Of a stretch of 64,000 nt of DNA, positions 1 to 64,000 are shown piece by piece (position 1 is the first letter of the stretch; the number at the start of each line of letters is the position of its first letter). The DNA is from Allomuricauda sp. CAU 1633 (lineage in GTDB: Bacteria > Bacteroidota > Bacteroidia > Flavobacteriales > Flavobacteriaceae): NCBI RefSeq assembly GCF_017313225.1, contig NZ_JAFLNE010000002.1, forward strand, positions 558,001 to 622,000. Reading direction: 5' to 3'. Under the pieces are notes generated by a model. The model was not told where the DNA came from, did no database searches, and saw nothing but the letters and a program-made list of their open reading frames with translations. Made by a program: the position numbers and the translations under genes.

Positions 1-1
1 A

Positions 2-175
2 CGTATTGGTCGCGTAAAAGGCAACAAAATGGTGAACATGCAACTGAGCAATACCAAATTGGTGGACCGTGGTACCCGCTATATTATGGAAGAACTCGGC
101 CTGAATTACGAAGAGGCCGAAAAAGCTCTGAAGCAATATGGTTCGGTAAAAAATGCAGTCGATGCTTTAAAATAG
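2..175 (+). CDS. murQ: N-acetylmuramic acid 6-phosphate etherase, C-terminal fragment
   Basis: Partial gene cut by the window start; the last 57 codons are readable to a TAG stop. The peptide (GRVKGNKMVNMQLSN ... KLVDRGTRYIMEELG) matches the conserved C-terminal stretch of MurQ, including the NxKLxDRGxR motif and the helical tail. MurQ cleaves the lactyl ether of MurNAc-6-phosphate during cytoplasmic recycling of cell-wall sugars. The stop lies three bases from the end of the convergent sugar dehydrogenase gene, with no room for a separate terminator. The family assignment rests on this short but characteristic tail. Confidence 0.85.
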   Translation, partial: RIGRVKGNKMVNMQLSNTKLVDRGTRYIMEELGLNYEEAEKALKQYGSVKNAVDALK

Positions 176-178
176 TGG

Positions 179-1297
179 TTATTTGGGAACTAATCTTACA
201 ATTCCTTTCCCCTCTATACCTACATATATATAACCATCCGGTCCTTGGCGCACATTCCGTACCCGGCCCATACCATCCAGTAGTTTTTCACGGTAGGTGA
301 CTTTGTCATTTTTTAGTTCGAGACGTTCCAGATATTGAAAGGATAGGGAACCCACCAACAAATTCCCTTTCCATTTGGGATATTTGGCCGAAGTGACAAA
401 GGTCATTCCAGAAGGCGCAATAGAAGGTGTCCATTGATATAGCGGTTGTTCCATTCCGGGTCTGGAAGTCTCATCCGTGATTTTGGTGCCGCTGTAATTA
501 ATGCCATAAGTAATGACGGGCCAGCCGTAGTTTTTTCCTTTTTGGATGATATTGATTTCATCCCCACCCCTTGGGCCATGTTCATGCTCCCAAATTTTTC
601 CAGTTTCGGGATGTTTGGTCAACCCTTGTGGGTTTCGGTGCCCATAACTAAAAATGGCCGTCTTTGCTCCGGATTTTCCAACAAACGGATTGTCGTTGGG
701 AATACGTCCATCATCATGGATTCGGTATATTTTGCCTCCATCCCGGGTAATGTCCTGAGGGTTAACGTCCCTGTTGCCACGTTCCCCTACTGAAAAATAG
801 AGGTGTCCTTCATTGTCAAATTCCAGTCGGGAGCCAAAATGCTGCCCTCGGGTGGAATTGGGTTCCGCCTTATAGAGTAATTGTTTTTGTGTTAGCCTAT
901 TATTGGAGAGTTTGGCCCGCATAATGGCGGTGTTCCCACCCTTTCCATTACCCTCTGAGGAGGCGTAAGTGAGGTAAAGCCATCCATTTTCTCTGTAATT
1001 GGGGTGTAGTTCAATGTCCATCAAACCGCCCTGACCCCGCACATAAACTTCGGGTACATTACTGATTTTAGAAGTTTTTCCAAAGGAGTAATGTATCAAT
1101 TCCCCAGTTTTCTCCGTTATCAGCATACTGCCATCAGGAAGAAATGCCATGCCCCAAGGGTTCTGTAGGCTGGATACAACGGATTCCACAGTAAAATCAA
1201 GGGTTTCGGGAAGATTTATGCTTTTATCGGGAGTTTGGGCGCAGGATGTACTAAGCAGTACAACGAAAAAATACGGAAATACGATACTTTTTTTCAT
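179..1297 (-). CDS. PQQ-dependent soluble aldose dehydrogenase, lipoprotein
   Basis: 372 residues. The N-terminus is a lipoprotein signal with lipobox LSTSC (Cys19), so the protein should be anchored outside the inner membrane. The rest is a six-bladed glucose/sorbosone dehydrogenase propeller: NPWGMAFLPDG near residue 47, GQHFGSRL at 151-158 with the presumed catalytic His153, GERGNRDVNPQD at 171-182, and YGHRNPQG with Arg221 in the PQQ pocket, then HEHGPRGGDE. Family members oxidise aldose sugars in the periplasm using PQQ; the real substrate cannot be read from sequence. It is convergent with murQ and divergent from the adhesin gene. Length is normal for the family and no residue looks missing. 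Confidence 0.88.
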   Translation of the reverse strand: MKKSIVFPYFFVVLLSTSCAQTPDKSINLPETLDFTVESVVSSLQNPWGMAFLPDGSMLITEKTGELIHYSFGKTSKISNVPEVYVRGQGGLMDIELHPNYRENGWLYLTYASSEGNGKGGNTAIMRAKLSNNRLTQKQLLYKAEPNSTRGQHFGSRLEFDNEGHLYFSVGERGNRDVNPQDITRDGGKIYRIHDDGRIPNDNPFVGKSGAKTAIFSYGHRNPQGLTKHPETGKIWEHEHGPRGGDEINIIQKGKNYGWPVITYGINYSGTKITDETSRPGMEQPLYQWTPSIAPSGMTFVTSAKYPKWKGNLLVGSLSFQYLERLELKNDKVTYREKLLDGMGRVRNVRQGPDGYIYVGIEGKGIVRLVPK

Positions 1298-1453
1298 AGT
1301 TTTACGTTGAAATAATAGATTTCATGGATAAACGGTTACTTTTTGGTAATCGAGTGAGTTGAAGATAAAGAGATTTTTATAAGTATAGAAAATTACGATG
1401 TAAGAATATTAAGGTCCCAAATCTGAATATTCTGCCCTAACAAGACTTAACCT

Positions 1454-4400
1454 ATGCTCCCTCAAAAAACAAGGCATTTGCTATATGCCGTGTTGATGGT
1501 GTTCATATCCATATTTTGTTCCACGGTATTAGCAAAGACAGAGGTCAACCGGATACTAGCCAGAATAGTGTCCACTGTTTCAGAACCACAAGCTGAAGAA
1601 AAAGCGGAGATTTCCTCCGAGAAAGTTTCAGTTACACGGCCAGAAGCATCTTTTGCTGCAAGCAGCAGCATGTTCATGACCATTATCCAAGGGGCCAATG
1701 AAGAAGTGGTTTGCCCCAACGACGGTAGTACACTTGCCAAATTCTTTCTCTGTGGTACAAGTGATATCCGAACCATTTCCCTGAGTCAATCCGGTAGTAG
1801 TTACCAGTGGCAAAAACTGGACCCCAATACCTGTGCACCCACAGTAGTGGATGATTGCCCTACCATAAACGGAGCCTGTACCTGGAATACGGTTGGTACC
1901 GGTTCTACTTATAATCTATCCACCGCAGGTGAATTTAGGGTTCGAGTAAATTCTGGACAGTATTTCTATTTCAAGTCTACCTTGAACCCGTTAAACCCAC
2001 AATTGATCAAGGAAGATATTGTATGTGGGAATCCAGGTAGGGTGGAGGTGACCAATGTTCCGGCAGGATATGAGTATAGTTTAAACAGTGCTGCGGGGCC
2101 ATACCAAGATGCTCCCTTCTTTGATATTACATCTTCAGGTGATTACAGGGTCTATGTGCGCTTGAAAAATGTATCCGCTACGGCTTGTGTATTCCCATCT
2201 AATATTGTGACCATAGATGATTTGGACATTAATGTAGATGTCACTGCCAACGATATTCTTTGTAGCAGTGAATTGGGTAGTATAGATGTTAGCGTTTCGG
2301 GAGTTCCGGGATTCTATACCTATAGATTGGTGAAAAATGGGGTTACTGTAGATACTTTCGGACCAAACGGAGCCGATTCCTATACTTTTGCCAATGTTAG
2401 CCCAGGTACCTATACCATCCGTATAGATACTAATGATTGCTCCGAAACGGTCACCACTGACATCAATGGGGATTCCATCACAATCGGAAATGGGATAAGT
2501 CCGTTGGCTGTTTCTGCAACCGCTTCTGATAGTTTTGGTTGTGGAGCCACCTCGGTGGACGTAAACCTGACCACTTCCGGGGGTACGGCACCGTATCGCT
2601 TTAGTGTGGACGGTGGACCTTTTGGTTCTACCTATGCAGGTTCCACGACATTTACGGTTACATCAGCGGGGACATACAATATATTGGTGGAAGATGCCAA
2701 TGGATGTCAACGAAGCGCATCCGTAGATGTTCCAGACATTCCACCACCTATTTTCAATTTTACGGAAGAAGATGCCAATTGTGGTGGGGCCAATGATGGT
2801 AGAATCACCATTAACGTGACCAACGGATTTGGCTATGAAATTGAATACAGCATCAATAACGGCTCAAGTTTTCAGATAAGTAATACGTTTTCCAATCTGG
2901 CTCCGGGAAGTTATGATATTGTATTGCGCTATGAGCAGGATTCATTTACCTGCACCACAACCCCACAAACAGCAACCGTAGGGACACCTTCAACCATTAC
3001 GGCTACAGCTACACCTGATACGGTGCCCACCTGTGGTGACGAAAATGGAGGACAAATTACGATTTCTGGGGTATCTGGAGGAACAGCTCCGTATGAATAT
3101 AGCGTTGGGGCAGGATTCAGCACCAACCCCGTTTTTACAAATCTTGGTGTGGGAACGTATACGCCCATGATTCGAGATGCCAATGGATGCGTAGAAGCCC
3201 TTTCGGATATTGTTTTCAATGCATTGAACAAGCCCACCAACTTGGATTTTGCAATTTCCAGTTTGGATTGTATCACTACCACGGCTTCCGTTGGATTGAC
3301 CGTTACCGGAGGCACTGGTCCTTATACCTATGAAATTATTGCTCCAGCCGCCAGTGCGGTAAATAATGGGAACAATGATACCTTCAGTGGATTGGGATTG
3401 GGAACCTATACCTTCAGGGTTACCGACAATGCAGGATGTTCGTATGACGAGAACTATGCCATAACCGATATTAGTTCCATTGGAGCTCAAGGTCAACAGA
3501 CCAGAGTGGTAACCTGTGTAGGTGATTCTGATGGAGAAGGACGCTTTTTGGTGGATGGATTCAACTCCACCTATAGCTATAGTATTGATGGTGGTCCTGT
3601 TTCAACCGGACAGAGTGGAAACATTATCCCATTGACAGGCTTGACTGCCGGAAGCTATGTGATTTCTGTCACTGATGAAGAAACCAATTGTATCGATACT
3701 GCTACCTTGGTGATTGAAGAGCCATCGACCGCGTTTGCCATTTCCAGTTTTGATGTTACTGATATGAGCTGTCAAAATGGGAATATTGGTGCCGTTCGTA
3801 TTAATACCGTAGGTGGATGGGGTGGTAACCGATACACCTTGACTCAACCAGATGGCTCCACGCGAGGTCCTAAAAATGGAAGTACCTTCTCTAATCTCTC
3901 CCAAGATGGAACCTATCAAGTTAGTGTTACCGATGCCAATGGGTGTACCGTTACCGATAGTTTCACCTTGACCAGCTTGGATGCACCTACTTTGACCTTG
4001 GACAATGGTGCTTCAGATTTTTGTTACGACAACTTTGGTGCTGCGACTTTGGTGGTCAATGCATCAGGAGGCTTAGCTCCCTATCAATACCGAATTAATG
4101 GGGGTGCTTTGGGTGCCAGCAATACTTTTGCTGGACTTACCCCAGGAACCTATACCATTCAGGTGGTGGATGCCAATGATTGCCGGGATACGGTCACCGC
4201 AACCATTGAACCTCAAGTAATGGCCAATGCCACAACCATTCAAGAGTTGGATTGTGCGGGCCCTCCGGGACAGATTCAGGTGAACATCAGCAATGGATAT
4301 ACCTCGGGAGGTAACTATGATATTTATGAAGTAAGTATCAATGGAGCACCCTATACTTCAGGCAACAACAATATTACAGGGAACTCATTTGTGTACAGTG

Positions 4401-7400
4401 TACCCAATGATGGTTCTATTATTACGGATACCACTTTTCAATTTCAGATTACAGATAGTCGGGGTTGTGTAACCGAATCCAACATAGTTACCATTTCTCC
4501 TCCAGAGACAATTGCAGGTTCAGCGGTTGCTACCGATACGCAATGTGGTGACAATGCCTCTGGAATTGTGACATTGATTCCTGATACCACCCAAGGGATT
4601 CCTCCGTATGAGTTCAGTAATGATAATGGAGCTACTTTTGGTTCACAAAATATTTTCTCTGGATACGGACCCGGAACCCATGGCGGATTTGTGATTCGCG
4701 ATAGTAGGGGATGTGTGAGTCCACCGTATAGTGTAACCATTGCTGCTAGCACCCCATTGGATGCCACTGCGACCCCTACGGATGCGGTTTGTTCCTCTGG
4801 AGCAGTGAATGGTTCCATTTCAACAACCATTACTAACGGAGTGGCCCCTTTTGACTATGTCCTTCTGGACGTGGCTGGAAATCTAGTGTCCAACTCATTG
4901 GGAACCACAAGTACAACGGTGAATTTCCCTAACCTTCCTGTTGGGAATTATACCGTGGTCACTACGGATGCATCAGGTTGTGAGGATCGTGATGAAGTGG
5001 TCATCGACCAAAATACGTTGGATTTGATTCCTTTGGATCCAGACCCAGCAATATGCTCAGATACATCTTTCCCATATCGGGTAAGGGCCACAGGAGGAAC
5101 CGCGCCTTATGAGTTTAGGTTGGTGGGTGAACCAACGTTCAATCCGGCAACTTCAGGAGGCGATACCTATGATTTTACGGGGCAAGTTGTGCCTGGTGTC
5201 ACCTATTTTGTTGAGGTTAGAGATGCTTTGGGATGTACTTACATTGAAGAAATCGACCCGATTGGTCCTCTAAATCCGGTTACGATTACCGCTACGGCTA
5301 CCACAGCATCCTGTGATGTTGCAGGTAGTGGAAGTATTGATTATGATATTTCTGGGGTTGCTGCCCCTGGTAATTTTACGGTTACACTGCAAAATACTGA
5401 TACAGGGGTTATCGAATCAGGGCCAACGTCATTCACTGGACAAACTATTCCCTATAGCGGAACTTTTACTGGTTTGGCTCCGGGGAACTATCAAATTATT
5501 GTGGAGGATGATACCACTGGATGTAGCTCGAGTACTTTGGTCTTTATCAGCTTTAGTTCTCCATCCATAACTATTGATAATTTTGTAGAAGCTACCTGTA
5601 ACGCAGGTGCGTTGGTTACCGTAAGAGGGTTTGGCAGCAATGGCCCTTTCAATTATGCGTATGTTCCATCTGGTGATCCTGCACCAACCGTATTTGCAGC
5701 TGAAACTACCTTTGAAATCCCAGGGCCCTACCCTACAACTTATGATTTCTATGTGCAAGATGCCAACGGATGTACAGCCCTAACAACTTTAAATGTTACC
5801 CAAGAAGCGGGTGTTCCCAATCCAGTGATTGATGTGGTGAATCAGTGTACGGCCACTAGCGGTTACCAAATTCATATGGTTTCCCCGCTAACATCGGGAC
5901 CAGAACCCGAGAACACTTTTCAGTACAATATTGGAAGTGGTTTTCAAACCGGAACAACGTTTACGGTACCGAATCCAGGTAGTTATGTAATCACGGTTCG
6001 TGATGGCAATGGATGTATTAATACGGTCACTGCTGAGGTATTTGATTTCTTTGCCATTAGTGCGGATGCCACTTCATTGCCAACATGTAACGCTGGCGAT
6101 GGAACCATTACGGTGAACACTACAGGAGGTAGTGGAAATTTTGAATACCAGCTTCGTGATGCAGGCACCTTGGCAAACATTGGTCCAGCGCAAAGCACCA
6201 ATGTGTTCAATAATGTATTGCCAGGGGACTACAATATTTTGGTTACGGATTTGGACTCTAACACTGCTATCTTATGTTCCGATGAGGCTATTGTGAATGT
6301 GTCTACGGTAAACACCCCAGTAATTGCGGCCACACCCAGTAGCGACGTGACCTGTAATGGAGCTGACAATGGAACTATTTCTGTGGAACTTCAACCTGGA
6401 ACTGATACGGATACACCTTTAAGCTATATTCTGTATGACAGTAGCTTAGCTATTTTTGCAGGTCCACAAGGTTCTCCAGTTTTTGATGATCTACCGCCGG
6501 ACACCTATCAAGTGGAGGTGGTTTCTGATAGAGGATGTACCGATCAAGTGGGAGGTATTGTCATTGCTGAACCTACTATGCTGCAGGTCAATGCAGTGAA
6601 CACAGAATTCAGTTGTAATCCATCCAGTAATCAGTTCAGTACGGCCACGATTACCATTTATACCGATGATAACGGTGACGGCACTGGAACTGTTACGGGA
6701 ACTGGCCCTTATACCTATAGCATGAATGATGGTACCCCACAGTTTGATGGTACCAACTTCCAGACCAGCAATACTTTTGAGGTAATTGATAATGGAACCA
6801 ACCAGACCATTATATTGACGGCCCGAGACCAAAATGGGTGTGAGGAAACCTCCACAGTGACGATCAACAGTCCAACGGATATTACCTTCAGCTATGCTGT
6901 TAACCAGATTACTTGTGATACTCCGGGAACTATCGATATCATTGTCAATGAAGGTCCAGGAAATTACCAAGTGGAGATATTGCCTTTGGGCTCGGAACCA
7001 GCTAGAAGCTCTGGCGGTACTGATCGTGTAACTTGGGATATTGCCACTCCGGGAGATTACATATTCGCTGTGACGGACATAGGCAATGGAGGGTGTTCGT
7101 ATCTCACGACCACCATCACCATGCCAGAGTACAATACCATTGAGGCTTTGATTGCCGAAGTGCAACCTGTAACCTGTTTTAATGGTAATGATGGTGCAAT
7201 AAGTTTGGAAATCAACAACTATAGCGGAACCTATAACTACGAAGTTTTCTCTAGGGATAACAGCGGGGTTGAAACTTCGACCGGGGTTACCGGTAGCTTT
7301 GATACCAATGCGCCCATAAACTCCCCAGAAATTATTGGAGGCTTGCCCGCAGGTAACCTTGTGGTGCATATAGAAGCATTGGATTCGCCTTTCTGCGATG

Positions 7401-9742
7401 TGGTCAGTAATGTCACCACGGTTCGCTCACCAGATAGGGAATTGACGATTGATGCCATCCAAACCTCTCCAGTGACCTGTAATGTGCCAGGATATGGTGA
7501 AATTACAGTAGCTGGAGATGGTGGTTGGGGCACATATGAGTACCAATTGATTGCTCCTGATGGCACTACCATATTGGTGGATTATCCCAATACCAACCCT
7601 ATTTTTGAAAACCTTTCCACAGGAATCTATACCGTAAATGTTAGGGATATTCGAGGTTGTGAAGCCACGAACACCATTGATTTACCGTTGCCAATACCTA
7701 TTTCTGCGGATATTCAGGTGGTACAACCCTTGGCATGTAACAATGACAACAACGGAATTATTGAAGCTTACAATGTGGGAGGCGGCCAAGGCCCAGGAAA
7801 CTATCTGTATCAATTGAATCGGATAACCGATGGTACCAATAGTGGACTTCAAACTACGCCAACCTTTGCCAATCTTTCGGCTGGGGAGTATACCATCACC
7901 ATTTTTGATGGATGGAACTGTAGTTTTACCACAATTCCAATAACGGTTCAAGACCCAGAAATCGTTGTGGCCGAATTGGTGGAATTACAACCACCGGGTT
8001 GTGGGGATTTGGGTAGAATGGAGTTGAGTGTTACCAATCCAGAGCCAGGCGTGGATTATTTCTACCGCAGGGCAGGAACTTCAGACCCATTCACACCTTT
8101 TGGAGCAGGGATGACCAGTGTTGAAATTGCAGCAGACATTACTTTGGATCCCGGACCGTTCCAGTATGATGTTCAAAATTCCAATGGATGTCCTTACGAG
8201 CGATCCAACCAAATTTCCTTGGATCCTGCGGCGCCTTTGGTCATTGCTTTGGATTTAACGAATGCGACCATTAACTGTGCAGGTGAAGCAACAGGAATCA
8301 TACGTTCTGAAGCCTTTGGCGGTATAGGAAACTATATGTACACACTGGTAAATTCAGATGTGTTGCCTGTAAGCCCAGCAAGTATACTTCGTCCAGCGCA
8401 AAGCTCAGGAATTTTTAGGGAGCTGAACCCAGGTACCTATTATGTGTATGCCCAGAGTGGAGGGTGTGAGGCCATTTCAGACCCTATTGTCATTGAACCC
8501 AAACCACCATTGGTCTTGGAATATCTAGAGGCTGTTCCTGTAATGTGTGCAGGTGATACCAACGGTCAGATTATCATCGAGGCCAGTGGAGGAACTGGAG
8601 CCATCCGGTATTCCATTTCGGATACCTTGAGTGAGTTCTTTGAAGGTGACGATCCCGATAATCCGAATAGAAAAACATTTACTGATTTATCGCCCAGAAC
8701 ATACGACATTATTATTCAAGATGACTTGGGTTGTACCATTACCAGAACCGTTGAGATTACCCAACCTATGGAATTGGTAGCTGGAATTGCATCCACCACG
8801 CCAGAAGTTTGTATTGGGGATGGGGATGGTACCCTTACCTTGGAGGTTTCAGGGGGTACAGCACCGTATTACACTAGTGTGAACTCCGCTGATGATGCTG
8901 ATTTTGTACAAAATGATGACATGTTCTTTGATAACCTAATGGGTGGTGAAACCTATGTGATATTTATTAGGGATGCCAATGGGTGTCAGACCAATGTTGT
9001 TGCAGAAATAGGAGTGGGCGTGGAACTTATGGCCGAACCGATTGTAGAGTACGGTTGTGAAGGCATATTCCCAAATAGTACGGCCACGGTTTCCATTGCA
9101 GATACATCTTTATTACCTCAGCTATTGTTCGCGTTGGATGTTGAGGACATTCAATTGGCGACAGAGCAGCGAACTTTTGGCGATCTTCCACCAGGCGAGC
9201 ATACCGTTTACATTTACCACGAAAATGGCTGTGTCACCTTTGTGGAGTTTGAGATTGATGCGTATGAGCCCCTTACCCTGGAAGCTATGAAAACAGGCCC
9301 CAATGAGGTCACCGCGGTAGCCACAGGAGGATTTGGAGGGTATGAATACTTCTTCCAAGGGGAATCCTATGGTGAGACCAATACGTTCAATATTAATATG
9401 GATGCCAATGTAAATATTATGGTAAGGGACCAAAACGGTTGTGTGGCCAATTTGGTAATGCCCTTTAATTTTGAGGGGATGCCGGAAATGCCCAATTTCT
9501 TCACTCCGGATGGAGACAACCTAAATGATTACTGGTACCCTGGAAACAGGGAGTTTTTCCCAGAAATTGATGTAATCATCTATGACCGATACGGAAGAGT
9601 GGTCGCACGTTTGGACCAAGTGAAGAAATGGGATGGTAACTACGAGGGAAGCCCACTTCCTACTGGTGATTATTGGTATGTGGTGAATGTAAACGATCGT
9701 GAAAAGCAACGATATGTAGGGCATTTTACACTGTATAGGTAG
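1454..9742 (+). CDS. Giant SprB-repeat cell-surface adhesin with type B T9SS sorting domain
   Basis: 2762 residues. An N-terminal signal peptide (about residues 8-27) is followed by a short linker and then more than twenty tandem modules of roughly 80-110 residues. Each module has the SprB-type pattern: an early Cys, GGTxPYxYS, a GxYTIxVxDANGC strand and a closing Cys. The last 80 or so residues (from MPNFFTPDGDNLNDYW, about residue 2679) form the gliding-motility-associated type B C-terminal domain that directs secretion through the type IX system. Proteins of this class are exported to the surface and act in gliding or adhesion. No SprF/PorP-like partner follows, although one usually accompanies such genes. 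The modules diverge enough that the DNA shows no long exact repeats. Confidence 0.93.
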   Translation: MLPQKTRHLLYAVLMVFISIFCSTVLAKTEVNRILARIVSTVSEPQAEEKAEISSEKVSVTRPEASFAASSSMFMTIIQGANEEVVCPNDGSTLAKFFLCGTSDIRTISLSQSGSSYQWQKLDPNTCAPTVVDDCPTINGACTWNTVGTGSTYNLSTAGEFRVRVNSGQYFYFKSTLNPLNPQLIKEDIVCGNPGRVEVTNVPAGYEYSLNSAAGPYQDAPFFDITSSGDYRVYVRLKNVSATACVFPSNIVTIDDLDINVDVTANDILCSSELGSIDVSVSGVPGFYTYRLVKNGVTVDTFGPNGADSYTFANVSPGTYTIRIDTNDCSETVTTDINGDSITIGNGISPLAVSATASDSFGCGATSVDVNLTTSGGTAPYRFSVDGGPFGSTYAGSTTFTVTSAGTYNILVEDANGCQRSASVDVPDIPPPIFNFTEEDANCGGANDGRITINVTNGFGYEIEYSINNGSSFQISNTFSNLAPGSYDIVLRYEQDSFTCTTTPQTATVGTPSTITATATPDTVPTCGDENGGQITISGVSGGTAPYEYSVGAGFSTNPVFTNLGVGTYTPMIRDANGCVEALSDIVFNALNKPTNLDFAISSLDCITTTASVGLTVTGGTGPYTYEIIAPAASAVNNGNNDTFSGLGLGTYTFRVTDNAGCSYDENYAITDISSIGAQGQQTRVVTCVGDSDGEGRFLVDGFNSTYSYSIDGGPVSTGQSGNIIPLTGLTAGSYVISVTDEETNCIDTATLVIEEPSTAFAISSFDVTDMSCQNGNIGAVRINTVGGWGGNRYTLTQPDGSTRGPKNGSTFSNLSQDGTYQVSVTDANGCTVTDSFTLTSLDAPTLTLDNGASDFCYDNFGAATLVVNASGGLAPYQYRINGGALGASNTFAGLTPGTYTIQVVDANDCRDTVTATIEPQVMANATTIQELDCAGPPGQIQVNISNGYTSGGNYDIYEVSINGAPYTSGNNNITGNSFVYSVPNDGSIITDTTFQFQITDSRGCVTESNIVTISPPETIAGSAVATDTQCGDNASGIVTLIPDTTQGIPPYEFSNDNGATFGSQNIFSGYGPGTHGGFVIRDSRGCVSPPYSVTIAASTPLDATATPTDAVCSSGAVNGSISTTITNGVAPFDYVLLDVAGNLVSNSLGTTSTTVNFPNLPVGNYTVVTTDASGCEDRDEVVIDQNTLDLIPLDPDPAICSDTSFPYRVRATGGTAPYEFRLVGEPTFNPATSGGDTYDFTGQVVPGVTYFVEVRDALGCTYIEEIDPIGPLNPVTITATATTASCDVAGSGSIDYDISGVAAPGNFTVTLQNTDTGVIESGPTSFTGQTIPYSGTFTGLAPGNYQIIVEDDTTGCSSSTLVFISFSSPSITIDNFVEATCNAGALVTVRGFGSNGPFNYAYVPSGDPAPTVFAAETTFEIPGPYPTTYDFYVQDANGCTALTTLNVTQEAGVPNPVIDVVNQCTATSGYQIHMVSPLTSGPEPENTFQYNIGSGFQTGTTFTVPNPGSYVITVRDGNGCINTVTAEVFDFFAISADATSLPTCNAGDGTITVNTTGGSGNFEYQLRDAGTLANIGPAQSTNVFNNVLPGDYNILVTDLDSNTAILCSDEAIVNVSTVNTPVIAATPSSDVTCNGADNGTISVELQPGTDTDTPLSYILYDSSLAIFAGPQGSPVFDDLPPDTYQVEVVSDRGCTDQVGGIVIAEPTMLQVNAVNTEFSCNPSSNQFSTATITIYTDDNGDGTGTVTGTGPYTYSMNDGTPQFDGTNFQTSNTFEVIDNGTNQTIILTARDQNGCEETSTVTINSPTDITFSYAVNQITCDTPGTIDIIVNEGPGNYQVEILPLGSEPARSSGGTDRVTWDIATPGDYIFAVTDIGNGGCSYLTTTITMPEYNTIEALIAEVQPVTCFNGNDGAISLEINNYSGTYNYEVFSRDNSGVETSTGVTGSFDTNAPINSPEIIGGLPAGNLVVHIEALDSPFCDVVSNVTTVRSPDRELTIDAIQTSPVTCNVPGYGEITVAGDGGWGTYEYQLIAPDGTTILVDYPNTNPIFENLSTGIYTVNVRDIRGCEATNTIDLPLPIPISADIQVVQPLACNNDNNGIIEAYNVGGGQGPGNYLYQLNRITDGTNSGLQTTPTFANLSAGEYTITIFDGWNCSFTTIPITVQDPEIVVAELVELQPPGCGDLGRMELSVTNPEPGVDYFYRRAGTSDPFTPFGAGMTSVEIAADITLDPGPFQYDVQNSNGCPYERSNQISLDPAAPLVIALDLTNATINCAGEATGIIRSEAFGGIGNYMYTLVNSDVLPVSPASILRPAQSSGIFRELNPGTYYVYAQSGGCEAISDPIVIEPKPPLVLEYLEAVPVMCAGDTNGQIIIEASGGTGAIRYSISDTLSEFFEGDDPDNPNRKTFTDLSPRTYDIIIQDDLGCTITRTVEITQPMELVAGIASTTPEVCIGDGDGTLTLEVSGGTAPYYTSVNSADDADFVQNDDMFFDNLMGGETYVIFIRDANGCQTNVVAEIGVGVELMAEPIVEYGCEGIFPNSTATVSIADTSLLPQLLFALDVEDIQLATEQRTFGDLPPGEHTVYIYHENGCVTFVEFEIDAYEPLTLEAMKTGPNEVTAVATGGFGGYEYFFQGESYGETNTFNINMDANVNIMVRDQNGCVANLVMPFNFEGMPEMPNFFTPDGDNLNDYWYPGNREFFPEIDVIIYDRYGRVVARLDQVKKWDGNYEGSPLPTGDYWYVVNVNDREKQRYVGHFTLYR

Positions 9743-9957
9743 TATTTAAGGCTTTTTTGTCTATATTTACTCGGACAACGTATTGGCGTATACCGTATTT
9801 GAATTCAACCTTCTTCCCCCCACCACGGAATTTCAAATAAATGGTCAATAAGTGGCAAAGGAATTGAATTTGGCTTGGGTGAAAGTCAATGGTAATCAAT
9901 TCCCTTGAAGGTTCGAATAAAAAGGATTAATCACCAAGTCTTAAACAAACTACCTTA

Positions 9958-10257
9958 ATGGATAACACAAAACCTACTACTGGCGCGTCATCATTTTTGG
10001 CGCCCGAAAATGAAAATCTTGACTACTCCATTTTTCAACTGAATCTCTTCCTCAACGCATACAGCGATGGACAAAAGCCCTATAAAATAGATTATAATGT
10101 GTTATTGATGAGCTACCGTCAATGGAACGGCATCGATATTGATGAATTTTGCCAAGATCAGACCATAGGCTATTTTTTATTGAATCCATCCAATGATTCT
10201 GCAGAGGCTCGAGAAGCTTTTTGCATGGAAATCAGGGAGTTTCTTTTAGGAGTATAA
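9958..10257 (+). CDS. Hypothetical protein, 99 residues
   Basis: I do not recognise the family. The protein is soluble and acidic, with no signal peptide or membrane segment. A Ser/Thr-rich start (TTGASSFLAPENEN) precedes a probably helical body, and it has two cysteines. It starts at an ATG 215 bases after the adhesin, on the same strand, and ends about 75 bases before the tRNA-Pro promoter. It may be a chromosomal gene bordering the integration site. The 215-base gap to the adhesin holds nothing I can name. Confidence 0.6.
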   Translation: MDNTKPTTGASSFLAPENENLDYSIFQLNLFLNAYSDGQKPYKIDYNVLLMSYRQWNGIDIDEFCQDQTIGYFLLNPSNDSAEAREAFCMEIREFLLGV

Positions 10258-10331
10258 GCAGTTCAAAGTACCCTTTTTATCTTCAGCATTTTTATTTCTT
10301 AAAAATGAAGATATAGTTTTACTAAAATTTA

Positions 10332-10339
10332 TATTTTTG
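10332..10339 (+). promoter_or_regulatory. Bacteroidota -7 box (TATTTTTG) ahead of tRNA-Pro
   Basis: TATTTTTG fits the TAnnTTTG consensus of the Bacteroidota primary sigma factor. It lies 11 bases before the first copy of the tRNA 5' end (CGGGATGTGGC at 10351), which is where a tRNA promoter should be. It is 131 bases before the intact tRNA gene, so a long leader must be removed if this promoter is used. Confidence 0.5.
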
Positions 10340-10350
10340 CAATCCGTTTT

Positions 10351-10481
10351 CGGGATGTGGCCCTTCGGCTACGCTCAGGATAGACCCCGTCTGTCACCCA
10401 GACTGCTTAGCAGTGGACGTTTTGGAAATTGGGTATTGTTTATTGGAAATTGTTGACCGTAGGTCAAACACGGGATGTGGC
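10351..10481 (+). repeat. 11-bp direct duplication of the tRNA-Pro 5' end, 120 bp apart
   Basis: CGGGATGTGGC occurs at 10351-10361 and again at 10471-10481, where it begins the intact tRNA. The 109 bases between begin with CCTTCGGCTACGCTCAGG, which resembles short palindromic repeats common between Flavobacteria genes, and include a small hairpin (GTCTG-tcacc-CAGAC). The arrangement looks like an insertion into the tRNA 5' end with an 11-bp target duplication. Confidence 0.6.
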
Positions 10482-10544
10482 GCAGTCTGGTAGCGTACAC
10501 GCATGGGGTGCGTGTGGTCGCTGGTTCGAATCCAGTCATCCCGA
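10471..10544 (+). tRNA. tRNA-Pro (anticodon GGG)
   Basis: A full cloverleaf can be drawn. The acceptor stem pairs CGGGATG with CATCCCG, followed by an A discriminator. The D stem is GCGC/GCGT, the anticodon stem CACGC/GCGTG closes a loop ATGGGGT, and the T arm is CTGG-TTCGAAT-CCAG. Loop positions 34-36 read GGG, which decodes CCC and CCU proline codons. CCA is not encoded. An integrase gene starts 230 bases downstream in the same orientation, so this is the probable integration target. Confidence 0.95.
10523..10532 (+). other. Putative attL core in the tRNA-Pro T-loop
   Basis: GGTTCGAATC spans the T-stem and loop of tRNA-Pro, a common crossover site for tyrosine recombinases. The integrase gene follows on the same side. 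Confidence 0.5.
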
Positions 10545-10551
10545 CAAAATG

Positions 10552-10638
10552 GGTTTTAAAGGAACCCAATAAAAAGTCAATCAAATGATTTTCAAAGAAT
10601 TACATTTTTTTTGATTTCATTTGATTGGCTTTAAAACC
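10552..10638. repeat. Nested inverted repeats next to attL
   Basis: GGTTTTAAAG (10552-10561) pairs with CTTTAAAACC (10629-10638), and inside it CAATCAAATGA (10578-10588) pairs with TCATTTGATTG (10617-10627). Both arms are perfect. They sit between the tRNA and the integrase gene, where accessory sites for integrase or excision factors would be expected. They could also help terminate the tRNA transcript. Confidence 0.6.
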
Positions 10639-10709
10639 AAAACAAAAGTTACCTATTCGGTTACCTTTTTTTGACCGATTTTTTTCGATACTTTGGTAAC
10701 CCTTTAGCA

Positions 10710-10736
10710 TTTGACTTTCACTTCGATTTGACTTTC
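10710..10736 (+). repeat. Direct repeat TTTGACTTTC x2, candidate integrase arm sites
   Basis: TTTGACTTTC is present at 10710-10719 and 10727-10736, spaced 17 bp. The same decamer occurs at 23721-23730 (upstream of the mobilisation genes) and inverted at 44525-44534 (upstream of the excisionase-like gene). The location next to attL suggests arm-type binding sites, which is inference. Confidence 0.4.
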
Positions 10737-10772
10737 AAAACAAAATCGAATATTCACCTAAAGTGAGAGTCT

Positions 10773-12029
10773 ATGGGAATTTCAAGAACTTTTAGCATCC
10801 TTTTTTGGCTCAATACAGCCAAGGAAAAAAATGGTTTTGCACCGATTTATGCACGGATAACCGTGGATGGAAAGCGTGCAGAAATCAGTTTGAAACGTAA
10901 AACAAAAGTTACCTTATGGGATCCGGAGGCCAGTAAAACCGTTGCCAGGACCTCCCAAGGGAAGCAATTGAACGACTATTTGGACGAGGTACATGCCAAG
11001 TTATTGGCCTGTCATAAACAATTATCCTCTGATTTTGAATTGGTTACAGCGCAATCGATTAAAGCGAGGTTCGTCGGGGTGGATTCCCGACACAAAACTT
11101 TGCTACAATTGGTGAGCTATCACAATGAGAACATGGAGGGAACCTTAAGGCCGGGAACCCTTAAAAATTACTACACCACGGAGAATTATCTCAAAAAGTT
11201 CTTGCTGAAACAGCAAAAGACCGGGGATATCTACCTACGTCATATGAGGTATAGCTTTATTATCGATTTTGAGCAGTTCCTTCGCAAGGGTCCATCCTTG
11301 CAACGTTCAAATTCATTGAACAATAATGGGGTTATGAAACACCTTTCCCGGTTAAAGAAGCTGATGAACCTTGGCCTCGATCTGGAATGGTTGGACAAAA
11401 ACCCCTTTGCCCGTTACAAATTGAAGTTCCATAAACACAAAAGTGAGTTTTTGGAAAAACAAGAACTTGAATCCTTGATTAAAGCCTTTATTCCCGAGGA
11501 AGGCCTTCGTATCGTCAGGGATGTCTTCGTGTTTTGCTGTTATACGGGCCTATCCTATAGTGATGTCAAAAAATTGAAAAGTGGCAATGTCGTTAGGGGT
11601 ATTGATGGCAAGTTCTGGTTGTTCTTGCAACGGACCAAGACCAATTATCCGCTTCGGATTCCCTTGTTGGAAGAGGCGATGCTGATTTTGGAGCGATATA
11701 AGGATGCTCCCGGAACCGGGAAGGATTATCTTTTGCCTGTTTTTGTAAACCAAAAAATGAACACCTATATCAAAGAGGTGGCAAAAAGGATAGGTATAGA
11801 TAAAAATCTGACCTTTCATTCGGCAAGGCACACTTTTGCCACTACGGTCACGCTCTCCAATGGGGTTCCCATCGCAACGGTTTCCAAGTTGTTGGGCCAT
11901 ACCAAGATCACAACGACACAGGTTTATGCCAGAGTATTGGAAGATAAGATCAGTTCGGATATGGAAGGACTTCGTTCAGTACTCAGAAATAATTCTGAAA
12001 ATGATAGTGGTTTTGTTTCAGGATGGTAA
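10773..12029 (+). CDS. Tyrosine recombinase / ICE integrase
   Basis: 418 residues. The N-terminal arm-binding region (about 1-100) is of the kind found in Bacteroidota transposon integrases. A SAM-like core-binding domain covers about 105-215 and the catalytic domain about 225-400. Visible catalytic residues are HSARH (His349, Arg352), LGHT (His376) and the nucleophile Tyr385 in QVYARV; the beta-hairpin lysine is probably in RTKT (287-290). Box I reads CYTGLSYSDV (256-265) with no arginine at the usual place, as is known for IntDOT-type enzymes. It should catalyse integration into and excision from the tRNA-Pro site. The ATG follows the TTTGACTTTC repeats by 36 bases. Confidence 0.95.
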   Translation: MGISRTFSILFWLNTAKEKNGFAPIYARITVDGKRAEISLKRKTKVTLWDPEASKTVARTSQGKQLNDYLDEVHAKLLACHKQLSSDFELVTAQSIKARFVGVDSRHKTLLQLVSYHNENMEGTLRPGTLKNYYTTENYLKKFLLKQQKTGDIYLRHMRYSFIIDFEQFLRKGPSLQRSNSLNNNGVMKHLSRLKKLMNLGLDLEWLDKNPFARYKLKFHKHKSEFLEKQELESLIKAFIPEEGLRIVRDVFVFCCYTGLSYSDVKKLKSGNVVRGIDGKFWLFLQRTKTNYPLRIPLLEEAMLILERYKDAPGTGKDYLLPVFVNQKMNTYIKEVAKRIGIDKNLTFHSARHTFATTVTLSNGVPIATVSKLLGHTKITTTQVYARVLEDKISSDMEGLRSVLRNNSENDSGFVSGW

Positions 12030-12080
12030 TAACTGTACATAATCCTTTTTGAAATAAGTGAAGGGTCTTTGTTGATGAAG

Positions 12081-12114
12081 TTGAAATGTCGCAAATATTT
12101 ACTAAATTTGCGAC
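12081..12114 (+). promoter_or_regulatory. Promoter overlapped by an inverted repeat, AbiE operon operator
   Basis: A TTG -33 element (12081-12083), a 19-bp spacer and TAAATTTG (12103-12110) make a good Bacteroidota promoter. GTCGCAAAT (12088-12096) and ATTTGCGAC (12106-12114) form a perfect 9-bp inverted repeat over the -7 box. AbiEi-type antitoxins are known to repress their own operon by binding inverted repeats, so this is the likely autoregulatory site. Confidence 0.65.
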
Positions 12115-12133
12115 AAAATAATAAAATTGTAGT

Positions 12134-12745
12134 ATGGACTCCATTGATGACCATATCAAAAATGAAATGGCCAAGGCTGATAAGGGAACCATATTCTTTA
12201 CGGAGGATTTTTTGAATTTTGGTTCGGCAAAAGCAGTTGGAAAAGCTTTGGAACGGCTTTCGAACAAAGGTGAAATTACCCGCGTGGCAAGGGGTATGTA
12301 TGCAATTTTGGAAAAACACAAGGTATTTGGAGAAATTCGACCTTCCACGGAAGAAATAGCTAAGGCGATCGCAAAGCGGGACAAGGCCCGAATTATTCCA
12401 ACTGGGGTGTTGGCCTTGAACGTATTGGGTCTTTCCACACAGGTGCCATTAAATACAGTATACCTGACCGATGGTTCAGCACGATCCATAAAAGTGGGGA
12501 AGCGAACCATTAAATTTAAAAAGACCTCGCCAAAAAATTTATCGGTACTTGGTGAAATCAGTAGCTTGGTCATTCAAGCTTTGAAGGAGATAGGTAAGGA
12601 AAATGTTATGGCAAACGAAATACATATTGTCCTGAAACACCTCAAGAAGGAAAAAACCGAGCATTTGGAGCATGATATAAATCTGGCTCCAGAATGGATA
12701 CGTGTCATTATGCGAAAAGCATTAAATGATAAAAAAAATGGATAG
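12134..12745 (+). CDS. AbiEi-type antitoxin (DUF6088-like)
   Basis: 203 residues. The N-terminal winged helix-turn-helix (about 10-75: FTEDFLNFGSAKAVGKALERLSNKGEITRVARGMYAI) is the pattern of AbiEi/DUF6088 antitoxins. The C-terminal half (about 80-200) resembles the domain that neutralises the toxin in type IV systems. The gene overlaps the AbiEii toxin by 20 bases, so the two are translationally coupled. It should repress the operon from the inverted repeat directly upstream and keep the toxin inactive, stabilising the ICE or giving abortive infection against phage. Confidence 0.85.
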   Translation: MDSIDDHIKNEMAKADKGTIFFTEDFLNFGSAKAVGKALERLSNKGEITRVARGMYAILEKHKVFGEIRPSTEEIAKAIAKRDKARIIPTGVLALNVLGLSTQVPLNTVYLTDGSARSIKVGKRTIKFKKTSPKNLSVLGEISSLVIQALKEIGKENVMANEIHIVLKHLKKEKTEHLEHDINLAPEWIRVIMRKALNDKKNG

Positions 12746-13754
12746 ATGGTATAACGTTTCAGAGGAAGAGAAAAAAATAGCCTACAAGCAAATAGGGGAA
12801 CGTACCAACCTTCCAGCATTTGCTGTTGAAAAGGACTGGTGGGTCGTGCAGACATTGGCCATCCTATTCGAATTGGAAATAGGAGAGCATCTGGTATTCA
12901 AAGGAGGCACATCCTTAAGTAAGGCATGGAAAATTATTGAACGGTTCTCCGAGGATATCGATTTGGCCGTTGACCGTTCCTTTTTTGGGTTTGAAGGTGA
13001 TCTGGGCAAGAACCAGCGTACCAAACTTCGAAAAAAAGCAAGTGCCTACATCATTGACACAGTATTACCTGAAATACAAGCTGCCTTTATGGAGAAAGGT
13101 CTGAAAAATGTGCGAATTGAACCTGAAGAAATTGTTTCCAGTGACCAAGACCCGGTAATTCTAAGTGTTTATTATCCGAACGTGATCGAAACGCCAGGTT
13201 ATATACAGCCCAGGGTTCAAATAGAGATTGGTTGCCGATCTTTAAGGGAGCCATTTAAAAAAATGCCAATACTTTCATTGATTGATGAAAAGTTTCCAGA
13301 AGCTGCCTTTGCCCAAACCGCTGTCGAAATACCTTCGGTATTGCCCGAACGAACTTTCCTGGAAAAGATTTTTTTGCTACATGAGGAATTCCAAAGACCG
13401 GTTGATAAAATAAGAGTGGATAGGTTAAGTAGGCATTTGTACGATATTTATCAGATGTCGGTAAAGGAATTCGATGAGAAGGCTCTAGAAAACAAGGATT
13501 TATATGAAACTATTGTAAAACACCGCCATAGCTTCACAAAGTTGGGAGGCGTGGACTACAATTTGCACCAACCCCAAACCATCGATTTTATTCCCCCTGA
13601 AGATTTACTTCCAGCTTGGGAAAGGGATTACTTGATAATGCAAGAGCAAATGATCTATGGTGAATCCCCAACATTCAAGGAACTTACAGGGTATTTGGAA
13701 GCACTTCGAGGGCAGATCAATTCCATGTCATGGACAATGGACTGTAGTTTTTAA
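12726..13754 (+). CDS. AbiEii/AbiGii-type nucleotidyltransferase toxin
   Basis: 342 residues. The nucleotidyltransferase signature FKGGTSLSKAW ... RFSEDIDLAVDR is at residues 58-84: Gly60-Gly61-Thr-Ser63 bind the nucleotide, and Asp77 and Asp79 bind metal. Toxins of this family add nucleotides to RNA, including tRNA acceptor ends, and stop growth. Whether this one is bacteriostatic is not known. A second in-frame ATG at 12738 (MDRWYN) is an equally good start. It is the second gene of a two-gene cassette beside the integrase, a usual place for ICE stability or defence genes. Confidence 0.88.
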   Translation: MIKKMDRWYNVSEEEKKIAYKQIGERTNLPAFAVEKDWWVVQTLAILFELEIGEHLVFKGGTSLSKAWKIIERFSEDIDLAVDRSFFGFEGDLGKNQRTKLRKKASAYIIDTVLPEIQAAFMEKGLKNVRIEPEEIVSSDQDPVILSVYYPNVIETPGYIQPRVQIEIGCRSLREPFKKMPILSLIDEKFPEAAFAQTAVEIPSVLPERTFLEKIFLLHEEFQRPVDKIRVDRLSRHLYDIYQMSVKEFDEKALENKDLYETIVKHRHSFTKLGGVDYNLHQPQTIDFIPPEDLLPAWERDYLIMQEQMIYGESPTFKELTGYLEALRGQINSMSWTMDCSF

Positions 13755-13958
13755 AACTTTCTGTAATGACCAGCTTTTTCAATTCTCGTGAAATTGAATT
13801 GTATAAATGAATAAGTTCTCATAGCCATTTAATAGAATACTACCAGGAATAAATTCTGGGATTGAAACTTTTTACAGAGAATCTACCCATTATAAAAGTT
13901 TTATTTTAGGAATAGTTTATTTATTCCAATTTTTTTCGCAAGATAAGCTCGCATAATT

Positions 13959-14033
13959 TTCTCGGACAAGGGACGGCATAAAGCCGCTCCTTATGTCACT
14001 ATTTATTCCGTTTCCTTTCCGCTCCAAAATTTT
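13959..14033 (+). repeat. 75-bp duplicated leader element, copy 1 (upstream of parB-like gene)
   Basis: The element begins TTCTCGGACAAGGGACGG, contains the small hairpin CGGC-ATAAA-GCCG, continues with GTCACTATTTATTCCG and ends CTCCAAAATTTT. It is 68/75 identical, without gaps, to 21407-21481. It ends 51 bases before the ParB-like start codon. The rest of the 330-base gap after the toxin gene shows nothing else I can name. Confidence 0.75.
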
Positions 14034-14084
14034 GTCTTCCGCTTGGTAACCGCTCAAATATTGTTTAACCAAAATCCAAAAATC

Positions 14085-15881
14085 ATGGAAACACAAACAA
14101 AACAAAGAGCGACACGCAAAAAAGGTGACAAACAAGGTGGAAGGGCATTGAAATCTTCATCCCATGGAAATGCTGTATCGGTTCCTCAGATCCAGTTGTT
14201 GGGAATTGAATCGGTTTTCCCAGATCCCGGTCAACCCCGAAAGACCTTTGATGCACAAAGCTTGGACCATTTGGCACAGAGCATTGCCGAACATGGGGTA
14301 TTGCAGCCGATCACGGTCCGGAAATCTGATGACAGCTATATCATTGTCATGGGGGAACGTCGGTTCCGTGCAAGTAAATTGGCAGGGTTAACCACTATCC
14401 CTGCCATGGTTAGGGACTATGTCGATACCGAAGTTCTGGAGGTGCAGATCATCGAAAACCTGCAACGGAAGGATGTGGAACCGACAGAGGAGGCCGAGGC
14501 CATCCAGTTTTTGTTGGACCGTTACGAACCCGGTGAGATAGCCAAACGTTTGGGGCGTTCGGAAAACTATGTCCGCCAGCGCATCAAACTGGCAGGCTTG
14601 ATTGAGGGATTCAAGGTTTTTGTCAGAACTGGGGAAATGACAATTTCTCTGGGAGCGGCAGTGGCGCTTTTTGACCCAGGGGAGCAGCAGATGATGTTGG
14701 ACAGTCTAGAAGGGGATTTTCAGGGACATCGAATCAAACGGATGATTGAAAGCCGAACCTATGATTTGACCCAAGCCTGTTTTGATGTGACAGATAAGAC
14801 CTTAGTGACCAAGGCAGGGGCATGTACTGTGTGTCCCTTCAATGCCGCCAACCAAGGCAACTTGTTTGGAGATGGGAAAATGGTCTGTACCCGGACCTCC
14901 TGTTTTGAGAACAAAAAGACCAAGACCTTTATGCAACTCTTGAAAAGAGTGAAAAAGGAGGGATTGAAACTGGTACCGAACATCAGCCAATATTGGGTGG
15001 AGGAGGAACGCAACCAATGGGTCATGGCCCAAATGGAAAAAGTGGGCCTTGAAGTACATTTGACCAATGAATTGGACATTTTAAAGCAGCCAATTGAGCC
15101 TACCTTGGAAAGCATTAAAGAGGAGCACCGGCATTATGAATATACAGAGAAAGAGTTGGCTGAATTCCTGGACGAGTCCATGGAATCCTTTACCGAGGAA
15201 AAGGAGGCATGGGACAATGCATTGGACCATGGCTTTGAAAAGGGTATTCTGCTAGAAACTGATACCTATTTGACACAGCCTGTTTTTGTGAAGGTCAGGG
15301 AAGAAACCAATGATGGAAGTTCAAGTGCAAAGCCTTTGGAGAAACGTAAGATGTCAGAATGTACCCCAGAGGAACAGATCATCAAGATCAATGCTCGGGA
15401 AATGCGGAAAAAACAAATCGAGAACAATAACCAGTTCAAGGAGGTGGTGGATATGATCAGGGAGACAGATTATATTGATCGAAAGAAAGCTTTGACCACG
15501 GATGAAATGGTGGCCATTTCCATCTCATTGTTCGAGAACAACATCGGGTTTTATAGCCAAAGGGAACATTTTAAAGACTTCTTTGGGGATGATTCAAGGT
15601 TATCCCACGAAGAACTGGTGGCCCGGTTCAAAGAAAACTTCAAGAAGGAGACTTTCCATAGACTGCTAAGGTTTCTATTGACCCGGCAGGTGCATCTTGG
15701 TGAAAGTAATCACACGAATGACCTGACCAACCGATCCTTTTATGTCGCAATTCAATCCTTCTACAAGGATAAGATTTCAGGTATTGAAGAAACCTATGTC
15801 GAAAGTCGTCAAAAGCGTGAAGCACGAATCAAGGAAAGGGTTACGGTCTTGGAACAACAGGTCAAGACAATTGAAGATTAA
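14085..15881 (+). CDS. ParB/RepB/Spo0J-family DNA-binding protein
   Basis: 598 residues from the ATG at 14085 (METQTKQ); an in-frame upstream TTG at 14043 lies in the leader and is less likely. A basic low-complexity tail (1-35) is followed by a ParB N-terminal domain (about 45-140) with PRKTF, HGVLQPITVR, GERRFRAS and ENLQRKDVEPTEEAEA, then an HTH (about 150-185, IAKRLGRSENYVRQRIKLA). A zinc-ribbon-like Cys cluster follows (CTVC, then CxxxxC near 245-275). The long C-terminal half is charged and helical and I cannot assign it. Such proteins in Bacteroidota ICEs may aid maintenance or regulate transfer genes. No ParA is present. A terminator follows at once. Confidence 0.85.
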   Translation: METQTKQRATRKKGDKQGGRALKSSSHGNAVSVPQIQLLGIESVFPDPGQPRKTFDAQSLDHLAQSIAEHGVLQPITVRKSDDSYIIVMGERRFRASKLAGLTTIPAMVRDYVDTEVLEVQIIENLQRKDVEPTEEAEAIQFLLDRYEPGEIAKRLGRSENYVRQRIKLAGLIEGFKVFVRTGEMTISLGAAVALFDPGEQQMMLDSLEGDFQGHRIKRMIESRTYDLTQACFDVTDKTLVTKAGACTVCPFNAANQGNLFGDGKMVCTRTSCFENKKTKTFMQLLKRVKKEGLKLVPNISQYWVEEERNQWVMAQMEKVGLEVHLTNELDILKQPIEPTLESIKEEHRHYEYTEKELAEFLDESMESFTEEKEAWDNALDHGFEKGILLETDTYLTQPVFVKVREETNDGSSSAKPLEKRKMSECTPEEQIIKINAREMRKKQIENNNQFKEVVDMIRETDYIDRKKALTTDEMVAISISLFENNIGFYSQREHFKDFFGDDSRLSHEELVARFKENFKKETFHRLLRFLLTRQVHLGESNHTNDLTNRSFYVAIQSFYKDKISGIEETYVESRQKREARIKERVTVLEQQVKTIED

Positions 15882-15893
15882 TTGGGATATAGT

Positions 15894-15924
15894 GAGGGGT
15901 CTGGAAACAGACTCCTCTTTTTTT
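15894..15924 (+). terminator. Rho-independent terminator after the parB-like gene
   Basis: GAGGGGTCTG, a GAAA loop, CAGACTCCTC (one G-U pair) and seven T residues. It lies 13 bases after the stop codon, between the parB-like gene and the convergent yedK gene. Confidence 0.85.
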
Positions 15925-15928
15925 ATGG

Positions 15929-16687
15929 TCATCCATAGGAAATGGACACCTCTTCGTAATCTACTTTGTCAATAATGCCGGAATAATTGGAATCAACACT
16001 TCTACTATATAAATCCTTGGTGATGGGATAGGCTTCCAGATCACCTTCCCATAAATCGTCATCGATAAGATCTTGAACGTCGGATTCATTGTTGCCATGA
16101 TGCAGCCAAGATTCCAGATTTTCGTCATCGATGATCACCGGTCGTCGTTTCTTTTCATTGTGGATTTCTTCAAACATAGGAGTTGCGTCCTTGGTCAATA
16201 CCGCAAAGGTCCTTCTTCCGTCTGCGGTGTTGGTATAAATGCCCGCTAGGTATAGTGGGTCACCGTTCTTTCTATGGAAGTAAAAGGGAACCTTAAAGTC
16301 TTTGCCCTTGACTTTCACTTTCGTATTGTGTGGTTCGAAGAAACCGTCCACGGGAATGATGCACCGCTGGTTCTCCCAACAGTAGCGGTACACGAAATGG
16401 TCGAAGAGCTTTTCGGATTTGGCATTCAGCCCCCCAAAGGTCTTTGGGTTCTTGAAATACTCCGTATAGTTTTCCTGCTTTTCCTTGGGGGGCATGATGC
16501 CCCACATCGCCGGGAGCATATTGTTGGGCTCTTCCTGGCCCAAAGTCCACATAACGGGATGGCTCCATCCATTGGCATGGAAATAAATGAGTTCCAGGTC
16601 GGTGTCAATGTCACCGTACATGGCCTTTACGGAAAGGAGTTTTTCCAGTTCCTTCCGTTCCCGGGTCTGTCTGGTCGAGTAGCACAT
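15929..16687 (-). CDS. yedK: SOS response-associated peptidase YedK/HMCES-like (SRAP domain)
   Basis: 252 residues. Cys2 directly follows the initiator Met (MCYSTRQ) and would be the catalytic residue that forms a covalent link with abasic sites in single-stranded DNA. Other SRAP marks are GLNAKSEK (about 85-92), CIIPVDGFFEP (about 110) with the active Glu, and EIHNEKKRRPVII (about 175) with the catalytic His. The protein shields abasic sites from error-prone bypass. It is divergent from a Pol IV gene across a 117-base region holding an inverted repeat, so both are probably induced together by DNA damage. Confidence 0.92.
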   Translation of the reverse strand: MCYSTRQTRERKELEKLLSVKAMYGDIDTDLELIYFHANGWSHPVMWTLGQEEPNNMLPAMWGIMPPKEKQENYTEYFKNPKTFGGLNAKSEKLFDHFVYRYCWENQRCIIPVDGFFEPHNTKVKVKGKDFKVPFYFHRKNGDPLYLAGIYTNTADGRRTFAVLTKDATPMFEEIHNEKKRRPVIIDDENLESWLHHGNNESDVQDLIDDDLWEGDLEAYPITKDLYSRSVDSNYSGIIDKVDYEEVSISYG

Positions 16688-16765
16688 CTTGAGGTTGAAT
16701 TATGCTGTATTAAGATAGGCAAAATTGTTAAAGTTTTGAAACGGGTCAACCCTTTCCGTACATTT

Positions 16766-16795
16766 GGATATTTTCCATATTATAGGAATAAATCC
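16766..16795. promoter_or_regulatory. Inverted-repeat operator between yedK and the Pol IV gene
   Basis: GGATATTTTCC (16766-16776) and GGAATAAATCC (16785-16795) are inverted copies with 9 of 11 positions matching, separated by 8 A/T bases. The site is 10 bases before the Pol IV ATG and 78 bases from the yedK start. Size and position suit a repressor controlling both divergent genes; the repressor is unknown. Confidence 0.55.
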
Positions 16796-16804
16796 AATAT
16801 TTGT

Positions 16805-18019
16805 ATGAAACCCACCATTCTCCATCTCGATTTGGATACCTTCTTCGTCTCCTGTGAGCGGCTGCTGGACAATCGTCTGATGAAGCGGCCCCTCTTGGTC
16901 GGTGGGTTGGGGGACAGAGGAGTGGTCGCGGCCTGTAGCTATGAGACCCGACGCTTTGGGGTGCATTCAGGGATGTCCATGAAAGTGGCCCGTAGGTTAT
17001 GCCCAGAGGCCACCGTCATCAAGGGCAATGCAGGGACCTATATGAAGTTCTCGGACAATGTGACCGAAATCATCAAGGAGAGTGTTCCGGTCTTTGAAAA
17101 GGCCAGTGTGGACGAGTTCTATGCGGACCTTTCGGGTATGGACCGTTTTTTTGGCTGCTATAAGTATGCCTCCGAAATGCGCCAACGGATCCTGAGGGAA
17201 ACAGGACTGCCCATTTCCTTTGGGCTCTCCCAGAACAAAGTGGTCTCCAAAGTGGCCACAGGGGAGGCCAAGCCCAACAACCAGATGAAGATCGACCTTG
17301 GACTTGAAAAGGAGTTCTTGGCGCCCCTACACATCCGTAAACTGCCCTCGGTGGGGGAGAAGACCTATGGGCTTTTGTCCAATATGGGGGTGACGACCAT
17401 ACAGACTGTACAGGAGCTGCCCCTTGAAATGCTGGAAAGTGCTTTTGGGTTGCACGGGCGGACCGTATGGATTCGGGCCCAAGGGCTGGACAATTCCCCC
17501 TTGGTCCCGTTTCATGAGCGGAAGTCCATTTCCACGGAACGTACCTATGGGAAGGATACCACCGATATGGTTAAACTGGAGACCACCTTGTTCGCCATGG
17601 CGGAGAACCTGGCCTATCAACTCCGAAGGGCCAACAAGATGACGGGCTGTGTGAGTGTGAAGATTAGATATAGTGACTTTAAGACCTATACGAAGCAGAA
17701 ACGGGTACCCTATACGGCTGCGGACCATGTTTTGGTGCCCTTGGTGAAGGAGCTCTTTACCTCCCTTTATGACCGGAGGATGCTGATCCGACTAGTGGGG
17801 GTCAACTACAGCCATATCGTTGGGGGACATTATCAGATCGACCTTTTCGCCGATGATGAAAAACTGCTCAACCTCTATCAGGCCATGGACCGGGTGCGGA
17901 ACCGTTTTGGGGAGTCCAGTTTGATGCGGGCCTCGGCCATGGGCGCCCATAGTATAGGAAGGGGAGGCAACCCTTTTGACGGACAACCGCCCATCTTATT
18001 GGCGCATAGACAACAATAG
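16805..18019 (+). CDS. dinB: Y-family DNA polymerase (Pol IV / DinB-like)
   Basis: 404 residues from the ATG at 16805 (MKPTILHLDLDTFF); the open frame extends far upstream but there it is antisense to yedK. Metal-binding Asp9 and the SVDEFYADL motif with Asp103-Glu104 are intact. The steric-gate FF is at 13-14 and the finger region YETRRFGVHSGMSMKVARRLCP follows. Helix-hairpin-helix (about 170-205) and little-finger domains (to about 345) are present. It performs translesion synthesis. The DnaE-type gene begins one base after its stop, so the two polymerases are co-translated, much like ImuB-DnaE2 cassettes, though a full active site makes this a working polymerase. Confidence 0.93.
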   Translation: MKPTILHLDLDTFFVSCERLLDNRLMKRPLLVGGLGDRGVVAACSYETRRFGVHSGMSMKVARRLCPEATVIKGNAGTYMKFSDNVTEIIKESVPVFEKASVDEFYADLSGMDRFFGCYKYASEMRQRILRETGLPISFGLSQNKVVSKVATGEAKPNNQMKIDLGLEKEFLAPLHIRKLPSVGEKTYGLLSNMGVTTIQTVQELPLEMLESAFGLHGRTVWIRAQGLDNSPLVPFHERKSISTERTYGKDTTDMVKLETTLFAMAENLAYQLRRANKMTGCVSVKIRYSDFKTYTKQKRVPYTAADHVLVPLVKELFTSLYDRRMLIRLVGVNYSHIVGGHYQIDLFADDEKLLNLYQAMDRVRNRFGESSLMRASAMGAHSIGRGGNPFDGQPPILLAHRQQ

Positions 18020-18020
18020 C

Positions 18021-20999
18021 ATGTACCTGAACTGCCACACCTATTATTCCCTGAACTACGGGGTGCTCTCCGAATCGGAGCTCTTGGAGTTGGCCCGTTC
18101 CCATGGGGTGGGCGTGCTGGCCTTGACCGATATCAACAACAGTTCAGCGGGGATGAACTTTGTGCGACTGGCCAATGAGAAGGGAATACGTCCCATTCTG
18201 GGGATTGATTTTCGGAATGGGAATGTGCAGGAGTTTGTGGGGCTGGCCCAAAACAACGAGGGGTTTCGGGAAATCAATACCTTTCTATCCGAACACCTGC
18301 ACAAGGGAACTCCCATTCCCTCCGTGGCACCGGTTTTTGAACATGTGCATGTGATCTATCCCTTCGAGAAGATCCAGGAAGAGGAACGGACGGATTTCAA
18401 AACCTATGAGTACATTGGGGTATCCATCGAAGAGCTTCGGAAATTGCGGTTCTCCAAGTATCGGGAATTTAAAGACAGATTGGTGTTGTTACAGCCCGTG
18501 AGCTTTCGAGGCAAAAAGGATTTCAATACCCATCGCTTGCTCCGGGCCATAGGCTTGAACACGCTGTTGAGCAAACTCCCCCAGTCCGAAGAGGCCAGAC
18601 CTACTGATACCATGCGGTCTATTGATGCATTGAGAAAGGCGTTGGCCGATTTTCCGCATATCTGGAAGAATACAGAGCGGCTCATGGACTCCTGTTCCAT
18701 TGCCTTTGGATTTAGAAGTGAGCGGGTTTCCCAGAACCAGTCCCGTTTTTTGGAGTCCAAGGCCTTGGATGTGCAGCGGTTGCGGGAATTGGCCTTGGAT
18801 GGGTTGCCCCGATGCTATGCCCATCCTACGGAAAAGGTCAGGGAACGTATGTTCCGGGAACTGCGTACCATCCAAGAGTTGGATTTTGTGTCCTATTTTT
18901 TGATCAACCATGATATCGTCTGCTATGCCAAGTCCAAAGGTTATCCCTATGTGGGCAGGGGGAGTGGGGCCAACAGTCTGGTGGCCTACCTGATCGGGAT
19001 CACCGATGTGGATCCCATTGAACTGGACCTGTATTTCGAAAGGTTCATCAATCCCTTTAGGGCCTCGCCCCCGGATTTTGACATTGATTTTTCCACCTGG
19101 GACCGAGATGATGTGACGGCCTATATTTTTAAACGTTTCGAGCACGTGGCCCTATTGGGTACCTACAACACCTTTAAGTACCGGGCTGCCGTTCGGGAAC
19201 TGGGCAAGGTGTTCGGCCTGCCCACCGAGGAAATCGATAAGCTCAGTGCGGGTAGGTACGAACAGGGCACATTGGATGAACTGGCCCGATTGGTACTGAA
19301 ATATGCCACCTATATCCATGGGATGCCCAACTACATCAGTGTGCATTCCTCGGGGATTTTGATCTTGGACCGTTCCGAGCACTATTATTCGGCCACCACC
19401 GTTCCGCCCAAAGGGTTCCCGACGGTGCAGTTCGATATGATCATTGCCGAGGATGTGGGCCTGTTCAAGTTTGATATTTTGGGGCAACGGGGATTGGCCA
19501 AGATCAAGGAAGCTGTGGAGGTCATTAAGGGTAACCAACCCGATGCCTTACTATGGGACATCAAGAGTATAGAGGCGATGAAACAGGATGCCAATATCAA
19601 CCGGTTATTGAGCCAGGGGAGGGCCATAGGGGCCTATTATGTGGAATCCCCTGCCATGCGGGGGCTGATGAAAAAACTACGGACCCATGACTACTTGGGA
19701 CTGGTGGCGGCCAGTTCCGTAATCCGCCCAGGGGTGTCCTCCTCAGGGATGAAGGATGAATATATCCGAAGGGAGCGGGAAACGGAGCGTCGAAAGGAGG
19801 CCAATCCCATACTTTTAGAGATCATGCCGGAGACCCATGGGATCATGGTCTATCAGGAGGATGTGCTGAAAGTGGCCCATCTGTTTGCAGGACTGGACCT
19901 TGGGGAGGCCGATGTGCTGAGGCGGGGGATGAGCGGAAAGTTCCGCTCCCGGGAGGAATTCCAGGCGGTGAAACTCAAGTTTTTTGAAAACTGTAAGCAG
20001 AGGGTGCATGATGCCGCACTGACCCAAATGGTCTGGGAACAGATAGAGAGTTTTGCAGGCTATGCCTTTGCCAAGGGGCATTCCGCTTCTTATGCCGTGG
20101 AGAGCTACCAGAGCCTGTATCTGAAATGCTACTTCCCTTTGGAGTTTATGGTGGCCGTGCTCAACAATGGGGGAGGGTTCTATGATACGGAGCTCTATGT
20201 CCATGAGGCTAAGATGTGGGGAGGCATTATCCATCCGCCATGCATCAACCGCAGTGACCATGTCAATGTCATTTATGGGAAGCATATCTATTTGGGACTG
20301 GGACAGCTTCGGAGTCTGGAACGTTTGGTCATCCAACGCATTTTGAACGAAAGGCAGCTCCATGGCAAATTCCGGGATTTTGATGATTTTATCGACCGTG
20401 TCCCCATTTCCATCGAACAGTTGACCATCTTGGTGCGTATCGATGCCTTTCGGTGTTTTGGGGTGCCCAAGAAGCAAGTGCTTTGGCAGGCCGTGTTCAA
20501 GACCAAGACCCATCGAAAGGATACGGTCCAGAAACTGCTCTTTAAACCTAAACACAGGCATTTTACACTACCGAATTTGCCTTCCCATCCCATTGAGGAT
20601 GCCTATGACCAAATGGAACTCTTGGGCTTTCCGCTATGCGGGTATTATGAACTCATGGACGGCAAGGTGAAGAGCCGCTTGACCGCCGGTGACTTTGAGG
20701 CCCATGTCAACCAAAGGATTTGGATCTATGGATCCATGGTACATACCCGTTTGAACACCACGTCCAAAGGGGACACCATGCGCTTTACCACCATGCTCGA
20801 TCTGGAAGGCCACTTTTTTGATTGTGTCCACTTTCCCCAAACCATGGCATCCACACCCATTCACGGAAAGGGTATCTATCTATGCCACGGAACGGTGACC
20901 GAAGAGTTCGGGCATTATAGTCTGGAGGTGGTCACGACCCTCAAACAACCCTTGCAACCCGACCCGAGGCAAGTGGACCGAGCTGTTTTAAAAGGCTAG
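18021..20999 (+). CDS. DNA polymerase III alpha subunit, DnaE/DnaE2-like
   Basis: 992 residues, shorter than a housekeeping replicative DnaE (about 1150-1450 in Bacteroidota) and closer to error-prone DnaE2. A PHP domain is N-terminal (HTYYSLNYG, then LALTDINN). The polymerase core has GRGSGANSLVAYLIGITDVDP (about 312-332) and the catalytic PDFDIDF (about 350-357). Fingers carry GFAKGHSASYA-like sequence (AFAKGHSASYAVESYQ), followed by a helix-hairpin-helix and an OB-fold near the end (IWIYGSMVHTR). It starts one base after the Pol IV stop. With YedK it forms a damage-tolerance and mutagenesis set that travels with the ICE. Confidence 0.92.
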   Translation: MYLNCHTYYSLNYGVLSESELLELARSHGVGVLALTDINNSSAGMNFVRLANEKGIRPILGIDFRNGNVQEFVGLAQNNEGFREINTFLSEHLHKGTPIPSVAPVFEHVHVIYPFEKIQEEERTDFKTYEYIGVSIEELRKLRFSKYREFKDRLVLLQPVSFRGKKDFNTHRLLRAIGLNTLLSKLPQSEEARPTDTMRSIDALRKALADFPHIWKNTERLMDSCSIAFGFRSERVSQNQSRFLESKALDVQRLRELALDGLPRCYAHPTEKVRERMFRELRTIQELDFVSYFLINHDIVCYAKSKGYPYVGRGSGANSLVAYLIGITDVDPIELDLYFERFINPFRASPPDFDIDFSTWDRDDVTAYIFKRFEHVALLGTYNTFKYRAAVRELGKVFGLPTEEIDKLSAGRYEQGTLDELARLVLKYATYIHGMPNYISVHSSGILILDRSEHYYSATTVPPKGFPTVQFDMIIAEDVGLFKFDILGQRGLAKIKEAVEVIKGNQPDALLWDIKSIEAMKQDANINRLLSQGRAIGAYYVESPAMRGLMKKLRTHDYLGLVAASSVIRPGVSSSGMKDEYIRRERETERRKEANPILLEIMPETHGIMVYQEDVLKVAHLFAGLDLGEADVLRRGMSGKFRSREEFQAVKLKFFENCKQRVHDAALTQMVWEQIESFAGYAFAKGHSASYAVESYQSLYLKCYFPLEFMVAVLNNGGGFYDTELYVHEAKMWGGIIHPPCINRSDHVNVIYGKHIYLGLGQLRSLERLVIQRILNERQLHGKFRDFDDFIDRVPISIEQLTILVRIDAFRCFGVPKKQVLWQAVFKTKTHRKDTVQKLLFKPKHRHFTLPNLPSHPIEDAYDQMELLGFPLCGYYELMDGKVKSRLTAGDFEAHVNQRIWIYGSMVHTRLNTTSKGDTMRFTTMLDLEGHFFDCVHFPQTMASTPIHGKGIYLCHGTVTEEFGHYSLEVVTTLKQPLQPDPRQVDRAVLKG

Positions 21000-21068
21000 G
21001 GGATCCATAGCACTTAACTGTAATTAAAGTAGGTCATTTTAAGGACCATCCAAAATCGGTGACTGTGT

Positions 21069-21377
21069 TCATTCCACTCGTTCAATGGATTGGAAATCTT
21101 TTATTTTGATGGGAAAATCCCATCGATTGTTTCCTTTTTGCTTCACCGTGATAACAATTTCGTGGAGCCCTTGAATTTCTGGGGAATAGTTTTCAATATG
21201 GTCAAAATCGTTCTTTGAGGATTGGATGATTCCCGAAAGTATTATGCCATCACTTGTTTCCAAAGTGACCAATTCATTGGTAAAGATTTTGATATATTTT
21301 GCTCCCATGGGTACCAAAGATAATCGATTAATGGGTGCCAAATAGTTGTCCACTTCAATCTCATTGAATCCGATCAA
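21069..21377 (-). CDS. Hypothetical protein, 102 residues
   Basis: I do not recognise this family. The sequence is predicted to be mostly beta-strand (SLVPMGAKYIKIFTNELVTLETSDGIILSGII) with no signal peptide or membrane helix. It is transcribed against its neighbours, with its 3' end 69 bases from the DnaE stop. Its start is 30 bases from the second copy of the 75-bp leader element, which points the other way. Confidence 0.5.
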   Translation of the reverse strand: MIGFNEIEVDNYLAPINRLSLVPMGAKYIKIFTNELVTLETSDGIILSGIIQSSKNDFDHIENYSPEIQGLHEIVITVKQKGNNRWDFPIKIKDFQSIERVE

Positions 21378-21406
21378 TACTGCCCAAAGATAAACCCGGA
21401 AAATAT

Positions 21407-21481
21407 TTCTCGGACAAGGGACGGCATAAAGCCGTTGCCATTGTCACTATTTATTCCGTTTCCTTCCCACTCCAAAATTTT
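21407..21481 (+). repeat. 75-bp duplicated leader element, copy 2 (upstream of 21531 gene)
   Basis: Ungapped 68/75 match to 13959-14033, including the CGGC-ATAAA-GCCG hairpin and the GTCACTATTTATTCCG core. It ends 49 bases before the ATG of the next gene, almost the same distance as copy 1 (51 bases). Similarity stops at the edges of the element, so this is a shared cis-acting signal rather than a gene duplication. Confidence 0.75.
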
Positions 21482-21530
21482 CACTTGCGTTTGCTGGCCT
21501 GCCACTATTGTTCAATTTAAAACGCAGATC

Positions 21531-22091
21531 ATGGAAAAACAAAACGTAGTGCAACTGGATTTTGGCTTTGAACTGGAGCCAGCGAAAACACCCACTCAAA
21601 ACCTAAGCCCCAAGTCTTTCAAAAAGGCTAAATCCGATTTTGTCCTTGACTTTATGGACTTATTGCAAAGTCCCATCATTGTGTATCCATCACAATGGCA
21701 GGATGCCGTGCCCAAAGACCTTTTAAACAATATCACAATGGCCCGGATGTTGACCCAGGTGCGTGGGGAACACATGGCCTCCTTGACCGAGGTTGTGGCC
21801 TATATGATGCCCAGGACATTCGAATCTCCCATGCCCAGTGAATGGGTGAACATTTACACATGGTGCGGGCTCCAGTATGCCAAGACCTTCAAAAAAACAG
21901 GGCAGATGGAGGCCATGGAGGAAGTGGCACCAAAGCAACTGTCCGAATATGAGATTGGACTTTTGAAAAGGTTAAGGGTCTGGATCTATGAGAAGCGACG
22001 AAAGGCCTTAAAGGATAGCATGAAAACTTCAATGCCCAAGTTGAGTGGACCTTCCCCTAACAATCAGGGAGAGCTGTTCCAGAAAGACTAA
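21531..22091 (+). CDS. Hypothetical ICE protein, 186 residues
   Basis: Start at the ATG 21531 (MEKQNVVQLDFGFE); an upstream in-frame TTG would run through the leader repeat. The protein is soluble with a conserved-looking central block (VYPSQWQDAVPKDLLNNITMARMLTQ) and a basic C-terminus (LRVWIYEKRRKALK). I cannot name the family, though short proteins of this type are common near parB and ssb in Bacteroidota ICEs. The shared 75-bp leader suggests co-regulation with the ParB-like protein. Confidence 0.75.
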   Translation: MEKQNVVQLDFGFELEPAKTPTQNLSPKSFKKAKSDFVLDFMDLLQSPIIVYPSQWQDAVPKDLLNNITMARMLTQVRGEHMASLTEVVAYMMPRTFESPMPSEWVNIYTWCGLQYAKTFKKTGQMEAMEEVAPKQLSEYEIGLLKRLRVWIYEKRRKALKDSMKTSMPKLSGPSPNNQGELFQKD

Positions 22092-22696
22092 AAGGAAACC
22101 GAGTTCCAAAATTACTGATCCATTACTATCGCAATAGTTGATGTATTAACATTTGGCCAATATGGAAGTCGTCCAAACGGATTTTTGGTACGACCTTTCT
22201 TTGCAAACCCTTCTTGGGGCTTTGCCGGAAAAGGCCGCAAATCCGTCCGTTCGCCCAACAAATTTTAAGGGGTCCTTAATAAAAGAAGCCCTTGTTGTTT
22301 TTCGGGGCATCGAAAAACAGGGCAGGGCCCAAGGACTTCCCATCAGGACACCATCGCCTGCAGTCGCTTAACTTCCCGTACGCTCCCTTGCCAATGGGTC
22401 AGATGGAATTCCTATGGCCCTCATTGAACCTGTCAAGGCCAAGACAGGTTTTGTCTAGAAATAGGGTTTCCACTTCCTTGAAAACCTTAAGGTTTTGCTA
22501 CGTCGCGGAGCCTCTCGATTTCAGTCCAAAAGCCTTGACAGAACCCCCTTCTTTTATTGTGCTACGCACGTAAGAAGCAAACAAACGCCCCTTAAAATTT
22601 GGGAAACAAAGACCAAAAAAATAGAGGGGAAATTTTTAACCCTGTTTGCTGATCTGTCCAATAATGGAAGTCGGTAGACCTTTAAAACTTTTTATC
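22092..22696. other. 605-base gene-poor region with palindromes
   Basis: No convincing gene. It holds the hairpin CCTGTC-aaggccaa-GACAGG (22429-22448) and the perfect palindrome AAAACCTTAAGGTTTT (22481-22496). Short open frames (for example from 22162) have no good start signal or recognisable product. The region lies directly upstream of ssb and could hold a promoter or a replication-related site. Confidence 0.5.
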
Positions 22697-23050
22697 ATGA
22701 GTACATTGAGAAACAAAGTGCAGTTGATCGGAAACGTGGGGCAGGACCCCACCATCACAGACCTTGACAAAGGCAAACGTGTGGCACGGTTCACCATGGC
22801 CACCAACGAACATTACAAGAACTCGGAAGGGGAACGGGTGACCAATACCGAATGGCACACCATCATCGCATGGGGGAAATTGGCCGACATCATCGAAGGG
22901 TTTGTGACCAAGGGCAAGGAAGTTGCCATCGAAGGGAAATTGACCTCCCGTTCCTATGAGGACAAGGAGGGAAATAAAAAGTATGTGACCGAAGTGGTGG
23001 CCAGTGAGATCCTGCTTTTGGGTGGTGGTGATAACAATACCACCGAGTAA
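22697..23050 (+). CDS. ssb: Single-stranded DNA-binding protein
   Basis: 117 residues from the ATG at 22697 (MSTLRNKVQLIGNVGQDP). It is a single OB-fold: VGQDPTI, VARFTMATNEHYKN, TEWHTIIAWGKLADI, GKEVAIEGKLTSRSYEDKEGNKKYVTEVVA. It is short and lacks the long glutamine/glycine linker and acidic tip (DDDIPF-like) that recruits partner proteins in chromosomal SSBs; it ends LLLGGGDNNTTE. ICE-borne SSBs protect the transferred single strand. A strong terminator follows, so it is probably a single-gene unit. Confidence 0.95.
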   Translation: MSTLRNKVQLIGNVGQDPTITDLDKGKRVARFTMATNEHYKNSEGERVTNTEWHTIIAWGKLADIIEGFVTKGKEVAIEGKLTSRSYEDKEGNKKYVTEVVASEILLLGGGDNNTTE

Positions 23051-23059
23051 AATGGATAG

Positions 23060-23096
23060 GGGGTGTCCAAGACACTTGGCACCCCTTTCTTTTTTA
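23060..23096 (+). terminator. Rho-independent terminator after ssb
   Basis: GGGGTG-T-CCAAG (23060-23071) pairs with CTTGGCACCCC (23075-23085) leaving one bulged T, followed by TTTCTTTTTTT. It begins 10 bases after the ssb stop. Confidence 0.85.
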
Positions 23097-23114
23097 ATCA
23101 ATAATTCAAATGAA

Positions 23115-23564
23115 ATGGAACATCATGTCAATGAAATACAGATCAGTTACCGGGAAAAACTAAGCACCCTCAAATCACTTTCCATAACCAATTCCAAGGA
23201 TGTGGCTGAGCTTCTCTTCAAAAATTGGGATTCCGATACCATCGGTTTGAACGAATGCTTTAAAATCCTTTTGCTCAACCAATCCAACAAAGTCAAAGGA
23301 ATATACCCGCTCTCCATTGGGGGTATCACGGGAACCTTGGTAGATATGCGCATCCTTTTTGCCATTGTCCTAAAGACCCTTTCCGTTGGGATCATCTTGG
23401 CGCATAACCATCCATCTGGCAAGTTGAAGGCAAGCACACAGGATATACAATTGACCCAAAAAATCCAACAAGCGGCCCTGCTGTTCGATGTTAAGGTTCT
23501 AGACCATATCATCCTTGCACCCGATGGCCGATACTACAGTTTTTCAGATAACGGATTGTTATAG
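23115..23564 (+). CDS. RadC-like JAB/MPN domain protein
   Basis: 149 residues from the ATG at 23115 (MEHHVNEIQ). It is the RadC-type JAB domain without the N-terminal helix-hairpin-helix of chromosomal RadC. The metalloprotease-like zinc motif is complete: His97-Asn-His99-Pro-Ser101-Gly, and Asp110 in ASTQDIQLT. Short versions are frequent in Bacteroidota mobile elements and are thought to act in DNA recombination or anti-restriction, but no activity is proven. A perfect hairpin follows 58 bases downstream. Confidence 0.9.
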   Translation: MEHHVNEIQISYREKLSTLKSLSITNSKDVAELLFKNWDSDTIGLNECFKILLLNQSNKVKGIYPLSIGGITGTLVDMRILFAIVLKTLSVGIILAHNHPSGKLKASTQDIQLTQKIQQAALLFDVKVLDHIILAPDGRYYSFSDNGLL

Positions 23565-23622
23565 TGTGTTGGACGATAATGGGACAAACTATTGCTTTGG
23601 AACAAGCAAAGGACAACAAAGG

Positions 23623-23645
23623 AACCCAATCAATATGATTGGGTT
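23623..23645 (+). terminator. Perfect hairpin downstream of the radC-like gene
   Basis: AACCCAATCA, loop ATA, TGATTGGGTT, then TTCC. The stem is 10 bp but the T-run is short, so termination is probable rather than certain. It also marks the left edge of the possible oriT region. Confidence 0.55.
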
Positions 23646-23803
23646 TTCCTATGCTCAATTACTAAGTTTTTCTATCTTTAGCTTGTTGCTGAATGGCAAT
23701 TAAAATATACGGCGATTCAATTTGACTTTCCTTTTGTCCGTATTCTTCGATTTGGCTTTTCGTAAAAATGCAACGGGTTTTTTTAACCTGGTTGTGCGAT
23801 TCA

Positions 23804-23952
23804 TTTTTGTGCTTCCGCACAAAAAGGAGAAGCAAGAGGATAGCGTGCTGGCGCAGCGCTACCGATCATATTTGCTCCGCAAGGTCCCTGTTTATAGGGG
23901 TTTTGTGGGATTTTTAGAATAAGGGCCTTGGGCATTTTTAGCGTAAAAATGC
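23804..23952. other. Candidate origin of transfer (hairpin cluster)
   Basis: This lies in the 426-base gap just upstream of the mobilisation genes. TTTTTGTGC-ttcc-GCACAAAAA (23804-23825) and GCATTTTTA-gcg-TAAAAATGC (23932-23952) are both perfect 9-bp hairpins. CGTAAAAATGC occurs at 23761 and again at 23942 as a direct repeat. Between them is GC-rich sequence (GCGTGCTGGCGCAGCGCTACC) with no gene. Inverted repeats next to the relaxase gene are the usual layout of oriT; the nick site is not identified. Confidence 0.45.
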
Positions 23953-23990
23953 GCTGGGGCCAGTAAAACCAAGGAATTTTTAAGCTAAAA

Positions 23991-24578
23991 ATGGACAAAG
24001 GATACGAAAAGGAACCATTTCGGACCGTGTGCATCAAGATATCGGTGCTCCAAAAATTCAAGGGCTTTTCCAAACGACAGGGGAAGTCCCATTCCATGAC
24101 CCTATTGGCCATGGTGGAGTTTTTTGAATACAATGGGATCTCTCCCAACGAACGAATGCACGAGACGATCGCAAGTCTCAAATATTTGATAAAACGTAGG
24201 TTCAATGCCATGGTGGCCATTATGCGCAGTATAGAAAAGGAACAGACCCTGCCCACGGTCAGTATGATCCAGGCCCTCTTTGAGCAGGAACTGGAACCGG
24301 AAGAGGGTGATGAATGGGAAGGGGACTTTGAGTTTTTTGAAAAGCAATTGACTGAGATCAACACCCCGACCAATCCCGAACTCTTGGACAAAGAGACCAC
24401 GGTGCCCAAGATCGTGCATGAACGGTTGAAGGAACAACTGGAGGAACTTAAAACTGATTTTGGCCATGTATTGGACCATGTTTCCGTGGCCAAGAACCAC
24501 TTTGGAAAGGACCACCTCAAACTGGATCTCAAACTAGGGGCCATCGAAAAATACCGCACAAAACTCAAAAATATATAA
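23991..24578 (+). CDS. BfmA/BtgA-like mobilisation protein
   Basis: 195 residues. The N-terminus (KEPFRTVCIKISVLQKFKGFSKRQGKSHSMTLLAMVEFF, about 7-46) looks like a ribbon-helix-helix DNA-binding domain, as in BfmA/BtgA relaxosome proteins of Bacteroidota mobile elements. A helical C-terminal part (about 120-195) is rich in Glu and Lys. It would bind oriT and help load the relaxase encoded 2 bases downstream. The gap to its left carries the hairpins proposed as oriT. Confidence 0.8.
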   Translation: MDKGYEKEPFRTVCIKISVLQKFKGFSKRQGKSHSMTLLAMVEFFEYNGISPNERMHETIASLKYLIKRRFNAMVAIMRSIEKEQTLPTVSMIQALFEQELEPEEGDEWEGDFEFFEKQLTEINTPTNPELLDKETTVPKIVHERLKEQLEELKTDFGHVLDHVSVAKNHFGKDHLKLDLKLGAIEKYRTKLKNI

Positions 24579-24580
24579 AC

Positions 24581-25600
24581 ATGTACATCGCCATCACACG
24601 CCAACACTTGGGAGACAATTACCATGGTAGTTCCCGGGACTTGGTCAATTATCTGGAAAAGGAGAACGAAGGAAAAGCTCCAGAAGACCAAGAACTGTTC
24701 TTCAACCAAACGGAAAACAATATCGATACGGAGCGTGTCATTACCGAGATCGATGCCAATACGTCCAAATTGTCCAAACGAGACCCCAAGTTCTATTCCA
24801 TAATGGTCAGTCCCTCCCAAGCCGAGCTCAACCATATCGGAAACGACCCCGAAAAACTGAAACAGTATACCCGGGAACTGATGAAGACCTATGCGGCCTC
24901 GTTTTATCGGGACAAGGAAGTGACGGTAAAAGATGTGCTATATTTTGCAAAATTGGAGCGGGAACGTACCTATTCCGAAAAAGACAAAAAAGTCAAGGAG
25001 AACCAAGTCTATGCCAGTAAGATATTGGAACTGCAACACCAGATCAGGGCCATCAAGGAGGGTAGGGAGCAAGGGAATGTGGCCAAATTTCAAGAAAGGA
25101 TAAATGCTCTGGAAATAGAAGCACCCCATAAACTCAATGGCAAGCGCATCGTTCCCGGGATGGCCAAGGAAGGTCACCAGAGCCATATCCATATTATCGT
25201 AAGCCGAAAGGATGTGACCAATTCCCAAAGCCTTTCCCCGGGCTCCAAGTTCCGAACTTCGGAAACAGTGCTTAACGGCGAAAAAGTGAAACAGGGGTTT
25301 GACCGGGACAAGTTCTATCGAGCTTCGGAGAAGACCTTTGATAAACAATTTGCCTACAGAAGGAACTTTGTGGAGACCTACCATGCCCGAAACCTCATGG
25401 ACAAGGACCCCAAACAATTCTTTGCGGCCCTCTTGGGGCTTCCTGCCAATGAGAAACAGGCTGCCAGACAATTGTTGTTCAAGGCAGGGGTAAAAGTGTC
25501 CAGTATTCCTGTCAACAAGGCACAGTTGGCCTATAAGGCCATGATGAAACTGAAAAAAGCAATCGGAAAGGCCATGGAATCGGGATCTATTGGAATTTAA
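24581..25600 (+). CDS. Relaxase-like mobilisation protein (DUF5712/MobB-like)
   Basis: 339 residues starting MYIAITRQHLGDNYHGSSRDLVNYLEKEN, a start typical of DUF5712 mobilisation proteins that pair with BfmA. A candidate HUH metal site is HQSHIHIIV (His199, His202, His204). Tyr23 or Tyr5-region residues may act as nucleophile but I cannot say which. A charged helical segment (about 125-180) precedes the His motif. It should nick oriT and lead the DNA strand into the recipient. It is 2 bases after the BfmA-like gene and 11 bases before the coupling ATPase, so all three form one operon. Confidence 0.8.
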   Translation: MYIAITRQHLGDNYHGSSRDLVNYLEKENEGKAPEDQELFFNQTENNIDTERVITEIDANTSKLSKRDPKFYSIMVSPSQAELNHIGNDPEKLKQYTRELMKTYAASFYRDKEVTVKDVLYFAKLERERTYSEKDKKVKENQVYASKILELQHQIRAIKEGREQGNVAKFQERINALEIEAPHKLNGKRIVPGMAKEGHQSHIHIIVSRKDVTNSQSLSPGSKFRTSETVLNGEKVKQGFDRDKFYRASEKTFDKQFAYRRNFVETYHARNLMDKDPKQFFAALLGLPANEKQAARQLLFKAGVKVSSIPVNKAQLAYKAMMKLKKAIGKAMESGSIGI

Positions 25601-25611
25601 AAAACAGTTTT

Positions 25612-27198
25612 ATGGAAAATTTAGGGTGGGTCTGGATAGTAGCTTTTTTGGCAATCGGAGGGGTTATTTCCATTGTGGTCAATCGATACCTCAAATATGG
25701 GTTTGTTATTTGGACTTTGGTGATTGTGATATCGATCTTGGTCGATAATTTGATTTTTGGACGTGATGGTTTTTTAAAAGATGCATTGATCCTGTGGTTG
25801 CCCATGCTATTTGTGCATGTGGTGATTTATGGTCTGGTGGACCACTACAAATTGGATAAGAATCCTTCCAAGGTCTTTGAAGTGAAAATGAAGGTAAGGG
25901 GCAGGTCCTTGGTATTGGGGAATATTCGGCGTGGTGTATCGGTGATGGCCTCAGCAGGGAGTGGAAAGACCGAAAGTGTCATCTATACTTTTTTGAAGCA
26001 TTTTCAGAAGGAGAATTTCTCTGGGGTCATCCACGACTATAAGGATTTTGAGATCACCGAAATGGCCTGTCCCTTATGGGAACGGGAACAAATACCTTTT
26101 AAGATCGTTTCCTTTGGTCCGATCTATAACCGGGTGAATCCAATTGCCCCCAAATATTTGCCCGATGAGGAAAGTGTGCATGAGGTGTCCCGGGTGCTAC
26201 TGGAGAACTTGATGGAGCATCGGGACTCTGATGAGAACAGTACGTCCAGGTTCTTTAAGGATGCAGCTGAAGGTTTGGTCAGTGGGTTGATTTGGCGATT
26301 GAAGACCGATTATCCACACTATTGTACCTTGCCCCATTTGATGGCCGTATTCCAACAATTGGCCACGAAGAGCTTGATCAAGTTTTTAAGGGGGAATATT
26401 ACGTCCCGGGCCATGGCCGATGCCTTTATAAGTGGTATTGGATCAGAACGACAAACGGCAGGGGTGCTAAGTACCTTGGCCAATGGGTTCAAAAAGATCA
26501 GTACCCGGAAGATTTTTATGGTGCTATCAAAGGATGAGATTTCCTTGGATATCAATAATGAAGACAACCCATCTGTGATGGCCTTGGTTAACAATCCCCA
26601 AAAGGATGCTTCCCTTTCCCCGGTGATCGCTACGATCATCCATACGATTTCCAAACAGATGAGCCAACGGAACCGGAAACCTTCTTTTATGTTATTGGAA
26701 GAAGCCTCGACCTTACGGCTGTTGAACATGCACCGCATCCCGGCCACCTTGCGGAGCTATGACATTGTGAGTGTCTATGTGTTACAGGATAAGATCCAGA
26801 ATGATATGATGTACGGGGAAAAGGCCAGTAAAGCAATACTGTCTAATTTATCGTACCAATTCTTTGGGAAGGTCAATGACCCGGACACGGCTAGATACTA
26901 TGAGCGGTTTTTTGAGTTGGTCAAGATACCCACTAGGAGCGTGAGCAAGAGTTCGGGATTAAACTTGGAGCGGCGGATCACGGAAGGGGAGAAGGAGGTG
27001 TCCAAACGCAGGGCCGAAGTGTTCTTTCGGTTGAAACAGGGGGAGTTTGTGGTATTTGCCGATGGGCGGGACCGGAAGGTCCGGTTTCCAAGGCCGGAAA
27101 TTGAAAGGAGTTTGCCTGAGCCTTTGGGGATTTCAGAGTTGGAATTGGAGCAACATTACCTGAAAGTGCATCATGATATTGGGACTATTTTTAAGTGA
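25612..27198 (+). CDS. VirD4/TraG-type conjugative coupling ATPase
   Basis: 528 residues. Three hydrophobic segments lie within residues 8-75, followed by the ATPase domain. Walker A is ASAGSGKTE (113-121, Lys119); a Walker B-like LLLEEAS is near residue 362. The C-terminal part includes QDKIQNDMMYGEKASKAILSNLSYQFFGKVNDPDTA, characteristic of TraM-recognition domains. It links the relaxosome to the secretion channel. The rest of the transfer machinery is 22 kb away at 49.7-56.5 kb, separated by cargo. Confidence 0.9.
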   Translation: MENLGWVWIVAFLAIGGVISIVVNRYLKYGFVIWTLVIVISILVDNLIFGRDGFLKDALILWLPMLFVHVVIYGLVDHYKLDKNPSKVFEVKMKVRGRSLVLGNIRRGVSVMASAGSGKTESVIYTFLKHFQKENFSGVIHDYKDFEITEMACPLWEREQIPFKIVSFGPIYNRVNPIAPKYLPDEESVHEVSRVLLENLMEHRDSDENSTSRFFKDAAEGLVSGLIWRLKTDYPHYCTLPHLMAVFQQLATKSLIKFLRGNITSRAMADAFISGIGSERQTAGVLSTLANGFKKISTRKIFMVLSKDEISLDINNEDNPSVMALVNNPQKDASLSPVIATIIHTISKQMSQRNRKPSFMLLEEASTLRLLNMHRIPATLRSYDIVSVYVLQDKIQNDMMYGEKASKAILSNLSYQFFGKVNDPDTARYYERFFELVKIPTRSVSKSSGLNLERRITEGEKEVSKRRAEVFFRLKQGEFVVFADGRDRKVRFPRPEIERSLPEPLGISELELEQHYLKVHHDIGTIFK

Positions 27199-27298
27199 AT
27201 AGGAAGGTTAATTGTGTTTTTAAATTATACATTATGCTTTGAAAGTGTAAAAAATCAATTGAGATATTCCCTGTTTAATGGCATTAGCAAAAAATGTT

Positions 27299-28354
27299 TT
27301 AACCTTTTTTAAATAAGTGTTCGGTAGTATAATAAATTGTTTGATCAAATCTTCTTTCTGGGCTTAGATTTTTTTCACCTCCATTAAGGATTATGTCTTT
27401 TAGCACAGAAGGAGGTAAGATTGGATTAAATCTTCTAGCGGATTTCATATAATTGCGAGTGACCTTTCCGCTTAAAGCAAATTCTTTGTCACTTTGAAGT
27501 CCAAAAGTCATTTGGGCATAGATGTTTTCAATATTTGTTTTGCCGCCTCTTGAAATTTCATACAGTATTCTTGCTAATCTTGCGGAACTTCTTAAATACC
27601 TATTTAAATCTTTTTTTGAGTTTTCTGAACGGTCAATAAAAGTTCTACATAAGGCAAAGTCACTCCAAACAAAAATATCAAATGCGCTATCACTGAGGAT
27701 TGGTGACTGTCCTTGGGTTTTCCATATTGGTTGTAATAAGAACGGTTTTTGCTTTACATAAAAGTCTTTTTGAAAATTATTAATTGTATCAAGTAGTTCT
27801 TTTTGATGCGAATATATTTCTACTTTATTATCCCAATGTTGAATACTTGAACACACGGGCTCAAATATTTCTCGTATTCTTACAAAATCTGACTCGCAGG
27901 AAGAAGCCATTCCTAGGGCGCAATAGGAAGTTGTGGCAGGTCTAATAACAAGTTCCGAGCCCCAATTTTCTTCTTTTTCCTTATATGTAGTTGAGTCGGG
28001 AATCACCGTTAGTTTAACTTCTAAAGGCCGGCACCATTTATCTTTATCCTTAATTACTAAATCTATACCTTTTATATCATCAAAAGCATATTTCTGGTAA
28101 GGATCATATTTGGATTCAAAGTTAAAGGTAATTTCAGATGAAGGTTTTGTTGTATTGAATAACCTGTCAATTGAAATTTCATCTGCTACAACATTTAAAT
28201 TTTCATCCAATTTAAGATAAACAGCCTTTAACATCTTTTCCCTCATATAGCATGCGAGGGAAGCAGGAAAAGAAGAATTGAACTGATTCTTTCCCCATAG
28301 GTCCTTTCCTTTTCTATTAGAGTTATGTATGCCGAATAATGATGGTTTGTCCAT
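27299..28354 (-). CDS. HindVP-family type II restriction endonuclease (predicted GRCGYC)
   Basis: 351 residues. The N-terminal stretch with GKNQFNSSFPASLACYMREK (about 21-40) is the hallmark I remember for the HindVP/HgiDI family, which cuts GRCGYC. A PD-(D/E)xK-type site is probable at about 97-115 (GIDLVIKDKDKW...LEVKL). It is divergent from a C5 cytosine methyltransferase across 85 bases, the classic layout of a restriction-modification pair. The intergenic stretch itself contains two GACGTC sites, which fit GRCGYC. AT-rich codon use differs from the ICE core, suggesting separate acquisition. Confidence 0.8.
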   Translation of the reverse strand: MDKPSLFGIHNSNRKGKDLWGKNQFNSSFPASLACYMREKMLKAVYLKLDENLNVVADEISIDRLFNTTKPSSEITFNFESKYDPYQKYAFDDIKGIDLVIKDKDKWCRPLEVKLTVIPDSTTYKEKEENWGSELVIRPATTSYCALGMASSCESDFVRIREIFEPVCSSIQHWDNKVEIYSHQKELLDTINNFQKDFYVKQKPFLLQPIWKTQGQSPILSDSAFDIFVWSDFALCRTFIDRSENSKKDLNRYLRSSARLARILYEISRGGKTNIENIYAQMTFGLQSDKEFALSGKVTRNYMKSARRFNPILPPSVLKDIILNGGEKNLSPERRFDQTIYYTTEHLFKKG

Positions 28355-28360
28355 AAAATG

Positions 28361-28382
28361 TTGACGTCAATATTTTGACGTC
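28361..28382. promoter_or_regulatory. Two GACGTC sites in the divergent R/M promoter region
   Basis: TTGACGTCAA (28361-28370, a palindrome) and TTGACGTC (28375-28382) put the hexamer GACGTC at 28363 and 28377, 14 bp apart. They lie 7-28 bases from the endonuclease start codon and about 60 bases before the methyltransferase. Each matches GRCGYC, the predicted recognition sequence of the encoded enzymes. Confidence 0.6.
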
Positions 28383-28439
28383 TAATTTTTTACAACTATT
28401 TTAGCAAATGTAAGTTTTCTAGAATAAAGATTAATAAAT

Positions 28440-29372
28440 ATGAGAACCATCGATTTGTTTGCCGGCTGTGGAGGTTTATCCCTCGGATTTCAAAATTCAG
28501 GTTTTGAAATTTTAAGGGCTTATGACAATTGGGACAAGGCGGTTGAATGTTATTCTGGAAATTTTGATCATGAAATCTACCAGCAAGACTTAAATGATGT
28601 GAATCAATTGATAGACAACTTGAAGCATATTCAAGTTGATATTATCATAGGTGGACCTCCTTGTCAAGATTTTTCTCATGCAGGTAAACGAAGTGAAGGT
28701 GCTAGAGCTGGGTTAACTCAATCATTTTCTGAAGTAATTTCTTCTGTTAGACCCAATTGGTATGTAATGGAAAATGTTGATAGGGCCGTCAAAAGCCAAT
28801 CCTATAAATCTGCGAGAAAAAAGTTTAAAGAATCAGGTTATGGTATAACAGAAATTGTTCTTGATGCAAGTTATTGTGGTGTTCCGCAAAAAAGAAAGAG
28901 ATTTTTTTCCATAGGAAAGTTGGATGAGAGGGACGGTTTTTTATCAGAAAGAATAAAATTATCTCAAAGTACAACGCCTATGTCTATACGAGACTATTTT
29001 GGTAATTCTTTGGGTTTCGAATACTATTACCGCCACCCAAGAAATTACAATCGTCGAGGGGTTTTCTCCATTGATGAGCCTGCACCAACGATGAGAGGTG
29101 TAAATAGACCGATCCCTGCAGGATATCCTGGACATGCAGGGGACCCTGTTGATATCAATGACGGTGTTAGGTCATTGACTTATCAGGAGAGGGCGTTGAT
29201 CCAGACCTTCCCAAAGAATTTTAAATGGGTGGGAAGTAAAACCGCTATTGAACAAATGATTGGCAATGCTGTTCCAGTGAATTTGGCTGCTTTTGTTAGT
29301 AGAATAATAAGAGACTATCAAATTGAAGAATGGAGATTAATAGAAGAGGGGAGTTTAGCCGTGAATTTTTGA
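28440..29372 (+). CDS. C5 cytosine DNA methyltransferase
   Basis: 310 residues with all main motifs in order: motif I DLFAGCGGLSLGF (5-17), motif IV GGPPCQDFS (71-79) with catalytic Cys75, motif VI ENVD (111-114), motif VIII VPQKRKRFF (about 154), and motif X GNAVPVNLA near 285. The target-recognition region (about 180-260) is short. It should protect the sites cut by the divergent HindVP-like enzyme. The 3' end overlaps a small downstream gene by 43 bases. Confidence 0.93.
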   Translation: MRTIDLFAGCGGLSLGFQNSGFEILRAYDNWDKAVECYSGNFDHEIYQQDLNDVNQLIDNLKHIQVDIIIGGPPCQDFSHAGKRSEGARAGLTQSFSEVISSVRPNWYVMENVDRAVKSQSYKSARKKFKESGYGITEIVLDASYCGVPQKRKRFFSIGKLDERDGFLSERIKLSQSTTPMSIRDYFGNSLGFEYYYRHPRNYNRRGVFSIDEPAPTMRGVNRPIPAGYPGHAGDPVDINDGVRSLTYQERALIQTFPKNFKWVGSKTAIEQMIGNAVPVNLAAFVSRIIRDYQIEEWRLIEEGSLAVNF

Positions 29373-29626
29373 AATGGCTACAAGAAAAAAAAGCCCTCAA
29401 GAAACGTTCCTCACAGGATGTTATTTCACATTTAATCAGGGCAAGTAAATTTATCAATTTGTTTCAGAGTGAACTAAATGGAGAGGATTTGGTATACCTT
29501 TTAGGTAAAAATGCTGAATTTGTTACATTGAGCTCCGGTGTTAAATCTCATTTGAGAAGATCAATAAGGCTTTTTTGCGAGTTTAGAGAGTATTTTACAA
29601 AGGCAAATTCTCCAAAACTTTTTTGA
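29330..29626 (+). CDS. Small hypothetical protein overlapping the methyltransferase
   Basis: 98 residues, basic and helical (SQDVISHLIRASKFINLFQSELNGEDLVYLLGKN...VKSHLRRSIRLFCEFREYF). The pattern slightly recalls an integrase core-binding (SAM-like) fold, but this is not secure. It starts inside the last 43 bases of the methyltransferase gene, which implies translational coupling. It may be an accessory subunit of the restriction-modification module. Confidence 0.6.
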   Translation: MEINRRGEFSREFLKWLQEKKALKKRSSQDVISHLIRASKFINLFQSELNGEDLVYLLGKNAEFVTLSSGVKSHLRRSIRLFCEFREYFTKANSPKLF

Positions 29627-29700
29627 TAGATTAAACTTTTAGAGCGAAGGCTTACCACTTATGTAATGTACCAATAAGAATTTGGTGAACTTTAAGGCAG

Positions 29701-29991
29701 TTAATTTATTGTGCCCTTTGGGTTTGCGGCTTTGATGTTCCTATATTTTTCCTCAAGAATTGATTTTTCCGGCCAAAAGTCTTTTGGTGAACAATTTAAG
29801 GCCGTGGCTATTAAATTCAAGTGAACTATGTTGTACTTTGCTTTTTTTGATGGAGCTTCAATTTGTGAAATAAAGCCAATATTTTTTCCGATGGCTAAAG
29901 ACAATTCTTCTTGGGTTATCCTCTTAGCCTCCCTTATATCTCTAACTTGAGATATAATATATCTTTCTATTTCATCCAAAGAATCATGCAT
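29701..29991 (-). CDS. XRE-family regulator, possible R/M controller protein
   Basis: 96 residues with a Cro/C1-type HTH (about 12-67: VRDIREAKRITQEELSLAIGKNIGFISQIEAPSKKAKYNIVHLNLIATALN) and a short C-terminal tail. Its size and place beside a methyltransferase fit a restriction-modification controller protein. A perfect 20-bp palindrome lies 33 bases upstream of its start, so autoregulation is probable. The controller role is inference; it could also serve the neighbouring cargo. Confidence 0.8.
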   Translation of the reverse strand: MHDSLDEIERYIISQVRDIREAKRITQEELSLAIGKNIGFISQIEAPSKKAKYNIVHLNLIATALNCSPKDFWPEKSILEEKYRNIKAANPKGTIN

Positions 29992-30023
29992 TCATCAAAT
30001 TGAAACAAAATCCAAAAGAAAAA

Positions 30024-30043
30024 TTATGTACTATAGTACATAA
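30024..30043. promoter_or_regulatory. Perfect 20-bp palindrome, probable XRE operator
   Basis: TTATGTACTATAGTACATAA. It is 33 bases upstream of the XRE start codon; a near-consensus -7 box (TAATTTTT, minus strand) overlaps its downstream end. A dimeric HTH protein binding its own promoter is the simplest reading. Confidence 0.7.
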
Positions 30044-30153
30044 TGAATAAAATTGTTATATTCGTCACTATAAATTTATATTGCGATTCTTCGTATAGAT
30101 AATATTTGAAGCTATCGCTTTGAATCTCGCTTTTGAAAACTGGTAAATTTTAA

Positions 30154-30214
30154 GTACACGAGACGATAAGCAGATTGGCTCACGACCCGGGCGTGGGCTC
30201 TCTTATTCGTGTAC
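30154..30214. other. Long imperfect hairpin in the 773-base gap before susC
   Basis: GTACACGA (30154-30161) pairs with TCGTGTAC (30207-30214); ATAAG (30166-30170) pairs with CTTAT (30202-30206); GCTCACG (30178-30184) pairs with CGTGGGC (30192-30198) with one G-U. That gives about 20 bp of stem over 61 bases. I recognise no RNA family. The remaining sequence of the gap 29992-30764 contains only short, unconvincing open frames, the XRE palindrome and a leader hairpin near 30.7 kb. Confidence 0.45.
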
Positions 30215-30692
30215 GGGTATACCAGTACCTCAAAGGCGATAAGTTGAGTTTTCACGCCCAACTTATTTCTTGGCGTTAGTTTTCTTTTAGTTATTCTTTT
30301 TCGATGTGTCGCTGACCTTAATTTGGTTATGGGAAACATTTGGCAATTCTTTTATGTAGGTTTCACTCCGTGCTTTTGTCCTGTTTTTGGGACATCGCAT
30401 TCGGTGTTCGATATCCTATTCAAGAAAAAGCCCAAGAATCCCATTTGATTCAATCTTTGGCTATAGTTATGGGATACACGCTGCACTTTTCTCGGTTTAT
30501 CGATATTCTTTTGTCCCATAGCTGACACATCCATTTTGGGGTATCCAGCCCTAACACAGATTCATAGTCTTTTCAAAAGGAATCCAATTTCCAAGGGCTT
30601 TTGCTGCTTGGACAGGGCGGCCTTTGTCCGAACCTTGATCCTTTAGGGAAGTTACGATTTTGTTGTGATTTCCAGCAAGAAAGCATAAAAAA

Positions 30693-30720
30693 CCCTGGAC
30701 AGGGTAGTAGATGTCCAGGG
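30693..30720 (+). promoter_or_regulatory. Leader hairpin upstream of susC-like gene
   Basis: CCCTGGACA (30693-30701) pairs perfectly with TGTCCAGGG (30712-30720), loop of 10 bases, ending 44 bases before the start codon. It lies in the presumed 5' leader and could affect mRNA stability or expression; no T-run follows, so it is not a terminator. Confidence 0.45.
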
Positions 30721-30764
30721 GGATTCAATTAAAACTAACGCTTTAATCAAACGAACTCAAAATT

Positions 30765-33700
30765 ATGAAGAAATCATTGAAACTTTTAGGTAGGAAACCG
30801 TTGTTCCTGCTCTTTTATCTTTTTTTATCGAGCCTGTCCATGGAGCATCTGATAGCAGGCAACCCCTTGGAGCCACCCCAGGCCATGGTCACTGGAAAGG
30901 TTACGGATATTGGGGGATTACCACTTACAGGGGTCAATGTCAGGGTGGAGTCCAAGAATATAGGGGCCATTACTGGACTGGACGGTACCTATTCCATTGA
31001 TGCCGATGGCAGTGATGTGCTGATCTTCTCCATAGTGGGGTTCAAGTCATTGCCCATGCCCATTAATGGAAGGGATGTGATCGATGTAACCATGGAAGAG
31101 AGTGTGACCGCATTGGGAGAAGTGGTACTCAATGCAGGTTATTACACGGTTTCTGGGAGGGAACGTACCGGTAGTATCGAAAAGGTCACCACAGTGGACA
31201 TTGAAAAACAGTCCATTTCCAATCCTTTGGCCGCCCTTCAAGGTCGTATGGTCGGGGTGGAGATACAGCAAACCTCGGGTTTGCCAGGGGCCAATTTCAG
31301 TATCCAGATCAGGGGAAGGAACAGTATCCGGACCGGGGGGAGTGAACCCCTGTACATTGTCGATGGGATGCCATATGCGTCGGAATCCCTAGGGGAACAA
31401 CAGGCTTCCCTTTCCTTGCCAGGTAGGGGGATCAGTCCCCTGAACAACATCAATCCAAATGACATCGAGAGCATTGAGGTGCTCAAGGATGCCGATGCAA
31501 CGGCCATTTATGGTTCCCGTGGGGCGAACGGGGTGGTGCTTATCACCACCAAGACGGGAAAAGTTGGGAAGACCAAGGTCGAGCTCAAAGTAAACACGGG
31601 GCTTGGTAAGGTCTTTCGAACCATGGACCTCTTGGATACAAGGGAATATCTGGCCATGCGGAGGGAAGCCTATGCCAATGATGGGATATCCGATTACCCG
31701 AGCAATGCCTTTGATGTGAACGGGACTTGGGATTCTGACCGCTACACCGATTGGCAACGGAAGTTTTTTGGCAGGACTTCATTTTTGACCAATTTCCAGG
31801 CATCCGTATCAGGTGGCGATCAATACACGACGTTCCTGATCAGTGGGAACTATTATACGCAGACCAGTGTGTTGCCCAAGGATTACCGGAATGAAAAGGT
31901 ATCCGGTCTTGCCAATATTAGGCACCGCACCGTAGGTGGTAGGTTGTCGTTGCAGCTATCCACGCAGTTTGTGGCCAATGTGAACAATCTGCCCGGAGAT
32001 GCCTCCTTGGTACGCCAGGCCTTTTCCCTTGCCCCCAATGCACCGGACCTCTACAATGGGGACGGTTCACTGAACTGGGAGAATTCCACATGGGTCAATC
32101 CCGTCGCTGTTCTGGAGCGTGACTATAGGTCCAATGCCTCCACCCTGATCAGCAACCTCAAAGTGGACTATCAGCTGTTCGGCCCATTGGCATTTAAGGC
32201 CAATTTGGGCTATACGGAGAACCATCTCAAGGAGATTAACACGACCCCTTCCACAATATATGACCCCATATACGGGGTAGGACCGCAATATTCAAGTGCC
32301 GTCCACAATACAGGGAAACGGACATCATGGATCGTGGAACCACAGCTCCATTTGGACCTTTCCCTTGGCTCCACACAACTGGATGCCCTGGCCGGGGCAT
32401 CATTTCAGGAGAGCAGAAGCAATAGGCTGTCCATCAGGGCCTCCAACTTTAGTAGCAATGACCTGATTGAGAACCTGACTGCTGCCAGCAGTTTTTTCCC
32501 CTATGCCGATGTACAGGACCAATATCGGTACCAAGCCGTTTTTGGTCGAGTCAACCTCAATCATTTAGGACGGTATATCCTCAACCTGACCGGCCGGAGG
32601 GACGGGTCAAGTCGTTTTGGGCCCAATAGGCGCTTTGCCAATTTCGGGGCCGTGGGGCTTGCATGGCTGTTCTCAGAGGAAGGGTTCATCGCCAATGCCC
32701 TGCCGTTTTTGAGCCATGGGAAGCTCAGGGCGAGCCATGGTTCATCGGGCAATGACCAGATCGGGAACTATCAATACCTCGATACCTATTCCTTTGGCAG
32801 TGCACAGTACCAGAATGTCATCGGGATCTATCCCACTCGGCTCTTTAATCCTGATTTCAGTTGGGAGACCAATAAAAAGTCGGAGGTGTCCCTTGAACTG
32901 GGATTTTGGAATGATCGTTTGTCCCTGAGCGGTAGCTATTACAGGAACCGTTCCTCCAACCAATTGGTGGGCATCCCCTTGCCAGGGACCACTGGTTTCG
33001 GTTCGGTCAATGCCAATCTGGGGGCCACAGTGGAAAATACGGGATGGGAACTGGGACTGACCATGGTCAACATCCAAAATGGAGACTTTCTATGGACCAC
33101 AGGGCTGAACCTGACCATTCCCAAAAACAGGCTGGTGGCCTTTCCCGATCTAGAGGAATCCACCTATGCCAACCAGTTGGTGGTGGGAAGTCCGCTTAAC
33201 ATCAACAAGGTATACAGGCTCAATGGGGTGGATCCCGAGTCCGGACTGTTCACTTTTGAGGATTTCAATGGGGACGGTATGATCAGCGCACTGGAGGACC
33301 GAGAGGTGGTCAAACGACTGGACCCCAAGTTTTATGGTGGTCTGGACAATCACATTGGAACAGATCGGTTCTCTTTTGATGTTCTGTTCCAGTTCACCAA
33401 ACAAATGGGTTGGAACTTTTGGTCCTCGGCCCCAATCGTAGGGGGCGGCACCAACCAGCCCATCGAAGTATTGGCCCGATGGCAGGAACCTGGAAATGTA
33501 GCTCCCTACCAACGATTTTCATCGGGCAGTGATTCCATGGCCAATCAGGTCTTCAGGACATTTGCCCAGAGCGATGCGACCATAAGTGATGCCTCCTACA
33601 TTCGGTTGCAGAACGTATCGGTATCCTACCGGTTGGCCGATGGGCAAAGGGATGGTTTTGGATGTGAACTGTTTCTCCGGGGGCAGAACCTATGGACGAT

Positions 33701-33794
33701 CACCGATTATCTTGGGTTGGACCCGGAGACACGCAACAAACAGACCGTACCCACCTTGCGCATCCTTTCATTAGGGACACGTTTAACCTTTTAA
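30765..33794 (+). CDS. SusC/RagA-family TonB-dependent outer-membrane transporter
   Basis: 1009 residues. Signal peptide about 1-31; carboxypeptidase-like regulatory domain about 40-115 (VTGKVTDIGGLPLTGVNVRVES); TonB plug about 125-250, with LQGRMVGVEIQQTSG, IQIRGRNSI, PLYIVDGMPY and SIEVLKDADATAIYGSRGANGVVLITTK; the rest is the beta-barrel, ending LGTRLTF. The linker LGEVVLNAGYYTVSGRERTGSIEKV is of a kind I associate with SusC proteins located beside secreted metalloproteases. It forms a transporter with the SusD lipoprotein encoded 11 bases downstream. The substrate is unknown; lack of carbohydrate enzymes and presence of a protease suggest a peptide. Confidence 0.93.
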   Translation: MKKSLKLLGRKPLFLLFYLFLSSLSMEHLIAGNPLEPPQAMVTGKVTDIGGLPLTGVNVRVESKNIGAITGLDGTYSIDADGSDVLIFSIVGFKSLPMPINGRDVIDVTMEESVTALGEVVLNAGYYTVSGRERTGSIEKVTTVDIEKQSISNPLAALQGRMVGVEIQQTSGLPGANFSIQIRGRNSIRTGGSEPLYIVDGMPYASESLGEQQASLSLPGRGISPLNNINPNDIESIEVLKDADATAIYGSRGANGVVLITTKTGKVGKTKVELKVNTGLGKVFRTMDLLDTREYLAMRREAYANDGISDYPSNAFDVNGTWDSDRYTDWQRKFFGRTSFLTNFQASVSGGDQYTTFLISGNYYTQTSVLPKDYRNEKVSGLANIRHRTVGGRLSLQLSTQFVANVNNLPGDASLVRQAFSLAPNAPDLYNGDGSLNWENSTWVNPVAVLERDYRSNASTLISNLKVDYQLFGPLAFKANLGYTENHLKEINTTPSTIYDPIYGVGPQYSSAVHNTGKRTSWIVEPQLHLDLSLGSTQLDALAGASFQESRSNRLSIRASNFSSNDLIENLTAASSFFPYADVQDQYRYQAVFGRVNLNHLGRYILNLTGRRDGSSRFGPNRRFANFGAVGLAWLFSEEGFIANALPFLSHGKLRASHGSSGNDQIGNYQYLDTYSFGSAQYQNVIGIYPTRLFNPDFSWETNKKSEVSLELGFWNDRLSLSGSYYRNRSSNQLVGIPLPGTTGFGSVNANLGATVENTGWELGLTMVNIQNGDFLWTTGLNLTIPKNRLVAFPDLEESTYANQLVVGSPLNINKVYRLNGVDPESGLFTFEDFNGDGMISALEDREVVKRLDPKFYGGLDNHIGTDRFSFDVLFQFTKQMGWNFWSSAPIVGGGTNQPIEVLARWQEPGNVAPYQRFSSGSDSMANQVFRTFAQSDATISDASYIRLQNVSVSYRLADGQRDGFGCELFLRGQNLWTITDYLGLDPETRNKQTVPTLRILSLGTRLTF

Positions 33795-33805
33795 AATGAC
33801 ACATT

Positions 33806-35206
33806 ATGAAATTTAGTTATAAAGAATTGATTATGTGCAGGGTGTTGCAACTAGGTCTTTTGGCCATGCTCACCTGTGCGCTTTCCTGTGAAAAATATTT
33901 GGAAATAGATCCACCGAACCATCAACTGATAGGGGAGGTGGTGTTCCAGGACGGTTCGACCGTTGAGGCCGCTTTTGCCCATATTTATGCGGAAATGAGG
34001 GACTATTCACCCGTCTCGGGCGATATTTCCGGTATATCCTATGTCATGGGGCTTTATGCCGATGAATATGATCATTTCAGTGAGTACCAACAGAGTGCCC
34101 GGAGTTTTTATGACAATGCCGTTCTACCATCGAACACTACCGTACTCAGCCTTTGGAATTCCAGTTATGGGCTTATTTATGCCGTCAACAGGATATTGGA
34201 GGGCGTGGGCTCTTCCACATCCCTGTCCCAGGTCGAAAAGGACCGGTTCATGGGGGAGGCCTATTTTTTGAGGGCATTTCTGCACTTCCATTTGGTCAAC
34301 CTCTTTGGGGATGTCCCATATCTGGATTCCACGGATTATCGGGTGAACCAGGATGTCTCTAGAATGGATACGGAATCGGTGTACCAAAGGCTCGTGTCGG
34401 ATCTGACCTTGGCCAATGAACTGATGTCGACATCGGCTGATGATGCACTGCACTTTCGCCCAGATCCTTGGGTGGCCAGTGCACTCTTGGCACGGGTGTA
34501 CCTCTATAGGGGTGATTGGGCCTTGGCCTTGGAAGAATCCATTGGGGTCATTGCGAGCAGTGGCCGTTCCTTGGAAGCGGAATTGGGGTCGGTCTTTAAA
34601 AAGGGGAGTGCCGAGACCCTATGGCAGTTGGATCCCGGGACCCAGGGGTACAATACCGTGGAGGCCTATACCCTTGTCATCCTCAGTTCCCCGCCCGCGA
34701 ACATTGCCTTGGCCCAACCGCTATTGGACAGTTTTGAGGAAGGGGACCAGCGCTTGGTTGATTGGGTCGGTTCCTTCTCCGATGGAACGGATACCTGGCT
34801 TTTTCCCAATAAGTACAAGCTTTATAATGCCACGGCCGAAACGGAGGAATGCTCCATACTTTTTAGGTTGTCGGAACTGTATTTGATCGCAGCGGAGTCC
34901 AGTGCCCAACTGGGGGAGCTTGACCAGGCCCTTGGGTACCTCAATGCGGTCCGTGCCCGTGCCTCGCTTCCATTGCTCCCGGATATGGGACAAGAGGAGG
35001 TCTTGGATGCCATTTACCATGAGCGGCGCATTGAACTCTTTTCCGAGTTGGGACATAGGTTCATGGATCTCAAAAGGAGCGGTAGGGCAGACCTTGAACA
35101 GGGCATTTCCAAACCAGGGTGGGATGCCACCGATATCGTACTTCCCATACCCGAACAAGAACTCATTAAAAACCCAAACCTATTACCACAGAATGATGGA
35201 TTTTGA
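33806..35206 (+). CDS. SusD/RagB-family outer-membrane lipoprotein
   Basis: 466 residues with a lipoprotein signal ending in CALSC (Cys28). It has the SusD layout: N-terminal helical TPR-like segments (RFMGEAYFLRAFLHFHLVNLFGDVPYLDS near 145-180), the variable binding region, and the C-terminal LNAVRARASLP ... IYHERRIELFSELGHRFMDLKRSG and DIVLPIPEQELIKNPNL. It caps the SusC barrel and captures the substrate at the surface. Its stop overlaps the protease start by 14 bases, so the three genes form one operon. Confidence 0.93.
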   Translation: MKFSYKELIMCRVLQLGLLAMLTCALSCEKYLEIDPPNHQLIGEVVFQDGSTVEAAFAHIYAEMRDYSPVSGDISGISYVMGLYADEYDHFSEYQQSARSFYDNAVLPSNTTVLSLWNSSYGLIYAVNRILEGVGSSTSLSQVEKDRFMGEAYFLRAFLHFHLVNLFGDVPYLDSTDYRVNQDVSRMDTESVYQRLVSDLTLANELMSTSADDALHFRPDPWVASALLARVYLYRGDWALALEESIGVIASSGRSLEAELGSVFKKGSAETLWQLDPGTQGYNTVEAYTLVILSSPPANIALAQPLLDSFEEGDQRLVDWVGSFSDGTDTWLFPNKYKLYNATAETEECSILFRLSELYLIAAESSAQLGELDQALGYLNAVRARASLPLLPDMGQEEVLDAIYHERRIELFSELGHRFMDLKRSGRADLEQGISKPGWDATDIVLPIPEQELIKNPNLLPQNDGF

Positions 35207-37505
35207 AATACAAAGCGGAATAATTGTGAAACGCTTGAAAGGGAAACAATCTGAAATACGTTTGTTTTTATTTATTATTTGGTTAGCGGCCTGCCCTTTT
35301 TTGGGGCAGGCCAATTGTGGGATCAAGGGGACAGTGGAGCAAGGACGACTGGTCTTTGAAGTGCTGGAGGAAGGGCTCGATCTGCCCATGCTCCTTGTAC
35401 GGCACGGTTCCAGTCAATTACAAGTGGTCTGGTCCCGACAGGGCGATTTCATCGAACTGCGTACAACTTGGATCAATTCCCTTGCGGGCGTACGCATACC
35501 CATGTACGGAAACACCCGCATCCGTTCGAACATCCTTGGACGTTATGCCATAATAAGGGAGCGGTCTTCCAAAGACTCCTTTTTTATCGATGTGACCGAT
35601 CTGTTCCTAAAGGCCGAAATCCCATGGCCCTTTTCCAGCAAGGAAACCGTAATTCCATCCTTGTCCTATATCAAAGGGGTACGGTATTTTGATAATGAGA
35701 CCATTATTGAGACCACCCGGACGCAGGCCTATAAAGAAAACCGAACGAGCCTTGACATGACCTTCAGCCTATACCGCCTGCCAAAGCCCATGCAACCAAG
35801 ATTGTTCGACCATAGGATGGCCTATTCATACGAAAATCGATATAATAGTCAAGAAAGCATGCCCCTGACCGCCAAGGGAAGCATTATGCGCTGGCGGTTG
35901 GAAAAAAGGGACCAAGGAGCGGAGACCAGCGTACCTGTTGAGCCCATCGTATTTTATTTGGACCCCAAGATCCCTGAAAAATGGAAACCGTATGTTAGGG
36001 CAGGGGTGTATGAATGGCTGCCTGCTTTTGAAAGGGCGGGGTTCAGCAATGCCATAGAGGTAAGGGATGTACCCAAGGGGGATAAGGATTTTTCGCGTAC
36101 CAGCTTGAACCGGTCCATGATTCGTTGGAAGGTCCTTGAGGATGTGCGTGGCAGTGAAGTTGGCGGTTCCACTATATGGGCCGTTACCGACTATCGCAGC
36201 GGGGAGATCATAAAAGCGGATATCTTGTTGGGCATGGACATCAACGACAAGAGTGACGAATATTTTGTCCGCTGTGCACCCTTGGACAAGCGGGCACAGG
36301 CCTATCCTTTTCCTGATGACCTTTTAGGGTCGCTCATCCAATCCACAACGGCGCATGAGGCGGGACATGCCTTTGGGATCCGTGATGCCAATTTTGGGGA
36401 GTTCGCCTATCCGCTTGAAAGGGTAAGGGATATTGAATGGTTGAAAACAATGGGGCATACCCCGAGTATCATGAATTATTCCCGACACCACCATATTGTA
36501 CAGCCCGGGGACAGTGTGCCGCCCTCCCTGTTACTACAACGGGTGGGCCCCTTGGACAGGTATTATATCCAATGGGGCTATCAGCCTTTTCCACAGGCGG
36601 ACGGGCCGGAAGAGGAACTACCCTTTTTGGAGCCTTTGGTACGGCAACAGGACTCCCTTCCATGGTATCGGTACAACTCTAGGCTTTTTGAATTTCTTGG
36701 CCCAGGTAGTGCGGAGGAGGTCTCCGATAATGATGATCCCATCGGGAGTACCCTGCTTGGCCTTAAAAACCTGGAACGAGTCATGGGTTTGATTCCCAGT
36801 GCCAATCAAGATAAGAGGGACGACCAACTGGTAAAGCGGCTCCATAGGAAAACCCTGGATTTTTGGTACAAGCAGATGCGCCGGGTCCTTTCAATGATTG
36901 GGGGCTATGCCATCCAGAACAGATCGGGTGCGCAGAAAGGAGCTATATACTCAGCGATTCCCATGGTGGATCAAAAGAAGGCCTTGGCATTTCTGTTGGA
37001 CCATGCCTTTGAAGTCCCGAAGTGGTTGGCCGAACCTGATTTTCAGAAAAAGTATGGTTATTCCACCAATGCGGATTACCTGTTGAACCGACAGCACACG
37101 TTGTTGGAGGAATTCATGGATGCACTCCGTATGAAACGCTTGGAATATACGGAGGAGTCCATCCTTGGGGAAGCCGTCGTCCAACCCTTGCTTTCTGACC
37201 TGCGGGCGGGGCTTTTTAGGGAGCTTGACATACGGTCGCCGATTGTGGATCGACGGAGACAATGTCTGCAAGGGGCCTATCTCTCCCTGTTGGTGGAAGG
37301 GGTTTCTCAAGGCAATTATTACAGTAAACAAGGGATGGGGAACACCAATATGATTTATTCCGATTATTCCAAGAGTGTGATGTTTTCTGAGCTTATGGCC
37401 TTAAGGGTATCCTTGCACGATGCATATGACCGCACATCGGACACCAATACATTGGGGCATATTCGGATGTGTCTGTTGGAATTGGAAAAAATGGGGCTGC
37501 CCTGA
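35193..37505 (+). CDS. Secreted zinc-dependent metalloprotease (HExxHxxGxxD)
   Basis: 770 residues from the ATG at 35193; the frame is open well upstream, but there it overlaps susD out of frame. A signal peptide (hydrophobic core about 24-38, LFLFIIWLAACPFLG) directs export. The zinc motif is HEAGHAFGIRD with His388, Glu389 and His392, followed by a Met-turn SIMNY about 40 residues later, as in metzincin-like proteases. Upstream is a beta-rich domain (about 60-270) seen with the Bacteroidota DUF5117/DUF4953-type proteases. Translational coupling to susD implies that it acts on the SusCD substrate, either before or after uptake. A strong terminator ends the operon. Confidence 0.88.
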   Translation: MMDFEIQSGIIVKRLKGKQSEIRLFLFIIWLAACPFLGQANCGIKGTVEQGRLVFEVLEEGLDLPMLLVRHGSSQLQVVWSRQGDFIELRTTWINSLAGVRIPMYGNTRIRSNILGRYAIIRERSSKDSFFIDVTDLFLKAEIPWPFSSKETVIPSLSYIKGVRYFDNETIIETTRTQAYKENRTSLDMTFSLYRLPKPMQPRLFDHRMAYSYENRYNSQESMPLTAKGSIMRWRLEKRDQGAETSVPVEPIVFYLDPKIPEKWKPYVRAGVYEWLPAFERAGFSNAIEVRDVPKGDKDFSRTSLNRSMIRWKVLEDVRGSEVGGSTIWAVTDYRSGEIIKADILLGMDINDKSDEYFVRCAPLDKRAQAYPFPDDLLGSLIQSTTAHEAGHAFGIRDANFGEFAYPLERVRDIEWLKTMGHTPSIMNYSRHHHIVQPGDSVPPSLLLQRVGPLDRYYIQWGYQPFPQADGPEEELPFLEPLVRQQDSLPWYRYNSRLFEFLGPGSAEEVSDNDDPIGSTLLGLKNLERVMGLIPSANQDKRDDQLVKRLHRKTLDFWYKQMRRVLSMIGGYAIQNRSGAQKGAIYSAIPMVDQKKALAFLLDHAFEVPKWLAEPDFQKKYGYSTNADYLLNRQHTLLEEFMDALRMKRLEYTEESILGEAVVQPLLSDLRAGLFRELDIRSPIVDRRRQCLQGAYLSLLVEGVSQGNYYSKQGMGNTNMIYSDYSKSVMFSELMALRVSLHDAYDRTSDTNTLGHIRMCLLELEKMGLP

Positions 37506-37516
37506 GTGGAATGTAA

Positions 37517-37545
37517 AAGGAGCTTCAAAAGAAGCTCCTTTTTTT
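37517..37545. terminator. Rho-independent terminator between convergent operons
   Basis: AAGGAGCTTC, loop AAAA, GAAGCTCCTT, then TTTTT. It starts 12 bases after the metalloprotease stop and ends 4 bases before the end of the convergent peptide gene, so it can insulate both operons; the minus-strand side has a shorter U-run. Confidence 0.92.
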
Positions 37546-37548
37546 GAC

Positions 37549-37824
37549 CTAAAGATAGTCTCTCTTTAACTCGGTGTGGCACGATGTCCCATCCTTGAAA
37601 CGAAAATAGGTGTCATTCCCAATGGTACAGGAATATTCCCCATTTGCCTTACATTGGACTTGCACCTCGTTACAGGGCTCGGAAGGATTGGTGTTTGGGA
37701 CATAACCAGGAATGAAGGCATTATCCTCATTCATCGGTTGGTCGATGGCCGTAAAGGCACTGGCAACAATGGCAAAGACAATGGCCATGGCCGGAATTAA
37801 AAACTTGATCGCTCTTGTTTTCAT
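37549..37824 (-). CDS. Small exported four-cysteine peptide (DUF6520-like)
   Basis: 91 residues. The N-terminal signal (MKTRAIKFLIPAMAIVFAIVASAFTA) leads to a mature part of about 60-65 residues with cysteines at 51, 58, 66 and 82, enough for two disulfides: PCNEVQVQC ... EYSC ... TSC. Similar small proteins (DUF6520/NVEALA-like) are found in Bacteroidota beside SusCD, MauE-like and propeller proteins; none has a firmly known role to my knowledge. It is the last gene of a minus-strand set with the propeller protein and the MauE-like redox protein. I infer that it is a secreted peptide whose disulfides, processing or transport involve these neighbours. Confidence 0.78.
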   Translation of the reverse strand: MKTRAIKFLIPAMAIVFAIVASAFTAIDQPMNEDNAFIPGYVPNTNPSEPCNEVQVQCKANGEYSCTIGNDTYFRFKDGTSCHTELKRDYL

Positions 37825-37902
37825 AATAGTAATATTTAAATGTTATGATCTACTCTGTTCACGGGTTTTCGATCTTTCCCCCACTACTGGCCAGTAGGAT
37901 TT

Positions 37903-39000
37903 TTATTTTTCGTGGTCAGGGTTCCCTGTTGATTTGGTAAAATAGGCATCGACCAATTGATATATGGAGAGGTGGCGTCCCATCAAGGCCACCAGATGAT
38001 CACCGAACAATTTGAATTCCTTTAGGCGTTGTCCCTCGACATGATGGATGTAAAAACTGAATGCATAGGTGCCTTCTTTCCAATCGTACACATCGATGAT
38101 GGAGGCCTCATCCAACATGTCCGTGGGTTCATTCTTGCCTAGACGGTTGGAGTGTATCATAAGGTACCGGTCATATAGTGCGGTTTCCAAATTGATGAAC
38201 AAGGGTGGGGCGGACATTTCTGTGGTTCCCTTTTCCGATAGGGAGGTCAGTTTGATCTGGGGCTCTTGTACGGTGTCGATGGTGCTGCGCTTTTGGAGGG
38301 TGTGGAGCCGATCGTCCAAGATCAGATATTGGTTCCGATAGAAATATACATAACCGATATGTCGCTGGTCAGGAGTAATGGTAAAAGCACCGTCCACATC
38401 AAAGATCCCATCCAGTTTTCTCTCGAGTATGTCAGGGTGGAGGGTTACCGTGAGACTGTCGTCCCTTTCCATGAGCCCGAGTACGGACCTTCCTGTTTTG
38501 GCACTTATGGACCTGATGGCAATACGGTTGCTGTCGATGGCTTGGGCCTTTGAAAAATACGCCCGGTCCTTGGCCCATACCGTGGCCTGCCAGTTGTCGG
38601 TACTGCCCCGTAGGATCATTGGGGTGATTCCATCCAAGGCAAAGAAATAGGGGGGTAGGACCTGAATGTTCAGTATTTTGGTGCGCACGGAGTCCAAATC
38701 GGTTTCCAGGCTCAGTTCGATGTGTGTGGTGTCCCTGTCCCCTAACCGGATACGAAGCAGGTGCAGGGGCGCGGTACTGTTCCCGAGGTAGAGTATGTCC
38801 TTATCAATTCCCGCAATGTAATACGAATTGTACCCAAGGTCAAGGTCATAAGATTTGATGACGGGATGGGGCGGGTACCTTCGTGTAAAGGCATTGTTGC
38901 GGTGTACCTGTTTTTCGGAGGCAAGAAAAAGAAGGATGACCACTGCTATACTTACGCTTAGGGTTCCAAAGAGTTTGAAGTATATGGGTTTTGTGCTCAT
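37903..39000 (-). CDS. Membrane-anchored propeller-like protein (BF3164/TolB-like)
   Basis: 365 residues. One N-terminal membrane segment (about 8-27, LFGTLSVSIAVVILLFLAS) anchors a large exported domain of repeating beta-strand blocks (YIAGIDKDILYLGNSTAPLHLLRI ... RHIGYVYFYRNQYLILDD ... FKLFGDHLVALMG), consistent with a six- or seven-bladed propeller of the kind found beside DUF6520/NVEALA peptides. There is no lipobox. Its start overlaps the MauE-like stop by four bases (ATGA), so it is translationally coupled to it. Function unknown; a binding role for the small peptide is inference. Confidence 0.7.
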   Translation of the reverse strand: MSTKPIYFKLFGTLSVSIAVVILLFLASEKQVHRNNAFTRRYPPHPVIKSYDLDLGYNSYYIAGIDKDILYLGNSTAPLHLLRIRLGDRDTTHIELSLETDLDSVRTKILNIQVLPPYFFALDGITPMILRGSTDNWQATVWAKDRAYFSKAQAIDSNRIAIRSISAKTGRSVLGLMERDDSLTVTLHPDILERKLDGIFDVDGAFTITPDQRHIGYVYFYRNQYLILDDRLHTLQKRSTIDTVQEPQIKLTSLSEKGTTEMSAPPLFINLETALYDRYLMIHSNRLGKNEPTDMLDEASIIDVYDWKEGTYAFSFYIHHVEGQRLKEFKLFGDHLVALMGRHLSIYQLVDAYFTKSTGNPDHEK

Positions 39001-39443
39001 GATCGACTGGTTTTTGAGGTTGACTTTGTTCCTGTGGCAAGAATGGCCGATAAGGCCATAAGGATGAAGAACAGGTTGAAGGCGATGTGCTCCGTCCAGC
39101 CCAGATCCTCAAGGACGCCACCACAGGAACAGGGAACATAGTCACTGAAGTTGAGCACCAAGATGATATAGGTGGTGAACATGGTCATAAGGCCAAGGGT
39201 GGCATATAGTGCCTTTAACCTTGTGGTCTCCCACAGTAATAGGAAGGCCAAGATATATTCCGTAACGGGAACGTGCCAGGCCACCCAGTCCGCATAGGCC
39301 GTCAGAACCGGGGACTGTCCCAGTTGTATTTTGAACTGTCGAAAGTCCCACAGTTTACTGGTGGCCGCATAGATGAACAAAATGACATAGAGTATACTGA
39401 CCGAGTAGGGCAACCAGATCATGATGTATTTTGAACCTTTCAT
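38997..39443 (-). CDS. MauE/DoxX-family redox-associated membrane protein
   Basis: 148 residues with four predicted membrane helices (about 8-28, 58-80, 82-99, 117-136). Between helices three and four is the motif DYVPCSCGGVLEDLGW with Cys105 and Cys107, the CxC motif of this MauE-like group, which passes electrons to or from periplasmic thiols. No thioredoxin-like partner (TlpA) is encoded nearby. It is first in the operon with the propeller protein and the four-cysteine peptide, which would be a natural thiol substrate. Two 21-bp direct repeats and a -7-like box lie just upstream. Confidence 0.82.
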   Translation of the reverse strand: MKGSKYIMIWLPYSVSILYVILFIYAATSKLWDFRQFKIQLGQSPVLTAYADWVAWHVPVTEYILAFLLLWETTRLKALYATLGLMTMFTTYIILVLNFSDYVPCSCGGVLEDLGWTEHIAFNLFFILMALSAILATGTKSTSKTSRS

Positions 39444-39481
39444 ATCTTTTGTATCGATATGGCAAAGTTCGGGGGTCGGAT

Positions 39482-39523
39482 TTATTTGTAAGGGAGTTTT
39501 GCTTGTCCCAGAGGGAGTAAATG
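39482..39523 (-). promoter_or_regulatory. Two tandem 21-bp direct repeats upstream of the MauE operon
   Basis: Units start at 39482 and 39503. Unit one contains AAGGGAGTTTTGC and matches 15 of 21 positions of the first repeat at 40934; unit two contains AGAGGGAGTAA and matches 13 of 21 positions of the third repeat at 40976. A -7-like GAACTTTG (39470-39463, minus strand) lies 11 bases from the repeats, so a bound protein would occupy the -33 region, as for activators. Candidate sites for the neighbouring AraC-type regulator. Confidence 0.55.
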
Positions 39524-39527
39524 GGAA

Positions 39528-40463
39528 CTATCGGGAGGTTTCCCTTAATTCACTTGGGGACAGCCCGTACTTGTCCTTGAAGGCCCGGGAAAAATGGGCC
39601 GGGCTCTTGAATCCCGTCATATGGGCAATCTGCTTCAGGGAAAGGTCACTGTGCTGGATCAATGTCCTGGTCTTTCGCAGGCGTTCCTGGACCAGGCACC
39701 GGAATATGGTGATGCCGTAAAGCTGTTTGAAGCCATATTTCAATTTATACTCATTGGTCCCCATTTGTAGGGCCAGGTCCTTCAACTGCGGTAGATCTTT
39801 CTCGAGGTTGTTGAGGATCATATCATGGACATCCCTGATCATTTGGATGTCCCTTGGGCCCAAGATCACCTTGGGCTCCTTGATGCCCTTGGTCAGCTTC
39901 ATCGTTTTTTTGGGTCGCCCCGTTTCAAAGGGTTCCCCTTTGGAAAAGAATACGGTGTTCAACAGGATTTTTCGGCCTGCCCCATCAAGGGATTTGAAGA
40001 CCGAGATGTGGCAATCATTGGAAAGCAAGAGGCCCTGGTGGGTCATCAACTCCAAGTGGAGGACCGTTTCAGAACTATCCCTTTTCAAGAGTTTGGACAG
40101 CTCTTTGGCCCATTTCTTTCGGGAAATTTCGGTCATCAGATCGGTGAGGCCCTTTCCGATCACGTCCTTGGGCAGACAGGACAGGAGGGAACAGGAACCA
40201 TTGGTGACCATCTCAATGGTGCCATTGGCATCCATGAGCAGGGAAAGTTGTATGATGCACTGTGGGGTATGGTGTGCATTGGCAAAACCTTGGTGGACAA
40301 AGGAGGCCCGGATCTCCTCGTTGACCATGTTGAGCATGACCACCAAGGAGGCGATATTGTCATTCTTTTCCGAAGGCTCAAGGCTATGGAAGAAATTGCC
40401 CTTGGCCATTTCCAAGAGCATGTTATGAATTCGTTTTACCCTAAAGTCATCACTGTTTGGCAT
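39528..40463 (-). CDS. AraC-family regulator with N-terminal PAS-like sensor
   Basis: 311 residues. An N-terminal helical part (about 1-65) precedes a PAS-like domain (about 70-180: LLMDANGTIEMVTNGSCSLLSCLPKDVIGKGLTDLM). Two AraC HTH motifs occupy about 215-308: LKDLALQMGTNEYKLKYGFKQLYG and LSLKQIAHMTGFKSPAHFSRAFKDKYGLSPSELR. The PAS-like part may sense a small ligand or redox state. It lies between the two sets of 21-bp repeats, which are probably its binding sites, and it is in an operon 5 bases after the STAS-like gene. Confidence 0.87.
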   Translation of the reverse strand: MPNSDDFRVKRIHNMLLEMAKGNFFHSLEPSEKNDNIASLVVMLNMVNEEIRASFVHQGFANAHHTPQCIIQLSLLMDANGTIEMVTNGSCSLLSCLPKDVIGKGLTDLMTEISRKKWAKELSKLLKRDSSETVLHLELMTHQGLLLSNDCHISVFKSLDGAGRKILLNTVFFSKGEPFETGRPKKTMKLTKGIKEPKVILGPRDIQMIRDVHDMILNNLEKDLPQLKDLALQMGTNEYKLKYGFKQLYGITIFRCLVQERLRKTRTLIQHSDLSLKQIAHMTGFKSPAHFSRAFKDKYGLSPSELRETSR

Positions 40464-40468
40464 GCGAT

Positions 40469-40861
40469 TTATGGTTTGTCATTGTAATCATCTTCCACTC
40501 CCAAGAAGGCAAGGGCTTCCGATTTATTCGTAAAGGAACGCGTTGGGACACTTTTGGGATGGGTCTCCAAGTAAATGGAACTGATCACATCCGTGATCGG
40601 GGGGTCGATCAAAAATGCGATTGTGGTGATCCATTGTGAGCCTTCCAGGGCAAGATAGTCCCTTGCCGGTTTGTTGATGTTGCGTACCTCACGGATATCG
40701 CACAGCACGGGCAATTCCCTCCCCTGTTGCAACTGCATCCGGTCCCTGACGATGATCTCGGCGGCCTTGAGGTCGATATGGGATACCTTCTTGTATATGA
40801 TATGTAACAGCTCATCGGTCAACAGGTAAATGGCATAGTTGTTCTCATGTGTTTTTCTCAT
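40469..40861 (-). CDS. Small STAS/SpoIIAA-like protein
   Basis: 130 residues when started at the ATG at 40861 (MRKTHENN); earlier in-frame starts (TTG 40888, ATG 40882) lie at or before the probable transcription start. The alternation of strands and helices (LLHIIYKKVSHIDLKAAEIIV ... PVLCDIREVRNINKPARDYL ... TTIAFLIDPPITDVISSIYL) resembles STAS-like proteins often found beside regulators in Bacteroidota. It may modulate the AraC protein encoded 5 bases downstream. Family identity is tentative. Confidence 0.65.
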   Translation of the reverse strand: MRKTHENNYAIYLLTDELLHIIYKKVSHIDLKAAEIIVRDRMQLQQGRELPVLCDIREVRNINKPARDYLALEGSQWITTIAFLIDPPITDVISSIYLETHPKSVPTRSFTNKSEALAFLGVEDDYNDKP

Positions 40862-40892
40862 CTTTTGAAAACTGGTTAGCATTTTCAATTTA

Positions 40893-40900
40893 CAAAAATA
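40893..40900 (-). promoter_or_regulatory. -7 box TATTTTTG for the STAS-like/araC operon
   Basis: On the minus strand TATTTTTG exactly fits TAnnTTTG and is 31 bases upstream of the ATG at 40861. No clear -33 element precedes it; the 21-bp repeats begin 33 bases upstream and may supply activation or repression. Confidence 0.5.
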
Positions 40901-40933
40901 GTGGCAATGGGTTTTTTGTTGGATAGTGATTGC

Positions 40934-40996
40934 TTGAATGAAAAGGAGTTTTACTTGCCTAAAACGGAATAATGCTTGACTGAAACGGAGTAATAT
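40934..40996 (+). promoter_or_regulatory. Three tandem 21-bp direct repeats upstream of the synthase-rteC operon
   Basis: Units start at 40934, 40955 and 40976. Units one and two each match unit three at 16 of 21 positions. A rough consensus is TTGACTGAAACGGAGTAA plus three less conserved bases. The 21-bp period is two helical turns, as for AraC-family half-sites in araI. The array sits between the divergent STAS-like/araC operon and the oxoamine synthase gene and is related to the repeats at 39482. Confidence 0.65.
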
Positions 40997-41060
40997 GAAT
41001 TATCAGTTCATATAATCCGACAATTGCCATTACTTTTTATGATAATTCAAACCAAACACG

Positions 41061-43466
41061 ATGGCAAAGATCAAACACCACAATTTTTTGAACACCGTAC
41101 ATGAAGTATTTACCGATGCCAAAAATGCAGGGGTGCTCCATCTGTATGCTGGGGGCAACTCCTTTTCGGGCAGGACCATTGAGGTCAAGGGCAGGGAACT
41201 GTACCATTTCGGGACCACGGGCTATCTGGGACTGGAACAGGATGTGCGGTTAAAGAGAGCGGCGATGGAAGCCATTGATAGGTACGGTACCCAATTCCCA
41301 TTGTCCAAATCCTATATTTCGAATCCCTTGTACAGGGAACTGGAGGAGTCCGTCAAAAAAATGTACGGGCAGCCCATTGTCATCACCAAGAACAGTACCC
41401 TTGGTCATATGGGGGTCATTCCCAGTGCGGTGGACGACGATGATGTGATCATTCTGGACCATCAGGTACATTGGAGCGTGCAGAATGCCGCCAAGATGCT
41501 CAAGACCCGGAGTGTTCCCATTGAGATGATACGTCACAACCATTTGGAAATGTTGGAGGACAAGATCAAGAAGTACCGTGATACGAAAAGGCACATTTGG
41601 TATATGGCCGATGGTATCTACTCGATGTTCGGGGACTATGCCCCGGTCAATGATTTGATGGTGCTTTCCAAAAAATATCCACAGCTCCATTTTTACTTTG
41701 ACGACGTGCATGGCATGAGTTGGGTGGGCAAAAACGGTACGGGCTATGTTTTGGACCAATTGGGCGAACTGCCCGAAAATGTCCTTTTGTTCGGGACCCT
41801 GAGCAAGACCTTTGGGGCCAGTGGGGCCGTATTGGCCTGTTCAAATCCACGGCTGTACGACAAGATCAAGACCTTTGGTGGACCGCTCACATTTTCGGCC
41901 CAATTGGAACCGGCCTCCGTGGCCGCAGCGATGGCCTCGGCCCAAATACATCTATCCCCCGAGATATATGAACTGCAAAAGGAACTGCGCAAGCGTATTG
42001 ATCACTTCAATGGATATCTGTCGGATACGGGACTGCCCCTTATCGACCAGAATGGATCCCCGGTCTTCTACATTGGAACAGGAATGCCCAAGACAGGGTA
42101 CAATTTTGTGAACCGTCTCATGCGGGAAGGGTATTTTGTGAACCTGGGGATATTCCCCGCGGTCCCTGTCAAGAACACAGGGGTCCGCATCACCATTTCG
42201 CGGCATAACCAACTGGAGGAGATAAAGACATTGGTGGAAGCCATTGAGCATCATTTTCCGAAGGCGCTGGAAGAGACCCATACGAATGCTGACCGGGTGT
42301 TCCATGCCTTTAAATTGGAACCCCGCATCAAAAGCGTTCAGAAAGTTGTGGATGGGCCACAAGTCGAAGTGTTGGAATCCATTGAGCAGGTGGACCGGGC
42401 GGAGTGGAACTGTTACTTGGGGGGACAGGGCGTCTATGATTGGGACGGTCTGAGGTTCTTGGAAGTGGTATTTCAGGGAAATGCGAAACCTGAGCACAAT
42501 TGGATGTTCCGGTATGTGATGATACGGGACAATAACGGGGTTCCCATTTTAGTGGTCTTTTTGTCCCTGTCCCTCTGGAAGGATGATATGCTGGCCGATG
42601 CCAAGGTGTCGCAGGCCATAGAAGAGGAGCGTTTGACCCATCCTTACCATCTGTCCTCACAGGTGCTTTCCATGGGATGCCTGTTCACTGAAGGATCCCA
42701 TATGTACTTTGACCCGTCCCATCAATGGTCGGGGCGGGCAAAGCATGCTCTCTTGGAATGGATGGAAACGCAGGAACGGAACTTGGGCGCCAAAATGACC
42801 GTGCTACGGGATTTTCCAAAGGAGACTCCTTGGAACGATACGTTGTATGGCCATGGGTTCTTGAGGGTACGAATGCCCAATTCCTGTGCCGTGCAACTTA
42901 AGGGAGCGGAATCCATCGAAACCTATGTGCAAGGCCTGTCGTCAAGGAACCGTAGGCATTTCAGAAAGGATATCAAGCCTTTTCTTGGACGGGTCAACAA
43001 ACAGGTACTTCCAAAACTTGACCGTTCACAGTTGGTACAGGTCAAAAAGCTGTTCGGGGAGGTACAGGCCAGAAATTTAGGCCTGAACACCTTCTCCTTT
43101 CCCGATTCCCTATTTGAACGAATGAACGAAAGCCCTTTATGGGAGTTCATCCTGTTGAACCCCCTTGATCAAACGAATAGGGTACTGGGGGTGATGTTCT
43201 GTTACAACAACATTGGTAAGGTATATGTACCGGCATTTGTGGGGATGGACTATTCCACATTGGAGGAGTATGCAACCTATCGGCAGTTGTTGTACCGGAC
43301 CATCGAACGTGCCATTGAACGGGGTTTTCCCAATATCGATTTTGGGATGACCGCCGCGTTTGAAAAAAGAAAACTCGGCGCTACGGTACAGGATAAGTAC
43401 GCCTACCTTCAGACCGATGACAATTTTATATTAGAACTGCTCGGGGTCATGGAGGGCCAACATTGA
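41061..43466 (+). CDS. Alpha-oxoamine synthase-like PLP enzyme fused to a GNAT-like acyltransferase
   Basis: 801 residues. Residues about 35-410 are a fold-type I PLP enzyme of the alpha-oxoamine synthase group (AONS, KBL, serine palmitoyltransferase, CqsA): FGTTGYLGLEQDVRLKRAAMEAIDRYGT near 50-77, DDVHG (214-218) in place of DEAHS, and the Schiff-base Lys249 in FGTLSKTFGASGA. These enzymes condense an acyl-CoA with an amino acid. Residues about 430-801 resemble FemAB/CelD-type GNAT acyltransferases (SSRNRRHFRKDIKPF; ERGFPNIDFGMTAAFEKRKLG). The product could be an N-acylated amino ketone or sphingoid/sulfonolipid-like lipid; this is inference. rteC begins 12 bases downstream, so the two are co-transcribed. 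Confidence 0.87.
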   Translation: MAKIKHHNFLNTVHEVFTDAKNAGVLHLYAGGNSFSGRTIEVKGRELYHFGTTGYLGLEQDVRLKRAAMEAIDRYGTQFPLSKSYISNPLYRELEESVKKMYGQPIVITKNSTLGHMGVIPSAVDDDDVIILDHQVHWSVQNAAKMLKTRSVPIEMIRHNHLEMLEDKIKKYRDTKRHIWYMADGIYSMFGDYAPVNDLMVLSKKYPQLHFYFDDVHGMSWVGKNGTGYVLDQLGELPENVLLFGTLSKTFGASGAVLACSNPRLYDKIKTFGGPLTFSAQLEPASVAAAMASAQIHLSPEIYELQKELRKRIDHFNGYLSDTGLPLIDQNGSPVFYIGTGMPKTGYNFVNRLMREGYFVNLGIFPAVPVKNTGVRITISRHNQLEEIKTLVEAIEHHFPKALEETHTNADRVFHAFKLEPRIKSVQKVVDGPQVEVLESIEQVDRAEWNCYLGGQGVYDWDGLRFLEVVFQGNAKPEHNWMFRYVMIRDNNGVPILVVFLSLSLWKDDMLADAKVSQAIEEERLTHPYHLSSQVLSMGCLFTEGSHMYFDPSHQWSGRAKHALLEWMETQERNLGAKMTVLRDFPKETPWNDTLYGHGFLRVRMPNSCAVQLKGAESIETYVQGLSSRNRRHFRKDIKPFLGRVNKQVLPKLDRSQLVQVKKLFGEVQARNLGLNTFSFPDSLFERMNESPLWEFILLNPLDQTNRVLGVMFCYNNIGKVYVPAFVGMDYSTLEEYATYRQLLYRTIERAIERGFPNIDFGMTAAFEKRKLGATVQDKYAYLQTDDNFILELLGVMEGQH

Positions 43467-43478
43467 GGGGAAGCTGTC

Positions 43479-44318
43479 ATGAAATACCAAAAGCTGCTAT
43501 CTGAATTCGAGGCGCAATTGGATGCACTGGAAAATGGGAACGGGGATGTCCTCTTCAAAGCGGAAAAGGGAATCGTGCTGGTGGAGAAGAGTATCCGGAA
43601 GCTGCAAAAACAAATTGCGGGGAAGACCTTTGTCACCCAAGCGGATGAAATCTATTTCTTCAAGCACGTCAAGCCCCAGATATTCAGCAAACTGATCTAT
43701 TATGTCAAGCTCTTCAATATCGAGAGCAAACGCCCACGAGGGAAGAACCCTTCCCAGATCAAATACCTCCAGCACCAGATCGATAAGTTCCAGACCTTTT
43801 TCAACGATAACCTTGAATTCTATAATTATTACCGCCGTGGTGCCATGTCACTGGACGAACGGTATTTTGTCAGGGGCAACCGAGATCTGCGGCTTCCCCT
43901 AGAATCTTTCCACTTTTTGATCGATGACCAGTTCTCGACCTGTCAGGACGGGACCGTGGCCACCATTATGGCCTATGATATGCTCATCGTATACCTGAGA
44001 AAAGAAGTGGATGACCTGAACAATTCCCTCGAACCCCAAAAGAACACACCTATGGAAAAACCCTCTAAATTATTCTGGACCGGTAGCAAGACCGACCTGA
44101 TCGAACTGCTCTACGCACTCCATGCCAGTAGTTCCATCAATAGTGGAACAGTGGACATCAAGGAACTGGCTTCCCATTTTGAACATTTTTACAATGTGGA
44201 CCTCGGCAATTACTACCATACCTTTATCGATATACGCTCCAGGAAAAGTAGCAAGACCCGCTTTTTGGACAAGCTCATCGAGATGCTGAACCAACGGATG
44301 GATTCCTTGGATGAGTGA
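43479..44318 (+). CDS. rteC: RteC-family excision regulator
   Basis: 279 residues. The C-terminal part (about 200-279: FWTGSKTDLIELLYALHASSSINSG, then FEHFYNVDLGNYYHTFIDIRSRKSSKTRFLDKLIEMLNQRMD) is the RteC signature. In CTnDOT, RteC binds an inverted repeat upstream of the excision operon and activates it. Here an excisionase-like gene lies 282 bases downstream and two identical palindromes occupy the gap. No RteA/RteB two-component pair is present; the gene instead shares an operon with the oxoamine synthase fusion, which suggests a different input signal. Confidence 0.92.
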   Translation: MKYQKLLSEFEAQLDALENGNGDVLFKAEKGIVLVEKSIRKLQKQIAGKTFVTQADEIYFFKHVKPQIFSKLIYYVKLFNIESKRPRGKNPSQIKYLQHQIDKFQTFFNDNLEFYNYYRRGAMSLDERYFVRGNRDLRLPLESFHFLIDDQFSTCQDGTVATIMAYDMLIVYLRKEVDDLNNSLEPQKNTPMEKPSKLFWTGSKTDLIELLYALHASSSINSGTVDIKELASHFEHFYNVDLGNYYHTFIDIRSRKSSKTRFLDKLIEMLNQRMDSLDE

Positions 44319-44330
44319 GATACATTTTTT

Positions 44331-44352
44331 CCCAAGTTGGTACCAACTTGGG
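44331..44352. promoter_or_regulatory. Perfect palindrome after rteC (copy 1)
   Basis: CCAAGTTGGTACCAACTTGG with one extra C and G at the ends, making 22 bp, 12 bases after the rteC stop. It is flanked by T-runs (TTTTTT before, ATTTTTG after), so it could also terminate the rteC transcript (9-bp stem, GTAC loop). The same 20 bp recur at 44469. Confidence 0.75.
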
Positions 44353-44468
44353 AATTTTTGTTTGGTATCATTTTGATGCCCAATATTCCGAATTATTGTT
44401 TTAATGTTGTTTGCAGTGTGGCTCAAAACCAACCGGATAGCACCCTATTTTATTAAAAAAAATCGTTA

Positions 44469-44488
44469 CCAAGTTGGTACCAACTTGG
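44469..44488. promoter_or_regulatory. Perfect palindrome upstream of the excisionase-like gene (copy 2)
   Basis: CCAAGTTGGTACCAACTTGG, identical to copy 1, 137 bp between centres. It has no useful T-run, lies 113 bases before the excisionase-like ATG, and is therefore an operator candidate rather than a terminator. RteC is the obvious candidate ligand. Confidence 0.75.
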
Positions 44489-44600
44489 GATATTATTCGA
44501 AAAAGCTTTTTCAGTTTTGTACTTGAAAGTCAAATCTGTGGAAGGGCCGCCAAATGAAATTAAAGTAGTATGGTGGTCCTTCTTTTAAAAATACAAAATT

Positions 44601-44879
44601 ATGGGAGCAACCATCATCACAACTGAAGATTTAAGAGAATTCAAAATGGAACTCTTGGATGATATCAAGGAGCTGATACAAAAGGAAAACGGAGACCACA
44701 ACAAGAAATGGCTCAAATCAAACGAAGTAAGGGAACTATTGGGGATTTCCCCGGGGACCCTCCAGAACCTCCGTGTCAATGGTACACTGCCCTATACCAA
44801 GATAGGCGGGGTTCTGTATTATGAGTACCATGAAATCATGGAAGTTCTTGAAAGGAACAAGATCCATAACCGAATCTAA
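44601..44879 (+). CDS. Excisionase-like helix-turn-helix protein
   Basis: 92 residues. A helical N-terminus (about 8-35) is followed by a MerR/excisionase-type winged HTH: WLKSNEVRELLGISPGTLQNLRVNGTLPYTKIGGVLYY (about 41-78). Such proteins bend DNA at att sites (Xis) or regulate the excision operon. It lies directly downstream of the paired palindromes and starts an operon with a replication-type protein and an ATPase. The inverted TTTGACTTTC decamer found near attL lies 67 bases upstream. Confidence 0.88.
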   Translation: MGATIITTEDLREFKMELLDDIKELIQKENGDHNKKWLKSNEVRELLGISPGTLQNLRVNGTLPYTKIGGVLYYEYHEIMEVLERNKIHNRI

Positions 44880-44882
44880 GTT

Positions 44883-45422
44883 TTGGAGGAAATCAATTAT
44901 ATCAGACATTTGAACGGGGTCTTTGGCCAGTTTGCCAAGGATGGCCGTTTGAACCCAACCCATATCAGCCTCTATATGGCCCTCTTCCAACTATGGAACT
45001 ACAAACTGTTCCGGGAATCGTTCCATGTGGATAGGGAAGAAGCCATGGATATGGCAAAAATCGGCTCCAAATCCACCTATCACCGCTGTATCAAGGAGCT
45101 CTCCCATTGGAGCTACATCAGGTATGCCCCATCCCATAATCCCTATAAGGGAAGCAAGATCAAGATGTTCAATTTCGGGACAAGTGATGGACAAGCACCG
45201 TACCCGGACCATCCCAAAAATGGGACAAGTAATGGACAAGCACTGGTACCTAACAACAAACCAGTACAAACCCCTGAAAACAATAAAAACGATTTCAAAC
45301 AGAAAAAAAATAATAAAAAACAATCCAGTTCCAAGAAAACATTGGCAAAACAGGATGGCACTGTTCCAAATGGGGACAACCTTAGGACCAGTAGGGACAA
45401 AGACTACAATCAACCACTTTGA
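44883..45422 (+). CDS. Replication-initiation/regulator-like protein, TTG start
   Basis: 179 residues. No ATG is near the beginning of the conserved part; a TTG at 44883, four bases after the excisionase-like stop, gives the full product MEEINYIRHLNGVFG. The first 100 residues look like the winged-helix domain of replication proteins in Bacteroidota mobile elements (LNPTHISLYMALFQLWN ... ARSTYHRCIKEL-type helix at SKSTYHRCIKELSHW). The remainder is low-complexity, with a repeated GTSxGQA segment and a Lys/Asn-rich stretch. Its stop overlaps the ATPase start (TTGA), implying tight coupling. Confidence 0.75.
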   Translation: MEEINYIRHLNGVFGQFAKDGRLNPTHISLYMALFQLWNYKLFRESFHVDREEAMDMAKIGSKSTYHRCIKELSHWSYIRYAPSHNPYKGSKIKMFNFGTSDGQAPYPDHPKNGTSNGQALVPNNKPVQTPENNKNDFKQKKNNKKQSSSKKTLAKQDGTVPNGDNLRTSRDKDYNQPL

Positions 45423-46081
45423 AGTACAGTGCACCACATATCATCACAGAGGGCAGTTCCCAGTATGAATTGGGATTTCTTAAAGGACGTGAAATCCAAT
45501 ATGATTTTGAAAAGATTTTGACCTATCTCGATGCCAAGGGTAAATTGGTGTTCGGCAAAAAGTTCAAGATCTATCGTGAAGATCGTGAAATCTTGTATAA
45601 GCTCAGTCTTTATTTTATCCGAGACAAGGATCGGTGCGAACAATTGGGCATTGATGTGGATAAAGGATTACTGTTGTCGGGCCCCGTGGGATGCGGTAAA
45701 ACCAGTCTGATGAAACTTTTGAAGCTTATGGTACCGCATAGGAAACCCTATGAGGTTATCCCGAGTCGCAATATTGTGTTTGCCTTCAACCATTTGGGAT
45801 TTAAGATCATTGGGGACTATGGGAATTCCCATTCTTTTTGTTTTGATGACCTAGGGGTGGAGCCCGACGGGGTTCATTTTGGTAAAGAATGCAACGTGCT
45901 CGCGGAAATATTGTTGTCACGTTATGAATTGTTCATGGGTCATCGTATCAGAACCCATGCTACCACCAACCTGAATGCCCGAGAGCTCGAGGAACGCTAT
46001 GGCAATCGAGTGCGGTCACGCATGCGGGAGCTATTTAATTTGGTCGCATTCAATGGAAATAGTAGGGATAAGAGAAACTGA
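45419..46081 (+). CDS. DnaC/IstB-like AAA+ ATPase, TTG start
   Basis: 220 residues from a TTG that overlaps the previous stop. Walker A is GPVGCGKTS (88-96, Lys94) and Walker B is FCFDDLG (about 140-146); a sensor-like ATTNLNARELEERYG and RSRMRELFNLVAF with a possible Arg finger follow. It resembles helicase-loader or IstB-type ATPases and may work with the upstream replication-type protein in copying the excised ICE. It converges with a minus-strand operon 7 bases away. Confidence 0.8.
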   Translation: MKYSAPHIITEGSSQYELGFLKGREIQYDFEKILTYLDAKGKLVFGKKFKIYREDREILYKLSLYFIRDKDRCEQLGIDVDKGLLLSGPVGCGKTSLMKLLKLMVPHRKPYEVIPSRNIVFAFNHLGFKIIGDYGNSHSFCFDDLGVEPDGVHFGKECNVLAEILLSRYELFMGHRIRTHATTNLNARELEERYGNRVRSRMRELFNLVAFNGNSRDKRN

Positions 46082-46087
46082 AAAGGT

Positions 46088-46735
46088 TCATTTGGCAGCC
46101 ATTTCATATACAGCTAAAATGTTTTCAAGGAACAGATTCAAGATAAGTACCGCCGCTGCATAAATTACAAAGGTTCCCAGTAATCGTACCCATGGAAGCG
46201 ATGCATTTGCCCTAATATAAACTTCATCAAAATACTCTTTTTGTTTGTTTAGGTATGCTTCCTTTTGAAAGCTTACAAATCTTGGGTCTGTCTGACTATC
46301 CTTGTATAATTTCAATAATTGCTCGGTTTCATTTTGGTCCATTTTGTTCAGTTTGCCTTGTTCGACCAAATAAAGTGTAGGATAACCCGATTCATTGAAT
46401 TGCGAATAATTCCTAAACTCCTTTACAATGTGGGGGCAACTGGCCATGTATATCATATTGGCCAAGATAAAAAGAAGACCCACGGCAAAAAGTACATACC
46501 ATCGGAACGGAAATTCTAAGTTTATCGGAATGGGCTCCATGGAAATGAGGTCAAAAGAAATTTCAGGTGGAACATTTTCTAAAAGTTTGGCAAGCATTGG
46601 AATAATAAAAAACCAGATATAACTCTGCTTTGCAATCTTACTGTTACCTATTCTTTCAATGGCCGTCCACTTTAAAAGCACCTTTTCCCTAAGGAACTTT
46701 TTTATTGAAAATTTGTTGGTCGTCGCTTTTGTCAT
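46088..46735 (-). CDS. Hypothetical two-helix membrane protein
   Basis: 215 residues. Predicted membrane segments lie near 40-58 (SYIWFFIIPMLAKLLENV), 78-98 (WYVLFAVGLLFILANMIYMA) and 185-205 (LLGTFVIYAAAVLILNLFL), with a charged helical stretch between (about 110-175). I do not recognise the family. It is the last gene of a three-gene minus-strand set with a 50-residue protein and a membrane patatin. Confidence 0.7.
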   Translation of the reverse strand: MTKATTNKFSIKKFLREKVLLKWTAIERIGNSKIAKQSYIWFFIIPMLAKLLENVPPEISFDLISMEPIPINLEFPFRWYVLFAVGLLFILANMIYMASCPHIVKEFRNYSQFNESGYPTLYLVEQGKLNKMDQNETEQLLKLYKDSQTDPRFVSFQKEAYLNKQKEYFDEVYIRANASLPWVRLLGTFVIYAAAVLILNLFLENILAVYEMAAK

Positions 46736-46764
46736 GGTATCATAGAATTGAGATTTTGAAGGTG

Positions 46765-46917
46765 TCAGGTCTTTGTCATGGCCTGTGCAAAAGCGATATC
46801 ATTTTCGCTGTTGACTGTCATGGACACTCCTTCCAGGGACCAATCAATATTTAGGTGTTCTTCAACCAATGAGGCCAACACCTCACGATCGGTATGTAAT
46901 AAAACTTTATATTTCAT
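46765..46917 (-). CDS. Small hypothetical protein, 50 residues
   Basis: ATG at 46917, stop TGA at 46767-46765. The product MKYKVLLHTDREVLASLVEE continues with HLNIDWSLEGVSMTVNSEND and ends IAFAQAMTKT. No signal peptide or membrane helix; predicted beta-alpha fold. It lies 36 bases after the patatin gene and 29 bases before the membrane protein gene, on the same strand. Position in the operon is the main reason to accept it. It could be a small regulator or immunity-like protein for the lipase; that is speculation. Confidence 0.6.
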   Translation of the reverse strand: MKYKVLLHTDREVLASLVEEHLNIDWSLEGVSMTVNSENDIAFAQAMTKT

Positions 46918-46953
46918 TTGACTTTTGGTTTATACATTTGTTTAAGCCTAATT

Positions 46954-49311
46954 TCAGTCTTCAATTTCCTGCAACAGCCTTTTAAGTTTTGCCATTGCCT
47001 CTTTGTTGTCGGCAAGGTTCTCCTCCATGGCCTGAATCACTGTTCTTGACAAATGGCGTCCTAAGGGCAATTCTGGGGTGACCTCTTTGCCAACAGTACT
47101 AGTAAGTTGTAACGCTTCCCTGGTCTCCTTGTCCAAAATGATGGTAACCTTTTTTGACTCCACGAGATATTCGTCACCAAAAGTCTTTTTCATTTCCTCT
47201 GCTTGCCAAAAGGTCGCATTAAGTACCCCTACCGCAGGTGCCACAATCTGTGCCCTATAGGGAACCGAGTCTTGGTCTGATGGCTTCTTTTTATTGGAAT
47301 CCATGTTGCCAATGGTCAGGAAAAGGGGACACATTTTATCACGGATGTCCTTAAAGTCCGGATCATTCTTTACGATAGCCTCAAAGGCATTGTAAAGTCT
47401 TCTTGTGACCGTTCCGCCAATATTGTCATAATAACCTGCATCCATAAACTGTCCTACCCCTTTTACCCTTCCCACCGGACTTAAAAATGGGAAGCGTGCG
47501 GACAGGGACATCGCCGTTGAATATTTTATGGATTTGGATTTATGTAAACTATCCCTGTTGAAATCGTTTAAAAAATCATTGAACACATTGAGATTTCTAT
47601 AATCCTTGGAAAAGTCCACTGGGCTTATCAAGGAGTAGTTACCTTTTTGGACATTTACGGTGTTGATAATGAGTAGGGGTGGGGTCCCAAGAGTGCTTGG
47701 GGGCTGTTTGGACAAAAATTCCTCACCAAGGTCGATGTCCTTGAAAACCGCCGAATAACCCTTCTCCCATTCAAGTTCCAATAAACTTGACCTATCACAA
47801 AAATCCCAAATACCTAGGATGCTCTGAAAGAAATCCCTTCCCAAGAGTGCTGCAACCGAAGTGGATAGGTAATCGTTAAAGTATATGCTACTTGCCTTAT
47901 AGGTGAATACGTCACCCTTTGGGTTTTTTAAATTTATGGTATCGTTCTTATGATAGTTATGCGATGCAACGGCATAGAACATGGCATTGCCTACCATTCC
48001 CCCTGATGCGCCGGTCATGGAAAAAAGATTTCGGTCAAAATAAGCTTTGTTCTCCTCATAAAGATAACTGTTGACCAAAAATGCCCATAGTCCCGCCCTG
48101 GATCCACCCCCTTCGGAGGAGACAAAAACAACAATGAACGGTTTTTCGTGGCTATGGGCCTCTATTGAGGGCCTTCGTTCCTGTATCCATTGTTTGATAT
48201 AGGTCTCCAAGGAAGGCCTTTTGGTGTATTCAATGGTCTTCGCTGTGGTACTGACATCATAATGGTCAAAATTGCTCTTTGAGGCAGTCATGATGCCCAC
48301 GGTCACCAATGCCAAAAGGGTCATGGAAACCACCGGAAGCCCTGTCTTTTTTCCCAAGGCCCTGAGCATGGTCAGCAAAGTGAAAATACTCAGCAAACAG
48401 ACATTTATGGTGGTCAGGGGATTGAGCTCGATATTCGTCGGAATCCTGGGTTCAACCAATAGGGCACAGTAAAACAAGAAGGTCGCTACCATTATTGACA
48501 GGACCAAGTGGCCCCCGAACCTATATTTAATACGAAGTATGATCTTGGAATATGAGGTTGTCACCAGGAAGAACAGGAAGGCCAAAAACAAAAGCGAGAA
48601 AAACAACCGAATTAGATCATCGTCGTTTCCTCCTTCATTGAAGAATCCCAATAGGGTTATTCCTAGCACTAAGATGACTGCAAGTAGGAAGGGGTACCAG
48701 TCATGGCCCCCAGCCTTGACCATAATGGCATTCAAGGCATTGGAAATGTCTTGGTTAAGGGATAGTATCAGGGGAATCATGGCGACCAGGAATAATTTAC
48801 CCGCCGTGTTGTCGATATTCGTGGCCTGTATCTCAAAGAACGAGTTTAAGGAGGCAAAAGCGGTAATTAAGATCAATATGGTGCCCAAAACCTTGGGAAG
48901 CATCCTTTTGATAAAGTTCTCCGGTGTCTCTGATTCCCTGAGGTCTTTTTTGTGGGACATCAGTGTTTTGTTGTCCATGGACAAAAGGGGGCGTAAAACC
49001 TTCTCTTTGCTATCAAGCGCCATGAGGGATTCCTTGAACCCTTCCGTTGAATCACTGAAATCATGTGCGTTGCCCACAAGAAAGGCAAAGACCACAAGAC
49101 TCGAAAAGAAGAATGTAGTAGCGACCCAATGGTTCTCACTTTGGTTCAAAATCATCAGCAGATCCTTCGTTTGGGGAAATTGCCACAAAAGGATGTATAG
49201 CAATACAAGGAAGAAAATCGAGACCCCATGACTTGGTAGCTGGGAAATAATCATTTTTAACCATTCACTTAAATAGCGAACGAACCGCCATACTTGATGC
49301 AATGTTTTCAT
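46954..49311 (-). CDS. Membrane-anchored patatin-like phospholipase
   Basis: 785 residues. The N-terminal half holds about eight membrane helices (near 30-48, 62-80, 140-158, 172-186, 205-223, 236-255, 268-286, 302-340). The C-terminal half is a patatin lipase: oxyanion motif SSEGGGSRAGLW (398-409), nucleophile Ser436 in GASGG (434-438), and Asp624 in DAGYYDN, completing the Ser-Asp dyad. It would hydrolyse membrane lipids from the cytoplasmic side. It heads a three-gene operon between replication and transfer modules, a cargo position. A role in phage defence, in toxicity to competitors or in lipid remodelling is possible. Confidence 0.85.
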   Translation of the reverse strand: MKTLHQVWRFVRYLSEWLKMIISQLPSHGVSIFFLVLLYILLWQFPQTKDLLMILNQSENHWVATTFFFSSLVVFAFLVGNAHDFSDSTEGFKESLMALDSKEKVLRPLLSMDNKTLMSHKKDLRESETPENFIKRMLPKVLGTILILITAFASLNSFFEIQATNIDNTAGKLFLVAMIPLILSLNQDISNALNAIMVKAGGHDWYPFLLAVILVLGITLLGFFNEGGNDDDLIRLFFSLLFLAFLFFLVTTSYSKIILRIKYRFGGHLVLSIMVATFLFYCALLVEPRIPTNIELNPLTTINVCLLSIFTLLTMLRALGKKTGLPVVSMTLLALVTVGIMTASKSNFDHYDVSTTAKTIEYTKRPSLETYIKQWIQERRPSIEAHSHEKPFIVVFVSSEGGGSRAGLWAFLVNSYLYEENKAYFDRNLFSMTGASGGMVGNAMFYAVASHNYHKNDTINLKNPKGDVFTYKASSIYFNDYLSTSVAALLGRDFFQSILGIWDFCDRSSLLELEWEKGYSAVFKDIDLGEEFLSKQPPSTLGTPPLLIINTVNVQKGNYSLISPVDFSKDYRNLNVFNDFLNDFNRDSLHKSKSIKYSTAMSLSARFPFLSPVGRVKGVGQFMDAGYYDNIGGTVTRRLYNAFEAIVKNDPDFKDIRDKMCPLFLTIGNMDSNKKKPSDQDSVPYRAQIVAPAVGVLNATFWQAEEMKKTFGDEYLVESKKVTIILDKETREALQLTSTVGKEVTPELPLGRHLSRTVIQAMEENLADNKEAMAKLKRLLQEIED

Positions 49312-49715
49312 TATGGATAGCCTGAACAGCGTTCTGGAAAAAGCTGCTTGTCATATATGTTCACAAAAACAAGGGGGATGTCTAAATATAAGATTTTTTT
49401 TAAATAACTGAATATTAGATTTTTAAAGTATGAAATAACCCTAGAAACATTTTTAGGCAATTGGTCGCAGCAGTAAATTTCTAAGTGACATTGATGGAAA
49501 AAGAATGATTGACCTTAGGGAAAGAAAAGGACAGTCTTTGCTATCAACACAGTGTTCCACGAAATCCATTTAATATGAGGTCAAGTAAAGACAATTACAT
49601 CCATATGGAAACAATATTAATTTTATACACAAATATCTGATATTCAGATATATGAATCAATATTACTGTTACTTTTCACATATCAAAAATCGTCCAGTAA
49701 TCAAACATTTACGAT
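49312..49715. other. 404-base divergent promoter region, patatin operon / tra operon
   Basis: AT-rich and gene-free. It contains the palindrome at 49633-49651 and a near-consensus -7 box TACTTTTC about 50 bases before traE. I see nothing else of note. Confidence 0.6.
49633..49651. promoter_or_regulatory. Palindrome ATATCTGA-tat-TCAGATAT upstream of tra operon
   Basis: Perfect 8-bp arms around TAT, 65 bases before the traE-like start codon. It is a candidate operator for the transfer operon. Confidence 0.5.
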
Positions 49716-50003
49716 ATGCGAAAACCTTTTTTAATTACCCTATTGTTTCTTTTTACTTCGAGTGCCCTTTTAGCCCAAATCGGTGGCATTGAGGATTCGG
49801 TCAATGATATTTCGGATACCATCCGGGCCATCTTCCCCATCATTTTAGGGGTCATCTTCTTGGTGGGCTTCCTATTCAATGCCGGTCATTTTTTTGGCGA
49901 GAACGCAGACTTAAAAAAGGGGATTACACGTGTCCTGGTCTTTGTCTTGATTGCCGGGGCCGTTGTGGGCATCTTTACCTATCTCATAGGAATCGTGGTC
50001 TGA
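49716..50003 (+). CDS. traE: TraE-like conjugation protein (DUF4134)
   Basis: 95 residues: signal peptide about 1-20 (ending LLAQ), then two membrane helices (about 37-55 and 71-92). This is the size and layout of DUF4134/TraE proteins, the VirB2 or VirB3-like pilin-related subunit that opens CTnDOT-type tra operons. The stop shares a base with the start of traF (TGATG), so translation is coupled. Confidence 0.88.
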   Translation: MRKPFLITLLFLFTSSALLAQIGGIEDSVNDISDTIRAIFPIILGVIFLVGFLFNAGHFFGENADLKKGITRVLVFVLIAGAVVGIFTYLIGIVV

Positions 50004-50287
50004 TGAAACGGTACAAGGTCTATAGAAATATTCGAATGAGGGCCCTGATCATGGGCCTACCCATTCCCTTTTTTGCCCTGATGATGGTCTCTGTGGTATG
50101 CTCCCTATTGATTGTCATATTCACATTTCATTTTGGTGTCATCGTGGGCCTGCTGTTGTTCAATGTCCTGCTCTATGGGGCATTGGGCCAGTGGGTCAAA
50201 AGACCATTTCAGATTACGGTCAGCAAGACATTTCCTGATATGATCAGCAACAAACACTTAAGTCCCTTGTCCCATGTCCAGTATTGA
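50003..50287 (+). CDS. traF: TraF-like conjugation protein (DUF4133)
   Basis: 94 residues with two membrane helices (about 15-45 and 46-62) and a short basic N-terminus (MKRYKVYRNIRMR). It matches DUF4133/TraF, the VirB3-like inner-membrane component, between traE and traG. It overlaps traG by 14 bases. Confidence 0.87.
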   Translation: MKRYKVYRNIRMRALIMGLPIPFFALMMVSVVCSLLIVIFTFHFGVIVGLLLFNVLLYGALGQWVKRPFQITVSKTFPDMISNKHLSPLSHVQY

Positions 50288-52685
50288 TTTGAATACATAT
50301 CATCCCATATTGGACATCCAGAACCATGTGGTCTTTGCCAACAATGGCAATGTGGTGCTGTGCCATGAGGTCGATCTGCCAGAGGTCTATTCCCTTTCGG
50401 AGAAGGACTTTGAGGAAATACACGGTATTTGGTTCCAAGCCTTCAAGGCTTTGCCCACCGGGACGGTCATCCATAGGCAGGATAGCTATCAAAGGACCCT
50501 ATTTTCAGGGGAAGCACTACCCAAGGAGACTTTTTTGTCCAAAGCAACCCATGATTATTTTAAGGACAGGGGATACCTGCTTCATCGCAGTCGTCTTTTT
50601 TTTGTGCTGCCCTTGGATAAGACCTTGAATGCTTCCAAATATGTTAATCCCTTTCGAAAGATGGAGAAGGGATACCACCGGAAATTGGATGTGCAGGTGG
50701 CCGAGTTTATTACGGCGGTCCATGACTCGGTAAGCTATATCAACAACTCCAAATGGATTACGATAAGCCCGATGACAGCGAAAGGTATCTTGGAGCATAC
50801 CCATGATTATTTCAATGGGTTTAATGCAGATGTGGATACGGATATCCTATTGAACACGAAGGGTATTGAAATCGGGGACCATTATTTTGATGTGCTGGCC
50901 ATCAACAATGAACTGTGCTTCGGTGGGGAGGTGCAGAGCAGTAGGCCCAACAACGGGTTTGCCTCGGACGATTTTGTATTTCACCAAGGGTTCATCGATA
51001 GGCTTGGCTTGGAATTGAAGGAGAACCACATTGTCAATCATATCCTGTACCTCGAGGACAACCATAAATGGCGCAAAGTCCTCGATAAGAAAATGGAAGA
51101 ATTATCCAAGAGTTCCAATTTTGGGACACAGAACAAGGTGGTCCTTAAAAAGATCCAAAAAGTTGTGGACCAGATCAATTCGGATGATAGTTCCCGTATG
51201 GTCCGGGGACACTTGAACGTGGTGTTTTGGCATCAAGAAAGGGAAGGATTGAAACGAATGGCCTCCAAGATAAAGGCAGGGCTCAAGGAATTGGATATTC
51301 GGCCCTATGCGCCCAGTGGGGAAGAGCGCAAACATTATTTCCTGAATTCCCATCCTTGCCATGCCACCCATTTTTCCAATGGGGACCTCTATGTCACCGA
51401 TCTCAAGCATGCCCTATGCCTGACCATCAATAACACCAACTATCAATCGGATAGTGGAGGCATCCTTTTCAATGATAGACAGTACAATATTCCTGTGTTC
51501 AAGGATGTGTGGGATGAGGGGAAGCGGCGTATCAAGGCACGTAACTTTGCGATTTTTGCCCCGACAGGGGAAGGCAAATCGTTTTTGGCCAATAATATCC
51601 TACGACAATACTTTGAGGCCGGTGTTCGGCTGGTCATCATTGATCTGGGAGGTTCCTATGCCAAGTTTGCCAAACTGTACCCGGATGACCATGTGATCCT
51701 GCGATATGAACAGGGAAAAAATCTGGGCATCAATCCCTTTTTTATTTCAGAGGATTCGGACCTGACCCCGGAGCGATTGGAGGACCTTGCCTTATTCCTT
51801 GCGGAACTCATGGACGAGGATAAGGCATCCAAATCCAAACAAGTGGCTATCAAGAAAGTATTGTTGCATTATTACAAAAAGGTCAGGACCGGTTATTCCC
51901 TTACTTCCTTGTATCAATTTGTGGATGCCCGTAAGGATACATTGATACAAGAAACCCAGGTCCATGAGGCGGATTTTAGCGTCTATTCCTTTTTACACAT
52001 CCTTTCGGAATATGTGGAAGGTGGGTTGTACAGTTTCTTGTTCAATGTAGGTACCGATCAGACCTATAAAATCGAGGACAAGCGTCTCATCGTCTTTGAA
52101 TTGGACGAGGTACGTGACAATAAGGAAATCCTATCGGTCATGCTGAAATTGATCAAATCATCCATCCAGCGGACCATTTGGCGGAACCGTTCTGAGCGGG
52201 GCATCATCCTGTTTGATGAATTTGCCAAGCAATTGAAGTTTCCCAGTGTGTTGGAGAGTGTGGAGTTTTATTATCAAGCCATCCGAAAACAGAACGGTGC
52301 CATTGGTATTGTACTCCAATCCATCAACCAGTTACCTGAAAATGCCACCTCGGCCAGTATTTTGGAGAATACACAAGTCATATACAGTTTACGCAATGAG
52401 AAGGGTTATGCTGGACTCGCAAGGAGGCTGAACCTTTCCAACCATGATCTCAATCAATTGAAGTCTATCCGAAACCATCTGGCGGGGGAACGCAAATACA
52501 CAGAAATCTTTATCAAGATTGGCAGGGAGAGCAACATCTTCCGATTGGAGGTGCCCCCTGAAGTATATGCTGCTTATCTCACCGATGGCGTGGAAAACGA
52601 TGAGATCATGGCACTGTATGATCAATTGGGATCCATGGAAGAAGCAATTACTGAATTTATTAATCAAAAAAATATTGGAACATGA
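50274..52685 (+). CDS. traG: TraG-family conjugation ATPase (VirB4-like)
   Basis: 803 residues. The N-terminal half (about 1-350) is the VirB4/CagE-like domain; Walker A is PTGEGKSF (about 428-435) and Walker B is IILFDEFAKQ (about 642-651), with QSINQLPENATSASILENTQ after it. It powers assembly of the type IV secretion channel. It overlaps the genes on both sides by a few bases. Confidence 0.93.
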   Translation: MSSIDLNTYHPILDIQNHVVFANNGNVVLCHEVDLPEVYSLSEKDFEEIHGIWFQAFKALPTGTVIHRQDSYQRTLFSGEALPKETFLSKATHDYFKDRGYLLHRSRLFFVLPLDKTLNASKYVNPFRKMEKGYHRKLDVQVAEFITAVHDSVSYINNSKWITISPMTAKGILEHTHDYFNGFNADVDTDILLNTKGIEIGDHYFDVLAINNELCFGGEVQSSRPNNGFASDDFVFHQGFIDRLGLELKENHIVNHILYLEDNHKWRKVLDKKMEELSKSSNFGTQNKVVLKKIQKVVDQINSDDSSRMVRGHLNVVFWHQEREGLKRMASKIKAGLKELDIRPYAPSGEERKHYFLNSHPCHATHFSNGDLYVTDLKHALCLTINNTNYQSDSGGILFNDRQYNIPVFKDVWDEGKRRIKARNFAIFAPTGEGKSFLANNILRQYFEAGVRLVIIDLGGSYAKFAKLYPDDHVILRYEQGKNLGINPFFISEDSDLTPERLEDLALFLAELMDEDKASKSKQVAIKKVLLHYYKKVRTGYSLTSLYQFVDARKDTLIQETQVHEADFSVYSFLHILSEYVEGGLYSFLFNVGTDQTYKIEDKRLIVFELDEVRDNKEILSVMLKLIKSSIQRTIWRNRSERGIILFDEFAKQLKFPSVLESVEFYYQAIRKQNGAIGIVLQSINQLPENATSASILENTQVIYSLRNEKGYAGLARRLNLSNHDLNQLKSIRNHLAGERKYTEIFIKIGRESNIFRLEVPPEVYAAYLTDGVENDEIMALYDQLGSMEEAITEFINQKNIGT

Positions 52686-53287
52686 AAGCAAATAAGAAAC
52701 GAAACCGTAAGATCAATTGCCTGACATTCGTATTGGTCCTGACCATGGTATTATACCTGCCCGGCCGTGCCACGGCCCAGGGGATGCCGGTGTATGACAA
52801 TACGAACTTTATCAGTATGACCAAATCGCTGTTGGAGTCAGCAAAACAGACCACGGAACTGTTGAAAACCGTGGAGTTTTTAAAAGAACAGAAGGACAAT
52901 ATTGTCAAAGTGAACAATACCATTAAACAATTGAAGGCGGTGCGGGAACTGGCACGGAACAACGAGATCTTGTTTCAAACTGTCCAAAATGAACTGAGGG
53001 ATATCCTGAATTCCCCGTATATCAAAGCCGAGGAAATAGAACAGGTGTCCCGTTCCTTTGAACGGATTATGGAAATGGCCATCGATGATCTGGATTTTGT
53101 GAACCAGATCTTGTCCAGTGATTTCTTGAAGATGACCGATGCGGAGCGTACGACCATTTTGATGGAAAAGAAAAAGTTATCCCAGGAGATGGTGGCCGAG
53201 TTGGAAGTGAAGACCCGACAGTATCGCGAGATCATCTCCTTCCGTCGGATGCAGGATATCATCAATAACCGGGAAACGAACTACTGA
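52682..53287 (+). CDS. traI: TraI-like conjugal transfer protein (VirB5-type position)
   Basis: 201 residues. A signal peptide (about 8-33, ending RATAQG) leads to an all-helical periplasmic protein with long coiled-coil-like helices (ESAKQTTELLKTVEFLKEQKDNIVKVNN). In CTnDOT-type operons the gene between traG and traJ encodes such a protein (TraI/DUF4141-like). It overlaps traG by 4 bases and ends at the traJ start. Confidence 0.78.
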   Translation: MKANKKRNRKINCLTFVLVLTMVLYLPGRATAQGMPVYDNTNFISMTKSLLESAKQTTELLKTVEFLKEQKDNIVKVNNTIKQLKAVRELARNNEILFQTVQNELRDILNSPYIKAEEIEQVSRSFERIMEMAIDDLDFVNQILSSDFLKMTDAERTTILMEKKKLSQEMVAELEVKTRQYREIISFRRMQDIINNRETNY

Positions 53288-54126
53288 TGGGAGGCTTCTT
53301 TTTGGGCATCGGATTGGAATATGTGGATGCGGTCTTCCAGACCATCAAGGACAGTGACTTTTCCCAATATACCATCGTTGGGATGAAGACCTTGGCCGTG
53401 CTGTTCTTTTTGGTCAATGTGCTGAAGAAATACAATGAGGGCATTGCCAGTACGGATGGCCATACTTGGGGGCTTACCCCGACCGAACTGGCAAAAAACT
53501 TTTTGGTTGTGTTGTTGGTCATCTTTTCTACCGAGGTGTTGGGGATGTTCGATGGCATCTTGGTGGCCATTGAGGCCCAATACCGAGATACGGCTCCGGC
53601 ACTCCTCCCATTGCAGCTTCAGAATGTGGACCTGGAACGGGATGTGGGTGCCTTGGAAGCCGCCAAAAAGGCCATGGCGCTTTTGTACGAGGCCCTGGTC
53701 ACGCCGCTGTATGGATTGAAGGTGTTGGCCTTTATCATGGGGGTCATCCTTTGGTTGATGGATCTGTTCATCTATCCCTTGTTCCTGGCAGAGCGGTATT
53801 TCCTGTTGGGGATTCTACAGGCCTTTTTTCCCTTGGTGATCAGCCTGGCCGTATTTGAAAAGTTCCGTTCCCTGGCCTATGGCTACTTTAAACTCTATGC
53901 AGGGGTCTATATGTTGGTCCCCGCCTTTTTTCTGGTCAATGTATTTGTCAATAATCTCTATACCGAGATCAGTACCAATTTCTGGGTGAATCTGTTCGGA
54001 TTTGACTGGGGCAGTGAGTTCTTTGCCCCGATCATTGAACTCGGGACCATTGGATTTATCGTGTTGCTCAAATTCAAGCTCTATCGTCGTGCCACTAATT
54101 TCACCCTTCGATTGTTCACCGGATAA
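53287..54126 (+). CDS. traJ: TraJ-like inner-membrane channel protein (VirB6-like)
   Basis: 279 residues with at least five strongly hydrophobic segments (about 33-47, 77-95, 140-160, 168-188, 205-225, 253-270). The size and place fit TraJ, the polytopic inner-membrane part of the conjugation channel. The start codon overlaps the previous gene by one base. Confidence 0.88.
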   Translation: MGGFFLGIGLEYVDAVFQTIKDSDFSQYTIVGMKTLAVLFFLVNVLKKYNEGIASTDGHTWGLTPTELAKNFLVVLLVIFSTEVLGMFDGILVAIEAQYRDTAPALLPLQLQNVDLERDVGALEAAKKAMALLYEALVTPLYGLKVLAFIMGVILWLMDLFIYPLFLAERYFLLGILQAFFPLVISLAVFEKFRSLAYGYFKLYAGVYMLVPAFFLVNVFVNNLYTEISTNFWVNLFGFDWGSEFFAPIIELGTIGFIVLLKFKLYRRATNFTLRLFTG

Positions 54127-54137
54127 TTTAGATACTT

Positions 54138-54764
54138 ATGAAAACACCTTTTAAGAGTATACAACAACAATTGCGGTTGAACCGATGGGTGGTGCTTGCT
54201 GTGGTCATCGTTTCGGGGATGGTATGCATGGCCACAATCCTCTTGATGTACAAAGTCCACCGGGAAAGTTTGGAACATGTCTTTGTGGTCAATGGGGAAG
54301 GGGAGGTCATTCCCTTGGTCTGGGTGGAACAACGCAAGAACATGGAAGTGGAAGCCTTGGCCCATTTGGAACAGTTCCACCAATGGTTCTATGGTGTCGA
54401 TGCGGGAAGTTATGAACATAATATGGAAAGGGCCCTATGGTTGGGGAACGCGACTGTTGTCGAGGTCTACCAACAAAAAAAGGCAGATGGGTTCTATAAT
54501 CGATTGTTGCAGTATTCCCTGGTCCAAAAAGTGGAGCGTATCGATACCAAGATCAACATGGGAAAGGAATCCATGAATTTCCAGACCCGGACCATTCTAG
54601 GGATCCGAAGAGGTTCCACAACGGATACCTATGAACTGATCACCACGGGCCGCCTTATTCAGGTCGAACGGAATTTCCCGCACAACCCCCACGGATTATT
54701 GATCACTGATTTTTTTGAAAACTCACTCCGTAAAATGGAAACAAATGAAAGCACAGAAGAATAA
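54138..54764 (+). CDS. traK: TraK-like conjugation protein (VirB8-like)
   Basis: 208 residues with one membrane helix (about 17-39) and a periplasmic domain (about 60-200) typical of TraK (FLxQFHxWFYGVDAGSYEHNMERALWLG). It nucleates the inner-membrane complex. Its 3' end overlaps traM by 20 bases. Confidence 0.9.
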   Translation: MKTPFKSIQQQLRLNRWVVLAVVIVSGMVCMATILLMYKVHRESLEHVFVVNGEGEVIPLVWVEQRKNMEVEALAHLEQFHQWFYGVDAGSYEHNMERALWLGNATVVEVYQQKKADGFYNRLLQYSLVQKVERIDTKINMGKESMNFQTRTILGIRRGSTTDTYELITTGRLIQVERNFPHNPHGLLITDFFENSLRKMETNESTEE

Positions 54765-55662
54765 GATTGTTTTTGTCCTTGTAATGGTCTGCGTGGTGCT
54801 GTTCATCACGGTTTATGCGTTGGTCACTTTTGGAAAGGACAAGAAAACGGAATTGAACCCGGACCGCATCCCTATGCCGGACTTGGATGGGAACACCTTG
54901 GAATACGAATCCAAGATGGAAGCCCTGGATGCCATCAAGGAAGAACGGGAGACCACTGCTCCCCAGCTGTACCCGGACCATATGGTAGATGATAAGGGAT
55001 ACTTCAACCCGGATTATATGGAATATGAAAAGCACCGCATTATTGATAGTATTTACCAATCCAAGAGTTTTGTCGATGATGAGCCCCCATTGCGAGTGGA
55101 AGAGACTCTTGTATCAAAAGACATTGAACCTGAAGGGGAAAAAGAAAGGGTAGCGGGGCTAAAGAAATCTATTTCCCCACAAGAAATGGTGTTGAACCAC
55201 CAAGTCTTTTTTGCCTCAAAGCCGGTCCTTTCCAAGGATGTTGGTGATACTAAATTGTTGGCCTATGTGGATGGGGAACAGACCCTCAGGGAAGGCCATC
55301 GATTGGCCATGCGATTGGAAGAAGATGTTGAAATCAAAGGGGTAACTCTTGCCCGAGGTACCCAGGTCTATGGTTTTGTCAAGTTGAGACCCAATCGGGT
55401 CATGGTAAAAATTGACCAAGTCGGAGATTATCAAATGAAGCTTCAGGTCTACGATCTTCAGGATAAGAAAGCAGGCATTTATGTGGAGAACCACCTTAAA
55501 GGGGAAATTGTCCAGACCAGTATGGATGAGACCCTTGGTGGGGTGAACCTTCCCGGTTTGCCACAGGTCGGTGGTATCAAACGGATCTTTCAACGGGACC
55601 GTCGGGCCATTAAAGTGGAAGTATCGGATAAGTATCAAATCATTTTAAAACAGCAATTATGA
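54745..55662 (+). CDS. traM: TraM-like conjugation protein (VirB10-like)
   Basis: 305 residues from the ATG at 54745 (MKAQKNKIV). It has one membrane helix (about 7-27), a linker (about 30-150), and a conserved C-terminal beta-barrel domain (about 170-300: LREGHRLAMRLEEDVEIKGVTLARGTQVYGFVKL) that matches TraM/VirB10. It spans the periplasm and couples inner and outer complexes. It overlaps traK by 20 bases and traN by 4. Confidence 0.9.
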   Translation: MKAQKNKIVFVLVMVCVVLFITVYALVTFGKDKKTELNPDRIPMPDLDGNTLEYESKMEALDAIKEERETTAPQLYPDHMVDDKGYFNPDYMEYEKHRIIDSIYQSKSFVDDEPPLRVEETLVSKDIEPEGEKERVAGLKKSISPQEMVLNHQVFFASKPVLSKDVGDTKLLAYVDGEQTLREGHRLAMRLEEDVEIKGVTLARGTQVYGFVKLRPNRVMVKIDQVGDYQMKLQVYDLQDKKAGIYVENHLKGEIVQTSMDETLGGVNLPGLPQVGGIKRIFQRDRRAIKVEVSDKYQIILKQQL

Positions 55663-56450
55663 AAAGAAGTGGATGGGCAATGTGTGCGGTGACAATGGTT
55701 TGCTTGAATATGGTGTGGGGGCAAAGGAGCTTGGATACGATCTATGCCAATGCATCCAAGAATGTGGCCCTGTTCTTTCCAAGTCCCATACGTCAGGCTA
55801 TTGTGGGTAGTGAAGATTTTGTCTTTTCCTATGATAGGGAAGAGGCGGGTTATTTTGGATTGTTACAAGGGGTGGAGGGCGTAGACAGCAATTTATTGGT
55901 GATTACTTCAGATCATCGGATATATGCCTATATCCTGAAATACGCCAAGAAACTTCCCCAATTGAACCATTTTATCAGGGAAGGGGACGGTATTGGAAAG
56001 ATCGGACCAACAAAGGGATTGCAGGTGAAAGAGGATTCCATGAAAGATGAGACATCTCATTTTGATAGGATTAGCAAGTTGTTGCTCGATGGAAAACCAA
56101 AGAATATAATGACCAAACATAAAAAGGGCATCCGGCTTCGGTTGGAGGATATGGTGTATGATGGGAGAGAGGTGTACCTTGTCCTTGGGATACGGAACCG
56201 TTCGGGCATCGATTTTGAGGTGGACCGTTTGGAGGTCTTTCGGGTCAATGGCAGTTCCAAGCGAAGGGCCTCTTATCAAGAAATCCCGTTGAACCCCATC
56301 CATAGGTATGGTATGCCGAAAAGAATCAAGGATGGGGAGATGGTACGGATTGTCTGTGTTATGTCCAAGTTTGTGCTTGGCGATAAGGAACGGTTGAAAT
56401 TGGTCTTGGAAGAACTGCACGGGAGTAGGCGCATGGAGTTGAGACACTAG
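55659..56450 (+). CDS. traN: TraN-like conjugation protein (VirB9-like, DUF4138)
   Basis: 263 residues: signal peptide about 1-21, then the DUF4138 domain (LFFPSPIRQAIVGSEDFVFSYDREEAGYFGLLQGVEGVDSNLLVITSDHRIYAYILKY at about 37-95, and LVLGIRNRSGIDFEVDRLEVF near 172). It should form the outer-membrane part of the channel with TraM. It is the last ICE gene; traO, traP and traQ homologues of CTnDOT do not follow, so the operon is compact. Confidence 0.9.
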   Translation: MKRSGWAMCAVTMVCLNMVWGQRSLDTIYANASKNVALFFPSPIRQAIVGSEDFVFSYDREEAGYFGLLQGVEGVDSNLLVITSDHRIYAYILKYAKKLPQLNHFIREGDGIGKIGPTKGLQVKEDSMKDETSHFDRISKLLLDGKPKNIMTKHKKGIRLRLEDMVYDGREVYLVLGIRNRSGIDFEVDRLEVFRVNGSSKRRASYQEIPLNPIHRYGMPKRIKDGEMVRIVCVMSKFVLGDKERLKLVLEELHGSRRMELRH

Positions 56451-56913
56451 GTTTTTTGGGATATGTTAAAAAGTGACCTAAAAGGCGACCTGTTCGTGGT
56501 GTGTTGAGTGCAAGTGTTTTGTGTCCAGTAGATTGATTGTTGGGGTTCGAATCAGGGAGCATCTTGAATTGAAAGAAATTTGATAACTCATGGAATACAT
56601 TTATGCCTGGCCCATCTCGAAATTGAATTTTGCTTAATAATTGTTGGTCCTAATGCACAATTTTTAAATGTGAACCAAGTATGGGACCTTTTCATTTCAC
56701 CAATTTTCATTTGATCCAGCCGGAAGTCCGATCCATTTTTTTCAATTTTATTATTAAAGTGCGATATTCTCAATAAAAAGCGAAGATTAAGGAAGACTTT
56801 ACCCAAGGTTCAATTTGATTTGGCCTATATTTAAGGATGCTTTTACGTGTCCGTTCAATTGTGGCTTGGACAAAAAAGGAGTACATTGAATTTTTATATC
56901 CATCTGGTCTATT
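56451..56913. other. 463-base gap containing the predicted ICE right end
   Basis: No gene is convincing here. It contains the repeat of the tRNA T-loop core at 56544-56553; AT content rises to its right, as expected at an element boundary. Confidence 0.55.
56544..56553 (+). other. Putative attR core
   Basis: GGTTCGAATC repeats the tRNA-Pro T-loop core of 10523-10532 in the same orientation, 94 bases after the traN stop. The next bases contain GCATCTTGA, which is like a decayed tRNA 3' end (CATCCCGA), but similarity beyond the 10 bp is weak. Confidence 0.4.
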
Positions 56914-58287
56914 ATGAAACAAATTATATCAGGATTATTTTTTTTTGTTGTCAATGTATCTTTGGCCAGTGTCGTATTGCCTTCTGTATTTTCAGATCAT
57001 ATGGTCCTCCAACAACGACATGAGATTAAAATTTGGGGTTGGGCGAGCCCGGGTGAAATGGTTGCCGTATCCCCATCATGGACCGAACAGGTCTATACCA
57101 CGAAGGGAGACAATCAGGCACAATGGGAACTTATATTACGCACGCCTCAATATGGGGGTCCCTACCATATAAAAATCAAGGGGAACAATGAGATTCTTCT
57201 GAAGGATATTTTGATTGGTGAGGTTTGGTTGTGCTCGGGGCAGTCCAATATGGAAATGTCCGCCAGCTGGGGAATTGACAATGGAGATACCGATGTTGCC
57301 CAGGCCCATCATCCACAGATCCGTTTTTTTAACGTTCCCAAGAAGTCTGCCAGGACACCTCAGGACGATTTGCCTGCACAATGGGAAACCTGTAGTCCCG
57401 AAAGCATGAAAAATTCAAGTGCGATTGCCTATTTTTTTGCCAGAAAGCTCCGCGAAGAGCTAGGGGAAGTGCCTGTTGGCCTAATAGTTTCCGCTTGGGG
57501 AGGGACACCCGCAGAGGTTTGGATACCAGAGGAAACCATTGAAAAAAATACAGAGCTTGCTTCAGCCGCGAATCAGTTGACCCCAGTGGTCTGGGGTCCA
57601 GTTGAACCTGCTAGGGCATACAATGCTATGATCCATCCTTTGGTGGGATACGGGTTGGCGGGCACCTTATGGTACCAGGGTGAAGCCAATACTGGATCTC
57701 AGGTTTATGAAAAGACACTTGGGGGGTTGATCGGTGCGTGGAGAGAAAAATGGGAAAGTGATTTTCCCTTTTATTTCGTTCAGATTGCCCCTTACCAATA
57801 TGGTGGGGACAATGTTAACGGGGTCGAGATCAGGGATGCCCAGCGACGTGTCCTGGAAAATGTGCAAAATACCGCAATGGTCGTGATCAGTGATGTTTCC
57901 CCAGTGGATGACATTCACCCAAAAGACAAAAAATCAGTTGGGGAAAGGCTTGCCAAGGTGGCTTTAAAAAAGCACTATGGCAGTATTCATGGTTTGGTTG
58001 AAAGTCCCTTATTCAAGCAAGTTACCTTCAACAAGAACAAGGCAATAATTACTTTTGAACATGCAGATGGTCTCTATGCCAAGGATAAGAAATCCCTGTT
58101 CGAGATAGCGGGCCATGACAAGAAATTCTTTCCCGCAACTTTTGTTGTAGAAGATAAAACCATTGTGGTTTCGTCCAAAAAGGTCAAAGATCCCAAATAT
58201 GTCAGGTTTGCTTGGGGCAATACCCTTCAGGCCAATATTTTCAATATGGCCGATCTACCCGCATCAAGTTTTACCACATTGGAGTGA
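56914..58287 (+). CDS. Sialate O-acetylesterase-type SGNH hydrolase
   Basis: 457 residues with a signal peptide (about 1-19). The SASA-type signature is clear: EVWLCSGQSNMEM (104-115) with nucleophile Ser111, WGGTPAEVW, LWYQGEAN, and the catalytic VDDIHPKDKKSVGERLA with the Asp-x-x-His pair near 330. It removes acetyl groups from sugars in the periplasm; the acceptor sugar need not be sialic acid. It is the first gene right of the ICE and stands alone, with about 90 bases before the FG-GAP gene on the same strand. Confidence 0.9.
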   Translation: MKQIISGLFFFVVNVSLASVVLPSVFSDHMVLQQRHEIKIWGWASPGEMVAVSPSWTEQVYTTKGDNQAQWELILRTPQYGGPYHIKIKGNNEILLKDILIGEVWLCSGQSNMEMSASWGIDNGDTDVAQAHHPQIRFFNVPKKSARTPQDDLPAQWETCSPESMKNSSAIAYFFARKLREELGEVPVGLIVSAWGGTPAEVWIPEETIEKNTELASAANQLTPVVWGPVEPARAYNAMIHPLVGYGLAGTLWYQGEANTGSQVYEKTLGGLIGAWREKWESDFPFYFVQIAPYQYGGDNVNGVEIRDAQRRVLENVQNTAMVVISDVSPVDDIHPKDKKSVGERLAKVALKKHYGSIHGLVESPLFKQVTFNKNKAIITFEHADGLYAKDKKSLFEIAGHDKKFFPATFVVEDKTIVVSSKKVKDPKYVRFAWGNTLQANIFNMADLPASSFTTLE

Positions 58288-58375
58288 AACCTTTTATTGC
58301 CTTAAAAGACCGGTGAAAAACATTATCTAGTCAATAAAAAACCACAAATTGTGAAAAATCAGGTTGGGACGTAAA

Positions 58376-59899
58376 ATGGATATTAAGAAATACACAAAGT
58401 GGTTCTTTCCATTGACCCTTGCAGTATCGATCTTTGGCATTTTTTATGTGATTTTATTCTTCCCCAAGAGAGATCGACAGATGGTTCGTGTTGAGGATGA
58501 ATATCAAATGTATTGTGGCAGTTGTCACATCGCTCCCGAACCGTCCAATGTTCCAAAGGGCATTTGGGAAGAGAACGTTTTACCCGAAATGGCCGCGCGG
58601 ATGGGATATCGCTATAACGATTTCAATCCATACAAGTATTCGATTGAAGAGAATCATTATGTTCGACTGAGCAATGCATATCCGGATAGGCCCATCTTGG
58701 ACAGTGTGACATGGGAACGGTTGCGGGATTATATTCTAAGTCAGGCTCCGGATAGTGTTCCCAACGTGCCGATACGAAAGGGGCGGGCCTCGAAACTTGT
58801 TCAATTTGATGCCACGCCAAGGAAATTGGGCATGGGTCCTTCCGGTGGCATCGTAAATATTGGATTTGATACTGTAAATGGGAGAGTGTTCATCGGGGAT
58901 GTGTTCGGTCAGGTACTTGAATGGGAGAAACTATCGCCCATAGCCGAAATTTTTGAATCACCTGTAGTTTCAACGGTCCTTGGGCAGGATACCCTTTATA
59001 TCACGGAATTGGGGAAAATGGGACCAAGTGAGATTCCAAAAGGGAAGATGCACCGCGCCAATAGTGGGGTCATCCCTGGAATGGAAAAATTGCATAGACC
59101 CGTTTACAGTCAAGTGGTTGATTTGAACGGAGATGGCCAAAATGAGATACTTGTTTGTGAGTTTGGGCACCATACAGGAGAACTTTCCCTATTTGTAAAA
59201 AAAGATTCAACATTCACCAAGAACACATTGATGCCATTGCCAGGTGCCATTAAAGTGGATGTATTGGATATTGACGGTGATGGGAAAAAAGATATCATGG
59301 CACTGTTTTCCCAAGGCAGGGAAGGATTATATGCTTTTGTCCAAAAAGATGACTTACAGTTTGATGTTGAGCGGTTGATTGGGCTTTCCCCCGAATTTGG
59401 CCTTAGTTGGTTCTCCTTGTTGGATTATAATAAAGATGGTCATTTTGATATTGTCACGGCCAATGGGGACAATGCAGATTATTCCAATTTCCTAAAACCG
59501 TACCATGGGATCCGATTGTACTTGAACAATGGTGAAAACCAATTCACCGAAAAGTGGTTTTTCCCCATTAATGGTGCGACCCGGGTCTTGGCGGATGATT
59601 TTGACCTGGACGGTGACATTGATTTTGCAGCCATGTCATTCTTTCCGGATTTTGAAAACAATCCCGAGGAGGGATTTGTTTACCTTGAAAATCAGGATCC
59701 CTTTTCCTATAGCTTTACACCCTATGTTACTGAAAAGGCAAAGACCGGGAATTGGCTTGTCATGGATAAGGGAGACTTTGATAAAGACGGGGATGTTGAC
59801 CTTATGTTGGGAAACTTTAATATGTTGAAGAGCCTATCATTTAGGGAAGAAAATGATTTTGACATTTTATATCTTGAAAATAGGACAATCCAAAAATAG
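58376..59899 (+). CDS. FG-GAP repeat protein with N-terminal c-type haem motif
   Basis: 507 residues from the ATG at 58376; an in-frame TTG at 58364 is less likely. One N-terminal membrane segment (about 9-30) is followed by MYCGSCHIAPEP, a CxxCH haem-attachment site (about 45-49), then WEENVLPEMAARMGY. The rest is a beta-propeller of FG-GAP/VCBS repeats with calcium-binding DxNxDGxxE loops (VDLNGDGQNE, LDIDGDGKKD, LDYNKDGHFD, FDLDGDIDF, GDFDKDGDVD). It probably faces the periplasm and may carry electrons for the neighbouring oxidoreductases. Confidence 0.85.
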   Translation: MDIKKYTKWFFPLTLAVSIFGIFYVILFFPKRDRQMVRVEDEYQMYCGSCHIAPEPSNVPKGIWEENVLPEMAARMGYRYNDFNPYKYSIEENHYVRLSNAYPDRPILDSVTWERLRDYILSQAPDSVPNVPIRKGRASKLVQFDATPRKLGMGPSGGIVNIGFDTVNGRVFIGDVFGQVLEWEKLSPIAEIFESPVVSTVLGQDTLYITELGKMGPSEIPKGKMHRANSGVIPGMEKLHRPVYSQVVDLNGDGQNEILVCEFGHHTGELSLFVKKDSTFTKNTLMPLPGAIKVDVLDIDGDGKKDIMALFSQGREGLYAFVQKDDLQFDVERLIGLSPEFGLSWFSLLDYNKDGHFDIVTANGDNADYSNFLKPYHGIRLYLNNGENQFTEKWFFPINGATRVLADDFDLDGDIDFAAMSFFPDFENNPEEGFVYLENQDPFSYSFTPYVTEKAKTGNWLVMDKGDFDKDGDVDLMLGNFNMLKSLSFREENDFDILYLENRTIQK

Positions 59900-59937
59900 C
59901 TGTAATTGGATTTACACTTCCATGGTTCATGCTTCCT

Positions 59938-60657
59938 TCAAGTCAACAGGTTTCCATCTTGATCCCATTCCGCGACAGTGTTCCGTTGGCTTTGATCCAC
60001 GCATTTTGCCAACCACTCCTCGTCATAGGAAATACCATGTTGGGCCAGGATATCGTCGGGAACACCATCCCATACATTGGGCGTATTGCCCTGATACCCC
60101 AATTCCTCAATTCCTATTTTGGAGGTGTAATATCCCGTCAAGGTAAGATTTCGCAAAAGGGAAAAGAACTGTTTTTCGAGAGGTTGCTCTTCATTTGGTA
60201 TCGCCGGGTCCGGATAGGCAATCGAATCCAAGAGGGCTTCCTGTTGCTCCAGTGTTGCCAATTTAAATGGGGTGTTATGGTCAACATTGCACCTATGGTC
60301 CAACCACATCAGACCCCCTCTCAAGGGAATCTGCATTTCTGGGATATCTTTGGACATGAACTCTATGAATTCCGCAACGTTGGCATCCGTTGCACTTTGC
60401 AATCCTTGGTCTTGATCGGCGGGGAGAATCAGGTCACAAAGTATGGTGATGGTCTCCATCTCATGCGCATTGAAGAATGTTTCCCCAAAGAGTTCATCGT
60501 CATAAGCTTTTTCCTCTGGTGTCCTTCCATAAGTGTATTTTGGGGATTCAATGATTTCATTGTCCGCACTAATCATATCGGGTTTGCACCCGTGGGCCGC
60601 CAAACCTGTTGCAACTCCACCGAATATGATCGATTTTAAACTTTTTCTCCTATCCAT
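59938..60657 (-). CDS. Gluconate 2-dehydrogenase subunit 3-like protein
   Basis: 239 residues. The start MDRRKSLKSIIFGGVATGLAAHGC has a twin-arginine-like signal that may end in a lipobox Cys24. The body carries LCDLILPADQDQGLQSATDANVAEFIEFM (about 72-100) and LFFSLLRNLTLTGYYTSKIGIEELGYQGN-like sequence (near 165-192), typical of the gluconate 2-dehydrogenase subunit 3 family. It acts as a partner and export escort of a GMC flavoprotein; the GMC gene lies 3 bases upstream on the same strand. Confidence 0.9.
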   Translation of the reverse strand: MDRRKSLKSIIFGGVATGLAAHGCKPDMISADNEIIESPKYTYGRTPEEKAYDDELFGETFFNAHEMETITILCDLILPADQDQGLQSATDANVAEFIEFMSKDIPEMQIPLRGGLMWLDHRCNVDHNTPFKLATLEQQEALLDSIAYPDPAIPNEEQPLEKQFFSLLRNLTLTGYYTSKIGIEELGYQGNTPNVWDGVPDDILAQHGISYDEEWLAKCVDQSQRNTVAEWDQDGNLLT

Positions 60658-60660
60658 TTT

Positions 60661-62382
60661 TTAGATGTTCTGCTGTTTCAGTTGTTCCACAATATAGTCA
60701 GAGGTTCTCCATGAGAGTGCCAAGATGGTCCATGTGGGATTCTTGTCCGCTTGGGATACAAAAGGCCCGGCATCCACGATAAAGACGTTGTCCACATCGT
60801 GCAATTGTTGATATCTGTTGACCACTGAGGTCTTTTCATCATCACCCATACGGGTGGTGCCCACTTCATGGATTATCATACCCGGGGCCTCGATACCGAA
60901 GTTTTGCTCCTTGCCAGGTCTTTCGCCCAAGGGTTCTGCGCCCATGTTGTGGAAGATTTCTTCAAATGTGTCATGCATGTGCTTCACTTGCTTGATTTCA
61001 TTGTCGGTCCATTGATAGTTGAACTTGAGAACGGGTATGCCGAATTCATCAACTTTTGTGTTGTCAATTTCACAGTAGTTGCCTTTCTGCGGTATCGATT
61101 CCCCCCTTCCCGACATTCCCACGATGGAGCCATAATACTTTTTGACATCTTTTCGCAAACTATTTCCGTAACCGCCTACCTTGAGATCAAAGAATGTATT
61201 GAATTCGTTTGGATCGAAACCAAAACCATAAGCCGGCATCTTCATGCCTCCCCATATCTCCAGATGGTAGCCCCTTGGAAAATCCAAGTTCTTATTGTCC
61301 AACCACCAAGGTGTGTAGATGTGCATGCCCCCAACACCATCCTCATTGTAGCTTGGTTTTCTGTTCATGAGATCGGGGACAAAACTAGCGCGGCCTGTCC
61401 CGGTGGAATCATGGAGGTACTTCCCGACAATATCACTGCCATTGCCCAAACCATTTGGATGCTGTCTGCTCTTGGAATTCAAAAGTATTCTTGCGGTGCT
61501 GCATGCAGATGCGGCCAACACCACTATTTTTCCCCTTAATTTGTATTCCTTCCTGTCCTCCTTGTTGATGTAGGAAACCCCTGTGGCTTTTCCTTCGTGG
61601 TCCGTAGTGACCTCACGGACCATACAGTTCACGAAAAGGTCCACCTGGCCACCATTCTTTTGGGCCGGGAATATCAAACAAGTGCCTGCGGAAAAATCAG
61701 CGTAGACCTGGCAGGCCCTTGAGCATTGCCCACAGTAAAAACAGACCCCCCTGTCATTATTGATTCTCTTGGTAAGCATGGACATCCTAGAAGGATACAC
61801 CGGAATATTCGATTTTTTTGCGCCTTTTATAAAGAAGAGTTCATGTAACCTTGGTTTTGGGGGAGGGAGGAAGAACCCATCAGGGTCGTTGGGCAAACCT
61901 TCGTTGGTCCCGAAGACACCGATCAATTTATCCACCTTGTCGTAATAGGGTTTTACATCCTCATATCCAATGGGCCAATTCTCTCCCAGACCGTCATGGT
62001 CCTTTCCCCTGAAATCCCGTGGACCAAAACGGAGCGAAATCCGCCCCCAATGGTTGGTACGTCCGCCCAACATCCGTGAGCGGAACCATCTGAAATTGCT
62101 GTTCTCGGCATTTGTGTAAGGTTCCCCCTCTATATCCCATCCTCCATAGGCTGAGTCGAAATCACCAAATGGCCTCTTTGTGTTCGCGCCTCTCCTTGGA
62201 GACTCATAGGGCCACTTCATTTGGGTTCTTTGTTCGGGGTCTGCTGGATCAAAGAAGGGGCCGGCCTCGACAACGGCCACCTTCAGTCCGGCCTCCGAGA
62301 GAATTTTAGTCGCCATTCCACCTCCTGCACCCGAGCCTACAATGATGACATCGTAGACAACGGTAGATTCTATTATCTGCAC
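60661..62382 (-). CDS. GMC-family FAD oxidoreductase, GTG start
   Basis: 573 residues from a GTG at 62382 (MQIIESTVVYDVIIVGSGAGG); the frame is open further upstream but that part is AT-rich and unlike the family. The Rossmann FAD motif is GSGAGGG (16-22). A Cys-rich loop CFYCGQCSRAC (near 220) recalls gluconate/fructose dehydrogenase-type members. The C-terminal active-site region is HEVGTTRMG and NPTWTILALSWRTSDYI. With the subunit-3 protein it should oxidise a sugar or sugar alcohol in the periplasm. The signal sequence is carried by the partner protein. Confidence 0.9.
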   Translation of the reverse strand: MQIIESTVVYDVIIVGSGAGGGMATKILSEAGLKVAVVEAGPFFDPADPEQRTQMKWPYESPRRGANTKRPFGDFDSAYGGWDIEGEPYTNAENSNFRWFRSRMLGGRTNHWGRISLRFGPRDFRGKDHDGLGENWPIGYEDVKPYYDKVDKLIGVFGTNEGLPNDPDGFFLPPPKPRLHELFFIKGAKKSNIPVYPSRMSMLTKRINNDRGVCFYCGQCSRACQVYADFSAGTCLIFPAQKNGGQVDLFVNCMVREVTTDHEGKATGVSYINKEDRKEYKLRGKIVVLAASACSTARILLNSKSRQHPNGLGNGSDIVGKYLHDSTGTGRASFVPDLMNRKPSYNEDGVGGMHIYTPWWLDNKNLDFPRGYHLEIWGGMKMPAYGFGFDPNEFNTFFDLKVGGYGNSLRKDVKKYYGSIVGMSGRGESIPQKGNYCEIDNTKVDEFGIPVLKFNYQWTDNEIKQVKHMHDTFEEIFHNMGAEPLGERPGKEQNFGIEAPGMIIHEVGTTRMGDDEKTSVVNRYQQLHDVDNVFIVDAGPFVSQADKNPTWTILALSWRTSDYIVEQLKQQNI

Positions 62383-62863
62383 TAATTGTTTATTTTTTTG
62401 CCAAAGTATAAAAATATGAAGGGAACTAATGTCGATTTCTTTATATCTGAACAAAAATGTTAATAGAATGACAAAATAGTTGTAAGAGAGCTGATGGACA
62501 AGCCATATTTTCCAACAGGGAAAATTCCCGTTCACAACGTATTGGGAGAGAATCTTCTGGAAAATTTGTTTGTAACGGTTCCGGTAGGTTGAAAATTTGG
62601 AGGTTATTTGACCGCATTATGGATTAGATATTCTCTTTTTTTTTGCAAACGTTTGGATCTGGGGTTTTTAATCAATAAAGATGGGGCAATTCAAGAGTCA
62701 ACGAAGAATGGCTCAATAAAGACTCGAAATTGAGGTGAACTCCCGTACGGTTGGACGCTGTCAACGAGGTGGGATCTTGTGGAACGGTTGAACAGAAAAC
62801 TTTGTTATTTTTATAGGAAACGCAACGGCAAATTGGTTCGGGTGTTTCCGATTTGATGAGGAA
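62383..62863. other. 481-base divergent promoter region with LacI-like operator
   Basis: It lies between the GMC gene (minus) and the small membrane protein/mannonate dehydratase operon (plus). It contains the palindrome CAAACGTTTG at 62646-62655 and no plausible gene. Confidence 0.6.
62646..62655. promoter_or_regulatory. LacI/GntR-like palindromic operator CAAACGTTTG
   Basis: A perfect 10-bp palindrome with a central CG, preceded by a T-run and G (TTTTTTTTTGCAAACGTTTGG). LacI-family regulators commonly bind such CG-centred sites; none is encoded in the window. Confidence 0.45.
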
Positions 62864-63064
62864 ATGGAAAAAAGAAAAGTATGGTTGTTCGGGGCCATTA
62901 ACTGCTTTTTGGTCACCGGATTTATAGGGACCATGTTGTTGGCCTTAAAACAAAACCGCTGGGAACGGCAAGGTCATTCGGTATGGGGAATGCCATATGG
63001 CGTTTCCATGTTATTGCAGGACAGTGGCGTAAGGCCAGATAAATTATTGATAATCAACAAATAG
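62864..63064 (+). CDS. Small single-helix membrane protein
   Basis: 66 residues. One membrane helix (about 8-28, LFGAINCFLVTGFIGTMLLAL) and a short exported tail (GHSVWGMPYGVSMLLQDSGVRP). I do not know the family. Its TAG stop abuts the ATG of the mannonate dehydratase-like gene with no spacer, and an A/G-rich stretch (GATGAGGAA) precedes its own start, so it is probably translated and coupled to the enzyme. Confidence 0.6.
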   Translation: MEKRKVWLFGAINCFLVTGFIGTMLLALKQNRWERQGHSVWGMPYGVSMLLQDSGVRPDKLLIINK

Positions 63065-64000
63065 ATGAAGAAAAATCGGAGAAGTTTCATAAAAAAGAGT
63101 GCCTCGATGGCAACCATGGCCTCCTTAGGGGGTATTGCATATTCCCGTACATGGGAAGGGCACCAAGCACCAAAAACGTTAAAACAAACTGCGGAATTGA
63201 ACGAACTTTCAAAGGATGCAGGGATAGAAATGAGCAACGCGTACTTCTGGGGAATGGAAGACCATGCCTATTTAATAGAATTGGCGAAACAGATGGGTGC
63301 TTATGGCGCAGTGGCCGGGATAGATGGAAGACTCTTTAAGAATCCTGGCGGAAACCCCTGGGAATACGAATCTATAAAAGATGTGGTGGATGCCTGGAAA
63401 TCCGTTGGGCTCAAGTATAATGTAGTGGAAGGCCCCCCATCTTTGGGCAATAAAACAAAACTTGGCTTGGAAGGAAAGGATGAAGAAATAGAGAACTTCA
63501 TCACCTTTATGAAGAACCTCAAAAAAGCTGGGGTGGATGTGATCTGCTACAACTGGATGCCGGTCATTAGTTGGGCGAGGACCGACATGGCCAGACCGGG
63601 AAGGGGCGGGGCCCTCATGACCGCCTTTGATTATGATGCGGTAAAGGACAAACCTTTGACCGAATATGGAGAATTCACCAAGGAGACACTTTGGGATAAC
63701 CTAGAATATTTCCTAAAGGCAGTGGTCCCAGAGGCAGGGCAGATCGATATGAAGTTGGCCTTGCACCCAGATGATCCACAAGTGCACAGCATACAGGGAA
63801 TCCCCCGGATCATGAACACTGTGGAGAATTTTGATCGAATGTTGGACATCGTTCCAAGCGATTATAATGGAATTACCATGTGCCAGGGAAACTTTTCTCT
63901 AATGGGACCTGATATCCCAACATTGATCAGGCGATGGGGAAAAGCAGGTAAAATACACTTTGTACATTTTAGAAATGTCAGGGAACTCAGCGGTGAACTG
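63065..64000 (+). CDS. Exported mannonate dehydratase-like protein (UxuA family), 5' part
   Basis: 312 codons are visible; the gene runs off the window. The N-terminus MKKNRRSFIKKSASMATMASLGG is a twin-arginine-type signal, unusual for UxuA, which is normally cytoplasmic. UxuA family marks include CYNWMPVISWARTDMARPGRGG-like sequence (near 162-182), KLALHPDDPQVHSIQGIPRIM (near 238-258), GITMCQGNFSLMG and IHFVHFRNV. UxuA dehydrates D-mannonate to 2-keto-3-deoxygluconate; an exported version may act on another sugar acid and would fit with the periplasmic oxidoreductases next door. Confidence 0.85.
   Translation, partial: MKKNRRSFIKKSASMATMASLGGIAYSRTWEGHQAPKTLKQTAELNELSKDAGIEMSNAYFWGMEDHAYLIELAKQMGAYGAVAGIDGRLFKNPGGNPWEYESIKDVVDAWKSVGLKYNVVEGPPSLGNKTKLGLEGKDEEIENFITFMKNLKKAGVDVICYNWMPVISWARTDMARPGRGGALMTAFDYDAVKDKPLTEYGEFTKETLWDNLEYFLKAVVPEAGQIDMKLALHPDDPQVHSIQGIPRIMNTVENFDRMLDIVPSDYNGITMCQGNFSLMGPDIPTLIRRWGKAGKIHFVHFRNVRELSGEL

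Follow-up and report, generated by a model that had tools for sequence, protein, structure and literature searches.

The closest known counterparts of the locus reported here each share some of its parts. RagAB of Porphyromonas gingivalis and related SusCD peptide importers resemble it in that a SusC/SusD pair of the RagA/RagB superfamily adjoins peptide-cutting enzymes. To our knowledge, RagAB loci encode no exported Cys peptide of their own, no MauE-propeller, no pseudoknot leader and no mobility genes. RagAB is a precedent for peptide uptake by a SusCD pair (PMC11817032), as is, going by the available parts of the two reports, a SusCD pair of Flavobacterium psychrophilum that is discussed with a peptidase (PMC9723704).

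Methylamine dehydrogenase gene clusters have MauE, a small Cys-rich exported peptide and a beta-propeller protein in common with the cassette. There, the maturation genes mauE and mauD stand with mauA and mauB, and the TTQ-bearing small subunit requires two conserved tryptophans. The alignment of the cassette's DUF6520 peptides shows no conserved Trp, in contrast, so that they do not qualify as TTQ subunits, and the cassette propeller is fused or tethered to MauE rather than being a secreted enzyme subunit. In Bacteroidales, NVEALA peptides likewise place a small exported Cys peptide next to a propeller, in that case a six-bladed lipoprotein. Five of the six NVEALA genes of one genome (G238) are followed by a DUF4221, DUF5128 or TolB_like propeller (five neighbours scanned), and a DUF4221 structure is the best fold match of a cassette propeller model (locus L126). 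Unlike the cassette, three NVEALA stretches gave no match to the cassette profiles of MauE, SusC, SusD, peptidases and DUF6520. We found no paper on these small exported Cys peptides of Bacteroidota, DUF6520 and NVEALA alike, in the literature searched, which agrees with the remark in an earlier sequence-only reading of this DNA that the DUF6520 association has no firm function. The mobile setting recalls CTnDOT-type ICEs with RteC. ICEEa1 of Elizabethkingia shares a tyrosine integrase, conjugation genes and RteC with the present element, whereas its cargo in the available part of the report, metal resistance and haemin genes, is unlike the cassette (PMC5458099).

The window, a 64,000-nucleotide stretch of an Allomuricauda sp. 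CAU 1633 contig, contains the following features, with gene calls from a custom ORF script.

30765..33794, + strand, SusC/RagA TonB-dependent outer-membrane transporter (TIGR04056, 699 bits, cut-off 368), a short form lacking the N-terminal extension of FecR-coupled copies
33806..35206, + strand, SusD/RagB surface lipoprotein (PF14322 2.7e-28, PF07980 5e-25)
35193..37505, + strand, exported Met-zincin peptidase (DUF5117 + DUF4953, HEAGH; PF16313 1.6e-64, PF17148 9.8e-17, scanned from 35175, likely ATG at 35193)
37549..37824, - strand, DUF6520 exported peptide with four mature cysteines (PF20130, 37.2 bits, cut-off 25.4)
37847..37897, - strand, conserved RNA leader, 22 nt before the peptide start codon
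37897-37884, - strand, palindromic hairpin of the leader
37883-37880 with 37865-37862, - strand, pseudoknot stem a with a'
37874-37871 with 37850-37847, - strand, pseudoknot stem b with b'
37903..39000, - strand, membrane-anchored, putatively periplasmic beta-propeller protein (from the fold of the fused homologue L126)
38997..39443, - strand, MauE-type membrane redox protein with CxC (PCSCGG; PF07291 4.5e-31, 108.2 bits, cut-off 27)
39528..40463, - strand, AraC-type regulator, upstream in the same direction and recurring in relatives (PF12833 1.7e-20)
40469..40888, - strand, DUF7793 protein accompanying the AraC gene (PF25056 1.7e-39)
41061..43466, + strand, PLP-dependent alpha-oxoamine-synthase-like protein, an associated gene (PF00155 9.4e-25)
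43479..44318, + strand, RteC, an associated ICE regulator (PF09357 1.9e-83)

All parts named in the sequence-only reading (SusC, SusD, protease, peptide, propeller and MauE) were recovered at the positions it gave. The transporter pair combines TIGR04056 and SusD_RagB domains in adjacent genes with an 11-nt gap, and the likely peptidase ATG at 35193 falls inside the end of susD (35206), in keeping with the proposed coupling of the two genes. As that reading had also noted, no sugar enzyme is present among the 30 window proteins scanned, which are part of the window ORFs.

The convergent architecture is conserved. With the propeller as the only anchor, 441 relatives were found and the best 80 were kept, corresponding to 79 loci; the set leans to the window's relatives, and some of its loci end at contig borders. 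DUF6520 was present in 68 of these 79 loci, MauE in 77, SusC in 69, SusD in 70 and a peptidase in 64, by profiles that were built from cassette loci and so favour finding such genes there. Among 40 other SusC loci the counts were 0 for DUF6520, 0 for MauE and 2 for a peptidase. The arrangement differs from the controls beyond chance (Fisher p 2e-9 to 1e-29), the controls being picked by hand, evenly spaced along the listed top-scoring matches, and leaning to typical, glycan-type SusC. DUF6520 counts are lower bounds, as the DUF6520 profile built here recognised 28 of 36 DUF6520-anchored loci; these 36 were fetched from 41 DUF6520 places, leaving out the window's own copy and G295, G160, G092 and G159, which are long or interrupted frames or partial matches. 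Co-occurrence of peptide, MauE, propeller, SusCD and protease had been put forward as a check, and the neighbourhood proves to be conserved to a degree that the original observation understated. The sets of 395 and 296 genomes used are even draws, not all Bacteroidota. On plasmids, no propeller relative was found at E 1e-5, and none of 160 pattern matches in IMG/VR was such a relative.

The cassette also varies in its content. Within the stretches fetched, SusC is absent from 10 and a peptidase from 15 of the 79 loci (best 80 of 441), L088, L089, L091 and L094 have a slot with no peptidase in it, and L087 and L121 keep MauE, propeller and DUF6520 in the absence of SusCD. In 10 of 92 loci the gene order differs, and the first peptide gene is upstream of the propeller gene instead of following it.

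The comparison supports MauE and the propeller acting as one unit. They are a single fused protein in 44 of 80 ORFs (best 80 of 441 propeller relatives), and in the window the two separate genes overlap by ATGA. The window MauE scores over its curated cut-off and carries CxC in a loop, a motif present in all 73 MauE homologues (PCSCGG in 71, PCTCGG in 2). A single CxC without a second pair does not make a complete DsbB/VKOR-type relay. The AlphaFold model of the fused homologue L126 (pLDDT 89.3) has five long helices followed by a propeller, and the closed ring of four-stranded blades is seen in this model, not in the window protein itself. The best VIA-align row for the propeller was 3s9j (DUF4221; Z 19.7, rmsd 3.8, 293 aligned), and the NHL domain 1q7f gave Z 18.0. 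Assignment to DUF4221 (PF13970) by sequence was rejected, with no Pfam match and an hhalign probability of 0.3 against one DUF4221 protein. The window propeller had no Pfam match up to E = 1, and its profile retrieved no solved structure at the sequence thresholds applied.

The DUF6520 peptide of the window has a signal-like N-terminus and four cysteines in addition to a score over the curated cut-off, and exactly four mature cysteines are found in 75 of 79 homologues. Beyond these, little of the mature peptide is conserved. It diverges faster than the other cassette parts, about twice as fast as the rest of the cassette at small distances, with cysteine columns omitted and saturation at large distances. 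In alignment A3, which holds 61 of the 79 peptides and the window copy, the cysteine columns are invariant for those 62; the 18 peptides outside A3 include the second peptide of L116, which has only two mature cysteines. The DUF6520 alignment shows no metal-binding pattern beyond the four cysteines. Tandem peptide genes occur in L143 and in L135, where the stretch covered contains six of them and a single SusD. Model quality for the peptide is only fair (pLDDT 71.8, pTM 0.45), and the model has no structural match at Z >= 2, which is uninformative either way.

Directly before the peptide gene stands an H-type pseudoknot RNA leader, which adds to what had been observed. Among 93 stretches before peptide genes, 85 hold the RNA core (79 distinct, 75 in alignment A4). 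Stems a and b are paired in 96.3% and 97.0% of the cells of A4, with a core found by a regular expression that chooses the best-paired reading and so somewhat favours pairing; two-sided changes are seen in one of four a pairs and in all four b pairs. A palindrome often precedes the pseudoknot in cassette copies. The leader (R1) is missing in 6 of the 79 loci (L100, L101, L102, L105, L106 and L117). Used as a separate anchor, the RNA led to the same cassette, with 42 matches in 26 of 395 genomes. Of the 14 matches outside the PF20130 list, nine fall in complete or partial DUF6520-bearing cassettes and two at MauE/SusCD loci with a DUF6520-like peptide.

Judged from its sequence, the leader is a divergent relative of the Rfam family DUF805b (RF02914, clan CL00115), with which it has the core CGAAAAnCC..AGAGUAG and the a/a' stem in common. 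The window copy and one other cassette copy, each scanned singly, score 16.8 and 15.0 bits, far below the gathering score of 35.6. Relatives exceed that score before DUF6520-type genes in G277 (50.8 bits, L047), G210 (44.7, L236), G012 (44.3, L054) and G194 (42.5, L052). The cassette RNA differs from DUF805b in its covarying b/b' pairs, which make the pseudoknot, and in the frequent palindromic hairpin, neither of which is part of the DUF805b consensus structure. Of 25 DUF805b loci, 18 had a downstream gene that was readable by script. The same leader type is also located 5' of a class I lanthipeptide precursor. The leader probably controls how well the peptide message is translated or how stable it is, and two RNA copies could pair with each other through its palindromic loop. 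The Bacteroidota promoter motif TAnnTTTG was rejected as an element before the peptide gene, since shuffling gave a mean of 3.8 and the real count was 1 of 92.

The cassette moves between Flavobacterium-like bacteria. Over a 9.0 kb block that begins shortly ahead of MauE::propeller and reaches into SusC, loci L107 and L114 are 96.1% identical, whereas their flanking matches are at 72.1% and 80.5%. The blocks shared by L128/L136 and by L133/L144 are longer and run past the cassette, so that exchange is not always of the cassette alone. RteC or mobilisation genes stand beside 46 of 79 loci (best 80 of 441) and beside 0 of 40 controls. Pfam-model controls were added because cassette-built profiles favour cassette loci, and with these models a relaxase or RteC turns up in 0 of 40 control stretches, against 20 of 31 cassette places, searched to a distance of 10 kb, in the same 18 genomes. 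The statement that the cassette is ICE cargo is borne out in the form of an ICE or mobilisable-element setting. In the window, an integrase (10773-12029) is accompanied by TraG (50274), TraM (54715), TraN/DUF4138 (55659) and RteC. The sole relaxase candidate in the element is a DUF5712 protein at 24581, which we take to have a relaxase-type role, and the one PF03432 relaxase of the genome is on another contig. No repeat of the tRNA-Pro end that could mark an attachment site was found in the rest of the window, nor an exact one in the genome.

The protease next to SusD turned out to occupy one slot of changing family, common and not obligatory. In relatives the slot holds peptidases of the unrelated families S9, Met-zincin, M16 and S8, or TlpA. 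HExxH is present in 20 of 20 zincins longer than 700 aa, and the zincin sequence matched no solved structure at the thresholds applied. The 40 control loci often carry a glycan-related gene behind susD (GH30, GH43, sulfatase, SGBP), and the 25 Pfam families listed, out of 39 for these 40 proteins, include no peptidase family. The PDB relatives of SusC begin with 'SusC homolog' entries (top 8aa4, presumably from glycan utilisome work), and the peptide importer RagA comes next; at the level of such matches, SusC does not separate peptide from glycan transport. FecR and sigma neighbours, the former typical of ligand-sensing TonB receptors, occur in 11 and 10 of the 79 loci (best 80 of 441). Co-variation was rejected as evidence of binding between peptide and SusCD, since the partial Mantel correlation of mature peptide and SusC given the propeller (0.397) was equalled by that of the signal peptide (0.433), which is not expected to bind SusC.

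It is quite possible, and our tentative proposal, that the locus is a mobile peptide-handling cassette through which a diversifying disulfide peptide would be secreted and recaptured, or else exchanged. The DUF6520 gene would be read under its own DUF805b-like pseudoknot leader, and Sec would export the peptide to the periplasm by means of its signal-like N-terminus. MauE, with its periplasmic CxC loop, and the tethered propeller may then introduce or reshuffle the peptide's two disulfides, with the propeller as a putative docking platform. The mature peptide would leave the cell, and SusCD would import such peptides, its own or other versions from neighbours, for the periplasmic peptidase or TlpA to cut or reduce. 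The peptide might be of use to the mobile element in signalling, in competition or in scavenging.

Peptide handling is supported by the conserved convergent architecture with its controls and by the RNA anchor that recovers the same cassette, by the MauE::propeller fusion with CxC in 73 of 73 and four Cys in 75 of 79, by peptidases of at least four unrelated families in a slot that is often glycan-related in controls, and by the FecR neighbours, the leader type shared with a lanthipeptide precursor and the precedents for SusCD peptide import. It is weakened by a SusC sequence that does not favour peptide over glycan, by the six peptide genes per SusD in L135, the loci L087 and L121 without SusCD and the slots without a peptidase, by peptide genes upstream of the propeller (10 of 92), the single CxC and the only fair peptide model, and by the loci that lack SusC (10 of 79) or the leader (6 of 79; best 80 of 441 in both cases). 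The absence of peptide-specific co-variation weakens it too. The sequence-only reading had the peptide oxidised or reduced through MauE, bound by the propeller, and cut or moved by the protease and SusCD; the analysis supports the neighbourhood and the mobile setting it described, along with a MauE-propeller unit and a peptidase slot of changing family, while the partial Mantel analysis gave no peptide-specific co-variation with SusC/SusD beyond that of the signal peptide.

The varying peptidase family in one slot and the presence of RagA among the PDB relatives of SusC would also fit ordinary peptide nutrition, in which SusCD and the periplasmic peptidase import environmental oligopeptides like RagAB. 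MauE-propeller-DUF6520 would then be an envelope helper, not the source of the substrate, serving as redox quality control for the peptidase or SusC, or else as a small SusCD subunit. Oligopeptide import is proposed for the F. psychrophilum SusCD and peptidase in the available part of that report (PMC9723704), and convergent transcription permits separate use of the two halves. We nevertheless regard nutrition as somewhat unlikely: DUF6520 (68) and MauE (77) are about as frequent as SusC (69) and SusD (70) in the 79 loci (best 80 of 441), L087 and L121 keep MauE-propeller-DUF6520 without SusCD in the stretch fetched, and a mature peptide diverging about twice as fast at small distances would be odd for a fixed subunit. 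The same fast divergence would suit competition or signalling by the mobile element, as would the tandem peptides of L135 and L143, the mobile setting (46 of 79, best 80 of 441, against 0 of 40; 20 of 31 against 0 of 40 with Pfam), the leader type common to a lanthipeptide precursor, the adjoining RteC and AraC regulators and the FecR/sigma variants. DUF6520 would be a secreted bacteriocin- or pheromone-like peptide, with SusCD, peptidase and TlpA giving sensing or immunity by clearance, in analogy to a pheromone telling donors whether neighbours already carry the element. This strikes us as distinctly doubtful, as neither a dedicated exporter nor an immunity gene, nor any maturation enzyme other than MauE, was recognised among the genes scanned, no phenotype in killing or transfer is known, and the elements carry many other genes too.

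Methanobactin-type loci offer an analogy for a peptide metallophore, in which the Cys peptide would bind metal or haem, SusCD return it, the peptidase free the cargo and FecR/sigma sense the loaded form. A TonB-dependent receptor does adjoin a small Cys peptide, and FecR (11) and sigma (10) neighbours are found among the 79 loci (best 80 of 441). Such a role is highly improbable, however, given an alignment with no metal-binding pattern beyond four cysteines and the expectation that the Cys of an exported peptide beside a redox protein form disulfides. Hardly credible is a glycan-type SusCD that came to stand beside the other genes by accident, through hitch-hiking on the mobile element. It would agree with 8aa4 as the PDB entry ranked first for SusC; the same gene set in different flanks (L107/L114, 96.1% over 9.0 kb against 72.1% and 80.5%) and identified slot genes that are peptidases or TlpA, where control slots hold glycan enzymes, argue otherwise.

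Peptide handling, our preferred reading, could be extended to a previously undescribed class of 'own-peptide' systems on mobile elements, in which a hypervariable disulfide peptide under a pseudoknot leader would be matured by the redox-propeller and recaptured by its own SusCD and peptidase, and would act as a signal, for recognition or competition, between cells with and without the element; we think this extension unlikely, if worth stating. For one small exported Cys peptide of Bacteroidota there are now four testable partners and an RNA leader. Should SusCD import an element-encoded peptide, it would be more than a nutrient importer, and mobile elements would use it for cell-to-cell peptide traffic. 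If not, the cassette is still a defined locus for MauE-type roles in Bacteroidota and for DUF805b-type RNA control.

Several associated genes recur with the cassette. Among the 79 propeller-anchored loci (best 80 of 441 relatives), DUF7793 is present in 30, RteC in 25 and the alpha-oxoamine-synthase-like gene in 23. The last protein scores 257 bits for the PRK07505 subfamily, below the cut-off of 342, and its C-terminal part is weakly GNAT-like. The N-terminal part of the AraC-type regulator is weakly PAS-like (PAS_9 0.0018, below its cut-off).

The window holds both halves of the arrangement proposed by the sequence-only reading, namely a three-gene operon for a Cys peptide, a propeller protein and MauE, and a SusCD-protease block facing it. 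This cassette region sits inside an ICE-like element.

10471: tRNA-Pro
10773: tyrosine integrase
30765-33794, forward strand: SusC
33806-35206, forward strand: SusD
likely ATG at 35193, within the 3' end of susD, forward strand: Met-zincin (DUF5117/DUF4953) with an HEAGH motif
37549-37824, reverse strand: DUF6520 peptide
37897-37884 (palindromic hairpin), running into an H-type pseudoknot that ends at 37847, reverse strand: RNA leader, 22 nt before the start codon of the peptide gene
37903-39000, reverse strand: propeller protein
38997-39443, reverse strand: MauE, with an ATGA overlap with the propeller gene
upstream of the MauE operon, same direction (reverse strand): AraC-type regulator and DUF7793 protein
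beyond these two, opposite strand: PLP enzyme and RteC

Further genes of the element encode ParB, DNA polymerase III alpha, RadC, DUF5712, TraG, TraM and TraN-type proteins. No attachment-site repeat was found when the tRNA-Pro end was compared with the rest of the window and, by exact match, with the genome, and the window's contig contains no PF03432 relaxase. The genome has a single DUF6520 gene. An AbiE-like toxin-antitoxin pair (DUF6088 and AbiEii, 12134-13754) lies near the integrase.

Of 395 Bacteroidota genomes in the sample, 32 carry DUF6520, at 41 places altogether. The 36 places that were fetched contain SusC (34), SusD (35), MauE (35), a peptidase (26) and TlpA (9). A second set was collected by running a 23-sequence propeller profile against named genomes and keeping the best 80 of 441 relatives, which come from 79 loci, mostly of Flavobacterium, Allomuricauda/Muricauda, Flavivirga, Sinomicrobium and kin. 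The co-occurrence expected by the sequence-only reading holds here: MauE is present at 77 and DUF6520 at 68 of the 79 loci, with SusC at 69 and SusD at 70, whereas 40 other SusC loci from 18 DUF6520-bearing genomes, compared by Fisher tests, have no DUF6520, MauE or propeller and only two peptidases. Peptidases occur at 64 of the 79 loci (S9 44, zincin 19, M16 2, a locus can be counted under two families), and TlpA (8), FecR (11) and sigma genes (10) are less frequent. Because our profiles were derived from cassette loci, the control was redone with Pfam models; among the 25 of 39 families listed for the gene after susD in the 40 control loci, none is a peptidase, and GH30, GH43, sulfatase and SGBP-type families are represented. 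Ten loci (L032, L039, L052, L055, L060, L061, L063, L065, L234 and L235) carry a distant form with MauE and SusCD and without the propeller, in which the peptides that were read have fewer cysteines and several loci have a TlpA-like protein; in L032 the GCSAS motif of this protein contains just one cysteine.

The mobile setting claimed for the cassette recurs at over half of the loci. RteC, MobC, a relaxase or TraG lies in the fetched stretch of 46/79 propeller loci and 21/36 DUF6520 loci, compared with 0/40 controls. With Pfam relaxase and RteC models, 20 of 31 cassette places in the 18 genomes have such a gene within 10 kb. Of the 31 relaxases in these genomes 12 are this close to a cassette, as are 9 of the 18 RteC genes; the 40 control stretches have neither. 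Species pairs show that the cassette moves as a block: L107 and L114 share 96.1% identity across 8954 bases that start just ahead of the fused MauE::propeller gene and run into SusC, with flanking matches of 72.1% and 80.5%, and L119 and L125 are 95.2% identical over 9480 bases, with other pieces at 75-84%. Longer common blocks are found in L128/L136 and L133/L144. A block in which DUF7793-AraC faces a PLP alpha-oxoamine-synthase-like protein and RteC is present in the window (40469-44318), L070, L075, L103 and L108, and the PLP gene and DUF7793 lie beside the cassette at 23 and 30 of the 79 propeller loci. The PLP protein weakly resembles an autoinducer synthase model and so may produce a small signalling molecule for the element.

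The slot after susD varies by locus, being filled by an S9, Met-zincin, M16 or S8 peptidase or by TlpA. HExxH is present in 20/20 zincins and GxSxGG in 59/65 S9 proteins. The slot proteins are probably periplasmic, since those inspected have signal-peptide-like N-termini ending in GQ or AQ. SusC exceeds 1060 residues in 20 of 100 copies, L082, L088 and L106 among them; in L082, where genes for FecR and an ECF sigma factor follow, the plug begins some 90 residues further in than it does in the window copy. These features suggest ligand-sensing regulation in some cassettes.

MauE and the propeller form a single polypeptide in 44 of the 80 ORFs from the 79 propeller loci. The predicted model of one fused homologue, L126 (pLDDT 89.3), has five long helices followed by the propeller, with the CxC loop between the third and fourth helices; with the amino end inside, both loop and propeller would be periplasmic. 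The CxC motif occurs in all 73 MauE proteins (PCSCGG 71, PCTCGG 2). The solved fold closest to the propeller model is the Bacteroides DUF4221 protein 3s9j (Z 19.7, rmsd 3.8, 293 aligned), followed by an NHL domain (Z 18.0).

Exactly four mature cysteines are found in 75 of 79 DUF6520 peptides, and in 62 aligned peptides only Met1 and these four cysteines are invariant. In 15 locus pairs at a propeller distance of 0.25-0.35, the mature parts differ by 0.55, compared with 0.30 for the propeller, 0.35 for SusD and 0.32 for SusC. Of 92 loci, 82 have the peptide gene behind the propeller gene and 10 have it in front; tandem peptide genes occur in L135 (six) and L143 (two). L113 and L090 carry an additional DUF6520 gene upstream of MauE besides the downstream one, with no match to R1, our covariance model of the leader, before the upstream copies.

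The conserved RNA element directly 5' of the peptide gene is absent from the sequence-only reading, and its addition makes the system testable. Across 75 copies, standard pairs fill 88.8% of cells, compared with 20.4-37.1% when the partner is shifted by one to three columns, and covariation scores 0.352, versus no more than 0.102. Two-sided changes occur in 4/4 pairs of pseudoknot stem b and in one pair of stem a, together with G-U forms. In 44 of the 75 copies the stretch 5' of the pseudoknot contains a perfect palindrome of at least 10 nt, compared with a mean of 1.1 and a maximum of 4 copies after shuffling; it has nine different centres, so the palindrome and not its sequence is what is kept. 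Each of the six tandem peptide genes of L135 has its own leader. R1 matches 73 of 79 propeller loci, many of which went into the model. Across the 395 genomes it matches 42 places in 26, and in the window's genome only the window place. Fourteen matches are outside the PF20130 list: nine are DUF6520 cassettes and two are MauE/SusCD loci that encode a DUF6520-like peptide. The other three lie elsewhere, one preceding a PixA-like protein and one a class I lanthipeptide precursor, while the third has no clear leader setting.

Against the Rfam family DUF805b the window leader scores 16.8 bits, below the gathering score of 35.6, and same-place copies in four genomes (G277, G210, G012, G194) score above it. 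DUF805b matches 108 of 296 genomes, 59 of these above the cut-off. The next gene is readable at 18 of 25 DUF805b loci and is DUF6520 at two; the rest include an NHLP-like precursor that scores under its cut-off, DUF2589, a subtilase, DUF6345 and proteins without a known family. Leaders of this type precede lanthipeptide precursor, PixA-like, NHLP-like, subtilase and DUF2589 genes (L237:9063-9227, L232:8397-8972, L258, L251, L259). The leader type of the peptide gene is therefore common to a diverse set that includes natural-product precursors, suggesting common RNA-level control. No paper naming DUF805b was found in the open-access library searched.

The MauE, small Cys peptide and propeller of the cassette recall the mau genes, where MauE assists a small Cys-rich subunit that accompanies a propeller. 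The peptide and propeller also recall genome G238, where NVEALA Cys peptides are followed by propeller proteins, another case in which an exported Cys peptide is paired with a propeller. At L187, L188 and L189 of G238, a six-bladed propeller (DUF4221, DUF5128, TolB_like) follows NVEALA in 5/6 cases, counted on five scanned neighbours. The SusCD and peptidase parts recall RagAB-type import with peptidases, as described in two papers (PMC11817032, PMC9723704). None of the membership tests places the cassette in the RagAB-type, mau or NVEALA systems.

The main alternative to a mobile peptide-handling system is that the locus serves peptide nutrition, the redox operon acting as a helper. The nearest solved relative of the window SusC is a 'SusC homolog', with RagA lower in the list, and no specific co-variation of the peptide with SusCD was seen; for these reasons we do not call SusCD a peptide importer outright. 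For the peptide-handling system, the gene set, the MauE-propeller fusion, the RNA and the mobility are observed, and we infer the chemistry of the cassette and the traffic of its peptide. No open-access papers were found on DUF6520, NVEALA or DUF4221, or linking SusD with conjugative elements, a peptidase, Flavobacterium and a TonB-dependent receptor. The cassette is a real, conserved and mobile system described in none of the papers found. In L087, a locus without SusCD, a second R1 match (11684-11741, 40.2 bits) lies downstream of the DUF6520 gene, and the next long gene, 500 bases past it, is pyruvate-formate-lyase-like.
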